64,000 bases of DNA, from contig CP001771.1 in the NCBI GenBank assembly GCA_000024525.1, positions 62,001 to 126,000 of the forward strand, given 5' to 3'. Below, piece after piece: positions 1 to 64,000 of this stretch. The DNA is from Spirosoma linguale DSM 74 (GTDB lineage: Bacteria; Bacteroidota; Bacteroidia; Cytophagales; Spirosomataceae). Position 1 is the stretch's first letter, and the number at the start of each line of letters is the position of its first letter. Under the pieces are notes generated by a model, which was not told the origin of the DNA, searched no databases, and saw only the letters and a list, made by a program, of their open reading frames with translations. The translations under genes and the position numbers were made by a program.

Positions 1-1
1 G

Positions 2-190
2 GTACAGGCCATCCGGCAAAACCTGTTCTGGGCGTTTATCTACAATGTCATTGGCATCCCAATTGCCGCCGGGCTGCTGTATCCGGTTAACGGCTTCCTG
101 CTGAACCCGATGATTGCCGGGGCAGCCATGGCCCTGAGTTCCGTATCCGTCGTAACCAATAGCCTGCGGTTGCGCTCGGCTAAACTCTAA
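2..190 (+). CDS. copA: C-terminal end of copper-translocating P-type ATPase (partial)
   Basis: Only the last 62 codons are in the window; the gene begins upstream. The translated end reads [19 protein letters not shown], then a hydrophobic hairpin and MAALSS-like text ([17 protein letters not shown]), the usual final two membrane helices of P1B-type copper ATPases. In this family the MxxSS segment of the last helix contributes to the transmembrane copper site. The role would be export of Cu(I) from the cytoplasm. A copper chaperone gene follows 50 bases later, which supports the assignment. Ag(I) or another P1B metal cannot be excluded from this fragment. Confidence 0.9.
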
Positions 191-240
191 CTGGCGGACG
201 GAGTTGTACGAATAAACCTTTAAAGTTAAACTCAACTGGC

Positions 241-471
241 ATGGAAACATTAAACTTTAAGACAAACATCAACTGCAGCGGGTGCGTAGCGGCTGTCACG
301 CCCTTTCTGAACAGCATCCCAAGCGTTGCCCATATTGATGGATGGAACGTAGATATGGACAGTCCCGACAAAATCCTGACCGTTCAGACGACGGACACCC
401 GGATTGGTGAAGAAATTCAGAAGGCTATAGAGCAAGCAGGTTATCGGGCCGAACCAGTTACACGCCCGTGA
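241..471 (+). CDS. Heavy-metal-associated (HMA) domain copper chaperone
   Basis: A 76-residue protein of the ferredoxin-like HMA fold, about the family's normal length. The metal-binding motif is NCSGCVA (residues 11-17), a CxxC with two cysteines that bind one Cu(I). The usual Met before the first Cys is replaced by Asn-Ile-Asn. It probably carries copper to the P-type ATPase whose gene ends just upstream; the 50-base gap and same strand fit one transcript. The end of the protein (IQKAIEQAGYRAEPV) is the typical last helix and strand of HMA domains. Confidence 0.88.
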   Translation: METLNFKTNINCSGCVAAVTPFLNSIPSVAHIDGWNVDMDSPDKILTVQTTDTRIGEEIQKAIEQAGYRAEPVTRP

Positions 472-620
472 CGACGCGGGTGGGCCTGGCCGGTCCGCCG
501 GAACGGTGCCGTCCGACCTGACTTCCAAAAGTTTTGCAATAAGTCAACCAAATCTTATAAGCGTCTCCAACATCCAAAGGGGCAGCTTATAAGTTATAGT
601 ATTACACAATGAAGTGAATT

Positions 621-1148
621 ATGGAAGCGCACAAGCAACACACGGGCCACGCCCAACCTTCTCAACCCGGTCATGCTATGTCTGATCATGGGGCGGGTAA
701 CGGAAATCAGTATGGAAAGCTGGCCGTCATGGGTGTATTATCCTTTATTTCCATGTACGTGCTGATGTATTCGATGGTTGATCGGTTTGCCAACATCATT
801 CCGAACGTCAATCAGTTTTACATGGCAGGCCTGATGACCATGCCCATGATTATCATCGAGGTGCTGGTTATGTCGGCGATGTACATGGATAAATGGCGCA
901 ATGCCCTCGTTATCGCCGTCAGTGCCGTTGCGCTCGTCGGCTTCTTTCTGCTGATCCGTCAGCAGGGTTTCGTTGGCGATAAAGAGTTCGCCAAGTCCAT
1001 GATTCCACACCATGCTGCGGCTATTCTGATGGCTAAAGAAGCGAAGCTGACCGATCCTGAGCTGCAAAAACTTCAGCAGGATATTATCACGGCCCAGGAG
1101 AAGGAAATAAAGCAAATGAAGGATAAGCTGGCTGAGTTAGATAAGTAG
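621..1148 (+). CDS. Membrane-anchored DUF305 protein
   Basis: A 175-residue protein with a His-rich start, three predicted membrane helices (about residues 33-52, 66-88 and 93-113) and a C-terminal DUF305-type helical segment. That segment carries SMIPHHAAAILMAKEA, the His-His motif typical of the family, and a charged helix with several Lys and Glu. DUF305 proteins are ferritin-like helical bundles often found in copper loci; the biochemical role is not established. It follows the copper chaperone and precedes the multicopper oxidase, so a periplasm-facing metal role is likely but inferred. The ATG at 621 is the only good start. Confidence 0.82.
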   Translation: MEAHKQHTGHAQPSQPGHAMSDHGAGNGNQYGKLAVMGVLSFISMYVLMYSMVDRFANIIPNVNQFYMAGLMTMPMIIIEVLVMSAMYMDKWRNALVIAVSAVALVGFFLLIRQQGFVGDKEFAKSMIPHHAAAILMAKEAKLTDPELQKLQQDIITAQEKEIKQMKDKLAELDK

Positions 1149-1208
1149 TGCGTGACTACTTGGTGGGCCTAATTCCAAAAGTTTCACAATACTCATGGTC
1201 AATATTAC

Positions 1209-1242
1209 AAGCGGCTCTTCCATCCGGCAGGGCTGCTTTTTT
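1209..1242 (+). terminator. Rho-independent terminator after the DUF305 gene
   Basis: A nine-pair stem (AAGCGGCTC with GGGCTGCTT, two G-T wobbles) encloses a 12-base loop and is followed by six T. It lies 60 bases after the DUF305 stop and 30 bases before the next gene, so the multicopper oxidase gene probably has its own promoter. Confidence 0.6.
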
Positions 1243-1271
1243 GTTTTATCAGCATATACGAGCGACAAACA

Positions 1272-4097
1272 ATGAAAAACACCTTTCTTAGGACAGTAAG
1301 CCTGCTGATATTGCTACAAACAGTCAGTTATGGGCAACACCAGCAGCATACGATGGCCGCTGGCGATCAGGCAGCCAAGCCACCGGCTAATCCCGACAAA
1401 TCAAACTTTCCGGTCGTTAAAACATCCCTGCCCGTCTCCCGGCCCCAAGCCCTTGCCCGCGTGAAACCAACGGGTAAGCGGGTCGAGTATGACCTCACCA
1501 TTGACGAGCAGACGGTCAATATTACGGGCAAGCCGAAGAAGGCCATGACCATCGATGGGGGCATTCCTGGCCCGACGATGCGGTTTACCGAAGGCGATGT
1601 GGCCGTTATTCGGGTACATAACAAATTAAAAACCGAAACCTCATTGCACTGGCACGGACTGCTGGTGCCCAACATTCAGGACGGTGTGTCATACCTGGAA
1701 ACCCCACCCATTCTGGCGGGCACAACTCGCACATTTGAATACCCGCTGGTTCAGTCCGGCACCTACTGGTTCCATTCGCACACCCGCTACCAGGAACAGG
1801 TCGGGGTGTATGGTTCTATAGCCATTCAACCTCAGCAGCTCACCCACAAGGTGGATCATGATCTGGTGTTGTTGCTGTCGGATTGGACGAACGAGAATCC
1901 GGCGTATATTCTGAAAAACCTAAAACGGCGCAACGAGTGGTACTCCATCAAAAAAAATAATGTCCAATCGCTCAACCGCATTATTCAGCACAAGGCGGTA
2001 GGGGCGTACCTACGGCAGTCGATGATGAAGATGGCCCCGATGGATATATCGGATGTATACTACGACCGATTCTTGGTAAATGGGAAAGACACCGTGCGTT
2101 ACCCGGAAATCAAGGCTGGTCAAACAGTCCGATTGCGGGTCATCAACGCCAGTGCGTCCACCTATTTTCACGTCAATTATGCCGGCGGTCCCATGAAACT
2201 GATTTCCGCCGATGGGCTGGACGTGCAGCCGGTAGACGTTGACCGGCGGCTGATTGCCATTGCCGAGACCTACGACTTTATTGTCACGGTACCAAAAGGG
2301 GGAGCTTTTGAAGTGCGGGCCACCGCTCAGGATGGGTCTGGCTACGCAACGGCCTTGCTCGGAAATGGCCCGGCGAAGTACGCTCCGACGATTCCCCGTC
2401 CTGACCTCTACAAATTAACAGCCAACATGAGCCAAATGGGAGGCATGGGCATGGGGACGATGAACATGGGCAAAACCGATACGACCGCCCAGGCGAATGT
2501 GGACATGAACGGCCCCATGATGCACGATAGGCCCGGCATGGATTCCAAACCCGGCAAAGCCGAGTCCGCTATGGGTCAAATGGATCATAGCCAAATGGAT
2601 ATGGGACAGGGTAAACAGGCAAAACCGGCCCCCGCTACGCCCAAAAAGCCCGATTCGATGACCGGCATGGATCATAGTGGCATGGCCGGGATGGACCACA
2701 GCCAGATGGATATGGGTGCGAAGCCCTCAGCCAAGAAGTCGGCTTCGGCAAAAAAAGCCACCAAGCCAGCAAAAGCGGCTGGCTCAATGGAGGGCATGAA
2801 CCACAGCGGTATGAAGATGGATATGGCCGGGATGAACATGCGCAAAGATGGCAAAATGGACATGACGGGGATGGACCACGGGCAGATGAATCAATCATCC
2901 ATGCCGGGTATGGATCATAGTAAAATGTCCATGAAAATGGATTCAATGCCCGCTAGGAAAACAGACGGCAAAAAGCCAGATTCGATGGCTGGCATGGATC
3001 ACAGCCAGATGAATATGGGTAGCAAAGCCGGTACTATGGCCGGGATGAAGGGAAAGGATCATGGAGGAATGGCCGGTATGAGCATGATGGACGAGCAGAA
3101 TACCATCGACTACAGCATTCTCAAGTCGCCCGAACCCATTGTGTTTCCCACTAACCGCCCGATTCGGGAAATCCCGCTGACGCTGACGGGGAATATGTTC
3201 CGCTACATCTGGGGCTTCAACGGGCAACCCCTGTCACGGGCCGATATGATTCAGATTCGGCGGGGCGAGATTGTGCGTATCCGCATGATGAATAACACGA
3301 TGATGATGCACCCTATTCACCTGCACGGGCACTACTTCCGGGTGTTGAACGGGCAGGGGCAGTATTCACCCCTGAAGCATACGGTGAACGTATCGCCCAT
3401 GGAGAGCGTCACGATTGAGTTTATGGCCGATGACGAGAAAGACTGGTTTTTTCACTGCCACCTGCTCTATCATATGCTCAGTGGCATGGCCCGCGTGGTC
3501 AGCTATGGCGACAAACCAGACTCGTCCATTGCCAACATCCAGAAACAGCACACACGCGATATGCGTGACAACCAGCCGTTTATTTGGGGTTATCTGCAAC
3601 CCGGCTATCCAATTAACTACTTTAACCTGAACATTTCTAACAACAAAAACGCCATCGTTGCGGGTGGAGATCATGACTGGCGCACGAACCGCTTCGAGTT
3701 CGACTTAGACTATGAACGCTACCTCGGCGATTGGTTCCGCGTGTTTGCCGGGATTGACGGCGGTAATGAAGAGTTTCTGCGCCGGGTACGGCCCGAAGAT
3801 GGGGTAGCCACCGACCGGCGCATCGTTCGAGCCGTGGCGGGTATTCGGTATATGCTGCCGTTTCTCATTCAATCGGAAGTAAAACTCGACACGCGCGGTA
3901 ACGTCCGGTTCCAGCTTAATGGACAGCAAATGTTGTTTCCCCGCTTAGATTTTCAGTATCAGACGCAGTGGTTAGTGGGCAGTTACCTGCGGGCGCACGT
4001 GGAACTGCAATACACCGTTACCAAAAATCTGTTTCTTCATACGGATTACGACACCCGGTACAAAGCCTTTGGTGGCGGACTGGGGTATAATTTCTGA
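1272..4097 (+). CDS. CopA-like multicopper oxidase with Met/His-rich insert and barrel-like C-terminus
   Basis: A 941-residue exported copper resistance oxidase, well above the roughly 600 residues usual for PcoA/CopA. A signal peptide covers residues 1-21. Cupredoxin copper motifs are all present: HWHGLL near 126, WFHSHT near 167, HPIHLHGH near 680 and HCHLLYHMLSGM near 728. It should oxidise Cu(I) in the periplasm, with trinuclear and type 1 sites intact. Between about 385 and 625 lies a low-complexity stretch with repeats of the type GMDHSQMDMG, probably a Cu(I) store. After the oxidase domain, residues 760-941 alternate polar and aromatic residues and end in GGGLGYNF, like an outer-membrane barrel strand; this part resembles the PcoB/CopB job and may be a fusion. 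Confidence 0.88.
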   Translation: MKNTFLRTVSLLILLQTVSYGQHQQHTMAAGDQAAKPPANPDKSNFPVVKTSLPVSRPQALARVKPTGKRVEYDLTIDEQTVNITGKPKKAMTIDGGIPGPTMRFTEGDVAVIRVHNKLKTETSLHWHGLLVPNIQDGVSYLETPPILAGTTRTFEYPLVQSGTYWFHSHTRYQEQVGVYGSIAIQPQQLTHKVDHDLVLLLSDWTNENPAYILKNLKRRNEWYSIKKNNVQSLNRIIQHKAVGAYLRQSMMKMAPMDISDVYYDRFLVNGKDTVRYPEIKAGQTVRLRVINASASTYFHVNYAGGPMKLISADGLDVQPVDVDRRLIAIAETYDFIVTVPKGGAFEVRATAQDGSGYATALLGNGPAKYAPTIPRPDLYKLTANMSQMGGMGMGTMNMGKTDTTAQANVDMNGPMMHDRPGMDSKPGKAESAMGQMDHSQMDMGQGKQAKPAPATPKKPDSMTGMDHSGMAGMDHSQMDMGAKPSAKKSASAKKATKPAKAAGSMEGMNHSGMKMDMAGMNMRKDGKMDMTGMDHGQMNQSSMPGMDHSKMSMKMDSMPARKTDGKKPDSMAGMDHSQMNMGSKAGTMAGMKGKDHGGMAGMSMMDEQNTIDYSILKSPEPIVFPTNRPIREIPLTLTGNMFRYIWGFNGQPLSRADMIQIRRGEIVRIRMMNNTMMMHPIHLHGHYFRVLNGQGQYSPLKHTVNVSPMESVTIEFMADDEKDWFFHCHLLYHMLSGMARVVSYGDKPDSSIANIQKQHTRDMRDNQPFIWGYLQPGYPINYFNLNISNNKNAIVAGGDHDWRTNRFEFDLDYERYLGDWFRVFAGIDGGNEEFLRRVRPEDGVATDRRIVRAVAGIRYMLPFLIQSEVKLDTRGNVRFQLNGQQMLFPRLDFQYQTQWLVGSYLRAHVELQYTVTKNLFLHTDYDTRYKAFGGGLGYNF

Positions 4098-4127
4098 TTG
4101 GGTAGCCTGATAAGTAGCTGATCGAAC

Positions 4128-4177
4128 AAACGCAAAACCGGGGTAACCAGTTTGATGGATACCCCGGTTTTGCGTTT
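4128..4177. terminator. Bidirectional terminator between convergent genes
   Basis: A perfect 18-bp inverted repeat (AAACGCAAAACCGGGGTA and its complement) around a 14-base loop, with A-rich and T-rich flanks built into the stem. It sits between the rightward multicopper oxidase gene and the leftward DUF6799 gene, so it can end transcription from both sides. Confidence 0.85.
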
Positions 4178-4213
4178 GGTAGTGCCGGGTCTCAACCGGT
4201 TCGGATTGGCCAA

Positions 4214-4537
4214 TCAGGGCTTTTTGTCGGTGCCAGGATGTACCATCATTTTCCCGTCTTTTATCATGCAGTGGTCGCCATCCTTCATTTTTGTGATAGT
4301 GCCGTCTTTGGCCTTGCAGGTGCCGTTGGTCATGCAGATGGTGCCATCGCTCATGGTCATGTCCATCGTCATGGGCGACAGTTTGCCGTGCATCATCATC
4401 ATCTTGCCGCCCTTCATCACCATGTACTCCTCATGAGCCGGTTTGGCCGCATGAGTTGCGTGTTTGGGGGTAGTTTGGGCCGTGCTGCCGAATCCGGCCA
4501 GCAACAGGAAGGCGAATACGCCAAGTGAAATTTTCAT
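4214..4537 (-). CDS. Secreted DUF6799 domain protein, Met-rich
   Basis: A 107-residue protein with a clear signal peptide (MKISLGVFAFLLLAGFGSTAQ). The mature part repeats short units such as MVMKGGKMMMMHGK, MTMSDGTICMTNGTC and KMKDGDHCMIKDGKMM. These MKDG/MxDG repeats are the pattern of DUF6799, a family of small exported proteins in Bacteroidota without known function. Met, His and two Cys are suited to Cu(I), and the neighbours are copper genes, so metal binding in the periplasm is a reasonable inference. Confidence 0.75.
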   Translation of the reverse strand: MKISLGVFAFLLLAGFGSTAQTTPKHATHAAKPAHEEYMVMKGGKMMMMHGKLSPMTMDMTMSDGTICMTNGTCKAKDGTITKMKDGDHCMIKDGKMMVHPGTDKKP

Positions 4538-4606
4538 AAAAACAGACTGATTGTTTGATAGATTATTAATAATTGTTTTGAGCGGGATGTCTTGAGGTTG
4601 CCCGAC

Positions 4607-5179
4607 TCACCGACTTTCTTTTAGCAACCAGTTGATTTTGGTCATCCGGTGCATCGCATCGTAGGCGGACAAATCACCCCCATTCCCAAACTGAGCATCG
4701 AGCCGATCATGAAAAGGATGATTTTGAGGGAAAGCGTTCTTCAGATTCGCCAGCGTTAACACTTCGACGGGTGAACGGGCATCCTTACTGAAGTAGAGTT
4801 TCGTGTAGCCGGGAGCCTTCGCAATCGGCGGCTGAACCAGCTTATAAATCAATACCGACTCCGTTGGGTTTATAATTGGATAATGCTGATTATCAGCTAC
4901 AAATCGAAACGACTGGCCCTCGCAATCACGGTAGCCAAATAGACTGTCTTTATTATATTGATACGACTTGCCGCTGTGGATTACCGTTACAAACGGCTTA
5001 CCGATGAATTCATGCAACCGGATTCGATGCTTTTCCGACTGGCAGTCGACGCCCAGCAACACTTGATTCTGCTGAAACCCCTCGGCAGAGCGAAACAGAC
5101 CACTCGGCAGAGTCGTCGTCTGAGCTGCCGCTGTTAGAGAGATGCCTAAAAAGAACAGCACATTTAGTTTATTATACAT
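4607..5179 (-). CDS. Secreted protein of unknown function
   Basis: A 190-residue exported protein; I do not recognise the family. The signal peptide is MYNKLNVLFFLGISLTAAAQ. The mature part is mostly predicted beta structure with no Met-rich repeats. It has two Cys (in GVDCQSEKHR and YRDCEGQSF) and a motif VPxx-like run LKNAFPQNHPFHDRLDAQF near the C-terminus. Its first 20 residues and upstream DNA closely resemble those of the Met-repeat protein at 9643-10299, although the mature parts are unrelated. A role in the copper response is suggested only by position. Confidence 0.7.
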   Translation of the reverse strand: MYNKLNVLFFLGISLTAAAQTTTLPSGLFRSAEGFQQNQVLLGVDCQSEKHRIRLHEFIGKPFVTVIHSGKSYQYNKDSLFGYRDCEGQSFRFVADNQHYPIINPTESVLIYKLVQPPIAKAPGYTKLYFSKDARSPVEVLTLANLKNAFPQNHPFHDRLDAQFGNGGDLSAYDAMHRMTKINWLLKESR

Positions 5180-5322
5180 CGTCTTAATGGATTAATTGGT
5201 ACGTTACAAAGTTCGGTAAGTTACCTCCAACCGGGAATGACGGATATCAGCTATCAACCTGATTTATAGCCTACTGAACGAACCTGTCCGAGCAGCCTGC
5301 TGTGGTTTCAACGCTCCTCAAA

Positions 5323-6120
5323 TTAGTGATGCTTATAAAAACCTACGCCCTTAATATCGTTCCAAGCGGTGGTCTGGTGGCATTTGTAGCATTGCGTGAC
5401 GTCAACCCCTCCGCAGCACCCTTCGACTTGCCCGCTGCTTCCCCCAGCCACTACCGTTTTATCAACCATCTCGAAGTGCATCATATAGTGACTTGGCGGG
5501 GCCTGATGGCAACTGACGCACTCCGTTGAGCGGGGGGAGGGGTGCTGAAACGCTGAAATTGTCCATTCCGTAGCGGCATGGCATGACGCGCAATCCGGCC
5601 CGAACAGGCCGAAGTGGGGGTCTTTGGTGCTGTGGCAACCGGCGCAGTTCAGATCAGCTTCGAGGGCCGATAGCAACGGGTGACCGGCAGGCAACATCGC
5701 TTTGCCGGACGAATTGGGCGTTTTCCGCGCACTTGCAAACAACTTGTTGCCAATGCGGGCCAGTGCTTTATGATCCATCACGCGCAGGTTGGCATCCACG
5801 CCCAGATGCTCCACGTGGCAGGACGCACAGTTGCCAATCGTGGCATGAAACGCAGTGGGCTGTCGCTGGAGCAGGGCTTTGTTGTCGGCGTGGCAACTGA
5901 TACACTTCGCTTCATCAATGCCCATCACCGGCGTGTGGCAGGCGGCACAGTTAGTGGCAAATTGCGCGTGAGCCACCGAGAGGTGGCCTGGACTCACCTG
6001 GCTCTGCCAGTTAACGGCGATGGACTTGTCGGCGGGCAGCCAGAGCGCGTAGAAGACGGCTACCGCGAACACCAGCCCGGCCAGCAGCAACAGCCCGGTT
6101 TGCCTTTTTAATTGAACCAT
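5323..6120 (-). CDS. Seven-haem c-type cytochrome
   Basis: A 265-residue protein with an N-terminal membrane anchor (about residues 9-28) and seven CxxCH haem sites at 58, 73, 98, 159, 177, 201 and 244. Many extra His residues (for example HFEM, HHSP-like and the final YKHH) could be distal haem ligands. The sites come in loose pairs like class III and NrfH/MtrA-type cytochromes. It should carry electrons in the periplasm. The start ATG lies 13 bases inside the upstream membrane gene, which indicates translational coupling. A CC pair at 235-236 near the last haem is unusual and could be a metal or disulfide site. The physiological electron acceptor is unknown. Confidence 0.85.
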   Translation of the reverse strand: MVQLKRQTGLLLLAGLVFAVAVFYALWLPADKSIAVNWQSQVSPGHLSVAHAQFATNCAACHTPVMGIDEAKCISCHADNKALLQRQPTAFHATIGNCASCHVEHLGVDANLRVMDHKALARIGNKLFASARKTPNSSGKAMLPAGHPLLSALEADLNCAGCHSTKDPHFGLFGPDCASCHAATEWTISAFQHPSPRSTECVSCHQAPPSHYMMHFEMVDKTVVAGGSSGQVEGCCGGVDVTQCYKCHQTTAWNDIKGVGFYKHH

Positions 6121-6869
6121 CGTAGTCCGAAGTAAATCGCTGACCAGATGTGGAAAACGAGCAGTACATAAAAGACACTCGACGTGGCGATGTGCGCGAC
6201 GAGCCAGTACGTCGTGCGCCGTTTCAGGACATCGTGCATGGCTATCGCGTATTCGACATCGGCGATTGATTCGGTCAGCCGTTCGGCGCGGAGCATAAGC
6301 GGGGCATTCGCGTCAACCACCGCCGGTTCGGTTCCCACAAAACTGTTTAAAGCACGGCTCACCACGTTGTGGGAAGCGATGTATGCAATTTCAGCGGTTT
6401 GCTGCCGGTCTAATTTTGCCATCAGTTGGTTATACTCGGTGGCCAGACTGTTGAGCAGTTCTTTTTTCTCGCGAACTTCCATCGAGGCATACGCCAGGTA
6501 ATAACGCCCGACGAAGCCGCTAAAAACTGTTAGCAGCATCATGGTCGTGAGCCAGATGCCGAGATTATTTTGAAAGTGATGTGCGCTGTGTAGGATACCC
6601 AGAATCGAGCCGACGATACCAGTGTACACATGACCCGTCAGCAGGGTACCCAGTGAAATACGTTTGGTGACGAACTGTTTAAACCGCTCGATCCGCTTCA
6701 CGGCGGAATAGATCAGGGGTGGAAAAATCATCAGCAACACGCCCAAAACTCCCAGGATTCCGCCCGTTAGACTGCCGGGGAATCGCGGGGAATGATGAAA
6801 CAGGAAGCCCAGCCACAGTACAAGCTGAAACAAAAGCAGACCACCGATAATTGTCCGTTCGTTTTTCAT
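6108..6869 (-). CDS. Membrane protein, probable b-type cytochrome subunit
   Basis: Translation from the ATG at 6869 (MKNERTIIGG) gives 253 residues; an upstream in-frame ATG would overlap the preceding gene and has poor context. There are about five hydrophobic segments. Paired His residues lie in or near them (GILHSAHHFQ, VAHIATSS, VFHIWSAIY), the arrangement expected for haem b ligands. A charged helical loop (about residues 125-195) separates the membrane segments. The gene starts 5 bases after the flavoprotein reductase stop and overlaps the multihaem cytochrome start, so the three products probably form one electron-transfer chain across the membrane. I infer the haem from the His positions, not from a named family. 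Confidence 0.65.
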   Translation of the reverse strand: MKNERTIIGGLLLFQLVLWLGFLFHHSPRFPGSLTGGILGVLGVLLMIFPPLIYSAVKRIERFKQFVTKRISLGTLLTGHVYTGIVGSILGILHSAHHFQNNLGIWLTTMMLLTVFSGFVGRYYLAYASMEVREKKELLNSLATEYNQLMAKLDRQQTAEIAYIASHNVVSRALNSFVGTEPAVVDANAPLMLRAERLTESIADVEYAIAMHDVLKRRTTYWLVAHIATSSVFYVLLVFHIWSAIYFGLRWFN

Positions 6870-6874
6870 AGCGC

Positions 6875-8935
6875 TTAGGCTTCTACTGATACAGGTGCGG
6901 TTGCTTTGGCCTGACACGCCAGAATAATCTGTTGCGCCTTGTCCTCGTCGGTCAGCGCGTCCTGAACCGCCATCGTCACGTTACCCGACAATAGCTTGAC
7001 TTTGCAGATTCCGCACGTCCCGACGCGGCACGAATAATCAATATTTACCCCAATATCTTCCGACGCTTCCAGTACCGTTTTATCGGGTGTCAGCAGGGCC
7101 GTTTTGTTCGATTTGGCAAAGGTGATAACCGCCGTATTGGCTGGTGTTTCAGGTACAGCAGGTTGTCCGTTTTCAGTCACCGCAGCTTCTCCTACTTCGG
7201 ATGCAGCCGGTTGTTCTGCTTCTTTACCATCTGGCGGTTTTACAGGTCCATCGGTTGCTAGTGACGGAGTCTTGGCAACAGGTGGCGAACCTGCAAATAC
7301 CTCCTGCATAATATTTTCTTTCGGCACTTTCAGTTCTTCCAACATTAGAATTACTGCATCCATCATGACCTTTGGTCCACAGATGTGAACCATGCGGGAT
7401 ACAATACCCGGCACCCGTTCAGCCAATAGTTCTTTGGTGATATGACCGGAGATAAAATCAACACTGGCCACGCCTTGCTGTCGGCTGAGTACAAAAAATA
7501 CGTGCAAATTGGAGTACCGCTTTTGCAGGTATAGTAGTTCTTCCCGGAAAATAATGTTGCCCTCATCTTTGCAGGAGAAGAAAAAATAAATTTCCCCTTT
7601 CCAGGAGCGGTCGGTTAAATAGCGGATGGCACTCATCATGGGCGTTAAACCGACACCACCCCCAATGAACACCGCACTTTTGGCATGTGTTTCGGTAAAT
7701 GTAAATTTGCCCGACGGCCCGGTGACTTGCAGCAACTCGCCTGTGTGAACCTCCGTATTCAGATACCGCGACACGGTGCCAAACTCTTCCTGTTTGACGG
7801 TAATTTCGCAGTAATCCCGGTGCGTCGGCGAGGAAGCAATGGTATAGGACCGTTTGAGGGGAATGCCGTTTGGCGTTACCGCTACCGTGATAAACTGCCC
7901 CGGCAGGTAGTTGAACGGCAGTTTGCCTCCCCCCGGATCGGTCAGTCGGAAGGTCTTGACGTTTGGGGTTTCCTGAAAAATTTCGGACACTATCAACGTT
8001 CCCGAAAACGAATTTGGTTTCGACGGCGTAGTATCGGGACTAATTGCCGCGTCCGGTTTGGCAAAGGGCGTAGGAGACGTAGGCGCGGGGCTGATCGCAG
8101 CAACCGGTTCGGGTTTGGGTGCCGGTGCTAAACCGCCCGATGGTAGCGCAGGAGCTATCGAACCGTCGGGCTTGGCACCGCCCGAAGGTGGTATCGTCTC
8201 GTCAGACTTTCCGCCCAGTTTTTCGACGAGCGCATTGGCACGTTTCATTTTCTGAAAATACATCCAGATCATCGTGGTGGCAAACATAATTAGCGTCAGC
8301 ATCGTAATGATGTGAAACCACGATAGGTCCCCAATCCCCGGTGGCTCATCGTCCTGGCCAGTGGGTGTGAGCCTCATTTCACGGTTAAACCATTGCAAGG
8401 CCAACGTGCGCGGGTCTTCGTTTTCGGCTAAGGCTCGTTGCGCGGAAAACCCGCTTTCGAGCAGCCGCTGGCCCTGCCGGATTTCTTCGGTAGCGGCCCG
8501 TTTCACGTCCAAATCCTGATTTCTGGATTGTACGGCATCCGATAGTTTTCGCAGGCCCGAAGCCATCAGCGCGTTCCCCTCGCTGATCCAGGCATCCGAT
8601 GCCTGTCTGATGGCATCGCGTTTTTCGGGAACCAGTTCCGGCATCTGCATCAGGGTTGGATAGAGTGCCATAGGGGCAACCTTGCCCATCTCTTTCATCA
8701 TCTCGCCCATTTCGGCCATAATGCCCCCTTTAGCACCACCCGCTATAACGCCCTTGGCTCCACCCGAATCCGTCGCTGTTGTCCCGGACGACATGGCCGT
8801 TTCTGTACCGGACATCGGCGCGGCTGAGGCCTGCGGATGATGCTGTTCATGCTCGCTTTGAGCGTTGGTAACCGATGTCCCTCCAAGTAATAGGGCGGGC
8901 AGCAACATGAAAATTGCAATGCGAAGAGACCTCAT
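6875..8935 (-). CDS. Membrane-bound FAD/NAD(P)H reductase fused to a 2Fe-2S ferredoxin
   Basis: A 686-residue fusion. Order: signal peptide (1-26), a Met-rich and helical N-terminal part, one membrane helix (about 208-228), a long Pro/Ala-rich linker (245-310), an FAD-binding domain with RSYTIASS (about 364), an NAD(P)-binding domain with GGGVGLTPMMSAI (about 425) and ICGPKVMM, a second linker, and a plant-type ferredoxin domain with CRVGTCGICK and a last Cys in LACQAKA. This is the FNR-like oxidoreductase architecture that passes electrons from NAD(P)H through flavin to an iron-sulfur cluster. With one membrane helix between a signal peptide and the linker, the redox part should face the cytoplasm. 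The next two genes would take the electrons to the periplasm. Confidence 0.85.
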   Translation of the reverse strand: MRSLRIAIFMLLPALLLGGTSVTNAQSEHEQHHPQASAAPMSGTETAMSSGTTATDSGGAKGVIAGGAKGGIMAEMGEMMKEMGKVAPMALYPTLMQMPELVPEKRDAIRQASDAWISEGNALMASGLRKLSDAVQSRNQDLDVKRAATEEIRQGQRLLESGFSAQRALAENEDPRTLALQWFNREMRLTPTGQDDEPPGIGDLSWFHIITMLTLIMFATTMIWMYFQKMKRANALVEKLGGKSDETIPPSGGAKPDGSIAPALPSGGLAPAPKPEPVAAISPAPTSPTPFAKPDAAISPDTTPSKPNSFSGTLIVSEIFQETPNVKTFRLTDPGGGKLPFNYLPGQFITVAVTPNGIPLKRSYTIASSPTHRDYCEITVKQEEFGTVSRYLNTEVHTGELLQVTGPSGKFTFTETHAKSAVFIGGGVGLTPMMSAIRYLTDRSWKGEIYFFFSCKDEGNIIFREELLYLQKRYSNLHVFFVLSRQQGVASVDFISGHITKELLAERVPGIVSRMVHICGPKVMMDAVILMLEELKVPKENIMQEVFAGSPPVAKTPSLATDGPVKPPDGKEAEQPAASEVGEAAVTENGQPAVPETPANTAVITFAKSNKTALLTPDKTVLEASEDIGVNIDYSCRVGTCGICKVKLLSGNVTMAVQDALTDEDKAQQIILACQAKATAPVSVEA

Positions 8936-8967
8936 TGAGTACAGATTTTATTGGGGGAATGAACGAA

Positions 8968-9540
8968 CTACATGTCACCCTCGTCGTCCTTCATTGGGGG
9001 ATCTTTGGCCATTGGGTCTTTGCTTGTCGAGTCTTTGCTCATCTTAGCAGCGACCTTATTCGTCATGGCCATGCCTTTACCCATCATGGCCATGCCCTTG
9101 TCCATCATATCATCGTCCATCATGCCTATGCCTTTGGCGGTCGTATCTTTGCCCATGCTTATCATGTGCATGCCTTTATCCATCAAAGCCATATCGTCGT
9201 CCGCCCTTTTCTCTTTTCTGATCATCTCTTTACCCATGGTCATCATGTCCATACCCTTGTCAATCATGTCCATACCCCGTTCCATCGTGGCTTTGTCGTC
9301 GTCGGCTTCCCCTTTTTTCGTTAGTTCTTTGCCGGATTTGACCATATCCATGCCCTGGTGAATCATGGCCATCCCACCGTCGTCATCCCGTTGCCGGTTT
9401 GCCTGAGCGACGGAATCTGTCCCGGTATTTTCGCCGACATTTTTCTTCGTGTTGCAGCCCGCGACGAAAACCGACGCAAATGCCATAAGGAGCAGGCACA
9501 TGACTTTAATGTTTATGCACAGCACAGATGATTTATTCAT
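8968..9540 (-). CDS. Met-rich repeat lipoprotein
   Basis: A 190-residue lipoprotein: hydrophobic signal followed by the lipobox FVAGC (Cys 29), so it is probably lipid-anchored. The mature part is a run of charged Met-rich units such as MERGMDMIDKGMDMMTMGKE, MDKGMHMISMGKD and MMDKGMAMMGKGMAM. Such regularly spaced Met and Asp/Lys could form amphipathic helices that bind Cu(I) through thioethers. I do not know a named family. It lies 32 bases upstream of the reductase operon on the same strand and next to a second protein with the same repeat, so a shared copper function is likely by context. Confidence 0.72.
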   Translation of the reverse strand: MNKSSVLCINIKVMCLLLMAFASVFVAGCNTKKNVGENTGTDSVAQANRQRDDDGGMAMIHQGMDMVKSGKELTKKGEADDDKATMERGMDMIDKGMDMMTMGKEMIRKEKRADDDMALMDKGMHMISMGKDTTAKGIGMMDDDMMDKGMAMMGKGMAMTNKVAAKMSKDSTSKDPMAKDPPMKDDEGDM

Positions 9541-9642
9541 AACTTATTGATTTTTAGTTATTAATAGATGTCCATTGTCGGCGTTTGACGTCGTTGCCGG
9601 GAGTCATCACGTAAGTATACCGCAGGTTCTGGACAGCTCAGA

Positions 9643-10299
9643 TCACATATCGTCGTCCATCATCGGAGCCTTTTTCATGGGAACCTTCTTCATCGGGGCT
9701 TTTTTCATATTACCTCCACAGCATTTTTCGGTCATATCCATGCCTTTTTTCATCATGCCCATGCCCTTGTCCATCATATCCATGGCCATACCTGCTGTCG
9801 AGTCTGCGCTCATCGAAGTCATGCCCTTGCTGGTCATGGCTTTGCCCATGGTCATCATGTCCATGCCCTTATTTATCTTGGCACGGTCCGACCGGTTCGC
9901 CATCGCGGGTTCAGTCATCTTGTGGGTGTGCATGGCACCTTTTCCTTTTTTCATCATCTCTTTTCCCATATCCATCATTTCCATACCCTTATCCATCATT
10001 TTCATTCCCCTGTCCATCATGGATTTGTCTTTGGCGATTTGACCCTTATCCATCATGGATTTGCCGGAATTCACCATGTCTATGCCGTGATGAATCATCA
10101 CCATCCCATCTTCGTTACTGGCCGACTGGGCCGTCATGGGAGCAACTGTATCGGCAGGCGGAATAACATTGGCGTTGGGTTGGTAAACCATCTTCATACC
10201 CCCGTGATTACTGCCCATGCCCTTTTGCTTTGCCAATGGTTGACCAGCCACTGTCAGGGAAATTCCCAGACAACACACCACTATGAGTTTATTGTACAT
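9643..10299 (-). CDS. Secreted Met-rich repeat protein
   Basis: A 218-residue exported protein with signal peptide MYNKLIVVCCLGISLTVAGQ. The repeats (DRGMKMMDKGMEMMDMGKEM, NKGMDMMTMGKAM, MDKGMGMMKKGMDM) match those of the lipoprotein encoded downstream, and it ends with a Lys/Pro/Met tail (KKAPMKKVPMKKAPM). A CC pair (TEKCCGGN) sits near the end of the repeats. Probably a soluble periplasmic Cu(I) binder; this is inferred from composition and location. Its leader DNA holds a perfect inverted repeat (10356-10393). Confidence 0.72.
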   Translation of the reverse strand: MYNKLIVVCCLGISLTVAGQPLAKQKGMGSNHGGMKMVYQPNANVIPPADTVAPMTAQSASNEDGMVMIHHGIDMVNSGKSMMDKGQIAKDKSMMDRGMKMMDKGMEMMDMGKEMMKKGKGAMHTHKMTEPAMANRSDRAKINKGMDMMTMGKAMTSKGMTSMSADSTAGMAMDMMDKGMGMMKKGMDMTEKCCGGNMKKAPMKKVPMKKAPMMDDDM

Positions 10300-10355
10300 C
10301 GTCGAAAGAGTTTAATGGGTACAGCACAAATTTCTACAGGGAATCTCTAGCAGAG

Positions 10356-10393
10356 TATGACCTGTATCAGCTATCAGGCTGATACAGGTCATA
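10356..10393. promoter_or_regulatory. Perfect 16-bp inverted repeat upstream of the Met-repeat gene
   Basis: Arms TATGACCTGTATCAGC and its exact complement are separated by six bases (TATCAG). It lies 57 bases before the start of the Met-repeat gene on the minus strand. No T-run follows on that strand, so it is more likely an operator or leader hairpin than a terminator. A weaker version of the left half (ATGACGGATATCAGCTATCA) occurs at the matching place upstream of the gene at 4607-5179. Confidence 0.6.
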
Positions 10394-10885
10394 TTAAACA
10401 AGCCTTTGTAACCGTCGTCACCATTAGCCGGTAGTGTAGTCATCGGGGCAACCGTTTCGGCGAACTGATTTAGGAAGTGGGTCGGAACAATGGATTTCGG
10501 GGTGATCTCGATTTCCAGAGGGGTAGCTTGTGGGTATTAGAGAATCTACCGTTGGTATCAGTGAAGAACGAATTGTTCATAAACATCTGAGTTTATAGGT
10601 GACCGACTAAAGGCCATTCTTAATAAACTCGACTGCCTAACAATCGGGCAAAAATGGGGCTTGCAAGATTCGATGAAACCCTTACAGAACTTCCAGAAAA
10701 TTAAATAAATATAGGTCTACTGCTTCTGTGACGTATATATTTTTTGGGGATTTATCCACATTTCTTCCTAAACAGGCTGCGGCTAAACTATTACCCGGCC
10801 CTCCGTTTTAATCCGCTCGTCACAGTTGAGGGCTGGCAAACTCAACAGATGGATGAAAACGTCACTGATAACTTTTAAGAATAGC
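10394..10885. other. Gene-free stretch of about 490 bases
   Basis: No convincing coding sequence on either strand. It holds AT-rich segments (10700-10755) and a single DnaA-box-like 9-mer TTATCCACA at 10752-10760 with no companions. It separates the Met-repeat gene from the 3' end of the NRPS-PKS gene. I see no repeat or terminator in it. Confidence 0.5.
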
Positions 10886-13800
10886 CTAAAGTTGCCGGTA
10901 TTTTCCGGGTCGGTCCGGGTCTGTTACAAACCACCCAGGATTACCCTGCTGGTCCCGGCCCAGTCTGGCTCCCGGTATAGGTGGGTTATCGGCACGGTTA
11001 TACACTTTTGTCAAATCAGGTGTCAGCAGCCCCTTCGATTGTATAAATTGAGCTTTCACTAATTCTTGGAAACAATCGTGGAATGCAAAGACGATCTGTT
11101 GGCTATCCTCATCGGTATGGGCCTCGGTTATAAAGCAAGGAAAACCATCCCAGATGTGAATCCCTTTTTCCCTCATCATCGTGAACAGGAGATCGCCGTA
11201 GGGGACATCTTCGGTGAATTTCAGTTTCCAGAGTGATCCAAACTGAGCGATCAGCATGGGTAGTTGTTGTTTGATAAAGGCTATATTCAGCGTGTCAGCC
11301 AATTGTTTTGCTTTGGCGGTCAAACGCTCCTGAAGCGCGGGACCTTGCTCCCGCAGGTATTGAAGCGAGGCATGGGTGGCTGCCAGGGCTAAAGGGTGAC
11401 GCACAAACGTACCGGCAAAAAACGTGATGTCGGCCTGCGGATACGAGTCGTCACCATACTGCCAGTATCCGCCATCCAGGGCATCCATAAACGCGGCCTT
11501 TCCCGCTACCACCCCAATGGGCAGGCCACCCCCGATTACTTTGCCATACGTTGCCAGATCCGCTTTAACGCCAAACAGAGCCTGCGCTCCGCCCGGATGC
11601 ATCCGAAAGCCGGTTATCACTTCGTCGAAGACTAAAGCCGTTCCCGAAGCTTCGGTAATAGCCCGCACCTGTTTTAGAAAATCAACGGGCTGAAATTCGG
11701 GACGTCGGCTCTGCACAGGTTCAACCAGCACAGCGGCCAGTTCCGAGGCTCTTTCCCGAAGGATTTGCAGACTTTCATCGGTGCCATAGTCCAGAATCAA
11801 CACGTTCTGGACCGCTTCTGCAGGAATACCCAGGGCCGCCGGATACGATTGGCGACTGGTACTACCCCGGCTGATTACTTCATCGAAAATGCCGTGATAC
11901 GAGCCAGCAAAGGTAACCACCAGCGAACGCCCCGTTACGGTGCGGGCCATGCGTAGCGCACCCAGCACAGCCTCTGAACCCGTGTTGCATAAGGCTGCCC
12001 GGTCGAAGCCAGTGAACTCGCAAACCATCCGGGTTACCTGGCCGGCCAATTTATGCTGCGGCCCCAGTTCATAGCCCCGTTCGATCTGATCATGCAGAAT
12101 CGTTTTTAGCCAGTCAGGCTGATAACCAAACAGAGTTGATCCAAACCCATTTAGCACATCAATATATTCGTTACCGTCGATATCCCATAAACGACTTCCC
12201 TTCGACCGCTCTACCACAATTGGATAGACCAATTCCTTTGTCAGCGGCTTGAACCCCGTTACGGCGCGGGGATCGGCCATCCATCGCCGGTTCTCCTGCG
12301 CGTAGGCTTTGCTGGCGGCTGTTTTCTCGGTGTAGCGTTGGGTAAGTTTTGCCAAAAATAGTTGCTGCACCTCGCTGAGAGATGTTACCTGTCGTTCGAT
12401 GCGCGCTCCGGCTCCGAACGCCTGTCGGATTGCAGGAGCCTCGGCTACCGATGGTAATGCTTTTTCGGGTGTCGGGGTAGCCAAAGGCAACGGGTTGGTC
12501 ACTTCCCCTACTGACTGCAATGCTAGGGCAGGTGCCGGGCTAATTTTCCCGATGGGTTGCTGACGCACAGCTGATGGCTGATGACCTCGCAAAACGGCTA
12601 GTTGTTCCGCCATAATCTGTAGTTGTCGCTCAAACAGGTCTGTGACCGGGTCAGCGGGGCCAATCGGAAGGGCTGGCCGATTCGGTAGCGGTTTTGCTTC
12701 GTTCGACAGCGTAGGCTGCGGTGCAGTTGGCTTCGGAACGGAGAGCGTTGGTGGAGTAACCAGGGCCGGGGGCTGAAATGCATTGATGGGTAGTTCCCGA
12801 TCTATAAAATCAACTAAGGCTTCGATGGAATTGTACGCACTGTTCAACTGTCGAAACGAAATTGGCAGGTCGAATTTCTTGCGAAGGTTATAGGAAAACT
12901 GAGTCAGCGCTAAGGAATCAAGCCCCAATTCTAAAAAGTTCAGGGGCAGAGCCTTCTCATCCATCTGGATGCCTGCCGTGTCGTTCAGCAATTGCCGAAC
13001 CTGGTTTATCAACTCATTTCTACGCATGATCGGTATAGCGATGGAATCTTCAACGGGAACTGGGATATTCTGTAGCTCCAGGGGGATATTGGTCGGGCTC
13101 TCGGATGATTGCCGGGGCGGGTCCACCCAACAGCGAGTCCGGTCGAAGGCATACGTGGGTAAGGTTATTTTCCGGTTGGGTTGGCCTGTCTGAAAAGACG
13201 ACCAGTTTGGGTCGATGCCTTTAACCCAGAGTTGCCCTAAGGCATTCAGGATAGATTCATAATCTGTTCGATTACCTTGCCCATTCCTTTCCAAACTTGT
13301 CACGATCTCAATCGGGCGGGGTATCGCCTGTTGGCGGGCCAAAGTCGACGTTACACTGCCGGGGCCGACCTCCAGCATAATAGGGTTCGGCAATGTAAAC
13401 AGCGTTTCCAACGCATCGGCAAAACAAACCGTAGCTCGCATATGGTTGGCCCAATAGCCGGGATTTGTGGCTTCGGCGTCGGTCAGCCAGGTACCACTCA
13501 CCGTTGATACAATTGGCTTTTGGGGGCGTTGCAACGCTATACCTCGCACCCTGTTTTCAAATTCGCCCACAATCGGGTCCAGCATGGCTGAATGGAAGGC
13601 ATGGCTGGTTTCTAGAAGCCGGTTGGCAATGCCCCTCTCGTTTAACTGTCCGGCAAATAGGGTAATCGAGTCGTTGGGCCCGGCCACCACGCACAACTGA
13701 CGACTGTTGACTGCTGCCAGCGATAGAGCGGGGGGCAGCATGGCTGAAACGGATTCGACATCGAGCCGTACCGATAGCATACTTCCTCCTGGCAGTTCGC

Positions 13801-16800
13801 TGATCAGTCGGCCACGGGCTGCGATAAGGGCCAGTACGTCTGACAGGGTGAAAACCCCGGCCAGATGAGCCGCAACGAACTCGCCAATGCTATGTCCGCA
13901 AAAGACAGTGGGTTCGATTCCCCAGCTTTGCCAAAGCCGGGCCAGGGCGTATTCGGTTACAAACAACGCGGGCTGGGTGTAGCGCGTGTTTTTCAGCCGG
14001 TTGGTCGCGTCAACATCGATGGTATCGGGGTAGAGAACCTGGCGAATGTCGAGGCCGAGATGAGTCATCAGTTCGTCGGCACAGGTGTCAATGGCCTGCC
14101 GATACACCGATTCGTTTTCGTATAGTTCCCGGCCCATGTTGAGGTACTGCGCCCCCTGACCCGGAAACAGCATGACGAAGGAACCCACCTCAGTGGAGCC
14201 GGGTGGTTGTGATGCCGCATTTCCGTCTGAAAGGGGGTTAATCGTTTTCGGAGCCGCCGGAGCCAGTAACGCCTGCATGAGTTCGGGCTGGCTACGAGCC
14301 AGTACGAATCGACGGTGAGCAAAAATGGGCTGGCGGTTCTGAAGCGTATAGGCTACATCGGCAAGCGTCTGTTCGGGGTGCTGGCCAAGATGCCCGGCCA
14401 GATGAGCCGCATAGGTTGTCAGACTTTGCCGGGATTTGGCCGACCAAACCGCCAGATGGACCGGTCGCTGGGCGGCTGATGGGCTTACTGCCTCGACGGA
14501 CCCGGCGGGAATATACTCTTCCAGCACGACATGAACGTTGGTACCGCCAACGCCAAACGAACTGACTCCCGCCCGACGCGGCCCCGATGCGACCCAATCG
14601 CGGTGCGTATCGTTCACGTAAAAAGGGGTATCGGCAAAATCAATAACCGGATTTGGTGCGCTGAAACCAAGCGATGCGGGCAGTTGCTGGTGGTAGAGGG
14701 CCAGCGTGGTTTTAAGCAGCCCCGCCACGCCGGCAGCCGCTGTCAGATGCCCCAGGTTGCTTTTAATGGAACCCAGCGCGCAAAACTGTTTTTTCGACAC
14801 GCCACCGAACGCCATGGTTAGCCCCTCCACTTCGATAGGATCGCCCAACGGGGTGGCTGTGCCGTGGGCCTCCACATAGCTTATCGTGGACGGATCAATT
14901 TGGGCATCAGCAAGGGCCATCCGAATGGCCCCGGCCTGCCCTTCGGCGTTGGGAGCCGTAAAACTGCCCTTACCGCTCCCGTCGTTGTTAACGCCCACCC
15001 CTTTAATGATCCCGTAAATGGTATCGCCATCGCGTTCGGCGGCTGATCGGGCCTTTAGCAACACCACCCCCGCGCCATCACTGAACACGGTTCCGGTAGC
15101 ACTGGCATCGAACGGCCGGCAATGTCCATCCCGACTCAGCATGGCCCCTTCTTCGTACAGATGCCCACTATAAATGGGTGCCGTAACGCTGGCTCCGCCC
15201 GCCAGTGCCAACGCACAATGGCCCAGCCGAATGCTATCGACCGCCTGGGCAACCGCCAGCAGCGAGGTAGAACAGGCCGAATAAACACTAACGGCTGGCC
15301 CGCCCAGATTTAGTTGATAAGCCGTTCGGGAGGCAATAAAGTCCTTTTCGTTGACCGTCATGGCCTGAAAATTCCCCACCTGGCGAACGACTTCAGTGTT
15401 GGGCAGTACATTGTTGAGGTAGTACGTATTGTTGCCACAACCCGCCCAAACCCCGATGCTTCCCCCGTACTGATTCGGCAAATAACCCGCCTGTTCGAGA
15501 GCTTCCCAGGCAATCTCCAGAAAAACGCGCTGTTGCGGGTCCATGACCTCGGCCAGTTTCGGGCTTAGGCCAAAAAAGCCCGCATCAAATTGGTAAGCCT
15601 CGGCCAGAATCCCCCTGGCGTTCACGTACTGTGGGTCCCGGATTAAGTCGTCGGGCAATGAAGGATCTAACTCGTCGGGCGTAAAAAAGCGAATCGTTTC
15701 CTGACCTGCTCGTAATACTTCCCACAGGGCCTCAACTGTGTTGGCTCCCGGAAAACGACCGGCCATACCAATAATCGCCACCTCGTCGGTATCTGTACGT
15801 GCCGTATTTTTTCGACCAGGAAGGGATAAATCCTGGACTTGCCCGTCCACAAAATCGGCCAGGGCCCGTACCGTAGGATACTGATAGAGCTTCGTAATAG
15901 GTATCTCTAAAGAATGGGTTTGCTTCAGGGCCGCTATGGTGCGGGCCGCCAACAGAGAGTTGCCGCCTAACTCAAAAAAATTATCGGTGACACCCATCCG
16001 GTTGAGTGCCAGCACCTCTCGCCAAACAGCCAGCAACTTTTCCTCGGTGGAATTGCCCGGCATCAGGAATGTGTTTACCAACGAGTCTGCCGGTTCAGGA
16101 TCAGGTAACGCCCGCCGGTCAACCTTGCCGTTTGGGGTCAGCGGAACTTGGTCAATGGACATCCACACTGCGGGCACCATATAATCCGGCAGGCGGCTAT
16201 TCAGAAAATGGATGAGGGTCGATTTCTCGAAGGGGCCATCCATAACAACATAGCCCACTAACCGAATATCGGCATCACCGTAGATTTTAGCGACGACAAC
16301 GGCCTGTTTTACGCCGTGATATTGCTGAAGGGTTTGCTCAATTTCGCCCAACTCAATGCGGAATCCCCGAATCTTAACCTGCGCGTCAATACGGCCCAGG
16401 TACTCCAGTTCGCCCTGCGGTAACCGCCGCACCAAATCGCCACTGCGGTAAAGCCGGTGGGATACGGGTTGGGTTAGGTCGTCGGTCTGATCCGACAACG
16501 GGTTTGGAATAAATCGCTGCGCGGTTAGTTCCGGCTGGTTCAGATAACCCCTCGCCAGTCCCGCGCCACCCACGTATAGCTCACCCGTTTCGCCAACGGC
16601 TACCGGTCGTTGCTGTTCGTCCAGGACGTGCGTAGTCAGCGTTGGAATGGACCGACCAATCAGACTACTCGATTGGGCAAGATGTTCTCCCCGGAGGGCC
16701 AGGTAGGTTACGTGTACGGTGGTTTCGGTAATGCCGTACATATTGACGAGCTGACAAGTTGGGAATGCCTCTTGCCAGGGGCGAAGTTTTCCCGGATGCA

Positions 16801-17707
16801 GGGCCTCACCACCAAAAATGACGTATCGAACCGATAACGGAACCGACCGCCCCACAATATGCTCCTGCAATACATAAAACGCGGACGGTGTTTGATTAAG
16901 CACCGTGACGCGGTGCGTAGCAAGCAACGCGCCATACAGGTGAGCGTCTTTGGCGATGTGCTTAGGCACGATAATAAGCCGCCCCCCAAACAGCAACGCG
17001 CCGTACATTTCCCAGACGGAGAAATCGAAACAGAACGAGTGAAACATCGTCCAGACATCCCGTTCGCTGAAATCAAAAAGCGACGCGTTCATCTTCATCA
17101 GACTGACTACATTGGCGTGTTCGATCATTACGCCCTTTGGTCTGCCCGTCGATCCTGATGTGTAGATGATATAGGCTAACTGGGGGGGTGTCGGTGGCTC
17201 TGATACAGCTTCAATGAATTCACTGTTAATGACCGATGCATCCCGATCAAGGCACACGAGGGTTCGAGTAACCGGTTGCTTCAATCTTTCGGTCGGATGG
17301 GCTGGTTCGGCTTCCAGTTTGGGGCGGGCAACACCATCGGTAACAACTACCGTTGCGTTCAAATCAGCAAGGATATACTCGATTCGGTCAGCCGGATAAT
17401 CCGGGTCAATGGGTACGTAAGCTCCCCCCGCTTTAAGAATTCCCAATAGCCCAACAATCATGGCGATGGAACGGTCCAGGCAAATAGGAACCAGGGTTTC
17501 CGGCTTTACGCCCTGTTTGCGGAGGTAGTGCGCCAACTGGTTCGATTGCTGGTCCAGTTCAGCGTAGGTTAGCAGGCTGTCAGCACACACGACGGCCACT
17601 TGATCGGGTGTCTGGCGGGCCTGATCCACAAATAGGTCAACTAATGTTTTGTCCGTTGGGTACAGCGGTTCGGCCAGATTCGGTGAGGCTTGAGTCGGTT
17701 TGTTCAT
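10886..17707 (-). CDS. Hybrid NRPS-PKS-aminotransferase (A-T-KS-AT-ACP-AMT)
   Basis: One 2,273-residue megasynthase. Start taken at ATG 17707; a TTG two codons upstream is also possible. Approximate domains: adenylation 15-530 (YTSGSTGRPKGVM, YRSGDL, NGKVDRRALP), carrier 545-620 (ELGGNSLLAA), ketosynthase 643-1065 with Cys in SACSTSL and two His in EAHGTA and SNLGHL, malonyl-type acyltransferase 1178-1480 (GHSIGE, HAFHS), carrier near 1596 (LELGLDSLAL), Pro-rich linker 1635-1780, and a class III PLP aminotransferase 1785-2230 with Lys in TYGKVIGGG. The A-domain pocket aligned by eye to PheA reads D-F-W-N-I-G-M-V-H, the published threonine code. There is no condensation, ketoreductase or thioesterase domain. 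Expected steps: load Thr, extend with malonate, aminate the beta-ketone. Release mode is unclear. Confidence 0.92.
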   Translation of the reverse strand: MNKPTQASPNLAEPLYPTDKTLVDLFVDQARQTPDQVAVVCADSLLTYAELDQQSNQLAHYLRKQGVKPETLVPICLDRSIAMIVGLLGILKAGGAYVPIDPDYPADRIEYILADLNATVVVTDGVARPKLEAEPAHPTERLKQPVTRTLVCLDRDASVINSEFIEAVSEPPTPPQLAYIIYTSGSTGRPKGVMIEHANVVSLMKMNASLFDFSERDVWTMFHSFCFDFSVWEMYGALLFGGRLIIVPKHIAKDAHLYGALLATHRVTVLNQTPSAFYVLQEHIVGRSVPLSVRYVIFGGEALHPGKLRPWQEAFPTCQLVNMYGITETTVHVTYLALRGEHLAQSSSLIGRSIPTLTTHVLDEQQRPVAVGETGELYVGGAGLARGYLNQPELTAQRFIPNPLSDQTDDLTQPVSHRLYRSGDLVRRLPQGELEYLGRIDAQVKIRGFRIELGEIEQTLQQYHGVKQAVVVAKIYGDADIRLVGYVVMDGPFEKSTLIHFLNSRLPDYMVPAVWMSIDQVPLTPNGKVDRRALPDPEPADSLVNTFLMPGNSTEEKLLAVWREVLALNRMGVTDNFFELGGNSLLAARTIAALKQTHSLEIPITKLYQYPTVRALADFVDGQVQDLSLPGRKNTARTDTDEVAIIGMAGRFPGANTVEALWEVLRAGQETIRFFTPDELDPSLPDDLIRDPQYVNARGILAEAYQFDAGFFGLSPKLAEVMDPQQRVFLEIAWEALEQAGYLPNQYGGSIGVWAGCGNNTYYLNNVLPNTEVVRQVGNFQAMTVNEKDFIASRTAYQLNLGGPAVSVYSACSTSLLAVAQAVDSIRLGHCALALAGGASVTAPIYSGHLYEEGAMLSRDGHCRPFDASATGTVFSDGAGVVLLKARSAAERDGDTIYGIIKGVGVNNDGSGKGSFTAPNAEGQAGAIRMALADAQIDPSTISYVEAHGTATPLGDPIEVEGLTMAFGGVSKKQFCALGSIKSNLGHLTAAAGVAGLLKTTLALYHQQLPASLGFSAPNPVIDFADTPFYVNDTHRDWVASGPRRAGVSSFGVGGTNVHVVLEEYIPAGSVEAVSPSAAQRPVHLAVWSAKSRQSLTTYAAHLAGHLGQHPEQTLADVAYTLQNRQPIFAHRRFVLARSQPELMQALLAPAAPKTINPLSDGNAASQPPGSTEVGSFVMLFPGQGAQYLNMGRELYENESVYRQAIDTCADELMTHLGLDIRQVLYPDTIDVDATNRLKNTRYTQPALFVTEYALARLWQSWGIEPTVFCGHSIGEFVAAHLAGVFTLSDVLALIAARGRLISELPGGSMLSVRLDVESVSAMLPPALSLAAVNSRQLCVVAGPNDSITLFAGQLNERGIANRLLETSHAFHSAMLDPIVGEFENRVRGIALQRPQKPIVSTVSGTWLTDAEATNPGYWANHMRATVCFADALETLFTLPNPIMLEVGPGSVTSTLARQQAIPRPIEIVTSLERNGQGNRTDYESILNALGQLWVKGIDPNWSSFQTGQPNRKITLPTYAFDRTRCWVDPPRQSSESPTNIPLELQNIPVPVEDSIAIPIMRRNELINQVRQLLNDTAGIQMDEKALPLNFLELGLDSLALTQFSYNLRKKFDLPISFRQLNSAYNSIEALVDFIDRELPINAFQPPALVTPPTLSVPKPTAPQPTLSNEAKPLPNRPALPIGPADPVTDLFERQLQIMAEQLAVLRGHQPSAVRQQPIGKISPAPALALQSVGEVTNPLPLATPTPEKALPSVAEAPAIRQAFGAGARIERQVTSLSEVQQLFLAKLTQRYTEKTAASKAYAQENRRWMADPRAVTGFKPLTKELVYPIVVERSKGSRLWDIDGNEYIDVLNGFGSTLFGYQPDWLKTILHDQIERGYELGPQHKLAGQVTRMVCEFTGFDRAALCNTGSEAVLGALRMARTVTGRSLVVTFAGSYHGIFDEVISRGSTSRQSYPAALGIPAEAVQNVLILDYGTDESLQILRERASELAAVLVEPVQSRRPEFQPVDFLKQVRAITEASGTALVFDEVITGFRMHPGGAQALFGVKADLATYGKVIGGGLPIGVVAGKAAFMDALDGGYWQYGDDSYPQADITFFAGTFVRHPLALAATHASLQYLREQGPALQERLTAKAKQLADTLNIAFIKQQLPMLIAQFGSLWKLKFTEDVPYGDLLFTMMREKGIHIWDGFPCFITEAHTDEDSQQIVFAFHDCFQELVKAQFIQSKGLLTPDLTKVYNRADNPPIPGARLGRDQQGNPGWFVTDPDRPGKYRQL

Positions 17708-17713
17708 GTTCAA

Positions 17714-18259
17714 TTAGAGAAGTTCATTCCTATCAGCCAGCCAATCGCTCGACAGGTACGCATAGAGGACGGTATCCATCAACACATTATTTTTAACGAC
17801 ACTGTCCCGGAGTAACCCTTCTCGACGAAAGCCGACCTTTTCAAGTACCTTGATCGAGGCTGCATTGTGCGCCATTGGCTGCGCGTAAAGCCGGGTAAGC
17901 ATAAACTCTGTGAACGCATAGTCGATCATTGCCTTTATGGCTGCCGACACAATCCCGCGCCCCCAGTACGCCTGCCCAAGCCAGTACCATAATTCGGCTG
18001 AATACCGGCTAATGTCTTCTCCAATTCGTAATCCAATGTTGCCTATTGCTTCGCCACCCACGTCAATAGCGAAGTTGGTTTCCAGTTCAGGGTCAACGAC
18101 GTATTGTATCCACCGCTGGGCATCAAGTTGTGTATATGGGTGAGGGAAGCTATCGCGGAGATTAAGCCAAATAGCTTTATTGTTGGCGTGCTGAGGCAGG
18201 TGATCTTCATCGCCGTATTGCCACGAGCGGATCAGACAGGTGCCACAATCAATCTTCAT
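17714..18259 (-). CDS. GNAT family N-acetyltransferase (RimJ/RimL-like)
   Basis: Translation from ATG 18259 (MKIDCGTCLIRSW) gives 181 residues, the family's usual size; an upstream ATG adds only 14 unlikely residues. Seen: the acetyl-CoA loop region GQAYWGRGIVSAAIKAM and the RLYAQPMAHNAASIKVLEKVGFRREG motif typical of RimJ/RimL-type enzymes. It would move an acetyl group from acetyl-CoA to an amine. The stop codon is 4-7 bases from the NRPS-PKS start, so both are surely co-transcribed. The acceptor may be an amino group of that enzyme's product, which is inference; self-protection by acetylation is another option. Confidence 0.85.
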   Translation of the reverse strand: MKIDCGTCLIRSWQYGDEDHLPQHANNKAIWLNLRDSFPHPYTQLDAQRWIQYVVDPELETNFAIDVGGEAIGNIGLRIGEDISRYSAELWYWLGQAYWGRGIVSAAIKAMIDYAFTEFMLTRLYAQPMAHNAASIKVLEKVGFRREGLLRDSVVKNNVLMDTVLYAYLSSDWLADRNELL

Positions 18260-18411
18260 GGGTTGAGGTATAAAGAGAAAACAGGTGCTACATATTAACA
18301 TCGACTAATTAGAGCCACTGTTTTGACGGTAGAAACGGGAGTTGTCACCAAGTAAACAATACCAAGATTTCGCTGGATTTATGTAAAATATTTGGATTTC
18401 GTTAAAAACAC

Positions 18412-18456
18412 GAGCGACAGGAGCGTAACCTACAAAAGGTTACACTCCTGTCGCTC
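18412..18456. terminator. Terminator hairpin downstream of the DUF305 gene
   Basis: A 19-base stem (GAGCGACAGGAGCGTAACC with one mismatch) around a seven-base loop, with T-runs on both strands. It lies just after the minus-strand DUF305 stop at 18479 and before the GNAT-NRPS pair, so it separates the two transcripts. Confidence 0.82.
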
Positions 18457-18478
18457 TTTTAAAAAGTGTCCGCTTTGG

Positions 18479-19063
18479 TTACCGGGAGACAATCTGAGCT
18501 TCCATTTTTTTTAGTTCGGCGACCTCTTTTGTCTGATTCTGAATGACTTTCCGAGCCATCATTTTCATCTTCTCCGTTTTGCCCTCCTTCAAAAAAGCGT
18601 TGGCCATGTCGATGCCCTGCTGATGGTGCTGCGCCATCATACTGGCATAATCGTGGTCCATGTTCCCGTTCATCGAGTGCTTCCCACTGTGCATAATCTT
18701 CATGGCATCCTGGCCCAGTTTTGAGGAAGCCGTTTGGGGCTTGTGGCTGCTGATGAACTGCGTCAGCTCCTTAATTTCTGCTTGATTAGCCGTTTTGATT
18801 TTACCTGCTAAGGCTTTTACCTGTGCATTTTTGCCCTGCCTGATTTCCATCTCCGACATATCAACTGCCGATTGGTGGTGCATTTTAAGCATCATGGCAA
18901 AATCATGGTCGGGGTCGCCGGTCATCTTCATGCTCATCATCTGATTCATGCCGGATTGCATGGCCTTCATCATCCCGTTGCTGGCCGACTGCTGGGCCAA
19001 TGCTGGTTGAGAAAGCAGCAGAACCGCACTGAGTGAGACCACGGTGAACAGTTCGTTTTTCAT
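18479..19063 (-). CDS. Secreted protein with two DUF305 repeats
   Basis: A 194-residue exported protein (signal peptide MKNELFTVVSLSAVLLLSQPALAQ). Two copies of the DUF305 signature are visible: DPDHDFAMMLKMHHQSAVDM and MDHDYASMMAQHHQQGIDMA. Each has the D-x-D/HH pattern of the ferritin-like fold in which His, Met and Asp could bind metal. A highly Met-rich N-terminal segment (NGMMKAMQSGMNQMMSMKM) adds further possible Cu(I) ligands. Biochemical function of the family is not established. It is paired with another DUF305 gene upstream. Confidence 0.85.
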   Translation of the reverse strand: MKNELFTVVSLSAVLLLSQPALAQQSASNGMMKAMQSGMNQMMSMKMTGDPDHDFAMMLKMHHQSAVDMSEMEIRQGKNAQVKALAGKIKTANQAEIKELTQFISSHKPQTASSKLGQDAMKIMHSGKHSMNGNMDHDYASMMAQHHQQGIDMANAFLKEGKTEKMKMMARKVIQNQTKEVAELKKMEAQIVSR

Positions 19064-19095
19064 ACGTATTGGTAACTTGATTAATTGGGAAATGA

Positions 19096-19133
19096 CAAAA
19101 CCGCCGACACGCGCTTTTAGGCAGTATCGGCGG
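19096..19133 (-). terminator. Weak terminator between the two DUF305 genes
   Basis: Stem CCGCCGACA with TATCGGCGG (one mismatch) and a 15-base loop; on the minus strand it is followed by TTTTG. It lies 17 bases after the stop of the upstream lipoprotein gene. Partial termination or attenuation is likely rather than full stop. Confidence 0.5.
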
Positions 19134-19149
19134 CAGAATATCGATAAAG

Positions 19150-19863
19150 TTATTTGAGTTCTGCGTTCGGTATGCCATGTTTATTAGCAAACGCAGCTAA
19201 TTCCTTGAGGGCACTGGCCTGCTCCGTAATGATAATACTGGCCTCATCGGTCGGCGCTTTATCATCGCCGTACTTAAATTGAAGCGTGGCCATTGCAATA
19301 GCCCCCTTGTGATGCTCAATCAACCGGCGCACAAAATCAACGTCCACATCGGCGGTGTTCGGAACCTTTGCATAGGCCTGAATCATCTGCTTCATGGCTG
19401 TTTTCATCTCCTTTTTGAACTGCTTATAAACGTTGGCATCTATCTTTTCGGGCGCGGGATGTCCGTTCAAAAACGATTGCAGACGTGTCTGGCTTTCCTT
19501 GTCGCCCTTAATGGCCATATCGGCCATTTTCTTCGCTTCAGCGTGTTTGCCATACTGATTTTCAGCGGTTCCCAGATCAATGCTTCCCTGGTGGTGCATC
19601 TTCATCATCATGGCGAAGTCCATGTCCGGGTCACCCGTCATTTCCATGTTTTCCATATCGCGCATCATCTGCCCCAGTACCCGGTCCGATTCCCGGTCAA
19701 ATGCCTGGTCGTTGGGATCATCTGATGAGGTCCGCGCACTGGCTTCCGTCAGGATTTCGGGTTCAACGGCTTCACTACCGTTCTTGTCGCACCCCGTCAG
19801 GGTAAGGGTCATAGCCAAGGCTAGCCCGGTCAGGTTGGTTGCTGATAAAAAGTTCTTTTTCAT
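19150..19863 (-). CDS. DUF305 lipoprotein
   Basis: A 237-residue protein with lipoprotein signal (LTLTGC, Cys 25). It has two DUF305 repeats, shown by DPDMDFAMMMKMHHQGSIDL and VDVDFVRRLIEHHKGAIAMA. The first is the more Met-rich and closely matches the first repeat of the next gene, suggesting duplication. Likely anchored in the periplasm or at the cell surface, with a possible metal-binding role inferred from the copper context. Confidence 0.85.
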   Translation of the reverse strand: MKKNFLSATNLTGLALAMTLTLTGCDKNGSEAVEPEILTEASARTSSDDPNDQAFDRESDRVLGQMMRDMENMEMTGDPDMDFAMMMKMHHQGSIDLGTAENQYGKHAEAKKMADMAIKGDKESQTRLQSFLNGHPAPEKIDANVYKQFKKEMKTAMKQMIQAYAKVPNTADVDVDFVRRLIEHHKGAIAMATLQFKYGDDKAPTDEASIIITEQASALKELAAFANKHGIPNAELK

Positions 19864-20009
19864 GCTGTTGAGTAATGTGATTTAACCCCTGTATAACTGT
19901 GGGTGGTTTGCAAAGGTTGTTGCAATATTCTCTATCAGACTTATAGAATTTTTGGATTAAAAGATTCTTGGGTTAATTAGCCTCTGTTTCGAATCGTAGA
20001 AGACGCTTA

Positions 20010-21284
20010 ATGTTTACTTTTTGTCATATGATACATGATATAGCTACCTTTACCAACCTGATCCACGAGTATAAGCAAAGCCCTGACCTAACCTATCAAA
20101 GCTGGTTTTTGTACAACGAAGACCGCTTGAAAGCCTTCCGGTCAATTCGGCGCGGGATACTTCAGGTCGTCAGCGACATTAAAGGCGGCTCGTTCCCTAA
20201 CGATTTCAAAGGGAGTTCGTTAGAGTTTGTATTAACGTGCATTACCGAGCAGAAGCAGATTTTTGAAGGTGCCTCCCACCCCTTCTACTGGAAGCCAAAA
20301 TTGCGTATTCCAGATATTTATGAGAATCAGGACCATAAGCGGTATTTCGGGCAGTTCTTAGAATGTTGCCTGAAGGCCACGAAGCCCGAAACGGTTGTGA
20401 GCGAGATAAATCGGCTTGATGCCTATAAGATAAAGGGGCTGGGGCCTGCCGTAGCCAGCATCCTCTACTTTTTGCATCCGACTTGGTTGCCACCCTTCAA
20501 TACGGCTATTATTAACGGTTACAACCGACTTTTCAATGAAAAGCGCAAGTTGGGTTCGTGGTCGGAGTACTTAGCCATCCGGGACAAAATGCTGGCAGTG
20601 AATACCGAATACCGACACGTTTTATCAAATGACTTAGGGGCGTTAGCGGGTTTATTGTTCGAGATTGGGGCAGGTAATCTGCTGGTGCCGGGCCTGGCTG
20701 ACCAACCCGTTGTTGAGCGAGAAAAACTCGAAAAGCAACTATCCAAACGTCATAAGGAAGTCGTTGATGAACATCGGGAAGAGCAAACGCACAGTGAGAT
20801 GCAGTATCATCTGCTAACCATTGGTCGGGCGTTAGGTTACGATGTCGCGGCTGCCCGGAACGATATTTCCCGGCAATATAATGGTCATTCATTCTCGTTT
20901 CTGAGCCTGCCCAACTTACCCACGCTACCTGTTGCGCCTGAAACCGCTCAAACTATCGGCCTGATTGACATTATATGGCTGGAGAAAGGCACAGGACGCA
21001 TCATCTGCGCCTTTGAGGTAGAAAAAAGTACGTCGATTTACTCAGGTATCCTGCGACTAACCGATCTGACTTGTTCTTTACCAGACCATGCAACAACGCT
21101 CTATCTGGTAGTTCCCGACATCCGACGCAAAGAAGTTGAGATGCAGTTAACACGTCCTTCCATCAGACAGACTAATACGCCAATCCGTTACATCTTGATG
21201 TCTGAACTACGCGCCCACTGCGACGCATTATGTCGATTTGGGGATAGCCACCGGGTATTGGAGAAAATAGCGCGGTCTGTTTGA
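20010..21284 (+). CDS. HhH-containing protein with a restriction-nuclease-like domain
   Basis: A 424-residue protein (start ATG 20010; ATG 20028, MIHDIATF, is equally possible). The N-terminal half has a helix-hairpin-helix-like run KIKGLGPAVASILYFLHP (about residues 144-161), as in DNA-binding glycosylase folds. The middle is a charged helix (EKLEKQLSKRHKEVVDEHRE). The C-terminal part has GLIDIIWLEKGTGRIICAFEVEKSTS (split here only for description: D in IDIIW, then FEVEKS), the D...ExEK spacing of PD-(D/E)XK nucleases. A DNA-binding nuclease, perhaps of the type II restriction or defence kind, is likely. No methylase gene is next to it. Confidence 0.6.
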   Translation: MFTFCHMIHDIATFTNLIHEYKQSPDLTYQSWFLYNEDRLKAFRSIRRGILQVVSDIKGGSFPNDFKGSSLEFVLTCITEQKQIFEGASHPFYWKPKLRIPDIYENQDHKRYFGQFLECCLKATKPETVVSEINRLDAYKIKGLGPAVASILYFLHPTWLPPFNTAIINGYNRLFNEKRKLGSWSEYLAIRDKMLAVNTEYRHVLSNDLGALAGLLFEIGAGNLLVPGLADQPVVEREKLEKQLSKRHKEVVDEHREEQTHSEMQYHLLTIGRALGYDVAAARNDISRQYNGHSFSFLSLPNLPTLPVAPETAQTIGLIDIIWLEKGTGRIICAFEVEKSTSIYSGILRLTDLTCSLPDHATTLYLVVPDIRRKEVEMQLTRPSIRQTNTPIRYILMSELRAHCDALCRFGDSHRVLEKIARSV

Positions 21285-21298
21285 ATGCCAACAGCTAA

Positions 21299-21568
21299 TT
21301 TGAAGCCGTTATAAACCGAACAAAGGTTGCCACTCGCTATTATGGCCTGTACATTTTCAACGGGGAATATTGTACCCGTTCCGCCAGTAATTACCTCAAC
21401 GCCGTAGAGGATTTAGAAGACGTAGCCAAACAAGGAGCCGAGCCTTTAGGGGTCTATGATATACACGATTGGCGGTTCGATTGGAAACTGAACGATTCAA
21501 CTCAGCAACTGGAACACCAAGATCGTGTTTTAGAACTGACCAACTCGCTACGTCTAAAGCACGTTTAG
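21299..21568 (+). pseudogene. Short open frame without a start codon, probable gene remnant
   Basis: The frame is open for 89 codons between stop codons, with protein-like composition (TRYYGLYIFNGEYCTRSASN, then YDIHDWRFDWKLND). There is no ATG, GTG or TTG near its beginning. It begins 15 bases after the HhH-nuclease stop. I do not recognise a family. It is probably the 3' part of a lost gene. Confidence 0.4.
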
Positions 21569-21600
21569 TTTGAGAGACGTAATAGCTTCAACTATCAGGG

Positions 21601-22458
21601 TTATTCACGAGTGACTTCGCGAATTAAGCGTGTTAGGTCTTGCTCGGACATTCTTGCTTTCACACGTATGCGAAGCAGACGTTGGCCTGCCTTAGCCATG
21701 ATTTTGTCCTTTATTTGATCCTTAGCTTGCTGCTTTTCACTATCATGATACTCGCTGTCAATCTCCAGCATCTTGAATGGCTTAAACGCATTTTCTGCGT
21801 CGAAGACAACGCAATCTACTAAAGCTTTGAAAAAATAATTTCGCTCGTGCGGTTTCAAAAGGTGTTTGATCTGCTCAAAATCCACCAGTGCCGAAACCGC
21901 TACATTTGGGAAGACGAGGTACGTGCTATACACCTCCCGAACTGCCCGGTAGAATTCATACTCCTGCTTCGATTTGAATAAGCTAATTGTATGGTTTACA
22001 GCTTCGACTTCACGGTTTACAGTTACGTGAATCATTCGTTGCTGACTGTGCTCGACTACTTTAGGCTGTGTCCGTTCAAACTCCTGAAGCAATTCAATAC
22101 TGACAGACAGATGCGGATATTTCCTGGCATAGAGCAAAGCTGACTGAACCTGAGTTGAGCGATAGCCAAGTATAATTTTTTCTGCAAGGCGTTCCACATC
22201 TACAGGGGGCAAGACAAAGTGAAAATTAGGCCCCGTGTGAAGCATATGAAATTGCTCTAAATAAAAAAGATAATCAGGGTCTTTGTCAAAGCTACTTCCG
22301 TCAATTAATTCCCGGATGAACTGCGATTCAAGAATACTCCTCGTAATATCGTCCTGCCGAAGATGATCATAAATCTTGTTATTTTTAAACAACTCGATGA
22401 GAGCCATCCAATTACGCTGCTGAAGAAGTTTGAATGTGGTTTCGCGGTCGTAGAGCAT
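21601..22458 (-). CDS. DUF2726 (restriction-endonuclease-like) protein
   Basis: A 285-residue protein. The C-terminal half matches the DUF2726 pattern: SKQEYEFYRAVREVY, a strand VFPNVAVSALVDF, then ALVDCVVFDAENAFKPFKML, EID and KDKIMAKAGQRLLRIR. The D...(E/D)...K residues are in the positions of a PD-(D/E)XK nuclease core (VDCVVFD, MLEID). The N-terminal half is helical and unassigned. Members often lie on mobile or defence islands. It is convergent with the neighbouring nuclease-like gene and divergent from the CoiA-like gene. Confidence 0.7.
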   Translation of the reverse strand: MLYDRETTFKLLQQRNWMALIELFKNNKIYDHLRQDDITRSILESQFIRELIDGSSFDKDPDYLFYLEQFHMLHTGPNFHFVLPPVDVERLAEKIILGYRSTQVQSALLYARKYPHLSVSIELLQEFERTQPKVVEHSQQRMIHVTVNREVEAVNHTISLFKSKQEYEFYRAVREVYSTYLVFPNVAVSALVDFEQIKHLLKPHERNYFFKALVDCVVFDAENAFKPFKMLEIDSEYHDSEKQQAKDQIKDKIMAKAGQRLLRIRVKARMSEQDLTRLIREVTRE

Positions 22459-22539
22459 TTATTTTATTAATTGGGCTGTGAAGATAACTGTTTCCCTTCG
22501 GTTTAAGGATGTAGCATTTTCTTTCGATTCGACACTTAA

Positions 22540-24135
22540 ATGAAAGGATTTCAATTCACCATTCCGTCAGTATTAGACTGTGAAACAGGCGAGGAGGTTT
22601 TCGCAGGACCATTTTTCAGCCAGGACGAAGCTGCTATTTTCGAGATACGCAGACAGTTAGAAGATGCTATCCGTAACCGACGCGACCCTAAATACAAATG
22701 CTACTACTGCAATCAGCTTATCAAGATTCGGGGTAAAGCCGAAAACGAGACAAAGCTAAAGCGGATGCACTTTGCCCATCAGTGGGACAGCGACGATTGC
22801 CCCATAAAGACCAGCCAGGCGTTTACCCAACAACAGATTCGGGCTATCAAATACAATGGTCAGAAAGAAAGCAAGCTGCACGAAAGAACAAAGGAGTTGG
22901 TAGCAGCCTCTTTGGAATCGAATCGGTTGACAAATAAAGGTATAACTGAGGTGGCTACCGAAACGGTTAGGCGGGATACCTCTGGACTATTGACCTGGCG
23001 TAAGCCCGATGTGAGCGCGGTTTATCACTTGCGTCAAGTCGTGTTTGAGATTCAGCTTTCAACTACGTTTTTGAGTGTCATTGCAGATCGGGAATACTTT
23101 TACCAACAAAATCAGACGTTTATAATCTGGATTTTCAAATTCTTCTCCGATGAGTTCGACAAATAACGATTCACCGAGAAAGACGTTTTCTACGGAAATA
23201 ATCAGAATGCGTTTGTTTTTGATGGAGAAGCTATCAATGAGTCCAAACGCCAACATGACCTTATCCTTAAATGCCTGTACCGTGAACCTTACCGATCTGG
23301 TCAGCAGATAGCTTACCGTTGGCAGGAACGGTTTGTCGGCCTGCACGACTTAACGTTCGATGATAAGACCTACAAAGTGTTCCTGTTTGATGTAGAAGGT
23401 GCTACCAAGTCGATTAAGCAAGAAATTGACGACGAGGAACGGGCCGAATGGGTGCGGCAACACGAAATTGAGCAACGGCAGCAGATATATGAGCAACGCC
23501 GACAGGCTTACCAAGAAGAACTTGAAGAAGGCTTCTCCCGCGCCCGCTCGTCGGTTCTTCAAACACTTAACGAGGTACAGGCTTATCCCGAACGACGAAG
23601 CCCTTTACTGAATGAGTTTTCCGCCTTTTCGCTGGATACGTATGGAAATTTGTTTACCCTGTTTGGACAAGATCAAGGGTATCAGCCTACAGAGAAAGAC
23701 AAATCTTTTTTAAGAATAGCTTTTGAGCGCGAACGTCTGAATCGTTCTCACCTGGATCGGACTGATTTGTTAACGTGTTTGTGTCTGGCAACCTGTCTGA
23801 TTAAAGTTAAAAGCCCTCAAAAAGCTCACCGTTTAAAGAAGGTGTACGGAATCGTGTTTGTTCTCTTATCGGTCAAATTAGACTGTGTGATTGGGCAAAG
23901 TTTTCAGAAAGTGGTGCAAGTGGCTCACACTGTCTTTCCGGGCAAAGAGTCTTTCGCCCACTTATTTATGAAGGCCATAGAACGCTATCCAAGCCCAAAT
24001 CTACAAAAACAAGATGAGCGTTCAGGGGGAAAACTGGCTAAGAAGATAGAGGCTTTTCAGCAAAAAAACGTCGAGCCAGACCAAAGCTACGATGACGTTT
24101 TCAGGCTGTTATTTCCTGAGCTTTTTGCTCAATAA
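22540..24135 (+). pseudogene. CoiA-like / DUF6035-type protein interrupted by an in-frame TAA
   Basis: One 531-codon frame is broken by a single TAA at 23164-23166. Before the stop: a zinc-like CYYCNQLIKIRG and MHFAHQ...DDCPIKT, then KPDVSAVYHLRQVVFEIQLS, the D...ExQ nuclease core known from CoiA-type proteins. After the stop the same frame continues without a gap (RFTEKDVFYGNNQNAFVFDG, then YRWQERFVGLHDLTF and coiled coil EIEQRQQIYEQRRQA). CAA to TAA would be a single change. So either a natural nonsense mutation, a sequencing error or readthrough. The family is linked to DNA processing, but the exact role is unknown. Confidence 0.7.
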
Positions 24136-24151
24136 ACGGCCTTAATCGATT

Positions 24152-24772
24152 TTATTTATTCCAAGACTTCGGCTTATAACCTACCTCCTGCCACGAGCGT
24201 AATAGGCGTTGATATTTACGTCGGCCATAATCCAGAAAAATGCTGTCGGCGGCAACCTCTACAACGTACAGGTTATGGGGCTTCTGCTTCTGAATACCTA
24301 AGATAATGAACTGGTCAGCACACTCCCCGGCCTGTCGGCACCCATCGAGGTAGAAAGCCGCCTGACGGTCATAGTCATATCGGTAACAGTTACTAACGAA
24401 TTCATTCTGACTCCGGGCTGAGGTCGTTTTTACGTCAAGGATTAGCCGTTCGTCCGGTACACGCATATCTATTCGGGCTTTGCAGGGTAAGCCGGTCGGT
24501 TCATCATCCCACAGTTGGGCCGTTTCGACCTGCGCCGACTCCATCAACCGACAGAATAAAGAGTTGGCCCGAACTACGTCGAGCATTCGCTTTTGTGCAG
24601 TGGCTCCTTTGCCGGTCGGTACTACGTCGGTTTCGAGCAGTAGTAAATCATGAAATCGGGTGCCGAATTCTTGCGCCGGGCTTGATTGAAAATTCGGCTT
24701 GCCAAACAGATGGTTTTTGAGTTCAGTAAGGTCGCTGTTGGCAATTCGTGGTAAGCTGCGGTAATCGTTCAT
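24152..24772 (-). CDS. PD-(D/E)XK exonuclease VIII-like protein
   Basis: Translation from ATG 24772 (MNDYRSLPRIANSDL) gives 206 residues; the longer frame adds an unlikely N-terminus. Seen: SNSDL-like start IANSDLTELKN, GTRFHDLLLLE, CKARIDMRVPDERLILDVKTT with D and ExK-type residues (LDVKTT), and RYDYDRQAAFYLDG. These are the motifs of RecE/exonuclease VIII-type nucleases (DUF3799), found on phages and conjugative elements for recombination of DNA ends. No RecT-like annealing protein was recognised nearby. Confidence 0.75.
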   Translation of the reverse strand: MNDYRSLPRIANSDLTELKNHLFGKPNFQSSPAQEFGTRFHDLLLLETDVVPTGKGATAQKRMLDVVRANSLFCRLMESAQVETAQLWDDEPTGLPCKARIDMRVPDERLILDVKTTSARSQNEFVSNCYRYDYDRQAAFYLDGCRQAGECADQFIILGIQKQKPHNLYVVEVAADSIFLDYGRRKYQRLLRSWQEVGYKPKSWNK

Positions 24773-24837
24773 TAGACAAAAGAATAGAAGGGAAGAAAAA
24801 GCCGGGCGGTGGAGTTGCCGCCCGGTTCCGGTCAAAG

Positions 24838-25209
24838 TCACTCCCACGACACCACATTCATAAACGGCTCCGTCCGAATCTCACCTAAGAACTTAGTCAG
24901 ATTCCGTACTTGTTGAAGTGTCAATTTTGGTTCGATGGTACGACCATTACTGTTAGAGCCAACTACGAGAGCAATACCATGAATACAGTGAAGAAAATAC
25001 GCAAACTTGAAAGCTGGCGGCTGCGGGTCGGTCAATAAGGCTTCGTCGTCCACGATCAGCGCGTCACCATTCGGCATCCGACACACAAAGTCGATGGTAC
25101 GGCAACCAATATGCTTGTAAAGAGCCGACAAATGGTTGGCTTCAATCTCAACTTCTTCGATAGTTCGTTTGGTGGGGTCGATACTGATGGCCTTAATTAA
25201 CTTGCTCAT
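24838..25209 (-). CDS. Hypothetical small protein of the mobile element
   Basis: A 123-residue protein I do not recognise firmly. The start MSKLIKAISIDPTKRTIEEVEIE and the segment IDFVCRMPNGDALIVDDEALL recall DUF3846-type phage and plasmid proteins, but this is weak. It belongs to a leftward run of small genes (26459 to 24152) divergent from the transfer operon, a usual place for accessory or DNA-maintenance functions. Confidence 0.6.
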   Translation of the reverse strand: MSKLIKAISIDPTKRTIEEVEIEANHLSALYKHIGCRTIDFVCRMPNGDALIVDDEALLTDPQPPAFKFAYFLHCIHGIALVVGSNSNGRTIEPKLTLQQVRNLTKFLGEIRTEPFMNVVSWE

Positions 25210-25250
25210 GATGATCCGCCACTGCGGTCGTTTACTGTCGGTTATTTTGT

Positions 25251-25412
25251 TTACTGCTGGTACCCGAAGGTTTTAAAATCGGTCTCGTCGGTCAGGATGA
25301 TACAGCGGTTTCCGGCATCGTCCCAAGCATCATAGCAATACATTCGGGCAATCTCGCGGGGGCTGAAAGCAGTCTGGTAAGCGGTTCCGTCGTTTTTAGT
25401 GAATGCGTACAT
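25251..25412 (-). CDS. Very small hypothetical protein
   Basis: From ATG 25412 (MYAFTKNDGTAYQTAF) it is 53 residues; the longer frame would overlap the upstream gene by 29 bases and starts poorly. Composition and aromatic content are protein-like (PREIARMYCYDAWDDAGN). No family recognised. It lies between two other small leftward genes. Confidence 0.5.
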   Translation of the reverse strand: MYAFTKNDGTAYQTAFSPREIARMYCYDAWDDAGNRCIILTDETDFKTFGYQQ

Positions 25413-25470
25413 GGCTGAGGAAAGAAATAGACCGGGACGGATTGCCCCGGTCTGTGATTGGACAGTTAAG

Positions 25471-26121
25471 CTACCGGGCAATCGCTTTTTGCTGGTCAAT
25501 GGTCAAAAACCCGTACAGGTGAGAGGTCTTGAACCGGGCAGGGTCAGTTAAGGTGTCCTGCCGGAAAATTGGGTTCTCCTGCGCGAACTCCTGACGTTGC
25601 TTAGTCAGATCGGTATCAGCCAATTCATACCGGAATTGGGCAATGTAATACACCCCTTTCGGCTGAATCTTCGTATTTTCCTTCCGCTCGGCGGTTGCGG
25701 TCAGCACTACGTTAGCCAATGAATAATCGTCGTAATACAGTGGCTCGATCAGGCGAAAGATATTATCGACAGAATACCCGTGAAACAGGACAGTAGCAAC
25801 GCATTTCTGCTCGTCAATAAAGAACAATTCGGCCCATTGCTTGGCTGGCTGATTCAGGATGCTATCAGTAAAGATGCGCCATGCAATCGGCTGGAAGGTC
25901 AGCGACCGGCCTATCTTCTCGGTGCCATTGATGGAGAAAACGCCTTCCTTAGCATCGAAACGGTAGTTTCTTGGATGGCCTTCCAGATACTTGTATTTGC
26001 TGACTACATCGCCGGTTTGCTGGTTGACAGTTTGCCATGATTTGATGCCGGTTATTGGCTCCATTGTTTGAGGGTCGAGGACGCGGGCGGTTTCCATAAG
26101 TTTGAGGATGTTAGATTGCAT
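25471..26121 (-). CDS. Hypothetical protein of the mobile element
   Basis: A 216-residue soluble protein without signal or membrane segments. It contains DPQTMEPITGIKSWQTVNQQ and a central beta-rich part (QWAELFFIDEQKCVATVLFHGYS). I cannot assign a family. By position it belongs to the leftward small-gene cluster next to the transfer region and may act in single-strand DNA handling or regulation, but nothing in the sequence proves this. Confidence 0.6.
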   Translation of the reverse strand: MQSNILKLMETARVLDPQTMEPITGIKSWQTVNQQTGDVVSKYKYLEGHPRNYRFDAKEGVFSINGTEKIGRSLTFQPIAWRIFTDSILNQPAKQWAELFFIDEQKCVATVLFHGYSVDNIFRLIEPLYYDDYSLANVVLTATAERKENTKIQPKGVYYIAQFRYELADTDLTKQRQEFAQENPIFRQDTLTDPARFKTSHLYGFLTIDQQKAIAR

Positions 26122-26180
26122 CGTTGTTGGTCAGATTCTGTTACCTGCCCCGGCCTAATCCACCGGGGCAGGTATTGGCG

Positions 26181-26459
26181 TTAGTTGAGGGGAGAGAAAA
26201 GAAAGTCCGTTATGTAGCTCATAGGGTTTGCCTTTTCCTGCTGCGTAGCTAATCCCAACTGACGAAGGGCGAAACCTTTGGCGTTGTTAAACTCCTGCTC
26301 TGTAATCAGTACATTACCCGTTTGCAGCGCACCACTTATACCCTCGTAGCGTTCAATGCGCTCCCTCCCTCCTACTGTGCTACATAGTTCTACCTGCTGG
26401 TTTTGTACATCGACAGCGTAGAAGAAATTAGCAATGCTGTGTTTCAAATAGAGTTTCAT
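26181..26459 (-). CDS. Hypothetical small protein, first gene of the leftward cluster
   Basis: A 92-residue protein of unknown family (MKLYLKHSIANFFYAVDVQNQQ ... ERYEGISGALQTGNVLITEQEF). It is the first gene left of the AT-rich divergent control region at 26480-26720, so its transcription is probably driven from there. Confidence 0.58.
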   Translation of the reverse strand: MKLYLKHSIANFFYAVDVQNQQVELCSTVGGRERIERYEGISGALQTGNVLITEQEFNNAKGFALRQLGLATQQEKANPMSYITDFLFSPLN

Positions 26460-26498
26460 ACGTGCTGTTGTTGTCGTTGTTTAACTCTATAAATATAC

Positions 26499-26659
26499 GT
26501 CATTATATTGTGATAATAAAATATTGATATAATGACTATTAGCCCTTTATGCGTAAGCCCAACTTTTTTTCCCTTCTATTCTATCTTTATAAACTTTTGT
26601 CTGTCAATTAATTGCACAAAATATAATCAAACAGCACGAGGGTGCTGTTTGATTATATT
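26499..26659. promoter_or_regulatory. Divergent control region with two inverted repeats and iterated AT-rich motif
   Basis: Between the leftward small genes and the ParA-like gene. First inverted repeat: GTCATTATAT at 26499-26508 with ATATAATGAC at 26527-26536. Second: a perfect 18-bp repeat, AATATAATCAAACAGCAC at 26620-26637 and its complement at 26642-26659, with a four-base spacer. The motif TATATTGATA or its close variants recurs near 26504, 26521, 26653 and, inverted, near 26680. This pattern suits regulator binding or a partition-type site; no T-run follows the second repeat. Confidence 0.6.
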
Positions 26660-26722
26660 GATAAACCACATTACCAGTATATCAATATATTGCTTTACTT
26701 GCAGCCGAATAAACCTTTTTCA

Positions 26723-27382
26723 ATGGAAGACATACGAATCATATCGGTCTGCTCACAGAAGGGGGGCAGCGGGAAATCAGCAATTACAGCCTGGTTGGCT
26801 AATAGCCTTTGCCGGGAAGGGAAACGGGTACTGGTGTTGGATGCCGATGGTCAGCGAACCATTGCCAAGCTACGAGGGCGCGAGGTTGACCGACTCGGTG
26901 AACCAGAAAAAGCCTGCGAGGTGATGGCCACCGACGACGTAGCAACCGTACTCGATGAACGCTACGAGGACTTCGATGTCATCTTTCTGGACCTCCCCCG
27001 GATGACTGGCCCCGACGAGGCGGTAATGGCCCTTACTTTTTGTGACAGCATCCTCGTCCCAATTCGCCTTGGCGACTCCGACGTACTATCCGCTTTCGAG
27101 TTTATCAAGGCAGCTAAGAAGATGGGCGACATTCGCCGGGAACGCGGGTTTGACTTTAACATCTTCGGGGTGCAGAACTTCCGGCAACCCAACCTGCGCG
27201 AAAACAACGACATTAACCGGTATGCCGAAATGCTCGACATTACCATTTTCGACAATGCCCTACCCAACCGGGCTGACTTCATGCGCGTAGGAACCATCGA
27301 CTGCCCGTCAGATTATTCGAGCATTGCCGAGGTGTACAAAGCGTTCTATCAGGAATTTAAACAGCGATACCAAATCACGTAA
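26723..27382 (+). CDS. traA: ParA/MinD-type ATPase, TraA-like
   Basis: Start ATG 26723 (MEDIRIISVCSQKGG) gives 219 residues. Walker A is the deviant KGGSGKS (residues 12-18); Walker B-like VIFLDLPR follows at about 91. The gene heads the transfer operon, as TraA does in CTnDOT-type elements, and is followed 3 bases later by a TraB-like gene. ParA-type ATPases move or position DNA; in conjugative elements the exact job is not settled. No separate ParB was recognised. Confidence 0.8.
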   Translation: MEDIRIISVCSQKGGSGKSAITAWLANSLCREGKRVLVLDADGQRTIAKLRGREVDRLGEPEKACEVMATDDVATVLDERYEDFDVIFLDLPRMTGPDEAVMALTFCDSILVPIRLGDSDVLSAFEFIKAAKKMGDIRRERGFDFNIFGVQNFRQPNLRENNDINRYAEMLDITIFDNALPNRADFMRVGTIDCPSDYSSIAEVYKAFYQEFKQRYQIT

Positions 27383-27385
27383 GTC

Positions 27386-27724
27386 ATGGCAAAAAATAAA
27401 CGCCCCTTCTCCTCGTTTTTGGAGAACCCAGATACCAACAAAGCGGTACAGGAAGCCCTACACGCCCCTGCTCAGTTACCGGGTCAGGAAGCTGCACCGG
27501 AGCCGTCCGCCGTTGAGCCTGCTCCTCAGCCGGTAGCCGAGGTAAAAAAAGAAAAGGATGAAGAGGGCTACCAGGTCATTACCATCCGTCGGTCAGTACA
27601 CCGGCTGCTAAAAATGGCTTCGGTGCATTATGGCGTAGAAATCAGGGAGATAGCTTCCGAAGCTCTTGCCGCTGATCCGCGCGTTCAGAATATGGTGGCA
27701 TTACTTGAAAAAAATAAACTGTAA
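27386..27724 (+). CDS. traB: TraB-like small DNA-binding protein
   Basis: A 112-residue protein: Pro/Ala-rich N-terminus, then a compact C-terminal domain (YQVITIRRSVHRLLKMASVHYG, EIASEALAADPRV) with the look of a ribbon-helix-helix or DUF3408-type domain. Gene order directly after the ParA-like gene matches CTnDOT TraA-TraB. Probably the DNA-binding partner of that ATPase; this is inferred from order and domain look. Confidence 0.6.
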   Translation: MAKNKRPFSSFLENPDTNKAVQEALHAPAQLPGQEAAPEPSAVEPAPQPVAEVKKEKDEEGYQVITIRRSVHRLLKMASVHYGVEIREIASEALAADPRVQNMVALLEKNKL

Positions 27725-27778
27725 TTTGTCCCTAAATAGAGACGTTTTTGGGTTTTGTGTTTTAGATTTGTACTCAAG

Positions 27779-28219
27779 ATGATGCTCGAAACAGCCGCAT
27801 ACTTGGGTACAAGTCTTTTTTTTGGCCTATTAGTCTTGTTTTTCTATCGGAACAATAAGAAATCTAACCAGCCAAAACAAAAGCCAATAACGGTGCCACT
27901 ACAGACAGACCGAACGTCATTGTTAGAAGGTCAACGGAAGGCTGTAGCTGACCGTCGAAACCGACTAAAAAGCGAACCGGATTCTAAACCACCCGAACGG
28001 GTGAAGCCACCTAATGAAACCCGGCCCGCTCCGGTTTCTGAAGAGCCAATCGAAAGTGGCTTTGGTGAGGACTTAGGTTCAGCGTTGACGCTGGACCAGA
28101 ATTCGACAACTACTGAGAAAGTAAAGCGTACCTGGAACACCGGCCGATCAAGGTTTGCCGCCTTGCAGGATGCGGCCGACCAGTTTAAGGACATATACAA
28201 CCGTAACAGTCAGCTATAA
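27779..28219 (+). CDS. Membrane-anchored hypothetical Tra protein
   Basis: From ATG 27779 (MMLETAAYLGTSLFF) it is 146 residues; a TTG eight codons earlier is less likely. One membrane helix near the N-terminus is followed by a long charged, Pro-rich cytoplasmic tail (RRNRLKSEPDSKPPERVKPP) and a C-terminal helix (TGRSRFAALQDAADQFKDIY). I do not recognise the family; by position it corresponds to TraC/TraD of CTnDOT-type operons. Confidence 0.55.
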   Translation: MMLETAAYLGTSLFFGLLVLFFYRNNKKSNQPKQKPITVPLQTDRTSLLEGQRKAVADRRNRLKSEPDSKPPERVKPPNETRPAPVSEEPIESGFGEDLGSALTLDQNSTTTEKVKRTWNTGRSRFAALQDAADQFKDIYNRNSQL

Positions 28220-28416
28220 TGAAAAAGTACCTCCCCCGTCCGCCCTTGTCTTAACGGACAATACCACTTCCCAAAACTTGGGCGCGGCTGATGGCAACCG
28301 CAGTGCCGAGAAGTTAAACGTATATACCTATACGTAAGGGAAAGCTATGCCTTAACATGGGGCTTTTTGAACAGCATCAAACAACCAATTACATAACCTA
28401 AAACAAATCGCTTACC
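28220..28416 (+). ncRNA. Possible structured leader RNA upstream of the DUF4134 gene
   Basis: 197 bases without a gene inside the transfer operon. A compound hairpin at 28275-28315 pairs AACTT, GGC and GCGG with CCGC, GCC and AAGTT around the loop CTGATGGCAA. A second hairpin (CGTATA-TACC-TATACG) begins near 28319, and a third pairs TAAGG with CCTTA near 28335-28354. This could be a regulatory leader, a processing site or a small RNA. No known riboswitch was recognised. Confidence 0.4.
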
Positions 28417-28749
28417 ATGAAAAAGTCGGTAATCTTTACGACTACGGCACTGCTGTGCCTTGTATCAATGAATCTGCTGGCCCAGCCGGGTAGCAGCGGG
28501 GAAGTTTCGCAGGCCCTGACGGGCTATTACAACACCATCGTTACTATTGGTAACGTGATTTTCGGTATCCTGATGGTCATTGGTGTGGTGAAGGTTGTTT
28601 CAGCCTTCATCAGCAACTCGCCAAACTCCGTTCGGAACTTGCTCTATCTCGTTGTCGGAGCCATTATCTGGTTTGGATTCAACCTGATCGTCAACGATGT
28701 ACAGACAACATCGGGCGGTTCAACGGGCGGCTACACCTTGACGCGATAG
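28417..28749 (+). CDS. traE: Conjugative transfer protein, DUF4134 (TraE-like)
   Basis: A 110-residue protein with signal peptide (MKKSVIFTTTALLCLVSMNLLAQ) and two membrane helices, ending in a Ser/Gly/Thr-rich tail. This is the DUF4134 pattern, TraE of CTnDOT-type elements, thought to be the VirB2-like subunit of the transfer channel or pilus. It lies 4 bases upstream of the DUF4133 gene, as usual. Confidence 0.85.
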   Translation: MKKSVIFTTTALLCLVSMNLLAQPGSSGEVSQALTGYYNTIVTIGNVIFGILMVIGVVKVVSAFISNSPNSVRNLLYLVVGAIIWFGFNLIVNDVQTTSGGSTGGYTLTR

Positions 28750-28753
28750 GTTT

Positions 28754-29098
28754 ATGAAGGTGCAAAAATCCTTGGAGAAGCCGACGCGGATTCTGGGGAT
28801 GCGGATGCAGGAACTGGGGCTGTACGTCTGTCTGCTTATCGGGCTGATTACGTTGGCTTCGCTGGCACGGACTATCGTCCCGGTTCCCCGCGCCGTGTAT
28901 GCGGTCATTCTCATTCTGCTGGTGCTGTCGTGGCTGGTTCTTCGGTGGGGTGAACGACATAAGCATCCCTCCTTTCTGATTTCAATGATTTCCTGGGCCT
29001 GGCTTCAACCAAAGCGGGTCAATCACGTAACCATCAAATTTCGTGGCAAAGACGGTCAACTACGACGCAATATTTCCCGTCTTCAGCATCGAAGATAA
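28754..29098 (+). CDS. traF: Conjugative transfer protein, DUF4133 (TraF-like)
   Basis: A 114-residue protein with two membrane helices (about 24-40 and 47-64) and a basic C-terminus. Size, topology and position between DUF4134 and the VirB4 ATPase identify it as DUF4133/TraF, the VirB3-like component that works with VirB4 at the inner membrane. Its last 56 bases overlap the TraG frame. Confidence 0.82.
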   Translation: MKVQKSLEKPTRILGMRMQELGLYVCLLIGLITLASLARTIVPVPRAVYAVILILLVLSWLVLRWGERHKHPSFLISMISWAWLQPKRVNHVTIKFRGKDGQLRRNISRLQHRR

Positions 29099-31499
29099 CC
29101 GCGATGGCGGGGCGGTCGCTGTGCTGAAAGATGGACGGGTAGCCATTGGCTATCGGTTCGAGGGTGTCGAAGCCGAAAGTATTACGAGCGGGGAGTACGA
29201 CGCGCTGGGATCAGCCTTCTACCGGGCTACCCGGACGCTGCCGGTTGGGACTGTTATTCAGCGGATGGATGCGTACTATACCGAACGCCACCGGATGCCG
29301 AAGGGGGTTAGGGAGCAGACAAACGCGCCGTTTACCCAACAGCAACATGGGCATTTGCAGGAGCGGTCGGTATTGCACCATGCGGCTTATTTGTTCATTT
29401 CGTTTGGCAACGAGCGGCAACCGCGCACGAACCCGGCCAACACAATCTGGGCACGGCTGGGTCTGCCGATGCTCAAAGACCCGTTCGAGGGCATAGACGC
29501 ATTGGTCGAGCGGGCGGAACGGGCGGCTGAGGAGTTTACGCAGAGTATTTCGCTGGGGCGGCTCCGCCTTACCCGCTTAGATAGTGAAGGATTGGAAAAT
29601 TTGTATTTCCAGTATTTCAATCTGGAATTCAACCGGCAACCAACGACGCTGAATCGTTCTGTACAGCCTGACGCGACCTTTGTGGGCCTGGGCGAAAAGA
29701 AGGTTAATATTCTGACCATGACGGGTCAGCCTTCGGTCATCTACAACACCCAACCAGCCCGGACGGGTGTCGATGCCCCGTTCGTGTCGAATCTGGCGTT
29801 GGACCTGCAAGTACCGCATTTGCTGGTGACGAGCTTCCTGATCGAGGATACCGAAAAGGTAATTGGTTCTTTGGAGTTCGAGCAGAAAATCAACCGCAAT
29901 CTTGATTTCCTGATGACCCACGAGAACAAGATCAAGATGCTCGAACTGGAGGACTACATCGACGGGCTTCGGACGGACAATAAAAGTCTGATCAGCGTCA
30001 ACCTGTCACTGGTGGTCTGGAACACCGACAACAAACTGCGCGAAGGGTTGGTGCAACGGGGTATTGCTTCTTTCCGGGCGATGGGTGGGGCCGACGTATT
30101 TGTCGAGACGATGGACACGACGAACCTGTTCTTCGCGCTGGCTCCGGGCAACGGTTATCAGAATTACCGTTGGTTGCTGATGTCGGGTGATAACGCGGCC
30201 TGTTACCTCAACTGCGCGACGAACTACCGCACGGCCAATCAGGGCGAACTTTTGTCTGACCGCTATGGGAATCCAATCTTGGTCAATCTGTTCAATACCG
30301 ATCTGAACAATCAGAACAGCGTTGTGGTCGGGCCAACGGGTTCGGGTAAGTCGTTTACGATGGGCTATTTCATGCTGCAACGGTATGAAGCCGGGCGCAG
30401 GCAGATCATCATCGACGTGGGCGGTACGTACTATTCGCTGATGACCGCTCTTGGTGGTCGCTACTACCAATACGATCCACAGAACCCAATCAAGTTCAAC
30501 CCGTTCGGAATTCTGGTGAATAGTGCCGGTCAGTATGTACCGGATGGCGACAAGATCAACTTCCTCTCTACGCTGCTGGCTATCATCTGGAAAGGCTATA
30601 AACGTCCGGTACGTCAGGCTGAACGGTCGGTGCTGGTTCGGTTAATTCCGATGTACTACGAATGGTACAACACCCAAATTGAACAAGACCCCGGCAACCC
30701 GCCTACACCCGTACCGAGTCTGGTCGGTTTCTATGACTTTTTGTACCAATACCTGAAAGAGAAGGAAGGCACCGAAGAGTTGGTTCGCTGGCATAAGGCG
30801 TTCGATTTTGCTGAATTCTTCACCTGTCTGGAACCGTTCGTGGTGGGCCACTACCGCGACGTGCTGGATGCCGGGGAGAATGAAGACATCAGTGGTTACC
30901 GGCTCGTCTGCTTCGATATGGCCCGAATTAAAGACAATGAATTGCTGAAATCGGTGGTCACGATGCTGATTACCGAGCTGTCGTTAGATGTGATTCGGCG
31001 ATATCCGAAAGATGTGAAGTATCTCTACATGGATGAAGCCTGGTCGATGTTATCGGAAGGAATGGGCGACTTCGTGGAAATGATGTACCGCACGATTCGG
31101 AAGAATAACGGGTCAATGTGCATCATCACGCAGGGGGTAAAAGAGATTGAGGATTCGGCGGTCGGGCCGGTGATTATCGCCAATGCGGATACCAAAATTA
31201 TCCTCAACCATCAGGACACCAAGCAACTTGATCGGGTATCGGCGGTGCTGGGTTTCACCAAGCACGAGTTGGATAAGATGCGCTCGATCCGGGTGTCGAA
31301 GACCTGGCGGGAAATCTTCATCCGACAGGGCGAATATGGCAAGGTCTATCGACTCGAAGCGGCTCTGAACATTTACCCGTTGCTGACCTCGAAACCCGCC
31401 GAACGCGAACATCTGCGCGACCTTACCCAGGAATACCGGGGCAACATAGTGTACGCCGTCAGGCAGTTCAACGAAGACCGGGCGGCTGGCATCATATAA
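29043..31499 (+). CDS. traG: TraG, VirB4-type conjugation ATPase
   Basis: An 818-residue ATPase (GTG start at 29043). Walker A GPTGSGKS lies near residue 431 and the Walker B region KYLYMDEAWSML near 660. The N-terminal domain (YDAIFPVFSIEDNRDGGAVAV) is typical of Bacteroidota TraG. It powers assembly or substrate movement of the type IV secretion channel. The gene overlaps traF by 56 bases, more than usual, so an in-frame downstream start is possible but would remove conserved N-terminal residues. Confidence 0.9.
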   Translation: MAKTVNYDAIFPVFSIEDNRDGGAVAVLKDGRVAIGYRFEGVEAESITSGEYDALGSAFYRATRTLPVGTVIQRMDAYYTERHRMPKGVREQTNAPFTQQQHGHLQERSVLHHAAYLFISFGNERQPRTNPANTIWARLGLPMLKDPFEGIDALVERAERAAEEFTQSISLGRLRLTRLDSEGLENLYFQYFNLEFNRQPTTLNRSVQPDATFVGLGEKKVNILTMTGQPSVIYNTQPARTGVDAPFVSNLALDLQVPHLLVTSFLIEDTEKVIGSLEFEQKINRNLDFLMTHENKIKMLELEDYIDGLRTDNKSLISVNLSLVVWNTDNKLREGLVQRGIASFRAMGGADVFVETMDTTNLFFALAPGNGYQNYRWLLMSGDNAACYLNCATNYRTANQGELLSDRYGNPILVNLFNTDLNNQNSVVVGPTGSGKSFTMGYFMLQRYEAGRRQIIIDVGGTYYSLMTALGGRYYQYDPQNPIKFNPFGILVNSAGQYVPDGDKINFLSTLLAIIWKGYKRPVRQAERSVLVRLIPMYYEWYNTQIEQDPGNPPTPVPSLVGFYDFLYQYLKEKEGTEELVRWHKAFDFAEFFTCLEPFVVGHYRDVLDAGENEDISGYRLVCFDMARIKDNELLKSVVTMLITELSLDVIRRYPKDVKYLYMDEAWSMLSEGMGDFVEMMYRTIRKNNGSMCIITQGVKEIEDSAVGPVIIANADTKIILNHQDTKQLDRVSAVLGFTKHELDKMRSIRVSKTWREIFIRQGEYGKVYRLEAALNIYPLLTSKPAEREHLRDLTQEYRGNIVYAVRQFNEDRAAGII

Positions 31500-31511
31500 A
31501 CCTCATCCTCT

Positions 31512-32660
31512 ATGAACGAAACCTCGTTTGGCTATCTGATGGCCAACAATGGCGACCTGATCCGTACCAAAGTTCTGGGGCTGGCGGCTGCGCTCATGCT
31601 CATCAATTTCCTTTGGGCATTAGGCCGAACGTTTCTGGTATCGTCCGATTTGACCACCGATTATACGCCAGTCATTCGGGCCATCATCCTGACTATTGTA
31701 CTAACCCTGTACAGCGATCTTCTGTCTATTGCCACCGGCATGATTGATTACGTGGCCAGCCTGTTTTCTCCCAAAGATCCACAGGAAGTATTGGCTTCGC
31801 TCAAGGCGATGACCGCCAAAGTGGACGGTGCTTTTACAACGGCTAATTCCAACCTCTGGAAAGATTTCGACCTGAAGTGGGACACCGATCAGATGAAGAA
31901 AGACATCGACATCGTATTGGGCGTGATGAGCAATTCGATGGAAATGGTCATTCTGAAATTAGTGCGGTTAGTCGCTGAGGGACTGACGCTGCTGGTGCGG
32001 GCATTCGTGGCTAAGATGCAGGTATTGGTCGTCGTCTTTCTGGCGATCACCGGCCCAATTGCCATTCTGATCTCTATGATTCCCGGCTTTCAGGGGGCAA
32101 TGGCCTATTGGTTCCGCAATCTGCTACACGCCAAATTCTGGGCGATGACCATCGGCGTACTCGATAATATCGTCAATTTCTACGTGGACAATCTCGTGGA
32201 CTCGCACATCGACAACATGATGAACAATGCCACGCTCGAACAGCGATTCGGGGCCATCTTCAATCTGGTTGTCGTGCATTACTGCGTCATGGGAGCCTAT
32301 TTAGCCACACCCTTTCTAACCAATACGTTTATCGGGGGCATCACTTCGGCGGGTGGTCTGGCAGGCTGGGCAGCTAACAAAGGAGCCAATCTGCCGGGCG
32401 AAGCTATGCGGACGGGCCAGGCTATGAGCCGGAACAGTTCGAGCAGCAACCGTTCACGTTCTGGTAACTCGACTAATAATACCAGTAAAGCCAGTACTGA
32501 AAAAACGGCTAAGAACACATCGCGGGCCGAACGGGAAGAAAGCTACGAAGCACGTGTCGGCCGTCAGGCGGAACCGGAGCCAAGCTACAATGCCCCGGCC
32601 CTAAATGAAGGTCAACGGAGGGCCGATGATGACCGCTACGATGACTATTCTTTTGTATAA
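31512..32660 (+). CDS. traJ: TraJ, VirB6-like membrane channel protein
   Basis: A 382-residue protein with about seven membrane segments and a charged, Ser-rich C-terminal tail (SRNSSSSNRSRSGNSTNNTS). The central part (FLAITGPIAILISMIPGFQG, then AMAYWFRNLLHAKFW) is the conserved TraJ/TrbL-type core. It forms part of the inner-membrane channel. It starts 12 bases after traG, as in CTnDOT-type operons. Confidence 0.85.
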   Translation: MNETSFGYLMANNGDLIRTKVLGLAAALMLINFLWALGRTFLVSSDLTTDYTPVIRAIILTIVLTLYSDLLSIATGMIDYVASLFSPKDPQEVLASLKAMTAKVDGAFTTANSNLWKDFDLKWDTDQMKKDIDIVLGVMSNSMEMVILKLVRLVAEGLTLLVRAFVAKMQVLVVVFLAITGPIAILISMIPGFQGAMAYWFRNLLHAKFWAMTIGVLDNIVNFYVDNLVDSHIDNMMNNATLEQRFGAIFNLVVVHYCVMGAYLATPFLTNTFIGGITSAGGLAGWAANKGANLPGEAMRTGQAMSRNSSSSNRSRSGNSTNNTSKASTEKTAKNTSRAEREESYEARVGRQAEPEPSYNAPALNEGQRRADDDRYDDYSFV

Positions 32661-32663
32661 ACC

Positions 32664-33302
32664 ATGATGCAGCAAGCAAACAACGTTACGACCCTAATCA
32701 AATCCTTAAAAGTCATTTGCTTAGGACTGATTATCGCACTGGCTCTGAGCAACGTCGCCTGGCTGTATGCCTATGTGCGGGAAACCAGCCAAAACGCTGA
32801 ACGGGTCTATGTGACCACCGACAATGGAACTACCTCGGCCATTGCTGCCGGGCAGGTACAGCCTACTCAATACGAAGCCCGGAACTTAGTGCGGTCGTTC
32901 ATGGACCTGATGTTTCAACACGATGCCAGCACCTTCCGCGAACGGGTCAACCACGGTATGAAGCTGGTCGATCACAACGATGGACGCGCTATCTACGAAA
33001 CCTTCAAACGTGGGCAGGTACTCGAAAACTACCACCGGTACAATTCGCACACGAACTGGACGTGCGATTCAGTATCGGTCGATATGAGCGTCGAGCCGTA
33101 CCGGGGCATCGTGTGGGGAGCGCAGGAAGTGGTGTATGACAACCAGATTGCCGTACAGCCCGTTGCTGCCCGCTTCACGCTATCGCGCCAACTCCGATCA
33201 GACATTAACCCTTACGGTCTGCTGATCGACGGCTTCAACTTCATCGAGTACCGTCGTCCGGCTCCCGATGGCTCCCGTTCAAGTGGGGGGCCGACAAAGT
33301 AG
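32664..33302 (+). CDS. traK: TraK, VirB8-like protein
   Basis: A 212-residue protein with one N-terminal membrane helix (about 15-35) and a periplasmic domain with NTF2-like fold features (EARNLVRSFMDLMFQHDAS, GMKLVDHNDGRAIYETFKRG, LSRQLRSDINPYGLLIDGFN). These are recognised TraK features. It links inner-membrane and outer parts of the type IV secretion system. It starts 3 bases after traJ. Confidence 0.85.
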   Translation: MMQQANNVTTLIKSLKVICLGLIIALALSNVAWLYAYVRETSQNAERVYVTTDNGTTSAIAAGQVQPTQYEARNLVRSFMDLMFQHDASTFRERVNHGMKLVDHNDGRAIYETFKRGQVLENYHRYNSHTNWTCDSVSVDMSVEPYRGIVWGAQEVVYDNQIAVQPVAARFTLSRQLRSDINPYGLLIDGFNFIEYRRPAPDGSRSSGGPTK

Positions 33303-33332
33303 GCTTCAACTGATTTTTAACAACATCTGCCA

Positions 33333-34358
33333 GTGAAAAAGCACTTCATTCCCCTACTGTTGGCGTTGGGACTATCCCGACTCGGCTACGCACAAACGTA
33401 CCTGCCTGATACGATACGAGTAAACCGCCTAACGACGACGTATCTTATTTTCCCCTCGAAAGTCGCTTTGGTGGACATCAGCCCGGAGTATCTGGTAAAG
33501 ATCGAATCCGGCAACATCGTGTTCGTCCGGCCCCGGTTAACATCAGCCCGTAAGTCGCCGATTTTCGTTCGGACGGATAACGGCACGTACCTCGGCTATC
33601 TGAGCGTATCGGGCAAAACACCCCCGGCCTTTGTCGAAGTCGCTAAGTTGCTTAACCCGCCGACCGTTAAACCGGGTAGCAGTGGCACGGCCATAGCTGG
33701 GCAGCCCATTCAGGGTACTGCGCCCGCTACTCAAACAGCCTTTCCGTACAATGGGCCGTTACTCGCATCTCTAAACCCTTTAACGGGCGTGACTCCACCC
33801 GTTGAGGACCGTACACCTGTTGTGAACGTACCTGTAAGCACTGTCAAAAATGCGTTGCAGGTACGAATGGACTCGCTACTGAGCGGCCCCGCTACGCATC
33901 ATGACCGAGAGCGAAACAGCGGAATTTCGGTCAAATTGACCCACCTGCTGCACGACTCGACGAACACGTATATTCAACTGACATTAAACAACAAAACGGC
34001 CATGCCGTTCCTGCTCGATCAGGTTAGTTTCTGGTATCAGCACCAAGCCAAAAAGCGCAAGGGGGCTTATCTCGATGGGGAAACCTACCCGATGGAACCG
34101 GTATTCGAGACGATACCGGAACGGGTCGAAGCGGGTCAGGAAGCGCGGCTTCGGTTCGTACTGCCCCAATTTGCCCCACAGAGCCGCAGCCGATTCGTTA
34201 TTAATGTTCGCGAGAAAACCGGCACCCGGAATGTTACACTGAGCCTACCGATGCGTGAGGTATTATACGCCCGGCGCAAAGCCATCCCGCACCGAAATCC
34301 TCTTTTTAAGGGACGTTTTTTTGAGACAGCATCCATCCTGACCCTGCTACGAAAATGA
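33333..34358 (+). CDS. traN: TraN, DUF4138 (VirB9-like) outer-membrane complex protein
   Basis: A 341-residue exported protein (GTG start, signal peptide ending in LGYAQ). Beta-rich start TYLIFPSKVALVDISPEYLV is the DUF4138 hallmark; the C-terminal domain LTHLLHDSTNTYIQLTLNNKT is the second half of VirB9-like proteins. It would form the outer ring of the transfer channel with the TraM-like protein. The order TraN before TraM is inverted compared with CTnDOT, where traM precedes traN. It overlaps the next gene by 4 bases. Confidence 0.82.
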   Translation: MKKHFIPLLLALGLSRLGYAQTYLPDTIRVNRLTTTYLIFPSKVALVDISPEYLVKIESGNIVFVRPRLTSARKSPIFVRTDNGTYLGYLSVSGKTPPAFVEVAKLLNPPTVKPGSSGTAIAGQPIQGTAPATQTAFPYNGPLLASLNPLTGVTPPVEDRTPVVNVPVSTVKNALQVRMDSLLSGPATHHDRERNSGISVKLTHLLHDSTNTYIQLTLNNKTAMPFLLDQVSFWYQHQAKKRKGAYLDGETYPMEPVFETIPERVEAGQEARLRFVLPQFAPQSRSRFVINVREKTGTRNVTLSLPMREVLYARRKAIPHRNPLFKGRFFETASILTLLRK

Positions 34359-35692
34359 GCAAGCTGAACGCAGCCCGAAAGAAGAAACCTGAAGCCCGCT
34401 TAGACGACGATGCCTTCGGACAGGCCGACACTCCGGCCGATCAGTTTGGCCATGAAGATCCTGCGGCATCGACAGGCAATGAACCTGCCGAAGAAATTGA
34501 TGAGGTCGATGAAGAATACGACGAATTAGACGATGATGATTTAGAGGAATTAGCATCGACACAACAGGATTCGGCATCGGGCAAAGCTGATTTATCGAAG
34601 CGCAAGCGGCTCGTTATCGGAGTGTTGGTAGGGCTAATAGCTGTATTGGGCATAGTCGGTCTGCTCTGGAAAATGACGATCTCGACTAATGGCTTCAAGG
34701 CTCCCGTACCTACTGAACCTATCGACGTGGCCGAACGGGAAAGCAACCGTAAAAACCAGCCCACCGATTACGCCGACGAAGAACAGATGCGGACGATGAA
34801 CTACGATGGTGTAAACAATATCTACGGCCTGGCTCTCAAACAACAGCAAGCCAATCGGGTGCCGAAAGATTCGGTTCATCAGAACCCATCCGTTCAGCGT
34901 GAGCTGAACCGCTCTCAGCAGTTAGCCAAGCAGTCAGGCAATCGGCGAAACGCATCGGGTAGTCTTGGCACTGCGCCAAAGCGTCGCTACCAAACGAATT
35001 CGTATGGTTCTGACTATTCGGGCCGTTCATCCGCTTATGGTGATCCGTATCATGCCAACCCCACGCGGGAAGACTTGCTACTACAGGCGGGCTTCAATAC
35101 CGTAAAGGCAGAAGGAAACGGCACTAATTCGTATGCCAGTCAACAGACGTTACCACCCCCGTCGCTGGCCACCGTTGAAGTAGAGGATAACGAGCCGATA
35201 CCAGGCGTGGTCAGTGGCGACCAAACCATCATGAATGGAACGCGGGTGATGTTCCGAACGCTGGCCGATGCCAAAATCCGTGACCGCTTCGCTCCAAAAG
35301 GTTCGATTCTGGTGGGTTTCGCGCAGGTAGGCAGCAACCGGGCCGTGTTCAACATCACCACGCTGCGGCTCAGTACGGGTGAAGCGGTACCGGTACGTCT
35401 GCGGGCGTTGGACCCAGATATGAACGAGGGACTTGCCCTGCAATCGGACAAACCGACGCGGCAGCAAGTCGATCAGGCTACCGGCAGTGCCATGAGTCAG
35501 GCAGCCAGTCAAGCCGCCTGGTCTGCGGGCTACTCAATCAATCAGGCAACTCGTGTGCCGGTGGCCGGCAATGCGCTGGCATCGCTTGGCGCGGGTCTGG
35601 CTTCGGCGGCAACGACGGGCCGACGAAGGGAGGTGCGTCAGAAACTGAATTTACAGGATGGTTTTAAAGTATTCTTTGTGCCGGTCAAATGA
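34355..35692 (+). CDS. traM: TraM, VirB10-like protein
   Basis: A 445-residue protein. N-terminal acidic cytoplasmic segment (EEIDEVDEEYDELDDDDLEE), one membrane helix (about 86-108), a long periplasmic linker and a C-terminal domain with VVSGDQTIMNGTRVMFRTL and RDRFAPKGSILVGFAQ, the core of conjugative TraM/VirB10 proteins. It spans the envelope and senses channel state in this family. Four-base overlaps at both ends show translational coupling. Confidence 0.85.
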   Translation: MSKLNAARKKKPEARLDDDAFGQADTPADQFGHEDPAASTGNEPAEEIDEVDEEYDELDDDDLEELASTQQDSASGKADLSKRKRLVIGVLVGLIAVLGIVGLLWKMTISTNGFKAPVPTEPIDVAERESNRKNQPTDYADEEQMRTMNYDGVNNIYGLALKQQQANRVPKDSVHQNPSVQRELNRSQQLAKQSGNRRNASGSLGTAPKRRYQTNSYGSDYSGRSSAYGDPYHANPTREDLLLQAGFNTVKAEGNGTNSYASQQTLPPPSLATVEVEDNEPIPGVVSGDQTIMNGTRVMFRTLADAKIRDRFAPKGSILVGFAQVGSNRAVFNITTLRLSTGEAVPVRLRALDPDMNEGLALQSDKPTRQQVDQATGSAMSQAASQAAWSAGYSINQATRVPVAGNALASLGAGLASAATTGRRREVRQKLNLQDGFKVFFVPVK

Positions 35693-36903
35693 AAAAGACA
35701 ATTCTTCTAACCCTACTGGCTATCCTGCTGATCGTGCCGGTGCCGGGCAATAGTCAGGTCGAAACCATCGTCAATCTGGGCCTGTCGTTGCTGGGTCTAA
35801 AAGGCGGTAAAGACCCTTATGCCAAAGCGCGGCTAATAGAACTGAAAAAGATTCTGGACAAGAACAAGAAGCAACTCGGCAAACTGGCTCGAATTGATGA
35901 AAGCAGCCAGGGAACCGAACTCTATACACAGGCACAGTTGGAGATTGCCCGAAGCGTCGAAGACCTGATGCGCTCGGTATCGGAACTGAAGGCAATCCGG
36001 TCGCGGGACGGACAAATCAAATTCAACGACTTGGTCGTCTTCAACCAAATTCAGCAGGAAGTAAACCAGTATCTGAGTGGTTACGTACCTGCCCTGTTTC
36101 TGCAACAGTTGGAAAAGCAGATTGCCGATGGTGCGGCCCGTAATTACCCGCTGGCCAAGGACAATGGCGGTCAGATTTACGATATGTTCTTCGGTAAGTC
36201 GGGCCTCGATGCCCGGCAACCCGCCAACCTGACCGACCTCGGCACGGCGCGGGGTGAGGAGGCCCAGCACCTGTTGCAATTCCAGACGGCCGCGCAAAAG
36301 AAGAAAATTGTTCAATCGCTGCTATACTACAAACTGGCCGACGAACTCTACGCGCAATCGGTTACGTTGAACAACGCCCTGAACGATGAGCAGAACGGCA
36401 CGGCCATCGACATCGCCCGCCGACTTCGGCAAACCGTGCTGCAACGCATGAACGAATCCAGCATTCAGCAATTGATCGCCGATCCACCCAACATCGGCTC
36501 CGGCTTCGATCTGATGTCACTCGGTGATCTGAGCAGTTTCCCCGCTGAAATGCAGAGTCAGCTACAGAGCATGATCGAGCAGGTGAACAACGATGCACAA
36601 AGCTTTTTATCAAATATGGATGGTGCGTTTCAGAACACACCGATGTTCAACCCAAACTCCCCTGATATGGGGTATTTCGCCGATCAGAATGCTCCTCGCG
36701 GTCTGCGCCTGAGTACTGGAGAACGGGCATCGCTGCAAAAATCCGCTATGGACATGGCCTCACAATCGGTCGAATACAGGCAGAAGGGCGATAAACTGAT
36801 GGAAGAAGCGTTGGAGAAAACACCACTACAACAAGTGCTGGAGATGAAACGGGCACGCTCGTATATGCAGGAATCGTATCGGTACTTAGACCTCTCGCTG
36901 TAA
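35689..36903 (+). CDS. Exported coiled-coil protein of the transfer operon
   Basis: A 404-residue protein with signal peptide (MKKTILLTLLAILLIVPVPGNSQ). The rest is mostly helical: KARLIELKKILDKNKKQLGKL, LRRLRQTV-like helices, and a Met-rich stretch near 270-330. I do not recognise a named family. By position, size and export it may be a VirB5-like minor pilin or adhesin-type component; this is inference. It overlaps traM by 4 bases. Confidence 0.6.
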   Translation: MKKTILLTLLAILLIVPVPGNSQVETIVNLGLSLLGLKGGKDPYAKARLIELKKILDKNKKQLGKLARIDESSQGTELYTQAQLEIARSVEDLMRSVSELKAIRSRDGQIKFNDLVVFNQIQQEVNQYLSGYVPALFLQQLEKQIADGAARNYPLAKDNGGQIYDMFFGKSGLDARQPANLTDLGTARGEEAQHLLQFQTAAQKKKIVQSLLYYKLADELYAQSVTLNNALNDEQNGTAIDIARRLRQTVLQRMNESSIQQLIADPPNIGSGFDLMSLGDLSSFPAEMQSQLQSMIEQVNNDAQSFLSNMDGAFQNTPMFNPNSPDMGYFADQNAPRGLRLSTGERASLQKSAMDMASQSVEYRQKGDKLMEEALEKTPLQQVLEMKRARSYMQESYRYLDLSL

Positions 36904-36904
36904 C

Positions 36905-37576
36905 ATGAAAGACAATACCAACGATCAGTTTCCACCTATCAGCCCAAACGGAACCGGACCTACCCATCGGACCAAACGGAACGGCTCAACGCACCCGGCT
37001 GAGGGGCTAACGCAGGAAGCAGAACGACCCAAGCAATCACGACCGACCGACAATACAAACCGGCGCGGAACAGACGAACGTACTCGACCGGCTACAAAAC
37101 TCGAACAGAAAGAGGACCTGAAACCGGCTCAGATTCTATCAGCGAAGGTTTCGGCCTATATCGCCAAATATCCATTCCAGACTATCGGCGGGCTGCTGGC
37201 GGTGCTGCTGGTTGTCGTGCTGTTCAAAACGTTTTACCAGGGCAAAAACTGGAAAGCGAAGCGAATGGCTGAGGAAGCCTACTTCGTAGCTAATCAGTAC
37301 GCCCGGAACAACGGTACGAACCTCCACCCTTATTTGTCGCGGGCCTTCCGCAAAGAAGTTCGTCTGTTACCGGGTCTGCTGCCCCTCTCGATGCAAACCG
37401 CTACACGCGGGGGAACCATCACCGCAGCCGAGTCCGTGGGCCTGCGCGAAGTCACTGCTGATTCGGTCGTTATTGAGGTAGCCTTGCGCTACGAGAATGG
37501 AAAGGAAGAAAAAAGGTATCAGCCGCTGGTCTATGAGAAAGAGCAGTGGCGGCTGGGGTTGACGTATAGTAGATAA
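36905..37576 (+). CDS. Membrane protein, last gene of the transfer operon
   Basis: A 223-residue protein: a charged disordered N-terminus (about 1-75), one membrane helix (about 94-112), then a periplasmic domain of about 105 residues (EEAYFVANQYARNN ... VVIEVALRYENGKEEKRY) that looks like an NTF2 or lumazine-binding-like fold. Topology resembles VirB8, but sequence similarity is not obvious to me. Starts 1 base after the previous stop. Confidence 0.6.
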   Translation: MKDNTNDQFPPISPNGTGPTHRTKRNGSTHPAEGLTQEAERPKQSRPTDNTNRRGTDERTRPATKLEQKEDLKPAQILSAKVSAYIAKYPFQTIGGLLAVLLVVVLFKTFYQGKNWKAKRMAEEAYFVANQYARNNGTNLHPYLSRAFRKEVRLLPGLLPLSMQTATRGGTITAAESVGLREVTADSVVIEVALRYENGKEEKRYQPLVYEKEQWRLGLTYSR

Positions 37577-37584
37577 AACAAGCT

Positions 37585-37622
37585 AAAAGTCCTCTCAGAA
37601 AATAAGTTCTGAGAGGACTTTT
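37585..37622. terminator. Strong bidirectional terminator at the end of the transfer operon
   Basis: Perfect 16-bp stem (AAAAGTCCTCTCAGAA and complement), six-base loop, A-run on the left and seven T on the right. It lies 9 bases after the last rightward Tra gene and 1 base before the end of the leftward small membrane gene, ending both. Confidence 0.9.
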
Positions 37623-37623
37623 T

Positions 37624-37863
37624 TTAATGCTGACCATTATGGTCTGTCTCAAATAGTTCCTGTTTTGGCTCTTCATTCTTCGCTAGGTCTGCCAATGCTT
37701 TTAGGCTACTCCATACCAAGAACAAATAAACTACTACAGCAAAAAATCTGTGCCCATCCTTCCACAACGCAATGTCGAATGAGGCAATCAGAAATGCCCC
37801 AATCAGATAAACGAAGACAGCAGCCCCGATTAAAACGCCAAAGAAAAACTTTCGATTGTTCAT
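37624..37863 (-). CDS. Small two-helix membrane protein
   Basis: A 79-residue protein with two hydrophobic helices (about 6-28 and 38-58) and a polar tail ending HNGQH. Family unknown. It lies 25 bases downstream of the JAB-E1 gene on the same strand and was probably transcribed with it. Confidence 0.55.
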   Translation of the reverse strand: MNNRKFFFGVLIGAAVFVYLIGAFLIASFDIALWKDGHRFFAVVVYLFLVWSSLKALADLAKNEEPKQELFETDHNGQH

Positions 37864-37888
37864 GACCTATTAAGGATTGTTTAGTGGT

Positions 37889-38977
37889 TTACAGTTTTAC
37901 AAAAACGGGTGCGCCCACCTGATCGGGTAGAAAGTGCGAACAATCTTTACTGGTGAGATACTGAGTACGAACGTGTTGTTGAATCATCCCTGTATTCCCG
38001 TTGTAGGACAGGTAGTCCGGGGTTTCGTTATCTTGCGTCCAGTTCGTCACTAAATTCACAAACAGCCCAACAGCCGTTGAAGCCAGTACACCGTTAGGCC
38101 AAACTACCTGTGGTCGCCCGCCTACTTTGCCATATTTTGCTGCTTCCTGAGCAAGCTTTTTTTCGGTTAGAAAGCCAAAGCAACTCATGCACGGAAAGCC
38201 GGGCAACGATAAAATCACCTGCCCTGCGATAGCATGGGGATCGTCATCTATCTGATAAACGTCCATACCAATGTCGATGTACGGAATCAAAAAGCGCCGA
38301 CACTCAGCTTCTGCCTGCTGCCTTTCTGCGTAAGAGTCTATATTCCCGAATACAACATCGCAGGCTTGTAACAAGTCTGGATTATCCTGCCAGCGGGTAT
38401 TAACACGAACAACATTAGCTGTCGGTAGGATATTTTTGATAACCCGCTCCGCAACGGCCGTTTTAAGCAGAGCGTTCTTTACATCGCTAAACCATGCCCC
38501 TACTAAGCGGTTCAGGTTCGTGTCTTCGACTTTATCATCGTCAAAAATGGCAATGTTCTTAACCCCTATGTGCGCCAATTGCTGGCCGATGTGTGAGCCT
38601 CCCCCTCCGTATCCGATGATACCAACTCTGATATTCTCGAATAAGAACTGGGACGATTCGCCCAAAAATGATTGTCGGTCATACACCCGGCTTTTAAATC
38701 CTTTTTCACCAGTGAAGGATAACAGCATGGGCTTTCCGACGACAGAAACCGCATTTGGTTGTAGAAACTCCTTCTCGCCAAGAATCTTGATTGATGCATA
38801 GAACGAATTCTGACTGAGTATCAGGAAACCGTTAGCTTGTGCAGGGGCAATGTTAGCAAGGCTCTCAACAACGCCCGGCAAACCGTTTTTATCCGTTCGA
38901 CTTGGGCCGGGCTGACCTCGGTGGTCGTGTAAGTGGACATGAAAGCAACCGCCCTTTCTCTCTAAGCTGCGTTGCAT
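37889..38977 (-). CDS. JAB protease-E1 (ThiF) fusion, 5' end cut off by Tn3 element
   Basis: Listed from the first ATG (38977), but the same frame stays open upstream to 39131 and reads LDLPKVLADNTVLIIATEYI and more, clearly coding. The intact gene therefore ran leftward across 39117, where the Tn3 end begins. Domains: JAB/MPN deubiquitinase-like with HVHLHDHRGQPGPSRTD (HxH...SxxD metal site, Glu-containing start missing), then ThiF/E1 with GYGGGGSHIG (ATP), DDDKVEDTNLNRL, and PGFPCMSC. Such fusions belong to bacterial ubiquitin-like conjugation systems, often on defence islands. No Ubl or E2 gene remains nearby. Probably non-functional. Confidence 0.75.
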   Translation of the reverse strand: MQRSLERKGGCFHVHLHDHRGQPGPSRTDKNGLPGVVESLANIAPAQANGFLILSQNSFYASIKILGEKEFLQPNAVSVVGKPMLLSFTGEKGFKSRVYDRQSFLGESSQFLFENIRVGIIGYGGGGSHIGQQLAHIGVKNIAIFDDDKVEDTNLNRLVGAWFSDVKNALLKTAVAERVIKNILPTANVVRVNTRWQDNPDLLQACDVVFGNIDSYAERQQAEAECRRFLIPYIDIGMDVYQIDDDPHAIAGQVILSLPGFPCMSCFGFLTEKKLAQEAAKYGKVGGRPQVVWPNGVLASTAVGLFVNLVTNWTQDNETPDYLSYNGNTGMIQQHVRTQYLTSKDCSHFLPDQVGAPVFVKL

Positions 38978-39117
38978 AGCCGCCCGGATTGCGACCGAAT
39001 TTATTTTGGCACCAACCCGATCATCGTCAATATAGTTTTCATCTTCGACTGGGATGTATTCAGTAGCAATGATAAGAACCGTGTTGTCAGCAAGAACTTT
39101 GGGTAAATCTAAAAAAA
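38978..39117 (-). pseudogene. 5' remainder of the truncated JAB domain
   Basis: In-frame continuation of the JAB-E1 gene without a start codon. The peptide includes IPVEDENYIDDDRVGAKINS and VAIRAAMQRS, the JAB strand-helix region. The reading frame stops just beyond the point where the transposon end starts (TGA at 39131-39133). Confidence 0.6.
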
Positions 39118-42100
39118 GGGAGCAAATTCGTCACGTTCATTTTACGAATCTATTTTACTGTTCTGGCACTGAGTATCTCATGCAATTTAAAGATAGTCGA
39201 TAGGGGGCTATCGTCGCTAAAATCATACTCGCCTTGCAGATTGACATGATGCCAGGTGTGGGTGTTAGTTTGCAGAATGGCTTCCAATAAAACCTTACGT
39301 TCCGCCGAATTCGCACAACGTTTGAGCTGTTCACTTAAGTACAAGAGATTCCAGTAATTGATGGCGTTCATGATTAAACGCTTACAGCCCTCAGCAATTA
39401 ATTGTTCCTGATACGTAGCCCAGCCAAGCTCGCCATTATTGCCCAGATTGACCGCTTTGGCAAACCGATTCGCATGTTCCACGCGGGTTAGAATTCCCTC
39501 AACGGTTTCCCTCAACTGGGGTTCGCTGATATAACGCAGAATGTATTCCGTCTTGAACAAACGCCCTAAATCCCGTAATGCCCGGTAAAGTGGATGCTGT
39601 CGGTCGTACGAATTAAGCCGCTTAAAAAGCTGTGATGCTTTAGCGTAGCCTAGTTTGATCGTGGCCACCAAACGCAGAATCTCATCCCATTGACTGACAA
39701 CATGCTCATAATCGATACGCGCATCTGGCCCAATCCGACACCCCTGCTCTTTATAAATTGATACGGCATCAAGGCTGTAAAGCCGCTGTCGATGGATCGA
39801 GGCAAAGCGAGGACGAAACTCCACGCCAATCAGGCCGGTAACCCCGAAGATAGGTTCCGAAAAGCCGTGCTGGTCGGTGGCGTGGGCGTCAGGTGTAATC
39901 ACTTCATTATACGTAATGGCGTCCAGCATGTACGGGGCTTCCCGATCAGCGGCACTAAACGCCGTCGAATAAATTAACTGACCGGCTTCATCCAGATGGG
40001 AGTAAATCGTAATGCCCTGACCATTGCCAAAATACTTGTAAGAGGCTGAAGCCCGTAAGAGGGGAATTGATACGTCATATTTCTGACCATCCGAGCCGGT
40101 TTGAATAAAGTTTGCCCGGCGCCGAAACTGTTCGGTCAGGGGTAATTCGTTGCTTTTGGTTAGAATCAGATCGTTGGCCTTTAAGACGCTTTCGGGCGAA
40201 AAGTAGTGAGTTGCCACGGTTTCCAGACTGTTGATCGGAATGTTTTTGGAAATCATGGCCATTTTGCGAATGCCAATATTCTCCCCATAACCAATCAGGG
40301 CGGCTAACAGCAGGCTATTGTCGGGTCGAGACGGTTTGTGAGCGAAACCCTGGTGTTCAAAGGCGGACAGGAAGTCCGTTAACTCATCCACGTCCAATAG
40401 CACATCCCGCAACGAGATGACCCGGCTGGTTGGATAGAGATTGGTTTGAGGAGATGGTTGTTCTGATTCTCGCCCCCGGTAACGATGTAAATGCCAATCC
40501 CCGGCCTTGTCGAAATAAACCTGGGCGTTGGTGTTGAGGTGCTGGTTGGTCAGCCTAAACTGGGCGTTGAGTCGCTCATTGATCTTGGCTAACGTTGGTT
40601 CTGCTTTTACATAGCGAAGTAGATTAGCTTTTTGTAAATACGCCTGACGATGGATCTGCCACTGGCGACGGGGTATCAGGTATTCATCAAAAGCACGATG
40701 TTCATAGGAGGACAACACATTTAGACTGCCATCCCGTAAATGATCACGGATCTTCCAAAACAACAGCGCTTTGTAGAGTGATACCCGCAATTTACCGGTT
40801 AGGGTGAAGATGCGTTGCCGGTCCGCCATATCCAGAAAGTCGAGAGGAAGGTTATTACTTTGAGTGAGTTCACCTTTAGTGGCTTGAAACAGGCGAAGGG
40901 CGGCTACCAGGGCGGGGGGTGAGCTTTGCTCATCGAAAACTAAGGCTTGGACCACTCCTGCCACACGAGTCTGAAGCTTCAGCGACGCTCTTTCCAAAGC
41001 GTCATAGAAGTCATCCCGGTCATGAATAGACTGATTGACCGTTTTCAGATCGATCAATCGCTCTTTATCGGTTTGCAAATCGTTACCCGACAGGCGATGA
41101 CGTTGAAATAAGTCCCGAATCTGGTCAATCTTCTGGGCAGCCTCCAGGCCCGGCAAATCAACGATTTCTTCGATCTGAACTAGCGCCTGAATATGGATGT
41201 CGCTCCGCCGGGTGACCCGGTGAACCAACTGGGCGTTGGCGTATCGGCTTTCGAACTGCTCATCCTTGAGGGTTTGTTCACATTCATTGAGAATGTTGGT
41301 TACCGCCTGTCGCAGGGTGAGCACTAATGCGTCACCCACACTTAAGTACTGATGAATAATAAATGCAATCAGTCGTAAGTACCGTTCGCTGGTGCGTTGA
41401 ACAGTCTGTTTGGACTGGGTGTCTAATACGTATTGCGCATAATAGCGGATGGCATCATCCGATAAATTTAATCGGACAATCAAGGGAGCCAGCTGAGAAA
41501 AGAGTAGTTTTAATTCCCGGAATAGCTCGACCCGCTGTTTAATTTGACCTGGCTGCATCGACTGACTGATTCGTTTGAAGTGAGTCAGTCGATACGGAAA
41601 TAACTGAGTAGCTGAACCGGCTGGGCTGCTCTGCCGCCCCAACAGCGTATCCAATAATTGGCTGTCGTTTTCCTGGAGGTAGCGGTCAATAATTTGCTCC
41701 AGATTCGCTTGAAAGGATTGCAGCGCTTCAATTAGGATAAGCCGCAACGTATTATAGGGGGGTATTTCAATCCGGCGTTCCTGCAAATAACCCGTCAGGG
41801 CATCCAACACTAGAGCAGGGCGGGTTTGGAGGTGGGCCAATCGCTGGGCTTCTACCAGTAATTCCTGCTCGTGGGTCCGATCAAAAGCCTGATAGCCTAA
41901 ATGAGCTAAAATGGTTTCTCGGTGGCGGAAGGCTGTCCGGCTGCGGGTATATTTAGTTAAATCGATTTGGTTGGGATCAAGCTGCGTTCTTGCACAGAGC
42001 CAATTGATGATGTCAGGCTCAAATCGATCGGCCACGAAGAAGCGGTTAGTGATTCGGAAGTAGCCAAGTTGTAGCAAAAAGCCGATTTTATTGGTTGAGG

Positions 42101-42233
42101 ATTGGATTTGCCCCATATAGGTCGTAGCCCAGGTTGGCAAATCCAGCAAGATGGTTCGGTGCTGTTGAGTTAATACAGGCGGGGAATCAAATCGAATTCG
42201 CTCTTCAGCAGAGATAAAGGCTCGACGTGGCAT
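39118..42233 (-). mobile_element. Tn3-family transposon remnant
   Basis: Left edge proposed at 39118, where GGGAGCAAATTCGTCACGTT begins; Tn3 terminal repeats start with GGG(G) and tend to have CACG-type inner text, and the transposase stop lies within the following 38 bases. Next to it the JAB-E1 gene is interrupted. The opposite end after 42233 was not found, and there is no resolvase gene, cargo or res site in the window, so this may be a decayed or rearranged copy. Confidence 0.6.
39150..42233 (-). CDS. tnpA: Tn3-family transposase
   Basis: A 1,027-residue protein, normal size. The N-terminus (MPRRAFISAEERIRFDSPPV, then LGYFRITNRFFVADRF) is the DUF4158 DNA-binding domain; the C-terminal half is the DDE Tn3 domain with DAHATDQHGFSEPIFGVTGL containing one of the acidic residues. 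It would cut and join transposon ends in replicative transposition. The frame looks intact. Confidence 0.92.
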   Translation of the reverse strand: MPRRAFISAEERIRFDSPPVLTQQHRTILLDLPTWATTYMGQIQSSTNKIGFLLQLGYFRITNRFFVADRFEPDIINWLCARTQLDPNQIDLTKYTRSRTAFRHRETILAHLGYQAFDRTHEQELLVEAQRLAHLQTRPALVLDALTGYLQERRIEIPPYNTLRLILIEALQSFQANLEQIIDRYLQENDSQLLDTLLGRQSSPAGSATQLFPYRLTHFKRISQSMQPGQIKQRVELFRELKLLFSQLAPLIVRLNLSDDAIRYYAQYVLDTQSKQTVQRTSERYLRLIAFIIHQYLSVGDALVLTLRQAVTNILNECEQTLKDEQFESRYANAQLVHRVTRRSDIHIQALVQIEEIVDLPGLEAAQKIDQIRDLFQRHRLSGNDLQTDKERLIDLKTVNQSIHDRDDFYDALERASLKLQTRVAGVVQALVFDEQSSPPALVAALRLFQATKGELTQSNNLPLDFLDMADRQRIFTLTGKLRVSLYKALLFWKIRDHLRDGSLNVLSSYEHRAFDEYLIPRRQWQIHRQAYLQKANLLRYVKAEPTLAKINERLNAQFRLTNQHLNTNAQVYFDKAGDWHLHRYRGRESEQPSPQTNLYPTSRVISLRDVLLDVDELTDFLSAFEHQGFAHKPSRPDNSLLLAALIGYGENIGIRKMAMISKNIPINSLETVATHYFSPESVLKANDLILTKSNELPLTEQFRRRANFIQTGSDGQKYDVSIPLLRASASYKYFGNGQGITIYSHLDEAGQLIYSTAFSAADREAPYMLDAITYNEVITPDAHATDQHGFSEPIFGVTGLIGVEFRPRFASIHRQRLYSLDAVSIYKEQGCRIGPDARIDYEHVVSQWDEILRLVATIKLGYAKASQLFKRLNSYDRQHPLYRALRDLGRLFKTEYILRYISEPQLRETVEGILTRVEHANRFAKAVNLGNNGELGWATYQEQLIAEGCKRLIMNAINYWNLLYLSEQLKRCANSAERKVLLEAILQTNTHTWHHVNLQGEYDFSDDSPLSTIFKLHEILSARTVK

Positions 42234-42375
42234 TCAACAGACGATTGAAAGTAAGCACTGCTCATGGGGAAAATAAATGATTAGGAATAACTGAGCAACG
42301 CATAGACCCACTGAGTAGCCAATAGGAATCATTCTATCTGCAACTGCGTACTACGACTGAGTGACATCAAAATAA

Positions 42376-42642
42376 ATGGATATTAAAGGTGGATTTCGCG
42401 AACATGGTATTCTACGCTATGTACGACATCCTTTGTATCTGGGGATGATTCTGGCGCTGTTTGGCGTTCTTGTATATCAACCCACCTGGGCCAACCTTAT
42501 TTTCCTTTTGGCCGCCAGCCTTTACATACGCATTGGAATTTATTTCGAGGAGCGGAAACTCATCGAGGAATTCGGTGAACTCTACAGGCACTATCGCCGA
42601 CGAGTTCCCATGCTCGTGCCACACTGGTCAAAAACTGGTTAG
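42376..42642 (+). pseudogene. C-terminal fragment of an isoprenylcysteine methyltransferase-like protein
   Basis: 88 codons with the family's signature ILRYVRHPLYLGMILALFG, a membrane helix, and FEERKLIEEFGELYRHYRRRV near the end. Complete members have about 200 residues with more helices before this point; here a TAA stands directly before the ATG. So the 5' half is missing, perhaps lost when the Tn3 element inserted or recombined to the left. Confidence 0.65.
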
Positions 42643-42794
42643 AACGTACTTCGTTTGATACGTTGATCGACAGATGATTCAACATGCTTAATTCTAAATA
42701 CCTGCCAAGGCTATTGACTCAAGTTTTCTTACTCAGCAACTTGCCGGTTATGTTGACTGTTACACTATCAGCCTATTAATATAAGGACTATTCG

Positions 42795-43430
42795 ATGACA
42801 TTGACGACCACTTATTTGCAGGAAACGTTTGCTGGTACGTTCGAACTCGCGTTACTGACTGACATGGCGCAGGCAGGACTCTATAAGCGGGTGCCCACGG
42901 GTGCTTATTTAATTCGACCCGGCGAATACATTCGGTCCGTACCCATTATTATTCGCGGTTCGGTCAAGATCATGCGACCGGATGAGCTGGGTCGGGAAGC
43001 CCTTCTGTATTATCTGGGCGGTTTAGATTCCTGCGCCATGTCGCTTACCGGCTGTCTGGGCCAAAAGAAAAGTGAGATCACGGCCCTGGTCGAAGAAGAA
43101 ACCGAGCTGATTGCCATCCCCATGGAAAAAGTCGATGAGTGGATGTGCCGCTATTCAACCTGGAAACAGTTTATATTTCATACGTACCAGAAGCGATTTA
43201 ACGATCTGCTAGGGACAATCGATCAGGTAGCGTTTCATAAACTCGACGAACGGCTACTGGCTTATCTGCGTAAAAAGACCCAAAGCTGCCAGTGTACCGT
43301 CATTTCAATCACCCATCAGGAAATCGCCCAGGAACTGGCTACGTCACGGGAAGTGATTTCCCGCTTGCTGAAACAGCTGGAGAAAGCAGCCCATATAAAA
43401 TTGATGCGCCATAAAATTGCCATACTCTAG
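42795..43430 (+). CDS. Crp/Fnr family transcriptional regulator
   Basis: A 211-residue protein: cyclic-nucleotide-type sensor domain (YLIRPGEYIRSVPIIIRGSVKI) and C-terminal helix-turn-helix (SITHQEIAQELATSREVISRLLKQLE). Several Cys in the sensor domain (SCAMSLTGCLG, then QSCQC) could sense redox or sulfur state. It sits directly upstream of sulfur genes with Crp-like boxes, so it probably controls them. The inducing signal is not known. Confidence 0.85.
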   Translation: MTLTTTYLQETFAGTFELALLTDMAQAGLYKRVPTGAYLIRPGEYIRSVPIIIRGSVKIMRPDELGREALLYYLGGLDSCAMSLTGCLGQKKSEITALVEEETELIAIPMEKVDEWMCRYSTWKQFIFHTYQKRFNDLLGTIDQVAFHKLDERLLAYLRKKTQSCQCTVISITHQEIAQELATSREVISRLLKQLEKAAHIKLMRHKIAIL

Positions 43431-43446
43431 GAGAATTCAGGGTTCC

Positions 43447-43462
43447 TGTAACATTTGTCACG
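43447..43462. promoter_or_regulatory. Crp-like box upstream of the TauE gene
   Basis: TGTAA-CATTTG-TCACG matches the TGTGA-N6-TCACA operator at eight of ten positions. It lies 17 bases after the regulator gene and 47 bases before the TauE start. Autocontrol or control of TauE is likely. Confidence 0.5.
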
Positions 43463-43508
43463 GAAGCCTAAAAGAAGGCCCGCTACTTTCGTTAAAAAAG
43501 TAGCGTTT

Positions 43509-44315
43509 ATGACCACTCTGCAAGTCGCTGGTTTCTCTTCATCCATTCTGATTGGTATTAGCCTGGGCTTACTAGGGGGTGGTGGCAGTATACTGACTTT
43601 GCCCGTTCTGGTATACCTGCTCCACATTAATCCCATCCTGTCAACGGCTTATTCCCTGTTCATTGTCGGCACTACCTCCCTGGTAGGGTCAATTAATTAC
43701 ATGAAACAGGGGCTAATTAATTACTCGGCGGCAGTTGCCTTTGCACTCCCTTCCCTGGTTACGGTCATCCTGGCCCGTCAGTTTATGCTGCCTCATATTC
43801 CCGCTCGACTTCCGCTTTGGGCCGGATTTGAGCTGACGAAACCAGTCGCGCTGATGGTTCTGTTTGCGCTGATTATGCTGGCCGCAGCCTATTCAATGAT
43901 TCGGGAGAACAAAGCCGTCTCCGTAACTGAGCGGGAGGATAAGGGAACTAATTTTCCCGTCATTGCCCTGGAGGGCGGGCTGGTTGGCCTGGTGACCGGT
44001 ATCGTTGGGGCGGGTGGGGGATTCCTGATTATCCCGACGCTGGTGCTCTTTGCCCGGTTGCCCATGAAAACAGCCATTGGTAGTTCGCTGCTGATTATAG
44101 CCTTCAATTCACTCGTTGGGTTTACCAGTAGTCCAGCCGACCAGGTAATCGATTGGGGCTTTCTGAGCGTATTTACCGCACTTTCCGTGGGCGGTATTTT
44201 TCTGGGCAGTCAGTTGGCCCGTTATATCGCCGGGCAGCACTTGCGGAAAGCCTTTGGCTGGTTTGTGCTGGGCATGGGTGTATTCATCCTGGCAAAAGAG
44301 TTGCTTTTTAGATGA
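43509..44315 (+). CDS. TauE/SafE family sulfite exporter
   Basis: From ATG 43509 (MTTLQVAGFSSSIL) it is 268 residues with about eight membrane helices in two halves. Each half starts with a Gly-rich motif (SLGLLGGGGSIL and VTGIVGAGGGFLIIP), the TSUP family signature. It probably moves sulfite or another sulfur anion out of the cell, as the persulfide dioxygenase downstream makes sulfite. An upstream TTG start would add 18 basic residues and is less likely. Confidence 0.85.
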   Translation: MTTLQVAGFSSSILIGISLGLLGGGGSILTLPVLVYLLHINPILSTAYSLFIVGTTSLVGSINYMKQGLINYSAAVAFALPSLVTVILARQFMLPHIPARLPLWAGFELTKPVALMVLFALIMLAAAYSMIRENKAVSVTEREDKGTNFPVIALEGGLVGLVTGIVGAGGGFLIIPTLVLFARLPMKTAIGSSLLIIAFNSLVGFTSSPADQVIDWGFLSVFTALSVGGIFLGSQLARYIAGQHLRKAFGWFVLGMGVFILAKELLFR

Positions 44316-44327
44316 TTTTGAGGGCTG

Positions 44328-44343
44328 TGTGACAAGTATCACA
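44328..44343. promoter_or_regulatory. Perfect Crp-type operator upstream of the persulfide dioxygenase gene
   Basis: TGTGA-CAAGTA-TCACA, an exact match to the TGTGA-N6-TCACA pattern, centred about 75 bases before the start of the MBL-rhodanese gene. The nearby Crp/Fnr regulator gene makes it the likely binding protein. Confidence 0.7.
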
Positions 44344-44409
44344 GAACCCCGGAAATCCACTTCCTAGTTTTGATTCACTATTCAGTCCGTATGTCAATCC
44401 AATCGTTTT

Positions 44410-45822
44410 ATGAAAATTGAGCAGATTTATACCGGTTGCTTATCGCAGGGAACCTACTATATCGAAAGCAACGGGGAAGCCGCTGTCATTGATCCCTTAC
44501 GGGAGGTGGCTTCGTATTTGGAGAAAGCTCATAGCGATGGGGCGACGATTAAGTATGTATTTGAGACGCACCTGCACGCTGATTTTGTGTCGGGTCATCT
44601 TGACTTAGCCCGCCAGGCAGGCGCACCAATCATCTATGGCCCCAACGCACAGACTGGCTTTGAATCCTATAGTGCCCGCGCCGGAGAAGAGTTTCCACTG
44701 GGTGCGCTAACAATTCAAGTACTGCATACACCGGGTCATACGATTGAATCGAGCTGTTATCTGCTCCTGGATGCGGACCGGCTGCCCATCGCGCTTTTTA
44801 GTGGCGATACCTTGTTTATTGGCGATGTTGGGCGACCCGACCTGGCGCAGGGATCCGCATTGACCACGCTGGATTTAGCGGGCATGCTCTTCGATTCGCT
44901 TAGAACCCAGATTATGCCCTTACCGGACAACGTAGTGATTTATCCGGCTCACGGAGCGGGCTCCGCTTGTGGCAAGAGCATGAGTAAAGAAACCAGCGAT
45001 ACGCTGGGCAATCAGAAACGGGTCAATTATGCGCTCCGAGCCGACATGAGCCGGCTGGAATTTATTCAGGAAGTAACCGACGGACTAGCCAAACCGCCCC
45101 CTTATTTTCCTGAAAACGTCCGCATGAACCGGGAAGGCTATGAACAGATTGACCGCGTGTTGAAACGGGGCGCGCAGCCACTTAGCCCACAGGCCTTTGA
45201 AGCGGCCGCCAACCAGACGGGTGCGCTCCTGCTGGATACCCGCGACGCGCAACTCTTCGCTACCGGGTTTGTGCCCAACGCCATTAATATTGGCCTGAAT
45301 GGGCAGTTTGCTCCCTGGGTAGGCGCACTCATCCCAGACGTGAGACAGCCAATTTTGCTCATTACAGAAGCGGGCAAAGCGGCTGAATCGCTGGTTCGAT
45401 TGGCCCGGGTGGGTTACGATCAGGTTATTGGCTACCTGGATGGCGGACTAAACGCCTGGATCAATGCCGGTCATGAGGTTGACTATATTCCGTCTCTTTC
45501 AGCCGATGAAGTGGCCACTCGGTTAGCGCTGGATGAGCTTACCCTCGTGGATGTACGTAAGCCGGGCGAGTTTGCCGCTGAGCACATCGATGGGGCGATT
45601 AATCTACCCCTTGATACGTTGAATGACAGGATGGCGGAAATACCAAAAGAAGGGTCGGTCTATGTGCACTGCGCAGGCGGATACCGCTCCATGATGGCCC
45701 TGTCGATTCTGAAGGCCCGTGGCTTCGATAACCTGATCGACATTGCCGGTGGGTTTGCCGCTATGCAGCAAACCGGGCGTTTCAACACGACTAATTTCGT
45801 TTGTCCCGCTACCCAGCAGTAA
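44410..45822 (+). CDS. Persulfide dioxygenase-rhodanese fusion (MBL fold)
   Basis: A 470-residue protein. The N-terminal metallo-beta-lactamase domain has THLHADFVSGH (53-63) and LHTPGHT, an ETHE1-type iron site. Two rhodanese domains follow: the first lacks a catalytic Cys, the second has VHCAGGYRS with Cys about 421. ETHE1-type enzymes oxidise glutathione or other persulfide to sulfite; the rhodanese part can make thiosulfate from sulfite. Its neighbours (sulfite exporter, YeeE/YedE proteins) fit this role. Confidence 0.88.
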   Translation: MKIEQIYTGCLSQGTYYIESNGEAAVIDPLREVASYLEKAHSDGATIKYVFETHLHADFVSGHLDLARQAGAPIIYGPNAQTGFESYSARAGEEFPLGALTIQVLHTPGHTIESSCYLLLDADRLPIALFSGDTLFIGDVGRPDLAQGSALTTLDLAGMLFDSLRTQIMPLPDNVVIYPAHGAGSACGKSMSKETSDTLGNQKRVNYALRADMSRLEFIQEVTDGLAKPPPYFPENVRMNREGYEQIDRVLKRGAQPLSPQAFEAAANQTGALLLDTRDAQLFATGFVPNAINIGLNGQFAPWVGALIPDVRQPILLITEAGKAAESLVRLARVGYDQVIGYLDGGLNAWINAGHEVDYIPSLSADEVATRLALDELTLVDVRKPGEFAAEHIDGAINLPLDTLNDRMAEIPKEGSVYVHCAGGYRSMMALSILKARGFDNLIDIAGGFAAMQQTGRFNTTNFVCPATQQ

Positions 45823-45834
45823 TTTATCACTATC

Positions 45835-46458
45835 ATGACTGAAAATCATCAACACTGGGAAACCGTTTACCGGACCAAACAACCCGACCAGGTAAGCTGG
45901 ACGCAGGCTATTCCCCAGACATCGCTGGAATTCATTCGCCGTTGCCAGCTACCCAAAACAGCCCCCATCATCGACATTGGGGGGGGCGATAGTACCCTGG
46001 TTGACTGTCTACTCGCTGACGGTTACGAGCAGATTACCGTACTTGACATTTCGGCCCACGCCCTGACCAGAGCGCAACAACGAATCGGCCAGCAGGCAAA
46101 CCGGGTCAACTGGATCGTGAGTGATGTGCTGACCTTCCGGCCAACGTCGACCTATGCCATTTGGCACGACCGGGCCACGTTTCATTTTCTAACGTCGACG
46201 GATCAGATTGCGACCTACCTTCAGACGGCCCGACAGGCCGTTACCGGATTCATCACCATGGGTACCTTTTCGGAGAATGGGCCGGACCGATGCAGTGGAC
46301 TGGCCGTTAAACAGTACTCTGAACCGGAGCTGGAAGGGCAACTAAAGGCGGGCTTTACGAAGCTTCATTGCGTGACGGAAGATCACCAAACCCCATTAGG
46401 TACCACCCAGAACTTTCTGTTTTGTCGCTTTAAACGGAATTTATCAAGTAGCTTATAG
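45835..46458 (+). CDS. Class I SAM-dependent methyltransferase
   Basis: A 207-residue enzyme with the SAM-binding motif IIDIGGGDSTLVDCLL, acidic LDIS at the second strand and SDVLTFRP. HWETVYRTKQPDQVSWTQ at the start is common in small-molecule methyltransferases in sulfur operons. The substrate is unknown; a thiol is possible given context. It lies 12 bases after the persulfide dioxygenase gene. Confidence 0.8.
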   Translation: MTENHQHWETVYRTKQPDQVSWTQAIPQTSLEFIRRCQLPKTAPIIDIGGGDSTLVDCLLADGYEQITVLDISAHALTRAQQRIGQQANRVNWIVSDVLTFRPTSTYAIWHDRATFHFLTSTDQIATYLQTARQAVTGFITMGTFSENGPDRCSGLAVKQYSEPELEGQLKAGFTKLHCVTEDHQTPLGTTQNFLFCRFKRNLSSSL

Positions 46459-46473
46459 CCAATCGAGTACCTT

Positions 46474-47049
46474 ATGGAATTTCTGCATATAATCCGTCAA
46501 CCCTGGCCCTGGTACGTAGCGGGGCCGCTCATCGGCTTTACCGTTCCAACGCTGCTACTGATGGGCAATAAGTCATTCGGCATCTCGTCGTCGCTTCGGC
46601 ACATCTGCGCGGCCTGCCTGCCCGCTAACATTTCCTTTTTTCACTATGACTGGAAGAAAGAAGCTTGGAATTTATTTTTTGTGGCGGGTGTGCTACTGGG
46701 TGGCTTTATAGCCACCCGCTTTTTGGCCAACCCTGATTCGATGCGCCTAGCACCTCGGACCGTAGTGGCTTTACAGGCTCTGGGGATTCGGGATTTTTCG
46801 GGACTGATGCCCGCCGACCTATTCGCCCTGTCGAATCTGTTTACGCTCAAAGGGTTGTTCTTCAGCGTTATTGGGGGGTTGATGGTGGGCTTCGGAACCC
46901 GGTGGGCCGGAGGTTGTACATCGGGGCATGCCATCATGGGCCTCTCCAACCTGCAATGGCCATCATTGGTGGCGACAATTTGTTTTATGGTGGGCGGCTT
47001 TGTGATGACGCACCTCTTACTGCCGTTTATTTTCGCCTGGGTCAACTAA
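46474..47049 (+). CDS. YeeE/YedE family sulfur transporter subunit
   Basis: A 191-residue membrane protein with about five helices. The conserved [17 protein letters not shown] contains the Cys that takes up thiosulfate-type sulfur in YeeE proteins; a second Cys pair is in ICAACLPAN. Half-size form, paired with the next gene. It would import sulfur groups or persulfide. Confidence 0.85.
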
Positions 47050-47062
47050 ACCATCCTTCCCC

Positions 47063-47566
47063 TTGAATCAATCCTTTCCCCTAAAGCCGCGTTCATCGAC
47101 TGTCCTGGGATCTCTCCACGAAGCGCCCGGGGCAAAAACTAAACCCGAAACGGGGCTTGCCAATCTAAAGTACCTGATTGTCGGTCTGCTGTTTGGCGTT
47201 GTCTTCGTCAAAGCTGAAATCATTTCCTGGTTCCGGATTCAGGAAATGTTTCGGCTTGATTCGTTTCACATGTACGGGGTTATCGGCAGTGCCGTTGTGG
47301 TAGGGCTCTTATCCGTACAACTCATTAAGCGCTTCGGTATCAAAACGATGACTGGCGAGCCGGTTCATATTGCGCCTAAGGTTTTTTACAAAGGCCAGAT
47401 CTATGGCGGGCTTATTTTTGGCTTGGGTTGGGCCATTACCGGTGCATGTCCAGGCCCCTTATTCGCTCAGATTGGCAGTGGGTATGGCCTTGTGGCGGTT
47501 ACACTGCTGAGTGCTATAGGAGGTACGTGGCTGTATGGCTACTTCCGGGAGAAACTGCCGCAGTAA
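47063..47566 (+). CDS. YeeE/YedE (DUF6691-type) sulfur transporter subunit
   Basis: A 167-residue membrane protein (TTG start at 47063; an internal start is possible) with about four helices and the motif GWAITGACPGPLFAQIGSG, the matching Cys signature of the second YeeE/YedE half. It starts 13 bases after the first half; the two probably form one transporter. Confidence 0.82.
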   Translation: MNQSFPLKPRSSTVLGSLHEAPGAKTKPETGLANLKYLIVGLLFGVVFVKAEIISWFRIQEMFRLDSFHMYGVIGSAVVVGLLSVQLIKRFGIKTMTGEPVHIAPKVFYKGQIYGGLIFGLGWAITGACPGPLFAQIGSGYGLVAVTLLSAIGGTWLYGYFREKLPQ

Positions 47567-47604
47567 TAGGGTCGTTTACGTTTCCACACGGCGGTTTTCA
47601 CGAT

Positions 47605-48060
47605 TTATAGTATAACGGCCTGTCCTGGTTCGGTCAGGTAATGAAACTGAATACCTAATTTCTCAACGTAAGGCCCGTATGTTTCATACCGTTGCTGGAG
47701 AAAGAACGATTTGGCATACCCATCGTGAACGGGCAGGATCTGTTTGGGTTGCATCTGTTTGGCAAAATCGGCCACCACGAGCTCGGTCAGAAACGGAGCC
47801 ATGACGGGCAGTACCAGCAACTCGATCCCCTTATAATTCAGTAGGATAGGAGAGAACGAATCTGCGGGATTGAGCACCTGATTGTCAATGACAAAAGCAA
47901 ACATCTTAGGTAAGTGATCGTCCAAAACGGGCTCATGAGGAACCGATATCGCTTGTAGGGTAAACGGACCGAGTTGAAGGGTTCCTTCCTCAATAACCCG
48001 CACAGGTATTGCCTGCGGGTGGAGTTTATCGGCGACTTCCTGCGTCGAAAATACCTGGGT
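47605..48060 (-). pseudogene. 5'-truncated MBL-fold hydrolase
   Basis: The frame is open from 48060 to the stop at 47605 (152 codons) and reads VFSTQEVADKLHPQAIPV, then the annotated part from a GTG (48001-48003). PADSFSPIL and LPVHDGYAK are C-terminal features of the YtnP/UPF0173 MBL group. The N-terminal HxHxDH metal site is missing. The break lies 11 bases from the edge of the repeat element at 48071, which likely caused it. Confidence 0.65.
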
Positions 48061-48070
48061 TCAACTCAAG

Positions 48071-48373
48071 TTGGAGATTTCAGAGGCATAGAGCAATGGT
48101 CCCGCTCCGGCGTACAGGCCGTGCGGTGGATTCCGTAGCATTTTGACCGGGTCACGCCAGACCGGGTCACGCCAGACCGGGTCACGCCAGACCGGGTCAC
48201 GCCAGACCGGGTCACGCCAGACCGGGTCACGCCAGACCGGGTCACGCCAGACCGGGTCACGCTTGACAGCACCACGGTCAGTTTAACGTGAAATAAATAG
48301 CCGCCGTGGCGCGGTCCGTCATTTTTGAAATTGGGCGGCCCCGCGGGGTGGTCAGTTTCGCTGAAATCTTCAA
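48071..48373. mobile_element. Short element with terminal inverted repeats (MITE-like)
   Basis: Ends TTGGAGATTTCAG and CTGAAATCTTCAA are inverted repeats with one mismatch. Inner segments GTGGATTCCGTAGCATTTTGACC and GTGGTCAGTTT also occur in the element at 62137-62310 in the same order. No transposase gene is inside. It carries the 15-bp tandem array and seems to have cut the MBL gene. GGTCAGT-type subterminal repeats recall ends of IS21-like elements, but this is weak. Confidence 0.55.
48145..48264. repeat. Tandem array of eight 15-bp repeats
   Basis: Unit GACCGGGTCACGCCA, seven exact copies and a last copy with two changes, with no spacers. The unit contains the near-palindrome GACCGGGTC, and the flanking element has similar TGACC/GGTCA words. 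Probably amplified by slippage inside the MITE-like element. Confidence 0.95.
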
Positions 48374-48611
48374 GTTGTCAATTAAATGAGCTAAAAAATG
48401 CCTTAGAGTTAGTGAGTCTTTATACTGATTACAATCATTGGGTATAGCCGAGCAGGTGTGCCGCGGCAGACGGTCAGTGTCCAATTAGTTTAAATCCAAC
48501 CCCTAATTTTTCAATAATAAATAAATTTTTTGAGACGAAACCAGATACCACTGTGGTAAAGCAGCGGGCGACAGCTGCCAACAAAACACTTGTAACCATG
48601 TAATCCAGTCC

Positions 48612-49130
48612 TTAATCCGTATCATCCAGCCAATGTGTTATGGCAAATTTGATGTCGCGCAGACAGACTTGCCGATTAACTTCGCTGCCCGCCGGGTAAG
48701 CCGTCGTTCTTTGGTGCCGAATGGATGTAACGCCTGACTGATTGATCGCCTGCTGGACGGGTTTTTCTATCGCCTTCATCAGCAGAAGCAAACTGGCGGG
48801 CTGGTAACTACGCAGCCGTTGACTCAGGGAGTCTATCGCTAGGTGACGATCATGCTGCCTTTGGCGTTTACTGGATGTATCGATGGGTTGCCAACTAAGA
48901 TGATCCAGGTAGCAGCCCAAGGAGGCAAAAAAGTAAAGAAAGGCTTCCGTTGATGCAAAGGGCCCAAACACGTCCTTAAAGGCAGCATAGACAGTTCGGT
49001 ATAGATTGGTGTTGCCCAAATAAAAATGCTTTTCGGTCGTGCCGGGGGCTTCGGCCACAAACAGAACGTTGATTCGGGCTGGTCTGTAGCGTTGATCGAA
49101 CCGATTCCGATCAAACTCAGGAGTGGTCAT
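48612..49130 (-). CDS. Uracil-DNA glycosylase superfamily-like protein
   Basis: A 172-residue protein. INVLFVAEAPG near the start followed by HFYLGNTNLYRTV recalls the first motif of the uracil-DNA glycosylase superfamily. The length fits small members, but a clear second motif (HPS-like) is missing, so it may be an inactive or distant relative. Isolated; neighbours do not help. Confidence 0.5.
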   Translation of the reverse strand: MTTPEFDRNRFDQRYRPARINVLFVAEAPGTTEKHFYLGNTNLYRTVYAAFKDVFGPFASTEAFLYFFASLGCYLDHLSWQPIDTSSKRQRQHDRHLAIDSLSQRLRSYQPASLLLLMKAIEKPVQQAINQSGVTSIRHQRTTAYPAGSEVNRQVCLRDIKFAITHWLDDTD

Positions 49131-49255
49131 TGTTTAAGTATTTATACTAAAAGGTGAGACGCACGGTTACGGAACTCCCGGCAAAAGATAAGTCGCCAGG
49201 CCGTAACGCGTTGATTCGGTTTTTAAAAAAAGACAGTTAACTAGATCGATTGGAC

Positions 49256-49307
49256 AAAAATCGTACGTTGTCAACAACCTTAGGCGCACTGACAACGCAC
49301 GATTTTT
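49256..49307 (-). terminator. Terminator downstream of the SorB-like gene
   Basis: An 18-bp stem with one mismatch (AAAAATCGTACGTTGTCA and TGACAACGCACGATTTTT) with a 16-base loop; on the minus strand it ends in a T-run. It lies 25 bases after the cytochrome gene stop at 49332. Confidence 0.8.
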
Positions 49308-49331
49308 CTGGCTACAATCAAGTAGGATAAC

Positions 49332-49883
49332 CTACCGGGTATGCCACTTAGGCGTCTCAAGCGGGAGTCTACGCCCGTCGAAGGGCGTTTTGATAGGACC
49401 GTAATTCTTGACCAGATAATCCAGAATCGGCTTTTCTGTCTCGCCCAGGTCCCAGAGTTTCTGGGTGCGCTGCATCCACCGAATCCGCTCGACCCACTTC
49501 TCGCGGTCGAAATGACTTTGCAGAATCAGCTTGCTGCTGTGGCAGACGGTGCATTGGCCTTTCACCAGAATCATGTTCTCGCCCAGGGCTAGCCCCGTTG
49601 CTTCATCGACCACCACGCCCTGCGCATTAAGGGCCGTCGCGTCCATCGGGGCCGTTTCGGTGGCTACCACAGCGGCTGCTTTGGCTTTAACGGGCTTTTT
49701 TGTCGTCGTGGTTCGGCGGACCGGAGCCGCCGTGTGCGCTTTGGCCGGGGCTTTCTTCGCCGGAACCGGCTGCTGGGCTATCCAGGCACAGAGCAACCAC
49801 ACGCACAGACTGGCCAGTAGCCAGCGGAACTTCGCCGTCCGCCGGGTATTCCCGGTTTCTTTATACATGTCTTTCTGTTTCAT
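49332..49883 (-). CDS. SorB-like c-type cytochrome of sulfite dehydrogenase
   Basis: A 183-residue exported protein with a membrane helix (about 21-37), an Ala/Lys/Pro/Thr-rich linker and one haem site CTVCH (111-115) in the motif KGQCTVCHSSKL, followed by WVERIRWMQRTQKLW. This is the pattern of the small monohaem cytochrome paired with SorA-type sulfite dehydrogenase. It accepts the electrons from sulfite oxidation. It starts 39 bases after the SorA-like gene. Confidence 0.8.
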   Translation of the reverse strand: MKQKDMYKETGNTRRTAKFRWLLASLCVWLLCAWIAQQPVPAKKAPAKAHTAAPVRRTTTTKKPVKAKAAAVVATETAPMDATALNAQGVVVDEATGLALGENMILVKGQCTVCHSSKLILQSHFDREKWVERIRWMQRTQKLWDLGETEKPILDYLVKNYGPIKTPFDGRRLPLETPKWHTR

Positions 49884-49922
49884 AGTATTTTTCCGTTTGT
49901 CCCTCTCGTCCTTTCTCCTTTT

Positions 49923-51176
49923 CTAAACCACCTTCACCGCAATCCGGTGGCAGGCGTTGTTGAGGTAGCCTTCGGGGTTCCACTGCGGCATCACCATCGG
50001 CTGCGATACGCCCTTGTCGTCGGTGGCCCGCGCCCACACTTCGTAGTAGCCCTGTATCGGGAAGTTCACCTCGGCGCTCCATTGCTGCCAGGCCAGCCGG
50101 TTTTTCGGGGCCTTCAAATCAGCCTTCTGCCAGGTTTCGCCAAAGTCAATCGAGACGTAAAGTTCTTTCACGACACGGTCGCCCGCCCAGGCGTGGCCGC
50201 GCAAGGCGAGGGGTTTGCCCATCGGCGTTTCCAGTCCCGTCTGCGGGAAGGTAATTACCGATTTGACGGGCATCGACTCGATAATCTTGAAATCACTATC
50301 CGGCGGATCGACACCCGGTACCACCGGATGGATGGGGACGCGGTAGCTTTTGCCCGTCATCTTGGCCCCGTCGTGCACCTTGTTGCGGATGGCAATCGTG
50401 TGCAGCCACTTGCCCGACACCGACGCGGGCCAGCCGCCAATTACCAGCCGCAGCGGGTAGCCGTGCACCAGCGGAATGTCCTGCCCGTTCATGGCCCAGG
50501 CTACCAGCGTTTCGTCTTCCAGGGCTTTGGCGATGGGGACGCCCCGCGAGATGACCGGCTGATTGGGGTCGCCACTCAGGTGCAGGTCCTGCCCGTAGTA
50601 GCCGATGTATACCGCCGTGTCGGTGATGCCGACGTCGGCCAGAATGTCTTTCAGCCGGACACCCGTCCACTCGGCGCAGCTAACGCCCCCTTCGGTCCAC
50701 TGGTTGCCCGCCGTTTTGGGGAAGTACCCCGCCCGGCCGTTACCCCCGCACTCGACCACCAGTTGGTAGGTGTAGGGCTTGAATTTAGCTTTCAGCTCGG
50801 CGAGCGTATAGGTTTTGGGTGCTTTGACCGATTCGCCGTTGATGGTCAGCTTCCAGCCCGCCAGGTCGATGCTAGCCGGAATCTGCCCGTTGTTGCGGAT
50901 AAACATCTTATCGGCGGGCGTTACGTCGTCGTCGAGCAGGTAAGCGGGTGTTTCGACGTTCCAAGGCTTGTCGTTGAGCACCACCATATTTTTGTTTTTG
51001 GTGGCCATCGGGTTGGTAGGGTCGTCCAGCCGGAAAACCAGCGGTAGGTAGTGTTTGGGTAGCCGGTCGGCAAAGGCGATGGGGATACCCAGCAGGCTCG
51101 TCAGTGTGGCCAGCGAGGAGGTCTTGAGAAAGCCCCGCCGGTTAAAAAGCGACGCGTCGGATTGATTGGTTTTCAT
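49923..51176 (-). CDS. SorA-like sulfite dehydrogenase, molybdenum cofactor subunit
   Basis: Start ATG 51176 gives 417 residues. A Tat signal NRRGFLKTSSLA is followed by the sulfite oxidase fold: VVECGGNGRAGYFP, GGVSCAEWTGVRLKDIL with the Mo-binding Cys, and HGYPLRLVIGGW. The C-terminal part is the dimerisation domain (LALRGHAWAGDRVVKELYVS). It oxidises sulfite to sulfate in the periplasm. No Moco biosynthesis gene is in the window. Confidence 0.88.
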   Translation of the reverse strand: MKTNQSDASLFNRRGFLKTSSLATLTSLLGIPIAFADRLPKHYLPLVFRLDDPTNPMATKNKNMVVLNDKPWNVETPAYLLDDDVTPADKMFIRNNGQIPASIDLAGWKLTINGESVKAPKTYTLAELKAKFKPYTYQLVVECGGNGRAGYFPKTAGNQWTEGGVSCAEWTGVRLKDILADVGITDTAVYIGYYGQDLHLSGDPNQPVISRGVPIAKALEDETLVAWAMNGQDIPLVHGYPLRLVIGGWPASVSGKWLHTIAIRNKVHDGAKMTGKSYRVPIHPVVPGVDPPDSDFKIIESMPVKSVITFPQTGLETPMGKPLALRGHAWAGDRVVKELYVSIDFGETWQKADLKAPKNRLAWQQWSAEVNFPIQGYYEVWARATDDKGVSQPMVMPQWNPEGYLNNACHRIAVKVV

Positions 51177-51292
51177 ACGAACTAGAGTAAAAGGGTGATG
51201 CAATTTACGAGAGAAGTTGAACGAGGAAAGACGCAGGAAGAAAGATAATGGCCGGTCGTCAGGTCTTTCATCTCTCCTCTTGCGTCTCTATA

Positions 51293-52297
51293 CTAAAACG
51301 TCAGAATCGCCCAGAGGGACGCGGCCGAGATGAGCATCCAGAGCACCACGCCCTGCGCCAGCGGCTGCCAGCCCACCGCCCGGATTACCTTGCCCGACAG
51401 CCCCGCTCCGATCAGAAACAGCGTCAGCGTCAGACCAATATGCGCCAGTCTGACCAGCACGTCGGCTACCGGCTGAATGGCGGGTACGTAGGTGTGGACG
51501 ATCATCGCCAGGATAAACAGGCCGATGAAGTAGGGCATGGTGATGGTGCCCTTGCCGGTCTTGAACAGAGCCGCCGTACCCAGCGCAACGGGGATGATCC
51601 ACAAGGCTCGCGCCAGCTTGACGGTGGTAGCGACCTGCAAGGCTTCCGGGCCGAATTTGGCTGCTGCGCCCACGACCGAGCTGGTATCGTGAATGGCCAG
51701 CGCACACCACAGCCCGAACTGATTCTGGGTCAGGTGCAGCCACTGCCCGATGGCCGGAAAGACCAGCAGAGCCACCGAGTTGAGGATAAAAATGGTACCC
51801 AGTGCGACGGAGAGCTGCTTTTCTTCAGCCTTCATCACCGGCGACAGGGCCGCAATGGCGCTGCCCCCGCAGATGGCCGTACCGGCGGCAATCAGGTGAG
51901 CGGTAATCTTATCGATCTTGAGCCATTTGCCCAGCAGAATCCCGACTGTCAGCGTACCGGCGATGGATGCGACGGTAAACAACACGCCTTCTTTACCCGC
52001 CTGCACCGCGCTGTGGACGTTCATGCCGAAGCCCAGCCCCACCACCGATGCCTGCAAGAGCCAGTGGGTTGCTTTATGGTTCAGGTGCAGATATGGATGA
52101 CCGATGAACTGGGCGATTATCAGCCCCAGCAACAGGGCCAGCGGGGGCGACATGATCGGCGTCAGGCAGAGGATAACGGCCCCGATAAACACCAGTTGGC
52201 GGGTAGTAAAGCGGTGGTCGAGCAGGTGTTGCGCCCGTTGTTTCCAGAGGTGCAGTTGGGTAGCGGGGCGTTCGGCGGTTGCGTGGGCAGTGTTCAT
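51293..52297 (-). CDS. YeiH/UPF0324 family putative sulfate exporter
   Basis: Start ATG 52297 (MNTAHATAERP) gives 334 residues, ten or so helices. TAICGGSAIAALSPVMKAEEKQ and HDTSSVVGAAAKFGPEA are the family hallmarks. It probably exports sulfate or a related anion formed by sulfite oxidation. A LysR gene lies 75 bases upstream on the same strand, as in YeiE-YeiH pairs. Confidence 0.87.
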   Translation of the reverse strand: MNTAHATAERPATQLHLWKQRAQHLLDHRFTTRQLVFIGAVILCLTPIMSPPLALLLGLIIAQFIGHPYLHLNHKATHWLLQASVVGLGFGMNVHSAVQAGKEGVLFTVASIAGTLTVGILLGKWLKIDKITAHLIAAGTAICGGSAIAALSPVMKAEEKQLSVALGTIFILNSVALLVFPAIGQWLHLTQNQFGLWCALAIHDTSSVVGAAAKFGPEALQVATTVKLARALWIIPVALGTAALFKTGKGTITMPYFIGLFILAMIVHTYVPAIQPVADVLVRLAHIGLTLTLFLIGAGLSGKVIRAVGWQPLAQGVVLWMLISAASLWAILTF

Positions 52298-52372
52298 TAC
52301 GTGTCCTGATTTGTCTACAACAAAGGTACCGCCCCTATACCACCGGGGCCAATCACGGCTACTGATGCCCAA

Positions 52373-53269
52373 TTACCGGGCGTTATACTGCCGCCGGACA
52401 AAGCGCATGAACGTATCGGCCAGCCCTTCACTCATCCCTTGTAACTGGATCGCGTAAAAATCGCGCTCGATCGTCAGATCGGCCACATCGAGTACGCGCA
52501 GCGTCCCGCTTTTCAGTTCGTTTGGCACGGCGAAGATTGACACGAAGGCCATGCCCGATGAACTGCTCAGGTACGTTTTGATGCCCTCAGTGCTGCCCAG
52601 TTGCATCGCCTGTTGTAGCTCCGCCAGCCGCAGGCCCGCCCCGCGCAGCGCGTGTTCGACCACCTCCCGGGAGCCCGACCCCGGTTCGCGCAGTACCAGC
52701 GGCACTGTCTTCAGCTCGTCCAGCGTGATCTCGTCGCGCCCGGCCAGCGGGTGATCCGCGCGACAGACCAACACCAGTTCGTCCTTCACGAAGGGGGTGT
52801 AGCGAACGTCGCTGTGATGGGTACGGCCTTCCACCAGTCCCAGGTCAATCTCGTCGTGGAGCAGGGCCTGTTCGATCTGCTCGGTGTTGCCACTCAGCAG
52901 CGACAGCGTGACGTCCGGGAACTGCTCGCCGAAGCGGGCCAGCACCGCCGGAATGACGTACTGAGCGATGGTGGAACTGGCCCCCAACCGCAGTCGTCCG
53001 CCGGGCTTTCCCTTCAATTCGTTGAGGTCAAACTCGATCTGCCGGTAGACGCCCATGATGGTTTCAGCATGGCGCAGTAGTACGTTGCCCGCCGTCGTCA
53101 GGCTGATCTGGTTACCCCGCCGGTCGAATAGGGCCGTGCCTAACTGACTTTCCAGTTCCTGAATGTGCTTGGTGATGGCGGGTTGGGTCACAAATAATTC
53201 GGCGGCTGCTTTGGTGAAACTCAGCCGCCGGGCGACGGTATAAAAGACGGTTAGGCGAAAATCGAACAT
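52373..53269 (-). CDS. LysR family transcriptional regulator
   Basis: A 298-residue protein: winged helix-turn-helix at the start (LSFTKAAAELFVTQPAITKHIQ) and a substrate-binding domain (LRLGASSTIAQYVIPAVLARF, LVLREPGSGSREVVEHAL). It resembles CysB/CbbR/YeiE-type regulators. Adjacent, same-strand YeiH exporter suggests it controls sulfur export; the effector is unknown. Confidence 0.88.
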   Translation of the reverse strand: MFDFRLTVFYTVARRLSFTKAAAELFVTQPAITKHIQELESQLGTALFDRRGNQISLTTAGNVLLRHAETIMGVYRQIEFDLNELKGKPGGRLRLGASSTIAQYVIPAVLARFGEQFPDVTLSLLSGNTEQIEQALLHDEIDLGLVEGRTHHSDVRYTPFVKDELVLVCRADHPLAGRDEITLDELKTVPLVLREPGSGSREVVEHALRGAGLRLAELQQAMQLGSTEGIKTYLSSSSGMAFVSIFAVPNELKSGTLRVLDVADLTIERDFYAIQLQGMSEGLADTFMRFVRRQYNAR

Positions 53270-53281
53270 AGCGACAATACG

Positions 53282-53596
53282 TTAGTTGTTCAGGGGAAAG
53301 GTGCGACTGAAGGTCTGGCCCAGAAAAAAGCGCAGTCCGATGATGGCCAGTACCAGCAGAAAGTGGGTCCAGTCAGCGACGACAATCGTACGAATGATAC
53401 CAGCCCCACTTTTAACCGACAGGGCTGTTACCAAATCAGCCGCCAGCGACCGCTGTATGCCGTTCACCGCTCCGCCGACACCCCTGGCCCTCAAGTAGCG
53501 AACAAGTGCGCGGCTGGCCCCTAATCCAATCAGGAGTGTCCCCGTAAAGTCGACAATCGTTGCCAGCAGGCTATACTGAAACAGATTAGTTGGCAT
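53282..53596 (-). CDS. DUF1622 family membrane protein
   Basis: A 104-residue protein with two to three helices and the DUF1622-like pattern GASRALVRYLRARG, then SLAADLVTALSVKSGAGIIRTIV and FFLGQTF. Its start overlaps the end of the upstream DUF1622 gene by 11 bases. Function of the family is unknown. Confidence 0.68.
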   Translation of the reverse strand: MPTNLFQYSLLATIVDFTGTLLIGLGASRALVRYLRARGVGGAVNGIQRSLAADLVTALSVKSGAGIIRTIVVADWTHFLLVLAIIGLRFFLGQTFSRTFPLNN

Positions 53597-53975
53597 GGTT
53601 ATCAGGAGCAGAGATTATAGGGGTGCTACTGCCCGGCTGTCGTCGTTCCGCATTCCGGAGTTCCCGCTCCAGAAAGAAGTTTAGACCCGTACGAAGCACG
53701 GCAATGGCCGCCAGCAACCCGATGTCGTTCCAAGTAGGGGCGACGGCTGTTTTTAGAATATCAGCCCCCAGTTCCAGTTCCAGCGCCAAGGCCAGCGACC
53801 GGCCCAGCGACAATCGGATTTCCTCCTTGGGTACGGCCAGACTCCGATCCGTGCCGACCGCGTACAGGTAACTGACCAGCGAGCGGGCCGAGGCTATCGC
53901 GATGACCAGCGCAGCGCCCGCTTCTACCCACCGCGCCAGCGCCAGCGTAATCATTTTTATCCATTCTTCCATCAC
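53586..53975 (-). CDS. DUF1622 family membrane protein
   Basis: A 129-residue protein with the canonical DUF1622 pattern: ARSLVSYLYAVG, EIRLSLGRSLALALELELGADILKT, VLRTGLNFFLERE. Paired with a divergent shorter copy downstream, so the two may form a hetero-oligomer. Function unknown. Confidence 0.78.
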   Translation of the reverse strand: MMEEWIKMITLALARWVEAGAALVIAIASARSLVSYLYAVGTDRSLAVPKEEIRLSLGRSLALALELELGADILKTAVAPTWNDIGLLAAIAVLRTGLNFFLERELRNAERRQPGSSTPIISAPDNHAN

Positions 53976-54128
53976 TGCAAGCCCAATGGCGATTGGTCAA
54001 TAGGCCAAGTTAACTCGTCGTATCTGTCTGTCCGCATGACTGTATTCATGAAGCCGTAGGGCCTGCTGCGGCTACACTTAGACGAACCATGGTACGAAGT
54101 TAGTCTTGCCTGCCAACGAATAACCAAG

Positions 54129-54215
54129 TTACTGCTTCGCGATCAAAAACAGTCCGGCAGCCCCGATGAAATACACGATCAGTACCACCAACGAATCCAG
54201 ACCCGTGCGGGCAAA
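54129..54215 (-). pseudogene. Detached last helix of the cation exchanger
   Basis: In-frame continuation after the TAG of the exchanger gene, 28 codons ending in LIAKQ and TAA. Its DSLVVLIVYFIG matches the usual end of CaCA exchangers. Too short to stand alone. Confidence 0.6.
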
Positions 54216-55163
54216 CTAGCGTTTGGGCCAGAACAGCGCACCGTAGAGGTAAGGAATCGTGACCAGCATACCTAGTCCGGTGAGGTAGATGTCGCTTTTC
54301 TGGGCGGTAGGCAGCACGGGTTTACCCGAGATGACTGTTGCCACGACCAGCAGCACGGGTAGAAACGCGTTGCCCCCGAAAATATCGCTGATCGCCAGCG
54401 TATACTCCTTACTTCTGACGGAGGCCAGACCCGTCGAGACTTCAGGCAGGGAGGTAGCTGCTGCCAGTACGGTAGACCCGATGATAACCCCGTCCATACC
54501 CAGCTTCTTTGACATTACGTCACCACTTTCTTCCAGGGCTACTCCGCCCGCCAGTGTCGCCAGAGCTGCCAGGCCGAATATGAGCAGGGTTTTATCGGTG
54601 CTACGTTTATCGAACTGAGCGTCTTTTTTGGAAACGTTCCTGGCTGTATCTGTCTGCCAGAAAAGCCCCTTATGGGCTTTGCCCGTTAGCCAGACGCCCA
54701 CTATCCATGTACCGACGAGCAACAGACTATCGGGTGTGAGCCGGGCAAAAACAAGATCTTTCGGGAGCTGATGGCCCATGACAACCAGTTTCAGCATAGC
54801 AATGACCAGTGCTCCTTCCAGCACCGGCGTCAGCGACGATTGCTTCGCGGTAAGTGTGTCCTGTTTACCCACGCCCACCGCATCGAGCAGTACCAGTACG
54901 AGGGTTTGCAGGGCAATACCGCCCAGAATATTACCCACTGCCAACTCGATTTTGTTGTTGATAGCCGTACTGACGGTGATAGCGATTTCAGGCAGGTTGG
55001 TGATGATGGCCAAAATAAGGATACCACCCAATGCTTCGCCTAATTTGAAATGTTTGTCGAGCGAATCGGTGGTAGTAGACAGGGCGATACCAGCCCGCCA
55101 GACGAGGGCTGTGGCTCCGACAAAAACCAGGAGCAGGACGGGTAGTGATAGTGAGTTGACCAT
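54216..55163 (-). CDS. Cation/Ca2+ exchanger (CaCA family), cut short by an in-frame TAG
   Basis: 315 residues to the TAG at 54216-54218. Two repeats with the exchanger motif are present: GGILILAIITNLPEIAITVS with GNILGG, and IIGSTVLAAATSLPEVSTGL with DIFGGNAFLP. After the stop the same frame continues to a TAA at 54129 and encodes the final helix (TGLDSLVVLIVYFIGAAGLF), found in complete family members. So the last membrane helix is lost by one nonsense change, unless it is read through or an assembly error. It would exchange Ca2+ or similar for H+/Na+. Confidence 0.8.
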   Translation of the reverse strand: MVNSLSLPVLLLVFVGATALVWRAGIALSTTTDSLDKHFKLGEALGGILILAIITNLPEIAITVSTAINNKIELAVGNILGGIALQTLVLVLLDAVGVGKQDTLTAKQSSLTPVLEGALVIAMLKLVVMGHQLPKDLVFARLTPDSLLLVGTWIVGVWLTGKAHKGLFWQTDTARNVSKKDAQFDKRSTDKTLLIFGLAALATLAGGVALEESGDVMSKKLGMDGVIIGSTVLAAATSLPEVSTGLASVRSKEYTLAISDIFGGNAFLPVLLVVATVISGKPVLPTAQKSDIYLTGLGMLVTIPYLYGALFWPKR

Positions 55164-55165
55164 AC

Positions 55166-56082
55166 TCAGGCCGGGGGCATGAAGCCGTATTTTTTGTAGA
55201 TCGCCTGCCCCGTTGGGCTCATCAGGAAGTTTATGAAGTCGGTGCCAGCCCGGGCGTGCGGGGCCGTTTTGACGACCCCACCCATGTATTCAGCCACCAC
55301 GTTCTGGTTGTCAGGAATCGGTACGAGGTCAACGGGGTTGTTGAGCATCTGCTGGTAAAAGGCTTCGGTGTACCAGACCGGCCCGGCATCCGACTGATCG
55401 TACAGCACCCGCATGGGCGTTTGCCGGTGGTGAATCTGGGTCAGGAAGGTGGTCTTGTCGGCCACTTTCTGCTGCATAATGGCCGACTTCAGCGCGTCGC
55501 CCCCGGCCTTGACGTAGGCTTCCTCAATGCGACCGCCAATGCCCTCCCAGGCGGGGTTGGGCATACTCACCCGCAGGTCGGCCCGGCCCAGGTCGTTCAA
55601 CGTTTTCACCTGCTTCGGATTCCCTTTTCGCACCATGATCGCCAGTTTGTTGCGGGCGTAAGTAACGATACCGTTGAGTTTGTCGCGGTTTTCCTCGACG
55701 CGTTGTACACGTCGGGCGTGTGGTCGATCCGCAGGTTGCCAATGACGATGGAGCCGCTGTTCATCTGCTTCGCTAAGATACCCGGCGGCAGCGTTTCCAC
55801 GAAAATGCGGGTGTAGGCCGGGTACTGCTTTCTGAAAGCCGTCAGCAGTTCATCGAGCACCATAAACTGGTTACCGCCCATAAACACGATGAGTTGCGGG
55901 TTGACGATGTCGCCGTAGAGGTCGGGTACGTTGTCGACGCCGGGCACGGTAAACGACACCCCACCTTTGGGCGGCTGGTTCCAGGGCGGGTCGTAGCGGT
56001 AGGATTTGTCGGCCATTGGCTGGGCCTGGGTTGTCAATGCGCTCATCAGCAGGGCGATTATAAAAAAGTGGGTACGTTGCAT
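55166..56082 (-). pseudogene. Periplasmic substrate-binding protein, frameshifted
   Basis: Two overlapping frames form one ~305-residue protein. Frame one (56082 down to about 55700): signal peptide MQRTHFFIIALLMSALTTQAQ, GDIVNPQLIVFMGGNQFMVL, GSIVIGNLRIDHTPDVY. From about 55697 the sequence continues only in the other frame (EENRDKLNGIVTYARNKLAI, VRKGNPKQVKTLNDLG, INFLMSPTGQAIYKKYGF). One base is lost near 55695-55705. Related to ModA-like and tungstate/sulfate-binding proteins; no permease gene is nearby. A paralogue is intact at 61392-62135. Confidence 0.72.
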
Positions 56083-56145
56083 GGAGTTTGTTGTTTACTG
56101 GTCAAAACAGTTTGTTGATCACAGGGCGCTGTCTCCCATTAGCTG

Positions 56146-56601
56146 TTACGGATGTATAATCGTCCAGCCGTCCTGCCCCCGGATGATCAGTTCGCCGTTG
56201 CCGCTGGGCACGTAGGAAAGGAAGGGAAACAGCTCATCTTTGGTGATTTTGCGTTCGCGCATGGTGTTTTCGCACATCGCCAGAACCACGCCCTGGTCCT
56301 GGAGTTTCTTCACCGTTTCTTCGTAGCCACTCTCTTTTTTGAAAGCTGCTACCCCCGCCCCGTGTACGACCAGTTCGAGCTGTAATTTGCCTTTCAGGCG
56401 CGGGTCGTTGATGGCATTCTGGATGTTGCGGAGCGTACCTTTGATTCGATCCGGCTCTTCATTGTCGAGCTGATAGACGGCCCGGTAGGTCGATTTGGTA
56501 GCGTCGGCACCGTGAAAGGTGGCGGGGTTGGTGGTCTGGGCCATTGTGGGTAGCGTTGCGCCGATACAGGCGGTGAGGAGCAGAATTTTCAGAGTCTTCA
56601 T
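56146..56601 (-). CDS. Exported DsrE-like protein
   Basis: A 151-residue protein with signal peptide (MKTLKILLLTACIGATLPTMAQ) and DsrE/DsrF-like fold: RAVYQLDNEEPDRIKGTLRN, LELVVHGAGVAAF, and the conserved Cys 110 in LAMCENTM. DsrE-type Cys carries sulfur in sulfur-relay and oxidation systems. Its periplasmic location and the adjacent TsdA-like gene suggest a sulfur-carrier role outside the cytoplasm. Confidence 0.75.
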   Translation of the reverse strand: MKTLKILLLTACIGATLPTMAQTTNPATFHGADATKSTYRAVYQLDNEEPDRIKGTLRNIQNAINDPRLKGKLQLELVVHGAGVAAFKKESGYEETVKKLQDQGVVLAMCENTMRERKITKDELFPFLSYVPSGNGELIIRGQDGWTIIHP

Positions 56602-56664
56602 GCCAGGTTTGTTGTTAAAAAGTTGAGAATTAACGTTGGTTTACCCGCTGGAAACGGGATAACT

Positions 56665-57741
56665 TTATGCCTTTGTCGCTTTCTTTTTCGCGTCGGCAAT
56701 GGGCGGGTAGGGGCCGTATTTGTGCTGCTTTTCGCTGAATGAATCGGCGTAAGGCGCGAAGGGAAAATCGACGGGCTTGGCGGCTGGTTTGGGCCAGTCG
56801 TGACGCTGATCCCGGTGGGGCCGGGGCATCGAGTTGATGAACGCGGCCACGTCCCAGGCTTCCGCGTCGGTCAGCATTGGACTTTCGTAACTGGCTCCAA
56901 ACGGCATATTGTTCTTGACGTAGCCCGCAAAGTTCGACAGCCGGAACAGGCCCGCGCCGTCGTTGTAGCTGTGGGGACCCCACAGGGGCGGGTAGGTATA
57001 CTGGGCGTCGCCCGCGACGGTAATACCTTCCCCCTTGGCACCGTGGCAGCTCTGGCATTTGGTGGTGTACACCAGCTTACCTTTGTCGGGGCTGGCGGCC
57101 CGGTCAAGGTAAGCCAGCTTTTCTAGCCCGGCCCCGTTAGGTTTGTCGCCTTTGGGTACACCGGTGCCCAGCCATTTCATGTAGGCTACCATCGCCCGCA
57201 TTTCGCGGCTGCTGCTGTCGGGCGAGCGTCCGTTGAGGCTGCGCTCGAAACAGTCGCGGATGCGCTTAACGATGGTTTCTTTGGTGCCCGACCGTTCGCG
57301 GTATTTGGGGTAGGTCGAGAAAACGGCCGAGTAATTGTTGCCCAGCACCTTCGTACCGGCGTCGAGGTGGCAGTTCTGGCAGTTCATGCCGTTGGACAGG
57401 TGCCTAACCGACCCCGCCGGACCGAGGTATTTTGCCGTGTGCGCTACCAGCTCGCGGCCGTAGCTGACTTGCCTGCCCGCTTCGCCTGCGGGCAACTGGC
57501 TGTCGCCGGGCGGGTGCCAGTAGGCGGGTTTAGGCTGCGCGGCCGGGGTAGTCGACGTAGCCGTGCTCACCGGCGTGCTGGTGGCCCTCGCCAGCGCCAC
57601 CGGCTGCGTGGCCGAGCCGTTCAGCCACAGCATCAGCGTCAGCAGCAGGCCCACGACTAATAGGGCCGTTAGCCCACCCAGGGCCATCAGCGGCCGAACA
57701 AGCCGACGAAAGGGATTGGGGGATGTTGGGTTAGTATTCAT
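56665..57741 (-). CDS. TsdA-like dihaem cytochrome c (thiosulfate dehydrogenase-like)
   Basis: Start ATG 57741 (MNTNPTSPNPF) gives 358 residues; a longer frame overlaps the next gene and is not protein-like. One membrane anchor (about 17-40), an Ala/Thr/Pro-rich linker, then two haem sites CQNCH (121) and CQSCH (229). LSNGMNCQNCHLDAGT, TYPKYRERSG and CFERSLNG are the TsdA/SoxXA-type motifs. It would oxidise thiosulfate to tetrathionate or take electrons from a sulfur donor. Lies 14 bases after the TauE-like gene. Confidence 0.82.
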   Translation of the reverse strand: MNTNPTSPNPFRRLVRPLMALGGLTALLVVGLLLTLMLWLNGSATQPVALARATSTPVSTATSTTPAAQPKPAYWHPPGDSQLPAGEAGRQVSYGRELVAHTAKYLGPAGSVRHLSNGMNCQNCHLDAGTKVLGNNYSAVFSTYPKYRERSGTKETIVKRIRDCFERSLNGRSPDSSSREMRAMVAYMKWLGTGVPKGDKPNGAGLEKLAYLDRAASPDKGKLVYTTKCQSCHGAKGEGITVAGDAQYTYPPLWGPHSYNDGAGLFRLSNFAGYVKNNMPFGASYESPMLTDAEAWDVAAFINSMPRPHRDQRHDWPKPAAKPVDFPFAPYADSFSEKQHKYGPYPPIADAKKKATKA

Positions 57742-57755
57742 CAAAAAGAAATCAG

Positions 57756-58124
57756 TTAGTGAGCACCCCCGAACCACAGTTTCACGGCGATAAAGACGAG
57801 CAGCAGGGCAAAGCCTTTGGTCAGCAGGTTGACCGGAATGGCCGTAGCGATTTTGGCTCCCAGAAAACCACCGATTAGAAAGCCAGCCGCAATCCAGATG
57901 GCCGCGTGCAGATCGATGGCCCCCTCGCGGTAATACGCGTAAGCGGCCAGCAGGCCTACGGGGGGAATCAATGTCGCCAGGGCCGTTCCCTGCGCGGTGA
58001 TCTGTGAGAAGCCGAACAGCAGTACCAGGGCCGGTACGATGATGATGCCGCCTCCGATGCCGATCAGGCCACTCAGCGCCCCGGCCACCAGACCCAGCAG
58101 TACTAAGAGCAGGACATGTGTCAT
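57756..58124 (-). CDS. Half-size TauE/SafE-like membrane protein
   Basis: A 122-residue protein with about four helices and only one TSUP signature (GLIGIGGGIIIVPALVLLFG). Full TSUP proteins have two such halves, so it may work as a dimer. Followed 14 bases later by the TsdA-like gene, so it may export sulfur anions. Confidence 0.78.
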   Translation of the reverse strand: MTHVLLLVLLGLVAGALSGLIGIGGGIIIVPALVLLFGFSQITAQGTALATLIPPVGLLAAYAYYREGAIDLHAAIWIAAGFLIGGFLGAKIATAIPVNLLTKGFALLLVFIAVKLWFGGAH

Positions 58125-58132
58125 GGTGCGGC

Positions 58133-58717
58133 TTAGTTAACGTAACGGGTGGCATCGCGCTGAAGCATCCGGGTGAGGAGTTCCTGCACCAACCCTAGCC
58201 CCACCAGAAACAGCCCCACGTAGCCCAGGCTGGCCGTCAGTCCGTCGGGGCGCATGATGAGCAGGAAGGCAAAGCCCCCGGCGATGAAGACGCAGGCGAA
58301 GTGAATGACTTCGACCCAGTAGTCTTTGTCTTCGTTGGCGCGGGTACCCAGAAAATAGAAGTTGGCTTCGATGGCCTGCAAAAAGGCGTAGATGATGGCC
58401 CACAATCCGATGGTGTTAATCATGGCGCCCATCGGCTGATTCATCACCGCCAGCAGCCAGATACCGAAAATGATGTCGCGACCGCTGGAGAGAATGAACC
58501 ACAGGTTATCGGTGTCACCCCGCTGCCGACGGCGCATGCCCAGCGTCAGCGTGCAGATGCCTGCCAGCAGCAATAGGCCACCTAGCAGCCCGGTCCGCAG
58601 GGGTGAGGTTTCCGTCGGGTGAATGAGCAGGGCGACGCCCATCAGCGCGTAACAAACGTTGTGCAGGTGCATGAGCCACCAGGGCTGAGCAGGGTGATGT
58701 AGGGTTTTCATGGTCAT
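58133..58717 (-). CDS. Integral membrane protein of unknown function
   Basis: From ATG 58717 (MTMKTLHHPAQPW) it is 194 residues with about six helices. Composition resembles HdeD-like or DoxX-like small membrane proteins, but no motif is convincing. Co-transcribed with the neighbouring oxidase and TauE-like genes, 8 bases from the next. Confidence 0.6.
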   Translation of the reverse strand: MTMKTLHHPAQPWWLMHLHNVCYALMGVALLIHPTETSPLRTGLLGGLLLLAGICTLTLGMRRRQRGDTDNLWFILSSGRDIIFGIWLLAVMNQPMGAMINTIGLWAIIYAFLQAIEANFYFLGTRANEDKDYWVEVIHFACVFIAGGFAFLLIMRPDGLTASLGYVGLFLVGLGLVQELLTRMLQRDATRYVN

Positions 58718-58786
58718 AAGGGCAGGTGCCCCGGTTGATTGAAACAAAGGTCATTGTTTAGAGCTAACCCGGCCAATCACAAATGG

Positions 58787-60637
58787 TTATGCCCGATTCT
58801 GAACTAAGCTCAGTTCACGCTCCGCCGACACCAGCGCCTGCTCATGGGGCAGGTTCGATTCGGGCGTCAGCGCATAGGGTACCGTCTGCGGAATGAAATC
58901 GTCGGGCGCCCCGGGTTTGCTGTAGTCGTAGGGCCAGCGGTACACCAGCGGCAGCTCGTCCGGCCAGTTGCCGTGGGGCGGCACGATGGGCGTCGTCCAT
59001 TCGAGTGTATTCGAGTGCCAGGGGTTTTGCGGGGCGCGCTTTCCCCGGAACATACTCCAGAAAAAGTTGACCAGAAAAATGAACTGCGCGCCGAAGGTGA
59101 CGAAAGCCGCCAGGCTGATAAAGGCGTTCATATCACTAAAGGCGTGGGTAAAATCGTAGCTGGTGAAGGCGTAATACCGACGCGGAAAGCCCGCAATGCC
59201 CAGGTAATGCATGGGAAAAAAGACCAGGTATACTCCCACAAATGTCAGCCAGAAATGCACGTAGCCCCATTTGGCACTCATCATCCGGCCAAACATCTTG
59301 GGATACCAATGATAAATACCCGCCATCGTGCCGAAAAACGAAGCCGACCCCATAATCAGGTGGAAGTGGGCGACCACGAAATAGGTGTCGTGCAACTGAA
59401 TGTCGAGCACTGAATTGCCCAGCACGATGCCCGTTACGCCCCCGGTGAATAGAAACGATACCAGCCCAATAGCGAATAGCATGGCGGGGGTAAAGCGAAT
59501 GTTGCCCCGCCACAGGGTGGTGATGTAGTTAAAGCCTTTTACCGCTGAGGGCACGGCAATCACCAGCGTCAGAAACATGAAGATCGACCCCAGAAACGGA
59601 TTCATGCCCGACACGAACATATGATGCGCCCAAACCACGAACGACAGAAAAACAATGGCTCCCATCGAAAGAATCATAGCCCGGTATCCGAAAATGGGTT
59701 TTCGGGCGTTGGTAGCGATGACTTCGGAGGCAATCCCCAGGGCGGGTAGAAAGATGATGTAGACTTCGGGGTGTCCCAGAAACCAGAACAGATGTTGGTA
59801 GAGAATGGGTGAGCCACCCGTTTCGGGCAGCGCCTGCCCGCCCACGTATATCTCGCTGAGAAAGAAACTAGTGCCCATCGAGTTGTCGAAAAATAGCAGC
59901 AGAAATGCCGACAGCAGCACAGGAAAGGCCATCGTAGCGATGATGGCGGTGAACAGAAACGCCCAGACCGTCAGCGGCAGGCGGCTCATTGACATCCCCC
60001 GCGTACGATAGTTGATCACCGTGGCGATGTAGTTGATGCCCCCAAGCAGCGTGGAGACGACGAAGAAGGCGAAGGCCAGCAGATATAGCACCATACCCAG
60101 CCCCGACCCACCCGATGCCTGAGGTAGCGCGCTCAAGGGTGGGTAAACCGTCCAGCCCCCTTCGGGTGGCCCCGTTTCGACTAAAAACACGGAAAACATG
60201 ACCGCGCTGGCCGCAAAGAAAAACCAGTAGGAAAGCCTATTGATGAAACCGGACGCCATATCCCGGGCACCAATCTGAAGTGGAATGAGCAGGTTGCTGA
60301 ACGTGCCGCTCAGCCCCGCCGTCAGCACGAAAAACATCATAATAGCCCCGTGCATCGACACCAGCCCCAGGTAGCCGTCGGGGGTGAGCTGCCCTGACTC
60401 GGACGTGTAGCGGCCCAGCAGCGCGTGCAGAATGGGCAGGTGCAGACTGGGAAAGCCCAGTTGAAGCCGGATAAGCATGGATGCTCCCCCGCCAATCACG
60501 GCCCAGGCCATGCCCGTCAGTAGAAACTGTTTGGCAATCGTCTTGTGGTCGGTGCTGAAGACGTAGCGGGTCCAGAACGAGTGTGGTTCGTGGCCGGTCG
60601 CCGTCGGCGCGGTCACGGGAAGTTGATCCGTTGTCAT
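58787..60637 (-). CDS. coxA: Cytochrome c oxidase subunit I (haem-copper oxidase, A type)
   Basis: A 616-residue protein with about twelve helices. The copper B ligands and cross-linked Tyr are in GHPEVYIIFLPALG and VVWAHHMFVSG; haem ligands lie in LHDTYFVVAHFHLIMGS. The N-terminal start is HDHKTI-like (FSTDHKTIAKQFLL). It reduces oxygen to water and pumps protons. No subunit II, III or assembly gene is next to it in the window, unusual for this enzyme; they may be elsewhere. Confidence 0.93.
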   Translation of the reverse strand: MTTDQLPVTAPTATGHEPHSFWTRYVFSTDHKTIAKQFLLTGMAWAVIGGGASMLIRLQLGFPSLHLPILHALLGRYTSESGQLTPDGYLGLVSMHGAIMMFFVLTAGLSGTFSNLLIPLQIGARDMASGFINRLSYWFFFAASAVMFSVFLVETGPPEGGWTVYPPLSALPQASGGSGLGMVLYLLAFAFFVVSTLLGGINYIATVINYRTRGMSMSRLPLTVWAFLFTAIIATMAFPVLLSAFLLLFFDNSMGTSFFLSEIYVGGQALPETGGSPILYQHLFWFLGHPEVYIIFLPALGIASEVIATNARKPIFGYRAMILSMGAIVFLSFVVWAHHMFVSGMNPFLGSIFMFLTLVIAVPSAVKGFNYITTLWRGNIRFTPAMLFAIGLVSFLFTGGVTGIVLGNSVLDIQLHDTYFVVAHFHLIMGSASFFGTMAGIYHWYPKMFGRMMSAKWGYVHFWLTFVGVYLVFFPMHYLGIAGFPRRYYAFTSYDFTHAFSDMNAFISLAAFVTFGAQFIFLVNFFWSMFRGKRAPQNPWHSNTLEWTTPIVPPHGNWPDELPLVYRWPYDYSKPGAPDDFIPQTVPYALTPESNLPHEQALVSAERELSLVQNRA

Positions 60638-60649
60638 GAGGGAAATTGG

Positions 60650-61171
60650 TTAATCGGGTTGGTAGCGGGCTGTATCGGCCAGCAGCCGGTCCAGGCAGCC
60701 CAGCAACGGCCGCAGCCGACCGGTGACCCGCTCCGGCCGGTTAGCCCCACTCGCGTGGCAGACGGCGTGAAGCTGCCCGAAAAGCCGGTCGAGCAGCCCC
60801 AGCCGGAAATCGGTCGGTGGTAACGACCAGCGGCAGGCCGTCGGGTCAGCTGGCTGGTGGCCCGGCGTTGGGCGGACGAAGAGTAGATAAGCGCGGGTGT
60901 TCTCATCCATTGTCCAGCCCTGCACCTGGCCGGGTCGCACGTAGCAGAGTTCCCCAGCCTGAAGCAGACAGACCTGCTCATCGACGGTCTGTACGACGGT
61001 CCCAGCCACCACCAGCATCAGCAGCTGATAGGGCTGCGGGTAGGCTTCCCGGCGGCTAGGACCTGCCGAGCCGTCGTGTCGGATGAGGTGAACGGCATCG
61101 GACGTGGGCTGGTCGTCAGGCGGCAGCAGCCAGCAGCTGAACGGCTGGATTTTCGTGGCTGAAAAAGTCAT
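60650..61171 (-). CDS. Cupin-domain AraC-type sensor without DNA-binding domain
   Basis: From ATG 61171 (MTFSATKIQPF) it is 173 residues. The part AYPQPYQLLMLVVAGTVVQTV ... AGELCYVRPGQVQGW is the cupin ligand-binding domain typical of AraC-type regulators. The usual C-terminal helix-turn-helix pair is absent. It starts the long leftward operon, 12 bases before the oxidase gene. It may be a solitary sensor. Confidence 0.7.
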   Translation of the reverse strand: MTFSATKIQPFSCWLLPPDDQPTSDAVHLIRHDGSAGPSRREAYPQPYQLLMLVVAGTVVQTVDEQVCLLQAGELCYVRPGQVQGWTMDENTRAYLLFVRPTPGHQPADPTACRWSLPPTDFRLGLLDRLFGQLHAVCHASGANRPERVTGRLRPLLGCLDRLLADTARYQPD

Positions 61172-61213
61172 GGACAAGGAGTTTAATAAGTCAATAATCA
61201 ACGTTATTTTGAT

Positions 61214-61223
61214 ACAACGTTGT
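61214..61223. promoter_or_regulatory. Short palindrome in a divergent promoter region
   Basis: ACAACGTTGT, a perfect 10-bp palindrome in the 220-base gap between the cupin gene (leftward) and the binding-protein gene (rightward). A possible operator, but a palindrome of this length can arise by chance. Confidence 0.35.
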
Positions 61224-61391
61224 TCGTTAGCCGGGGTAAAGGTCCACCAATTTGACTACCTGTGCCAATCACCATTCGTAAGGGGCCATTCAGAAATAGC
61301 ATGAACATTACTGAGCGGGCGGGCGCACTTTTGCCCCAGAAATAGCGGATAAGTCCATGCCGGATTTAGCCGCCAAAACCACAAATCGCCT

Positions 61392-62135
61392 ATGAAAACT
61401 CTGTTAATCGCCCTGCTGATGACGACACCCCTGCTGACCGATGCCCAAACCACGACCGACACGCTGTACGTTTACGGCCCCGGCGGACCACTGGGTCCCA
61501 TGAATGAATGCGCTACGCTGTTTGGCGAGCAAACCGGCCACCCGGTTAAAGTAATTGCTGGGCCCGAAGCCAACTGGCTCCCGCAGGCGCAGCAGCGGGC
61601 CGACCTGTTCTTTGGTGGCTCGGAATATATGCTGACCCAACTGACAGCCGCCCACCCTGACCTCATCGACGCCGGTAGCCGCACGGAACTCTACCGCCGG
61701 GCCGCAGCCATCCTGGTCCGTCCGGGCAACCCCAAAGGCATCAAGACCCTGCGCAACCTGACCCGCCCTGGTATTACGCTACTGGACGTCAACGGAGCGG
61801 GGCAACTAGGGCTGTGGGAAGATCTTGCCGGGCGGCAGAAGCTGATTGGCGGCATTCAGGCCAACATCGGCCAGTCGTTTGCCAATTCAGCACTGGGCAT
61901 TGCCGCCTGGAAGCAGGACAGCCGCTACGATGCCTGGATCACCTACTCGTCGTGGCACAACCGGCTGACGGCCGAGACGGACCTAGTGCGGTTGCCCGCT
62001 GCGGAAACGGTTTACCGGGGCACGCCCGTTGCCCTGAGCAAAACGACTCGCCAACCCGCTATAGTCCGGCAGTTTGTCGATTTTCTGCGCTCCGAAGCTG
62101 GGCATGGAATATTTAAAAAATGGGGCTGGGACTAA
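61392..62135 (+). CDS. Periplasmic substrate-binding protein (ModA-like)
   Basis: A 247-residue exported protein (signal peptide MKTLLIALLMTTPLLTDAQ). Type II binding-protein features: TLYVYGPGGPLGPM, DLFFGGSEYML, AAAILVRPGNPKGIKTLRNL and a C-terminal VDFLRSEAGHGIFKKWG. Paralogue of the frameshifted protein at 55166-56082. No ABC permease or ATPase gene is nearby, so it may be a sensor, carrier or orphan of molybdate, sulfate or another anion; I cannot tell which. The MITE-like element starts 2 bases after its stop. Confidence 0.78.
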   Translation: MKTLLIALLMTTPLLTDAQTTTDTLYVYGPGGPLGPMNECATLFGEQTGHPVKVIAGPEANWLPQAQQRADLFFGGSEYMLTQLTAAHPDLIDAGSRTELYRRAAAILVRPGNPKGIKTLRNLTRPGITLLDVNGAGQLGLWEDLAGRQKLIGGIQANIGQSFANSALGIAAWKQDSRYDAWITYSSWHNRLTAETDLVRLPAAETVYRGTPVALSKTTRQPAIVRQFVDFLRSEAGHGIFKKWGWD

Positions 62136-62136
62136 G

Positions 62137-62310
62137 CTGGAGATTTCAGAGGTATTGACCAGTGGATTCCGTAGCATTTTGACCACCAGTGGTGCTCATC
62201 AAATTACAGCTAACACTTTGTTGGAAAGGGGATTAAAGTGGTCAGTTTAGAGCGAAACAGGTGGTCAGTCGATTTCGGAATGAGATGATCAGTTTCAGCG
62301 AAATCTCCAT
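62137..62310. mobile_element. MITE-like element, second copy
   Basis: Ends TGGAGATTTC (62138-62147) and GAAATCTCCA (62300-62309) are perfect inverted repeats. It shares GTGGATTCCGTAGCATTTTG and GTGGTCAGTTT with the element at 48071-48373, and has three GTCAGT or TGATCAGT words near its right end. No gene inside. The rest of the gap to 62440 is AT-rich and holds nothing I can name. Confidence 0.6.
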
Positions 62311-62439
62311 TTAAGGACGAAAAAAAACAGAATCACTTCTTCGTTTACCTGCATTTGCCCAACTAATCAGCATCCATAAATTCGCTACCAACTCGATAAA
62401 CCTACTAAAAATTGGTTGAAGCACGAAGCCGTTATTTCA

Positions 62440-63669
62440 TCAAAAGCCAGTACCCGTAGCGTTCTGAGCAATGACCGACTGCCCACTGCTAACCTGAATA
62501 CGGTAGGCGCTCATCGTTATATTGCGGGCGTTTTGCAACACCAGTCCCGTCTGGGCGCTGATTTGCAGGTTTGATAAAGTCAGGTTCTGGAGCAGGCTAT
62601 TGGTCAACCCTACCAGACTCCCCGCGTTTTTGGCGCCCGTCACACTTAGTTGGTCGATGGTCAGGCCCGACACCGACGGGATGTCACTCGCGTAGCCATT
62701 GTTATTATTGAGCGAATAGGCCAGATCGATGATCAACGGATTAGTCACGTTGGTCATGGTAATCTGACTGTACGACAGGTTCTGAATGGCCCCGCCCAAT
62801 CCTGGTTGCGACTTAATGCGAATACCATTGGTCGTACCGGTGAACGTGCAGTTGGTTACCGAGACACTCGATACCCCACTGGAGGTTTCACTCCCTACTG
62901 ATAAGCCATGCCCGTGCAGAAACCGGCAGTTCCGAATCTGGATATCCTGGCAGGGTTGAACGATCTGCCCATTACTGCGTCCGCCTTTGATAGCAATGTT
63001 ATCGTCGCCATTGTCAATGGTGCAGTTCTGGATCAGGACGTGGGTGCAGTTGGCCGGGTCGATGCCGTCCGTGTTGGGGGAGTCGGACGGGGCGGTGATG
63101 GTCAGGTTCTGAATCGTTACGTTCTGGCACTGACTGGGAACCAGATGAAACGACGGCGAATTAATCAGCGTCAGCCCATCGATGGTTACGTTTCTGGAGC
63201 GGGTCAGGTAAATCAGGCGTGGCCGGTTCAGGGTTTTACCACTGTCGATAAACCGTTGCCACCAGACGGCCCCATTACCGTCAATGGTACCTGTCCCGGT
63301 TAGACTCACGTCGGTCAGGGAATCGCCATTGATTAGGTTGGGTAGTTTAGGAGTATAGTCGGCCGCGTTGGTACTGGCCAGTAGCGTGGCTCCTGAAGCC
63401 AGTTGCAAATTAACGCGGCTGCACAGGCTGATAGGACTGATCAGGTATCTTCCGGCTGGTACAATCAGCGTACCACCCCCGGTCGCTCCGCAGGAGTCAA
63501 TGGTTTGTTGCAGGGATTTGGCCTGATCAGTTGTGCCGTCGGCTAATAGGTGAAGCGTTACCGACGTGGGAGTAGGATTTGATTGAGCCTGCGGACTACA
63601 GGCTAACAGCATCCATAACCAACCACTTAGTATGAACGCTGGGAGCCATTTATATTTTATAGTTCTCAT
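62440..63669 (-). CDS. Glycoside hydrolase family 28 (polygalacturonase-like) lipoprotein
   Basis: Start ATG 63669 (MRTIKYKWLPAFILSG) gives 409 residues; the upstream frame is not protein-like. Lipobox LLACS gives a surface or periplasmic anchor. The right-handed beta-helix has the GH28 catalytic set: SPNTDGIDPAN, DNGDDNIAIKG, HGHGLSVGSE and GIRIKS. It should cleave polygalacturonan or a related pectic glycan. It is not linked in function to the sulfur or copper genes. Confidence 0.88.
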   Translation of the reverse strand: MRTIKYKWLPAFILSGWLWMLLACSPQAQSNPTPTSVTLHLLADGTTDQAKSLQQTIDSCGATGGGTLIVPAGRYLISPISLCSRVNLQLASGATLLASTNAADYTPKLPNLINGDSLTDVSLTGTGTIDGNGAVWWQRFIDSGKTLNRPRLIYLTRSRNVTIDGLTLINSPSFHLVPSQCQNVTIQNLTITAPSDSPNTDGIDPANCTHVLIQNCTIDNGDDNIAIKGGRSNGQIVQPCQDIQIRNCRFLHGHGLSVGSETSSGVSSVSVTNCTFTGTTNGIRIKSQPGLGGAIQNLSYSQITMTNVTNPLIIDLAYSLNNNNGYASDIPSVSGLTIDQLSVTGAKNAGSLVGLTNSLLQNLTLSNLQISAQTGLVLQNARNITMSAYRIQVSSGQSVIAQNATGTGF

Positions 63670-63709
63670 AGAACAGACCAATGAAGCTGATTGATTAATA
63701 CTTTGCTTT

Positions 63710-64000
63710 CTATAACGGGTGCACAGACATAGAGTTTTTCCAGTCATAAAGCAGTCGCAATAGAGTCGGCAAAACCAGTAATAGCAGCGGCAGCCCCACG
63801 ACAAAGCCCCCAATGACGGCTACGGCCAGGGGCTGCTGCATCTGAGCTCCTAGTCCAAAACCAAGGGCCAAGGGCATTAAGGCCAGAATGGCACCAATGG
63901 CTGTCATCAGTTTAGGTCTCAATCGCAAAGCAATGGCGTAGTTAACCGATGCCTCCACGTCGCCGGTGCGGGCCAGCGTGTGCTCAAACTGATTGACGGT
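63710..64000 (-). CDS. RND efflux pump, C-terminal end (partial)
   Basis: 97 codons at the right window edge; the gene continues beyond. RLRPKLMTAIGAILALMPLA followed by GLGAQMQQPLAVAVIGGFVVG is the last helical segment of CzcA/CusA- and AcrB-type proteins. Whether it moves metals or drugs cannot be read from this fragment. Confidence 0.85.
   Translation of the reverse strand, partial: TVNQFEHTLARTGDVEASVNYAIALRLRPKLMTAIGAILALMPLALGFGLGAQMQQPLAVAVIGGFVVGLPLLLLVLPTLLRLLYDWKNSMSVHPL

What the first reader, a model, noticed from the sequence alone, without database searches (positions are those of the whole stretch)
10886..17707. Compact threonine-specific A-T-KS-AT-ACP-AMT megasynthase with a predicted vicinal-diamine product
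All catalytic residues are visible for each domain, and the A-domain pocket read by eye (D-F-W-N-I-G-M-V-H) equals the known threonine code. The AT has the malonyl-type HAFH motif. With no ketoreductase, condensation or thioesterase domain, the logical product is Thr extended by one malonate and aminated: a 3,4-diamino-5-hydroxyhexanoyl thioester. The final domain being an aminotransferase with no release domain is unusual. Inference: release by lactam or lactone formation or by an unlinked enzyme.
Basis: partly seen in the sequence, partly recalled or inferred. Interest (0 to 1): 0.82.

Follow-up and report, generated by a model that had tools for sequence, protein, structure and literature searches.

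The report
Two-gene threonine diamine synthase unit
A single giant enzyme that appears to turn the amino acid threonine into a small molecule with two neighbouring amino groups has, in one branch of Spirosoma-like bacteria, no downstream partner enzyme beside it but an acetyltransferase gene instead, which points to a very small pathway with an unknown but testable product.

Summary
One minus-strand ORF (ATG 17707 to stop 10886, 2273 aa) is A-T-KS-AT-ACP-AMT, with the catalytic residues, pocket DFWNIGMVH-K (Thr, recalled) and AT motif HAFH. Ending in AMT is common in this family: relatives put a condensation (C) domain after AMT, in the same ORF or the next gene or two (72 of 74 ORFs). The window belongs to a Spirosomataceae clade in which 0 of 10 distinct loci has a C domain downstream, and its own genome has none. 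A RimJ/RimL-like GNAT gene lies directly upstream in all 10. It co-diverges with the synthase (r 0.94) and differs from paralogs at fixed sites. The AMT carries D2093/F2096, seen in 38 aligned rows (28 distinct) and in 0 of 164 others. Most likely Thr, malonyl and an amine give 3,4-diamino-5-hydroxyhexanoyl-ACP, released by closure on its own 4-amine to a gamma-lactam and N-acetylated by the GNAT. All of this chemistry is inferred. The copper genes nearby are probably neighbours only: a terminator-like hairpin lies between.

The parts
10886..17707 (-). A-T-KS-AT-ACP-AMT synthase, 2273 aa from ATG (TTG two codons earlier also in frame)
16124..17629 (-). Adenylation domain, pocket DFWNIGMVHK (Thr code, recalled)
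15848..16042 (-). Thiolation (PCP) domain, Ser584
14663..15787 (-). Ketosynthase, Cys812/His948/His987
13244..14170 (-). Acyltransferase, GHSIG and HAFH (malonyl type, recalled rule)
12758..12997 (-). ACP, Ser1598 (limits approximate)
   Evidence: (second PP-binding stretch, position not printed)
11153..12226 (-). PLP aminotransferase, class III, Lys2056; related to mycosubtilin AMT
11420..11431 (-). AMT residues D2093-I-T-F2096, the D private to this clade
10889..10984 (-). Conserved C-terminal tail PPxPGARLGRDxxGNPxWF..PGKY; kept here though no C protein follows
17714..18259 (-). GNAT acetyltransferase (181 aa from the ATG shared by homologues; ORF opens at 18301); stop codon ends 6 bases before the synthase ATG
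18412..18456 (-). 20-pair terminator-like hairpin upstream of the GNAT gene, between it and the copper genes

Best explanation
A two-gene unit (GNAT plus synthase) makes one small threonine-derived molecule. (1) The A domain activates Thr and loads it on T. (2) KS condenses it with malonyl from AT/ACP to give 4-amino-5-hydroxy-3-oxohexanoyl-ACP. (3) AMT converts the 3-ketone to an amine, giving 3,4-diamino-5-hydroxyhexanoyl-ACP. (4) With no C or TE, the 4-amine attacks the thioester in a favoured 5-membered closure, releasing 4-amino-5-(1-hydroxyethyl)pyrrolidin-2-one, or hydrolysis by a housekeeping thioesterase gives the free diamino acid. (5) The GNAT N-acetylates the free amine, as self-protection or as the last tailoring step. 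The unit most simply arose once, among synthases that hand over to a C-bearing protein, by losing that partner, changing the AMT loop and gaining the GNAT; the Thr code was probably inherited. Shown by sequence: domains, residues, linkage, clade, absence of the partner. Inferred: direction of change, all of the chemistry, the release and the GNAT substrate.
For: Domains and residues. No Condensation domain in the own 8.49 Mb genome, rated 100% complete (3 of 3 candidates scored). A C domain follows AMT in 72 of 74 non-clade synthase ORFs and 0 of 10 distinct clade loci. No C or TE trace at E <= 1 beside nine other clade loci, and only noise (E 0.17-0.8) in the window. GNAT next to the synthase in 10 of 10 distinct clade loci and no GNAT homologue at E <= 1e-5 in the other 76 loci. 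GNAT-adjacent synthases form one clade (21 rows, SH-aLRT 100, quick tree); linked GNATs form one clade (100/99). Mantel r 0.938, 0 of 9999 permutations as high; dN/dS 0.19 for both genes, window against L165. GNAT N74, R78, G80 and W91 in 16 of 16 linked and 0 of 24 paralogs. AMT D2093/F2096 in 38 rows (28 distinct) and 0 of 164 others. GNAT model pLDDT 95 with near folds that include SpeG, RimJ/RimL and MccE. A PPTase with 4PPT_N and ACPS domains is in the genome. 4-aminobutanoyl thioesters close readily to a 5-ring (PMC4737276, abstract and passages). A GNAT gives self-resistance to a cationic polyketide-peptide (PMC9054821, abstract and passages).
Against: No product is known. C-paired relatives carry the same free 4-amine yet presumably pass their chain on, so cyclisation need not be fast. 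The C-terminal tail is still conserved, as if docking to something. Two genomes hold a GNAT of the clade without a synthase beside it (L175, L176), so the GNAT can do without it. One near-identical plasmid copy has its synthase split into three ORFs (L174). The Thr code is not special to the clade: 24 of 164 other rows have it, among them the close relatives P0021-P0024. The own genome has four weak thioesterase-family matches, so a hydrolase cannot be excluded. The GNAT P-loop has Ala where the usual Q/R sits (sequence reading; motif as quoted in PMC9054821).
Confidence: 0.45

Rival explanations
1. The GNAT works on the assembly line itself, either acetylating the amine as a protecting group before or during chain growth, or acting as the release enzyme that moves the chain from ACP to an acceptor.
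For: Close upstream linkage and co-divergence; private residues on strands 70-79 and 87-94 of the model or next to them; protecting-group logic is proposed for butirosin, vicenistatin and desertomycin (PMC4737276 passages).
Against: C-paired relatives have the same free amine and no such GNAT. GNATs without a synthase keep all eight private residues checked, which suits an enzyme acting on a free molecule. Nearest folds are ordinary acetyltransferases.
Confidence: 0.15
3. Release happens before amination: the 4-amine closes on the beta-keto thioester and gives a tetramic acid, AMT acting little or on the free ring.
For: Same 5-ring geometry; for chalkophomycin the authors suggest that release and pyrrolinone amide formation after a PKS step without TE may be non-enzymatic (PMC11085572 passages).
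Against: The AMT catalytic residues are kept in all 38 clade rows, and the domain carries the clade-private change, so it is probably in use. For althiomycin the same paper reports proposals of enzymes that help release.
Confidence: 0.1
4. The product is a copper ligand (a vicinal diamine binds Cu(II), recalled) and the unit belongs to the copper-resistance genes around it.
For: Multicopper oxidase 1272-4097 and DUF305/CopM genes 621-1148, 18479-19063 and 19150-19863; related gene sets in L165, L168, L174, L175 and partly L176; a DUF326 gene in L166.
Against: A 20-pair terminator-like hairpin lies between the unit and the copper genes. L167, L169, L170, L171, L172 and L173 share none of the island's gene clusters, though only some of their neighbours were profiled. 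The contig carries transfer genes, so co-residence may be cargo.
Confidence: 0.08

Closest known systems
C-paired A-T-KS-AT-ACP-AMT synthases of Bacteroidota and others (e.g. L182, L184, L010)
   Same: Same domain order, mostly about 41-59% identity to the window, same catalytic residues; the tail is kept in the unfused ones sampled
   Different: A C domain follows (C-A-T-TE or C-A-MT-T-TE where profiled), A codes vary, AMT mostly G..Y, and no GNAT beside them
Mycosubtilin synthase MycA aminotransferase domain
   Same: AMT homologous over its length (6kfm, E 2.2e-133); in MycA it aminates an ACP-bound beta-ketothioester with Gln as donor (PMC3870968 passages)
   Different: In MycA the domain sits between PKS and NRPS modules of a lipopeptide line; here the chain should be Thr-derived and no NRPS module follows
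Chalkophomycin-type hybrid NRPS-PKS end
   Same: A two-carbon PKS extension after an amino acid, no TE, ring-forming release that may be non-enzymatic (PMC11085572 passages)
   Different: A longer peptide, a methoxypyrrolinone ring and an R0 domain; no AMT named in the passages seen
GNAT self-resistance enzymes PamZ, ZmaR, MccE
   Same: GNAT gene beside biosynthetic genes (PamZ) and acetylation of an amine (PMC9054821 passages); MccE fold match
   Different: PamZ is a tandem GNAT; the substrate here is unknown; identity to MccE is about 21%

Membership tests
Hybrid NRPS-PKS with integrated AMT (MycA-like beta-amination) | KS, AT, ACP and class III AMT in one protein with intact residues | tested here: met
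Hybrid NRPS-PKS with integrated AMT (MycA-like beta-amination) | Condensation module follows AMT, in cis or in a following gene | tested here: not met
Hybrid NRPS-PKS with integrated AMT (MycA-like beta-amination) | AMT aminates the ACP-bound beta-ketone | not testable with these tools
   needs enzyme assay
Thr-activating NRPS A domain | Pocket code DFWNIGMVHK | tested here: met
   code recalled, mapping by core motifs
Thr-activating NRPS A domain | Thr-dependent ATP-PPi exchange | not testable with these tools
   needs enzyme assay
RimJ/RimL-like GNAT | Acetyltransf_3 family and GNAT fold | tested here: met
   NCBIfam matches to RimJ-type models are below their cut-offs
GNAT self-resistance pair | Synthase loci have the GNAT; some genomes keep the GNAT alone | tested here: inconclusive
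   10 of 10 distinct loci have it; only two GNAT-alone contigs, both short (8201 and 9332 bases) and from genomes 80-84% complete
GNAT self-resistance pair | Acetylation inactivates the product | not testable with these tools
   product unknown
Copper metallophore (chalkophore) pathway | Copper genes constantly linked and co-transcribed | tested here: not met
   terminator-like hairpin between; six of ten clade loci share none of the island's gene clusters

The most novel reading that the evidence does not exclude
An assembly line that lost its condensation/thioesterase half became a complete two-gene pathway to a new vicinal-diamine molecule: the aminotransferase loop was retuned, the chain's own amine replaced the release domain, and a GNAT related to the resident chromosomal ones was captured and reshaped to act on the product. 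It moves as a cassette between plasmid and chromosomal sites.
Probability: 0.35. Interest if true: 0.7.

Novelty: new variant of a known kind. Interest (0 to 1): 0.55.

Why it matters
It would be a very small hybrid NRPS-PKS pathway (two genes, one extension, no C or TE domain), a direct test of whether intramolecular amine attack can serve as the normal release step, and a source of chiral 3,4-diamino building blocks. The related synthases that still have a C partner give a natural before-and-after comparison of how an assembly line shrinks.

Tried and rejected
Considered and rejected: (a) the ORF as a fragment of a larger synthetase cut by the window or a mutation: no C/TE trace in the window beyond noise or beside the other clade loci, and clade proteins end alike, at the tail or within some 25 residues after it (P0019 has a different end). 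(b) G191 holding an orphan C gene: fetching the region showed an ordinary C-paired synthase in front (L179). One search had missed it because only 2 candidates per genome were scored, so copy counts are lower bounds. (c) The tail as proof of an AMT-C linker: it is present in unfused proteins (63 of 98 by a strict pattern) and absent from 19 of 21 proteins over 2600 aa, one of the other two having it at its very end, so a docking or end element fits better. (d) A gain of the Thr code with partner loss: close relatives outside the clade have it too. (e) Copper function: see rivals.

Led nowhere: paper searches for vicinal diamine + aminotransferase domain + PKS + threonine (0 papers), Bacteroidetes + hybrid NRPS-PKS + aminotransferase + threonine, butirosin + glutamyl + lactam + acyl carrier protein, Spirosoma + polyketide + nonribosomal peptide + cluster (4 papers, listing only). 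Searches listed 10 of 36 and 10 of 61 papers, 8 of 107. I saw no description of this synthase in these listings; most subscription journals are not held.

Weak points: terminator-like and promoter-like hits in the region are no more than in shuffles overall (12 against 10.0, 5 against 6.3), and the 20-pair hairpin stands out only by its length. Contig-length pairing of synthases and GNATs (10 of the 23 synthase rows that I picked) is only supportive: P0190 pairs with P0015 but lies with chromosomal paralogs in the GNAT tree. In the synthase tree 30 of 56 rows were in no group, most with unknown neighbourhood. The counts (Thr 33 of 33 against 19 of 137) left out P0021-P0024, P0033, four duplicate rows and rows of low identity, so I use the full recount: Thr code in 37 of 38 D/F rows (the 38th lacks those residues) against 24 of 164 others. 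Three of the 80 loci (L057, L070, L073) had no ORF reaching the AMT end and were not judged.

Full report
Observation. The catalytic residues are in place; 193 of 202 aligned rows match all nine single sites, and seven of the other nine only lack the T site in that ORF. The pocket is DFWNIGMVHK. I mapped it by core motifs; that it means threonine is recalled. The AT has GHSIG and HAFH, the malonyl type by recalled rules. AMT is homologous to the mycosubtilin synthase AMT, whose domain moves an amine from Gln to an ACP-bound beta-ketothioester (PMC3870968, passages).

The family. This is not a lone oddity. In most relatives the protein also ends after AMT, or runs on into a C domain. In 72 of 74 non-clade synthase ORFs a C domain follows AMT, in the same ORF or in a gene starting within 1.4 kb. 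Two of the 72 (L047, L054) were missed by the script and recovered from the C positions. The remaining two are a tandem copy followed by a second synthase that itself has a C gene after it (L061) and one at a contig end (L064). In the Spirosomataceae examples profiled, the partner is C-A-T-TE or C-A-MT-T-TE.

The clade. The window and nine other distinct loci (L165-L173; L001, L002, L003 and L020 are second copies of L166, L167, L168 and L173) form one clade with 11 ungrouped database proteins, SH-aLRT 100, set among C-paired synthases (quick tree). None of the ten has a C domain within 5 kb downstream on its strand, and tblastn of C and TE pieces finds nothing at E <= 1 in the fetched stretches and only noise in the window. 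The window's own genome, 8.49 Mb in 9 contigs and rated 100% complete, has no Condensation match; 11 other genomes carrying the GNAT clade do have C domains. So in this genome the chain cannot go to a recognisable C domain. The window's KS is the only megasynthase KS found there: 6 matches, the other five in open frames of 400-427 aa.

The GNAT. Directly upstream, its stop ending 6 bases before the synthase ATG, lies a GNAT gene of the RimJ/RimL-like Acetyltransf_3 family, 181 aa from the ATG shared with homologues. It flanks the synthase in 10 of 10 distinct clade loci. Among the 80 loci a homologue at E <= 1e-5 occurs only in L001, L002, L003 and L020. In the family survey of 222 genomes every near-full-length synthase row of 63% identity or more lies beside such a GNAT, as does the two-piece row of G191. 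The AMT-only fragment of G171 (64%) has no such neighbour listed. The near-identical copy in G202 has the GNAT and a synthase split into three ORFs (L174). Distances of the two genes correlate (Mantel r 0.938, 0 of 9999) and dN/dS between window and L165 is 0.19 for each. The linked GNATs form a clade (100/99) apart from chromosomal paralogs, one of which sits at 58% identity in the own genome. Two GNATs of the clade (L175, L176) have no synthase beside them yet keep all eight private residues checked. A clade synthase without a GNAT was not seen, the GNAT without a synthase was. Self-protection genes behave this way, but n is 2, both contigs are short and both genomes incomplete.

Changes in the synthase. 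D2093 and F2096 of AMT occur in 38 rows (28 distinct at 99.5% identity): all 21 of the tree clade and 17 more of high identity. Of the 164 other rows none has D; most have G/Y, and the exceptions are G/F (4), A/F (3), E/Y (1) and one gap row. These residues lie a few positions before the AGT motif; that this is near the PLP phosphate is recalled. The Thr code is in 37 of the 38 (the other row lacks those residues) and in 24 of the 164 others, including close relatives, so it was probably inherited rather than gained. The C-terminal tail is kept.

Mechanism. Steps 1-3 follow from domain chemistry: Thr loading, one malonyl extension, amination, giving 3,4-diamino-5-hydroxyhexanoyl-ACP. Step 4 is inferred: with no acceptor, the 4-amine can close a 5-ring. 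Published work treats 4-aminobutanoyl thioesters as prone to such closure and argues that protecting groups evolved against it (PMC4737276, abstract and passages). Step 5 is inferred: the GNAT acetylates the product. PamZ and ZmaR do this for other products (PMC9054821, passages), and the predicted GNAT (pLDDT 95) resembles SpeG, RimJ/RimL, MccE and many others, which does not fix the substrate.

Context. The contig is 146,936 bases with TraG and TraM genes, so probably a conjugative plasmid. Copper genes flank the unit, but a 20-pair terminator-like hairpin stands between. Six of ten clade loci share none of the island's gene clusters; neighbours profiled there include a sulfite reductase, DnaJ/GrpE and an integrase. 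I therefore rate a copper role as weak.

Verdict. Confirmed anatomy, known enzyme kind, new variant: a C-free, TE-free, GNAT-linked clade with a predicted vicinal-diamine product. With only two genes it should be simple to test.

Noticed in passing
L182:1976-6447, L180:3518-9173 and 13707-15143: A C-paired synthase (L182) and a lone C-A-T-TE gene (L180) of Spirosomataceae sit in exopolysaccharide-type gene sets (GT2, outer-membrane OEP, GNVR-domain Wzc-like protein; in L180 also a sugar transferase and a flippase); a link between NRPS-PKS and polysaccharide export.
   Followed up: partly
L180:9445-13590; L181:9243-13400: C-A-T-TE genes standing without a KS-AT-AMT synthase in the fetched stretch (G111, G197).
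   Followed up: partly
window 1-24000: Copper/redox island: multicopper oxidase 1272-4097, multihaem cytochrome-like 5323-6120, FAD/NAD/2Fe-2S reductase 6875-8935, Met-rich protein 9643-10299, CopM/DUF305 genes.
   Followed up: partly
window 58787-60637: Cytochrome oxidase subunit I gene on the probable plasmid, a respiratory gene as cargo.
   Followed up: no
window 29043-42233: Conjugation genes TraG (29043-31499) and TraM (34355-35692) and a Tn3-type transposase (39150-42233).
   Followed up: no
L174:6006-13374: GNAT identical in protein to the window's, but the synthase is split into three ORFs.
   Followed up: no
L061:5981-27913: Parapedobacter soli has two A-T-KS-AT-ACP-AMT synthases in tandem between C-containing genes.
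   Followed up: no
L025: Record titled Bordetella parapertussis MAG carries a synthase 47% identical to this mostly Bacteroidota family; the title may be a misassignment.
   Followed up: no
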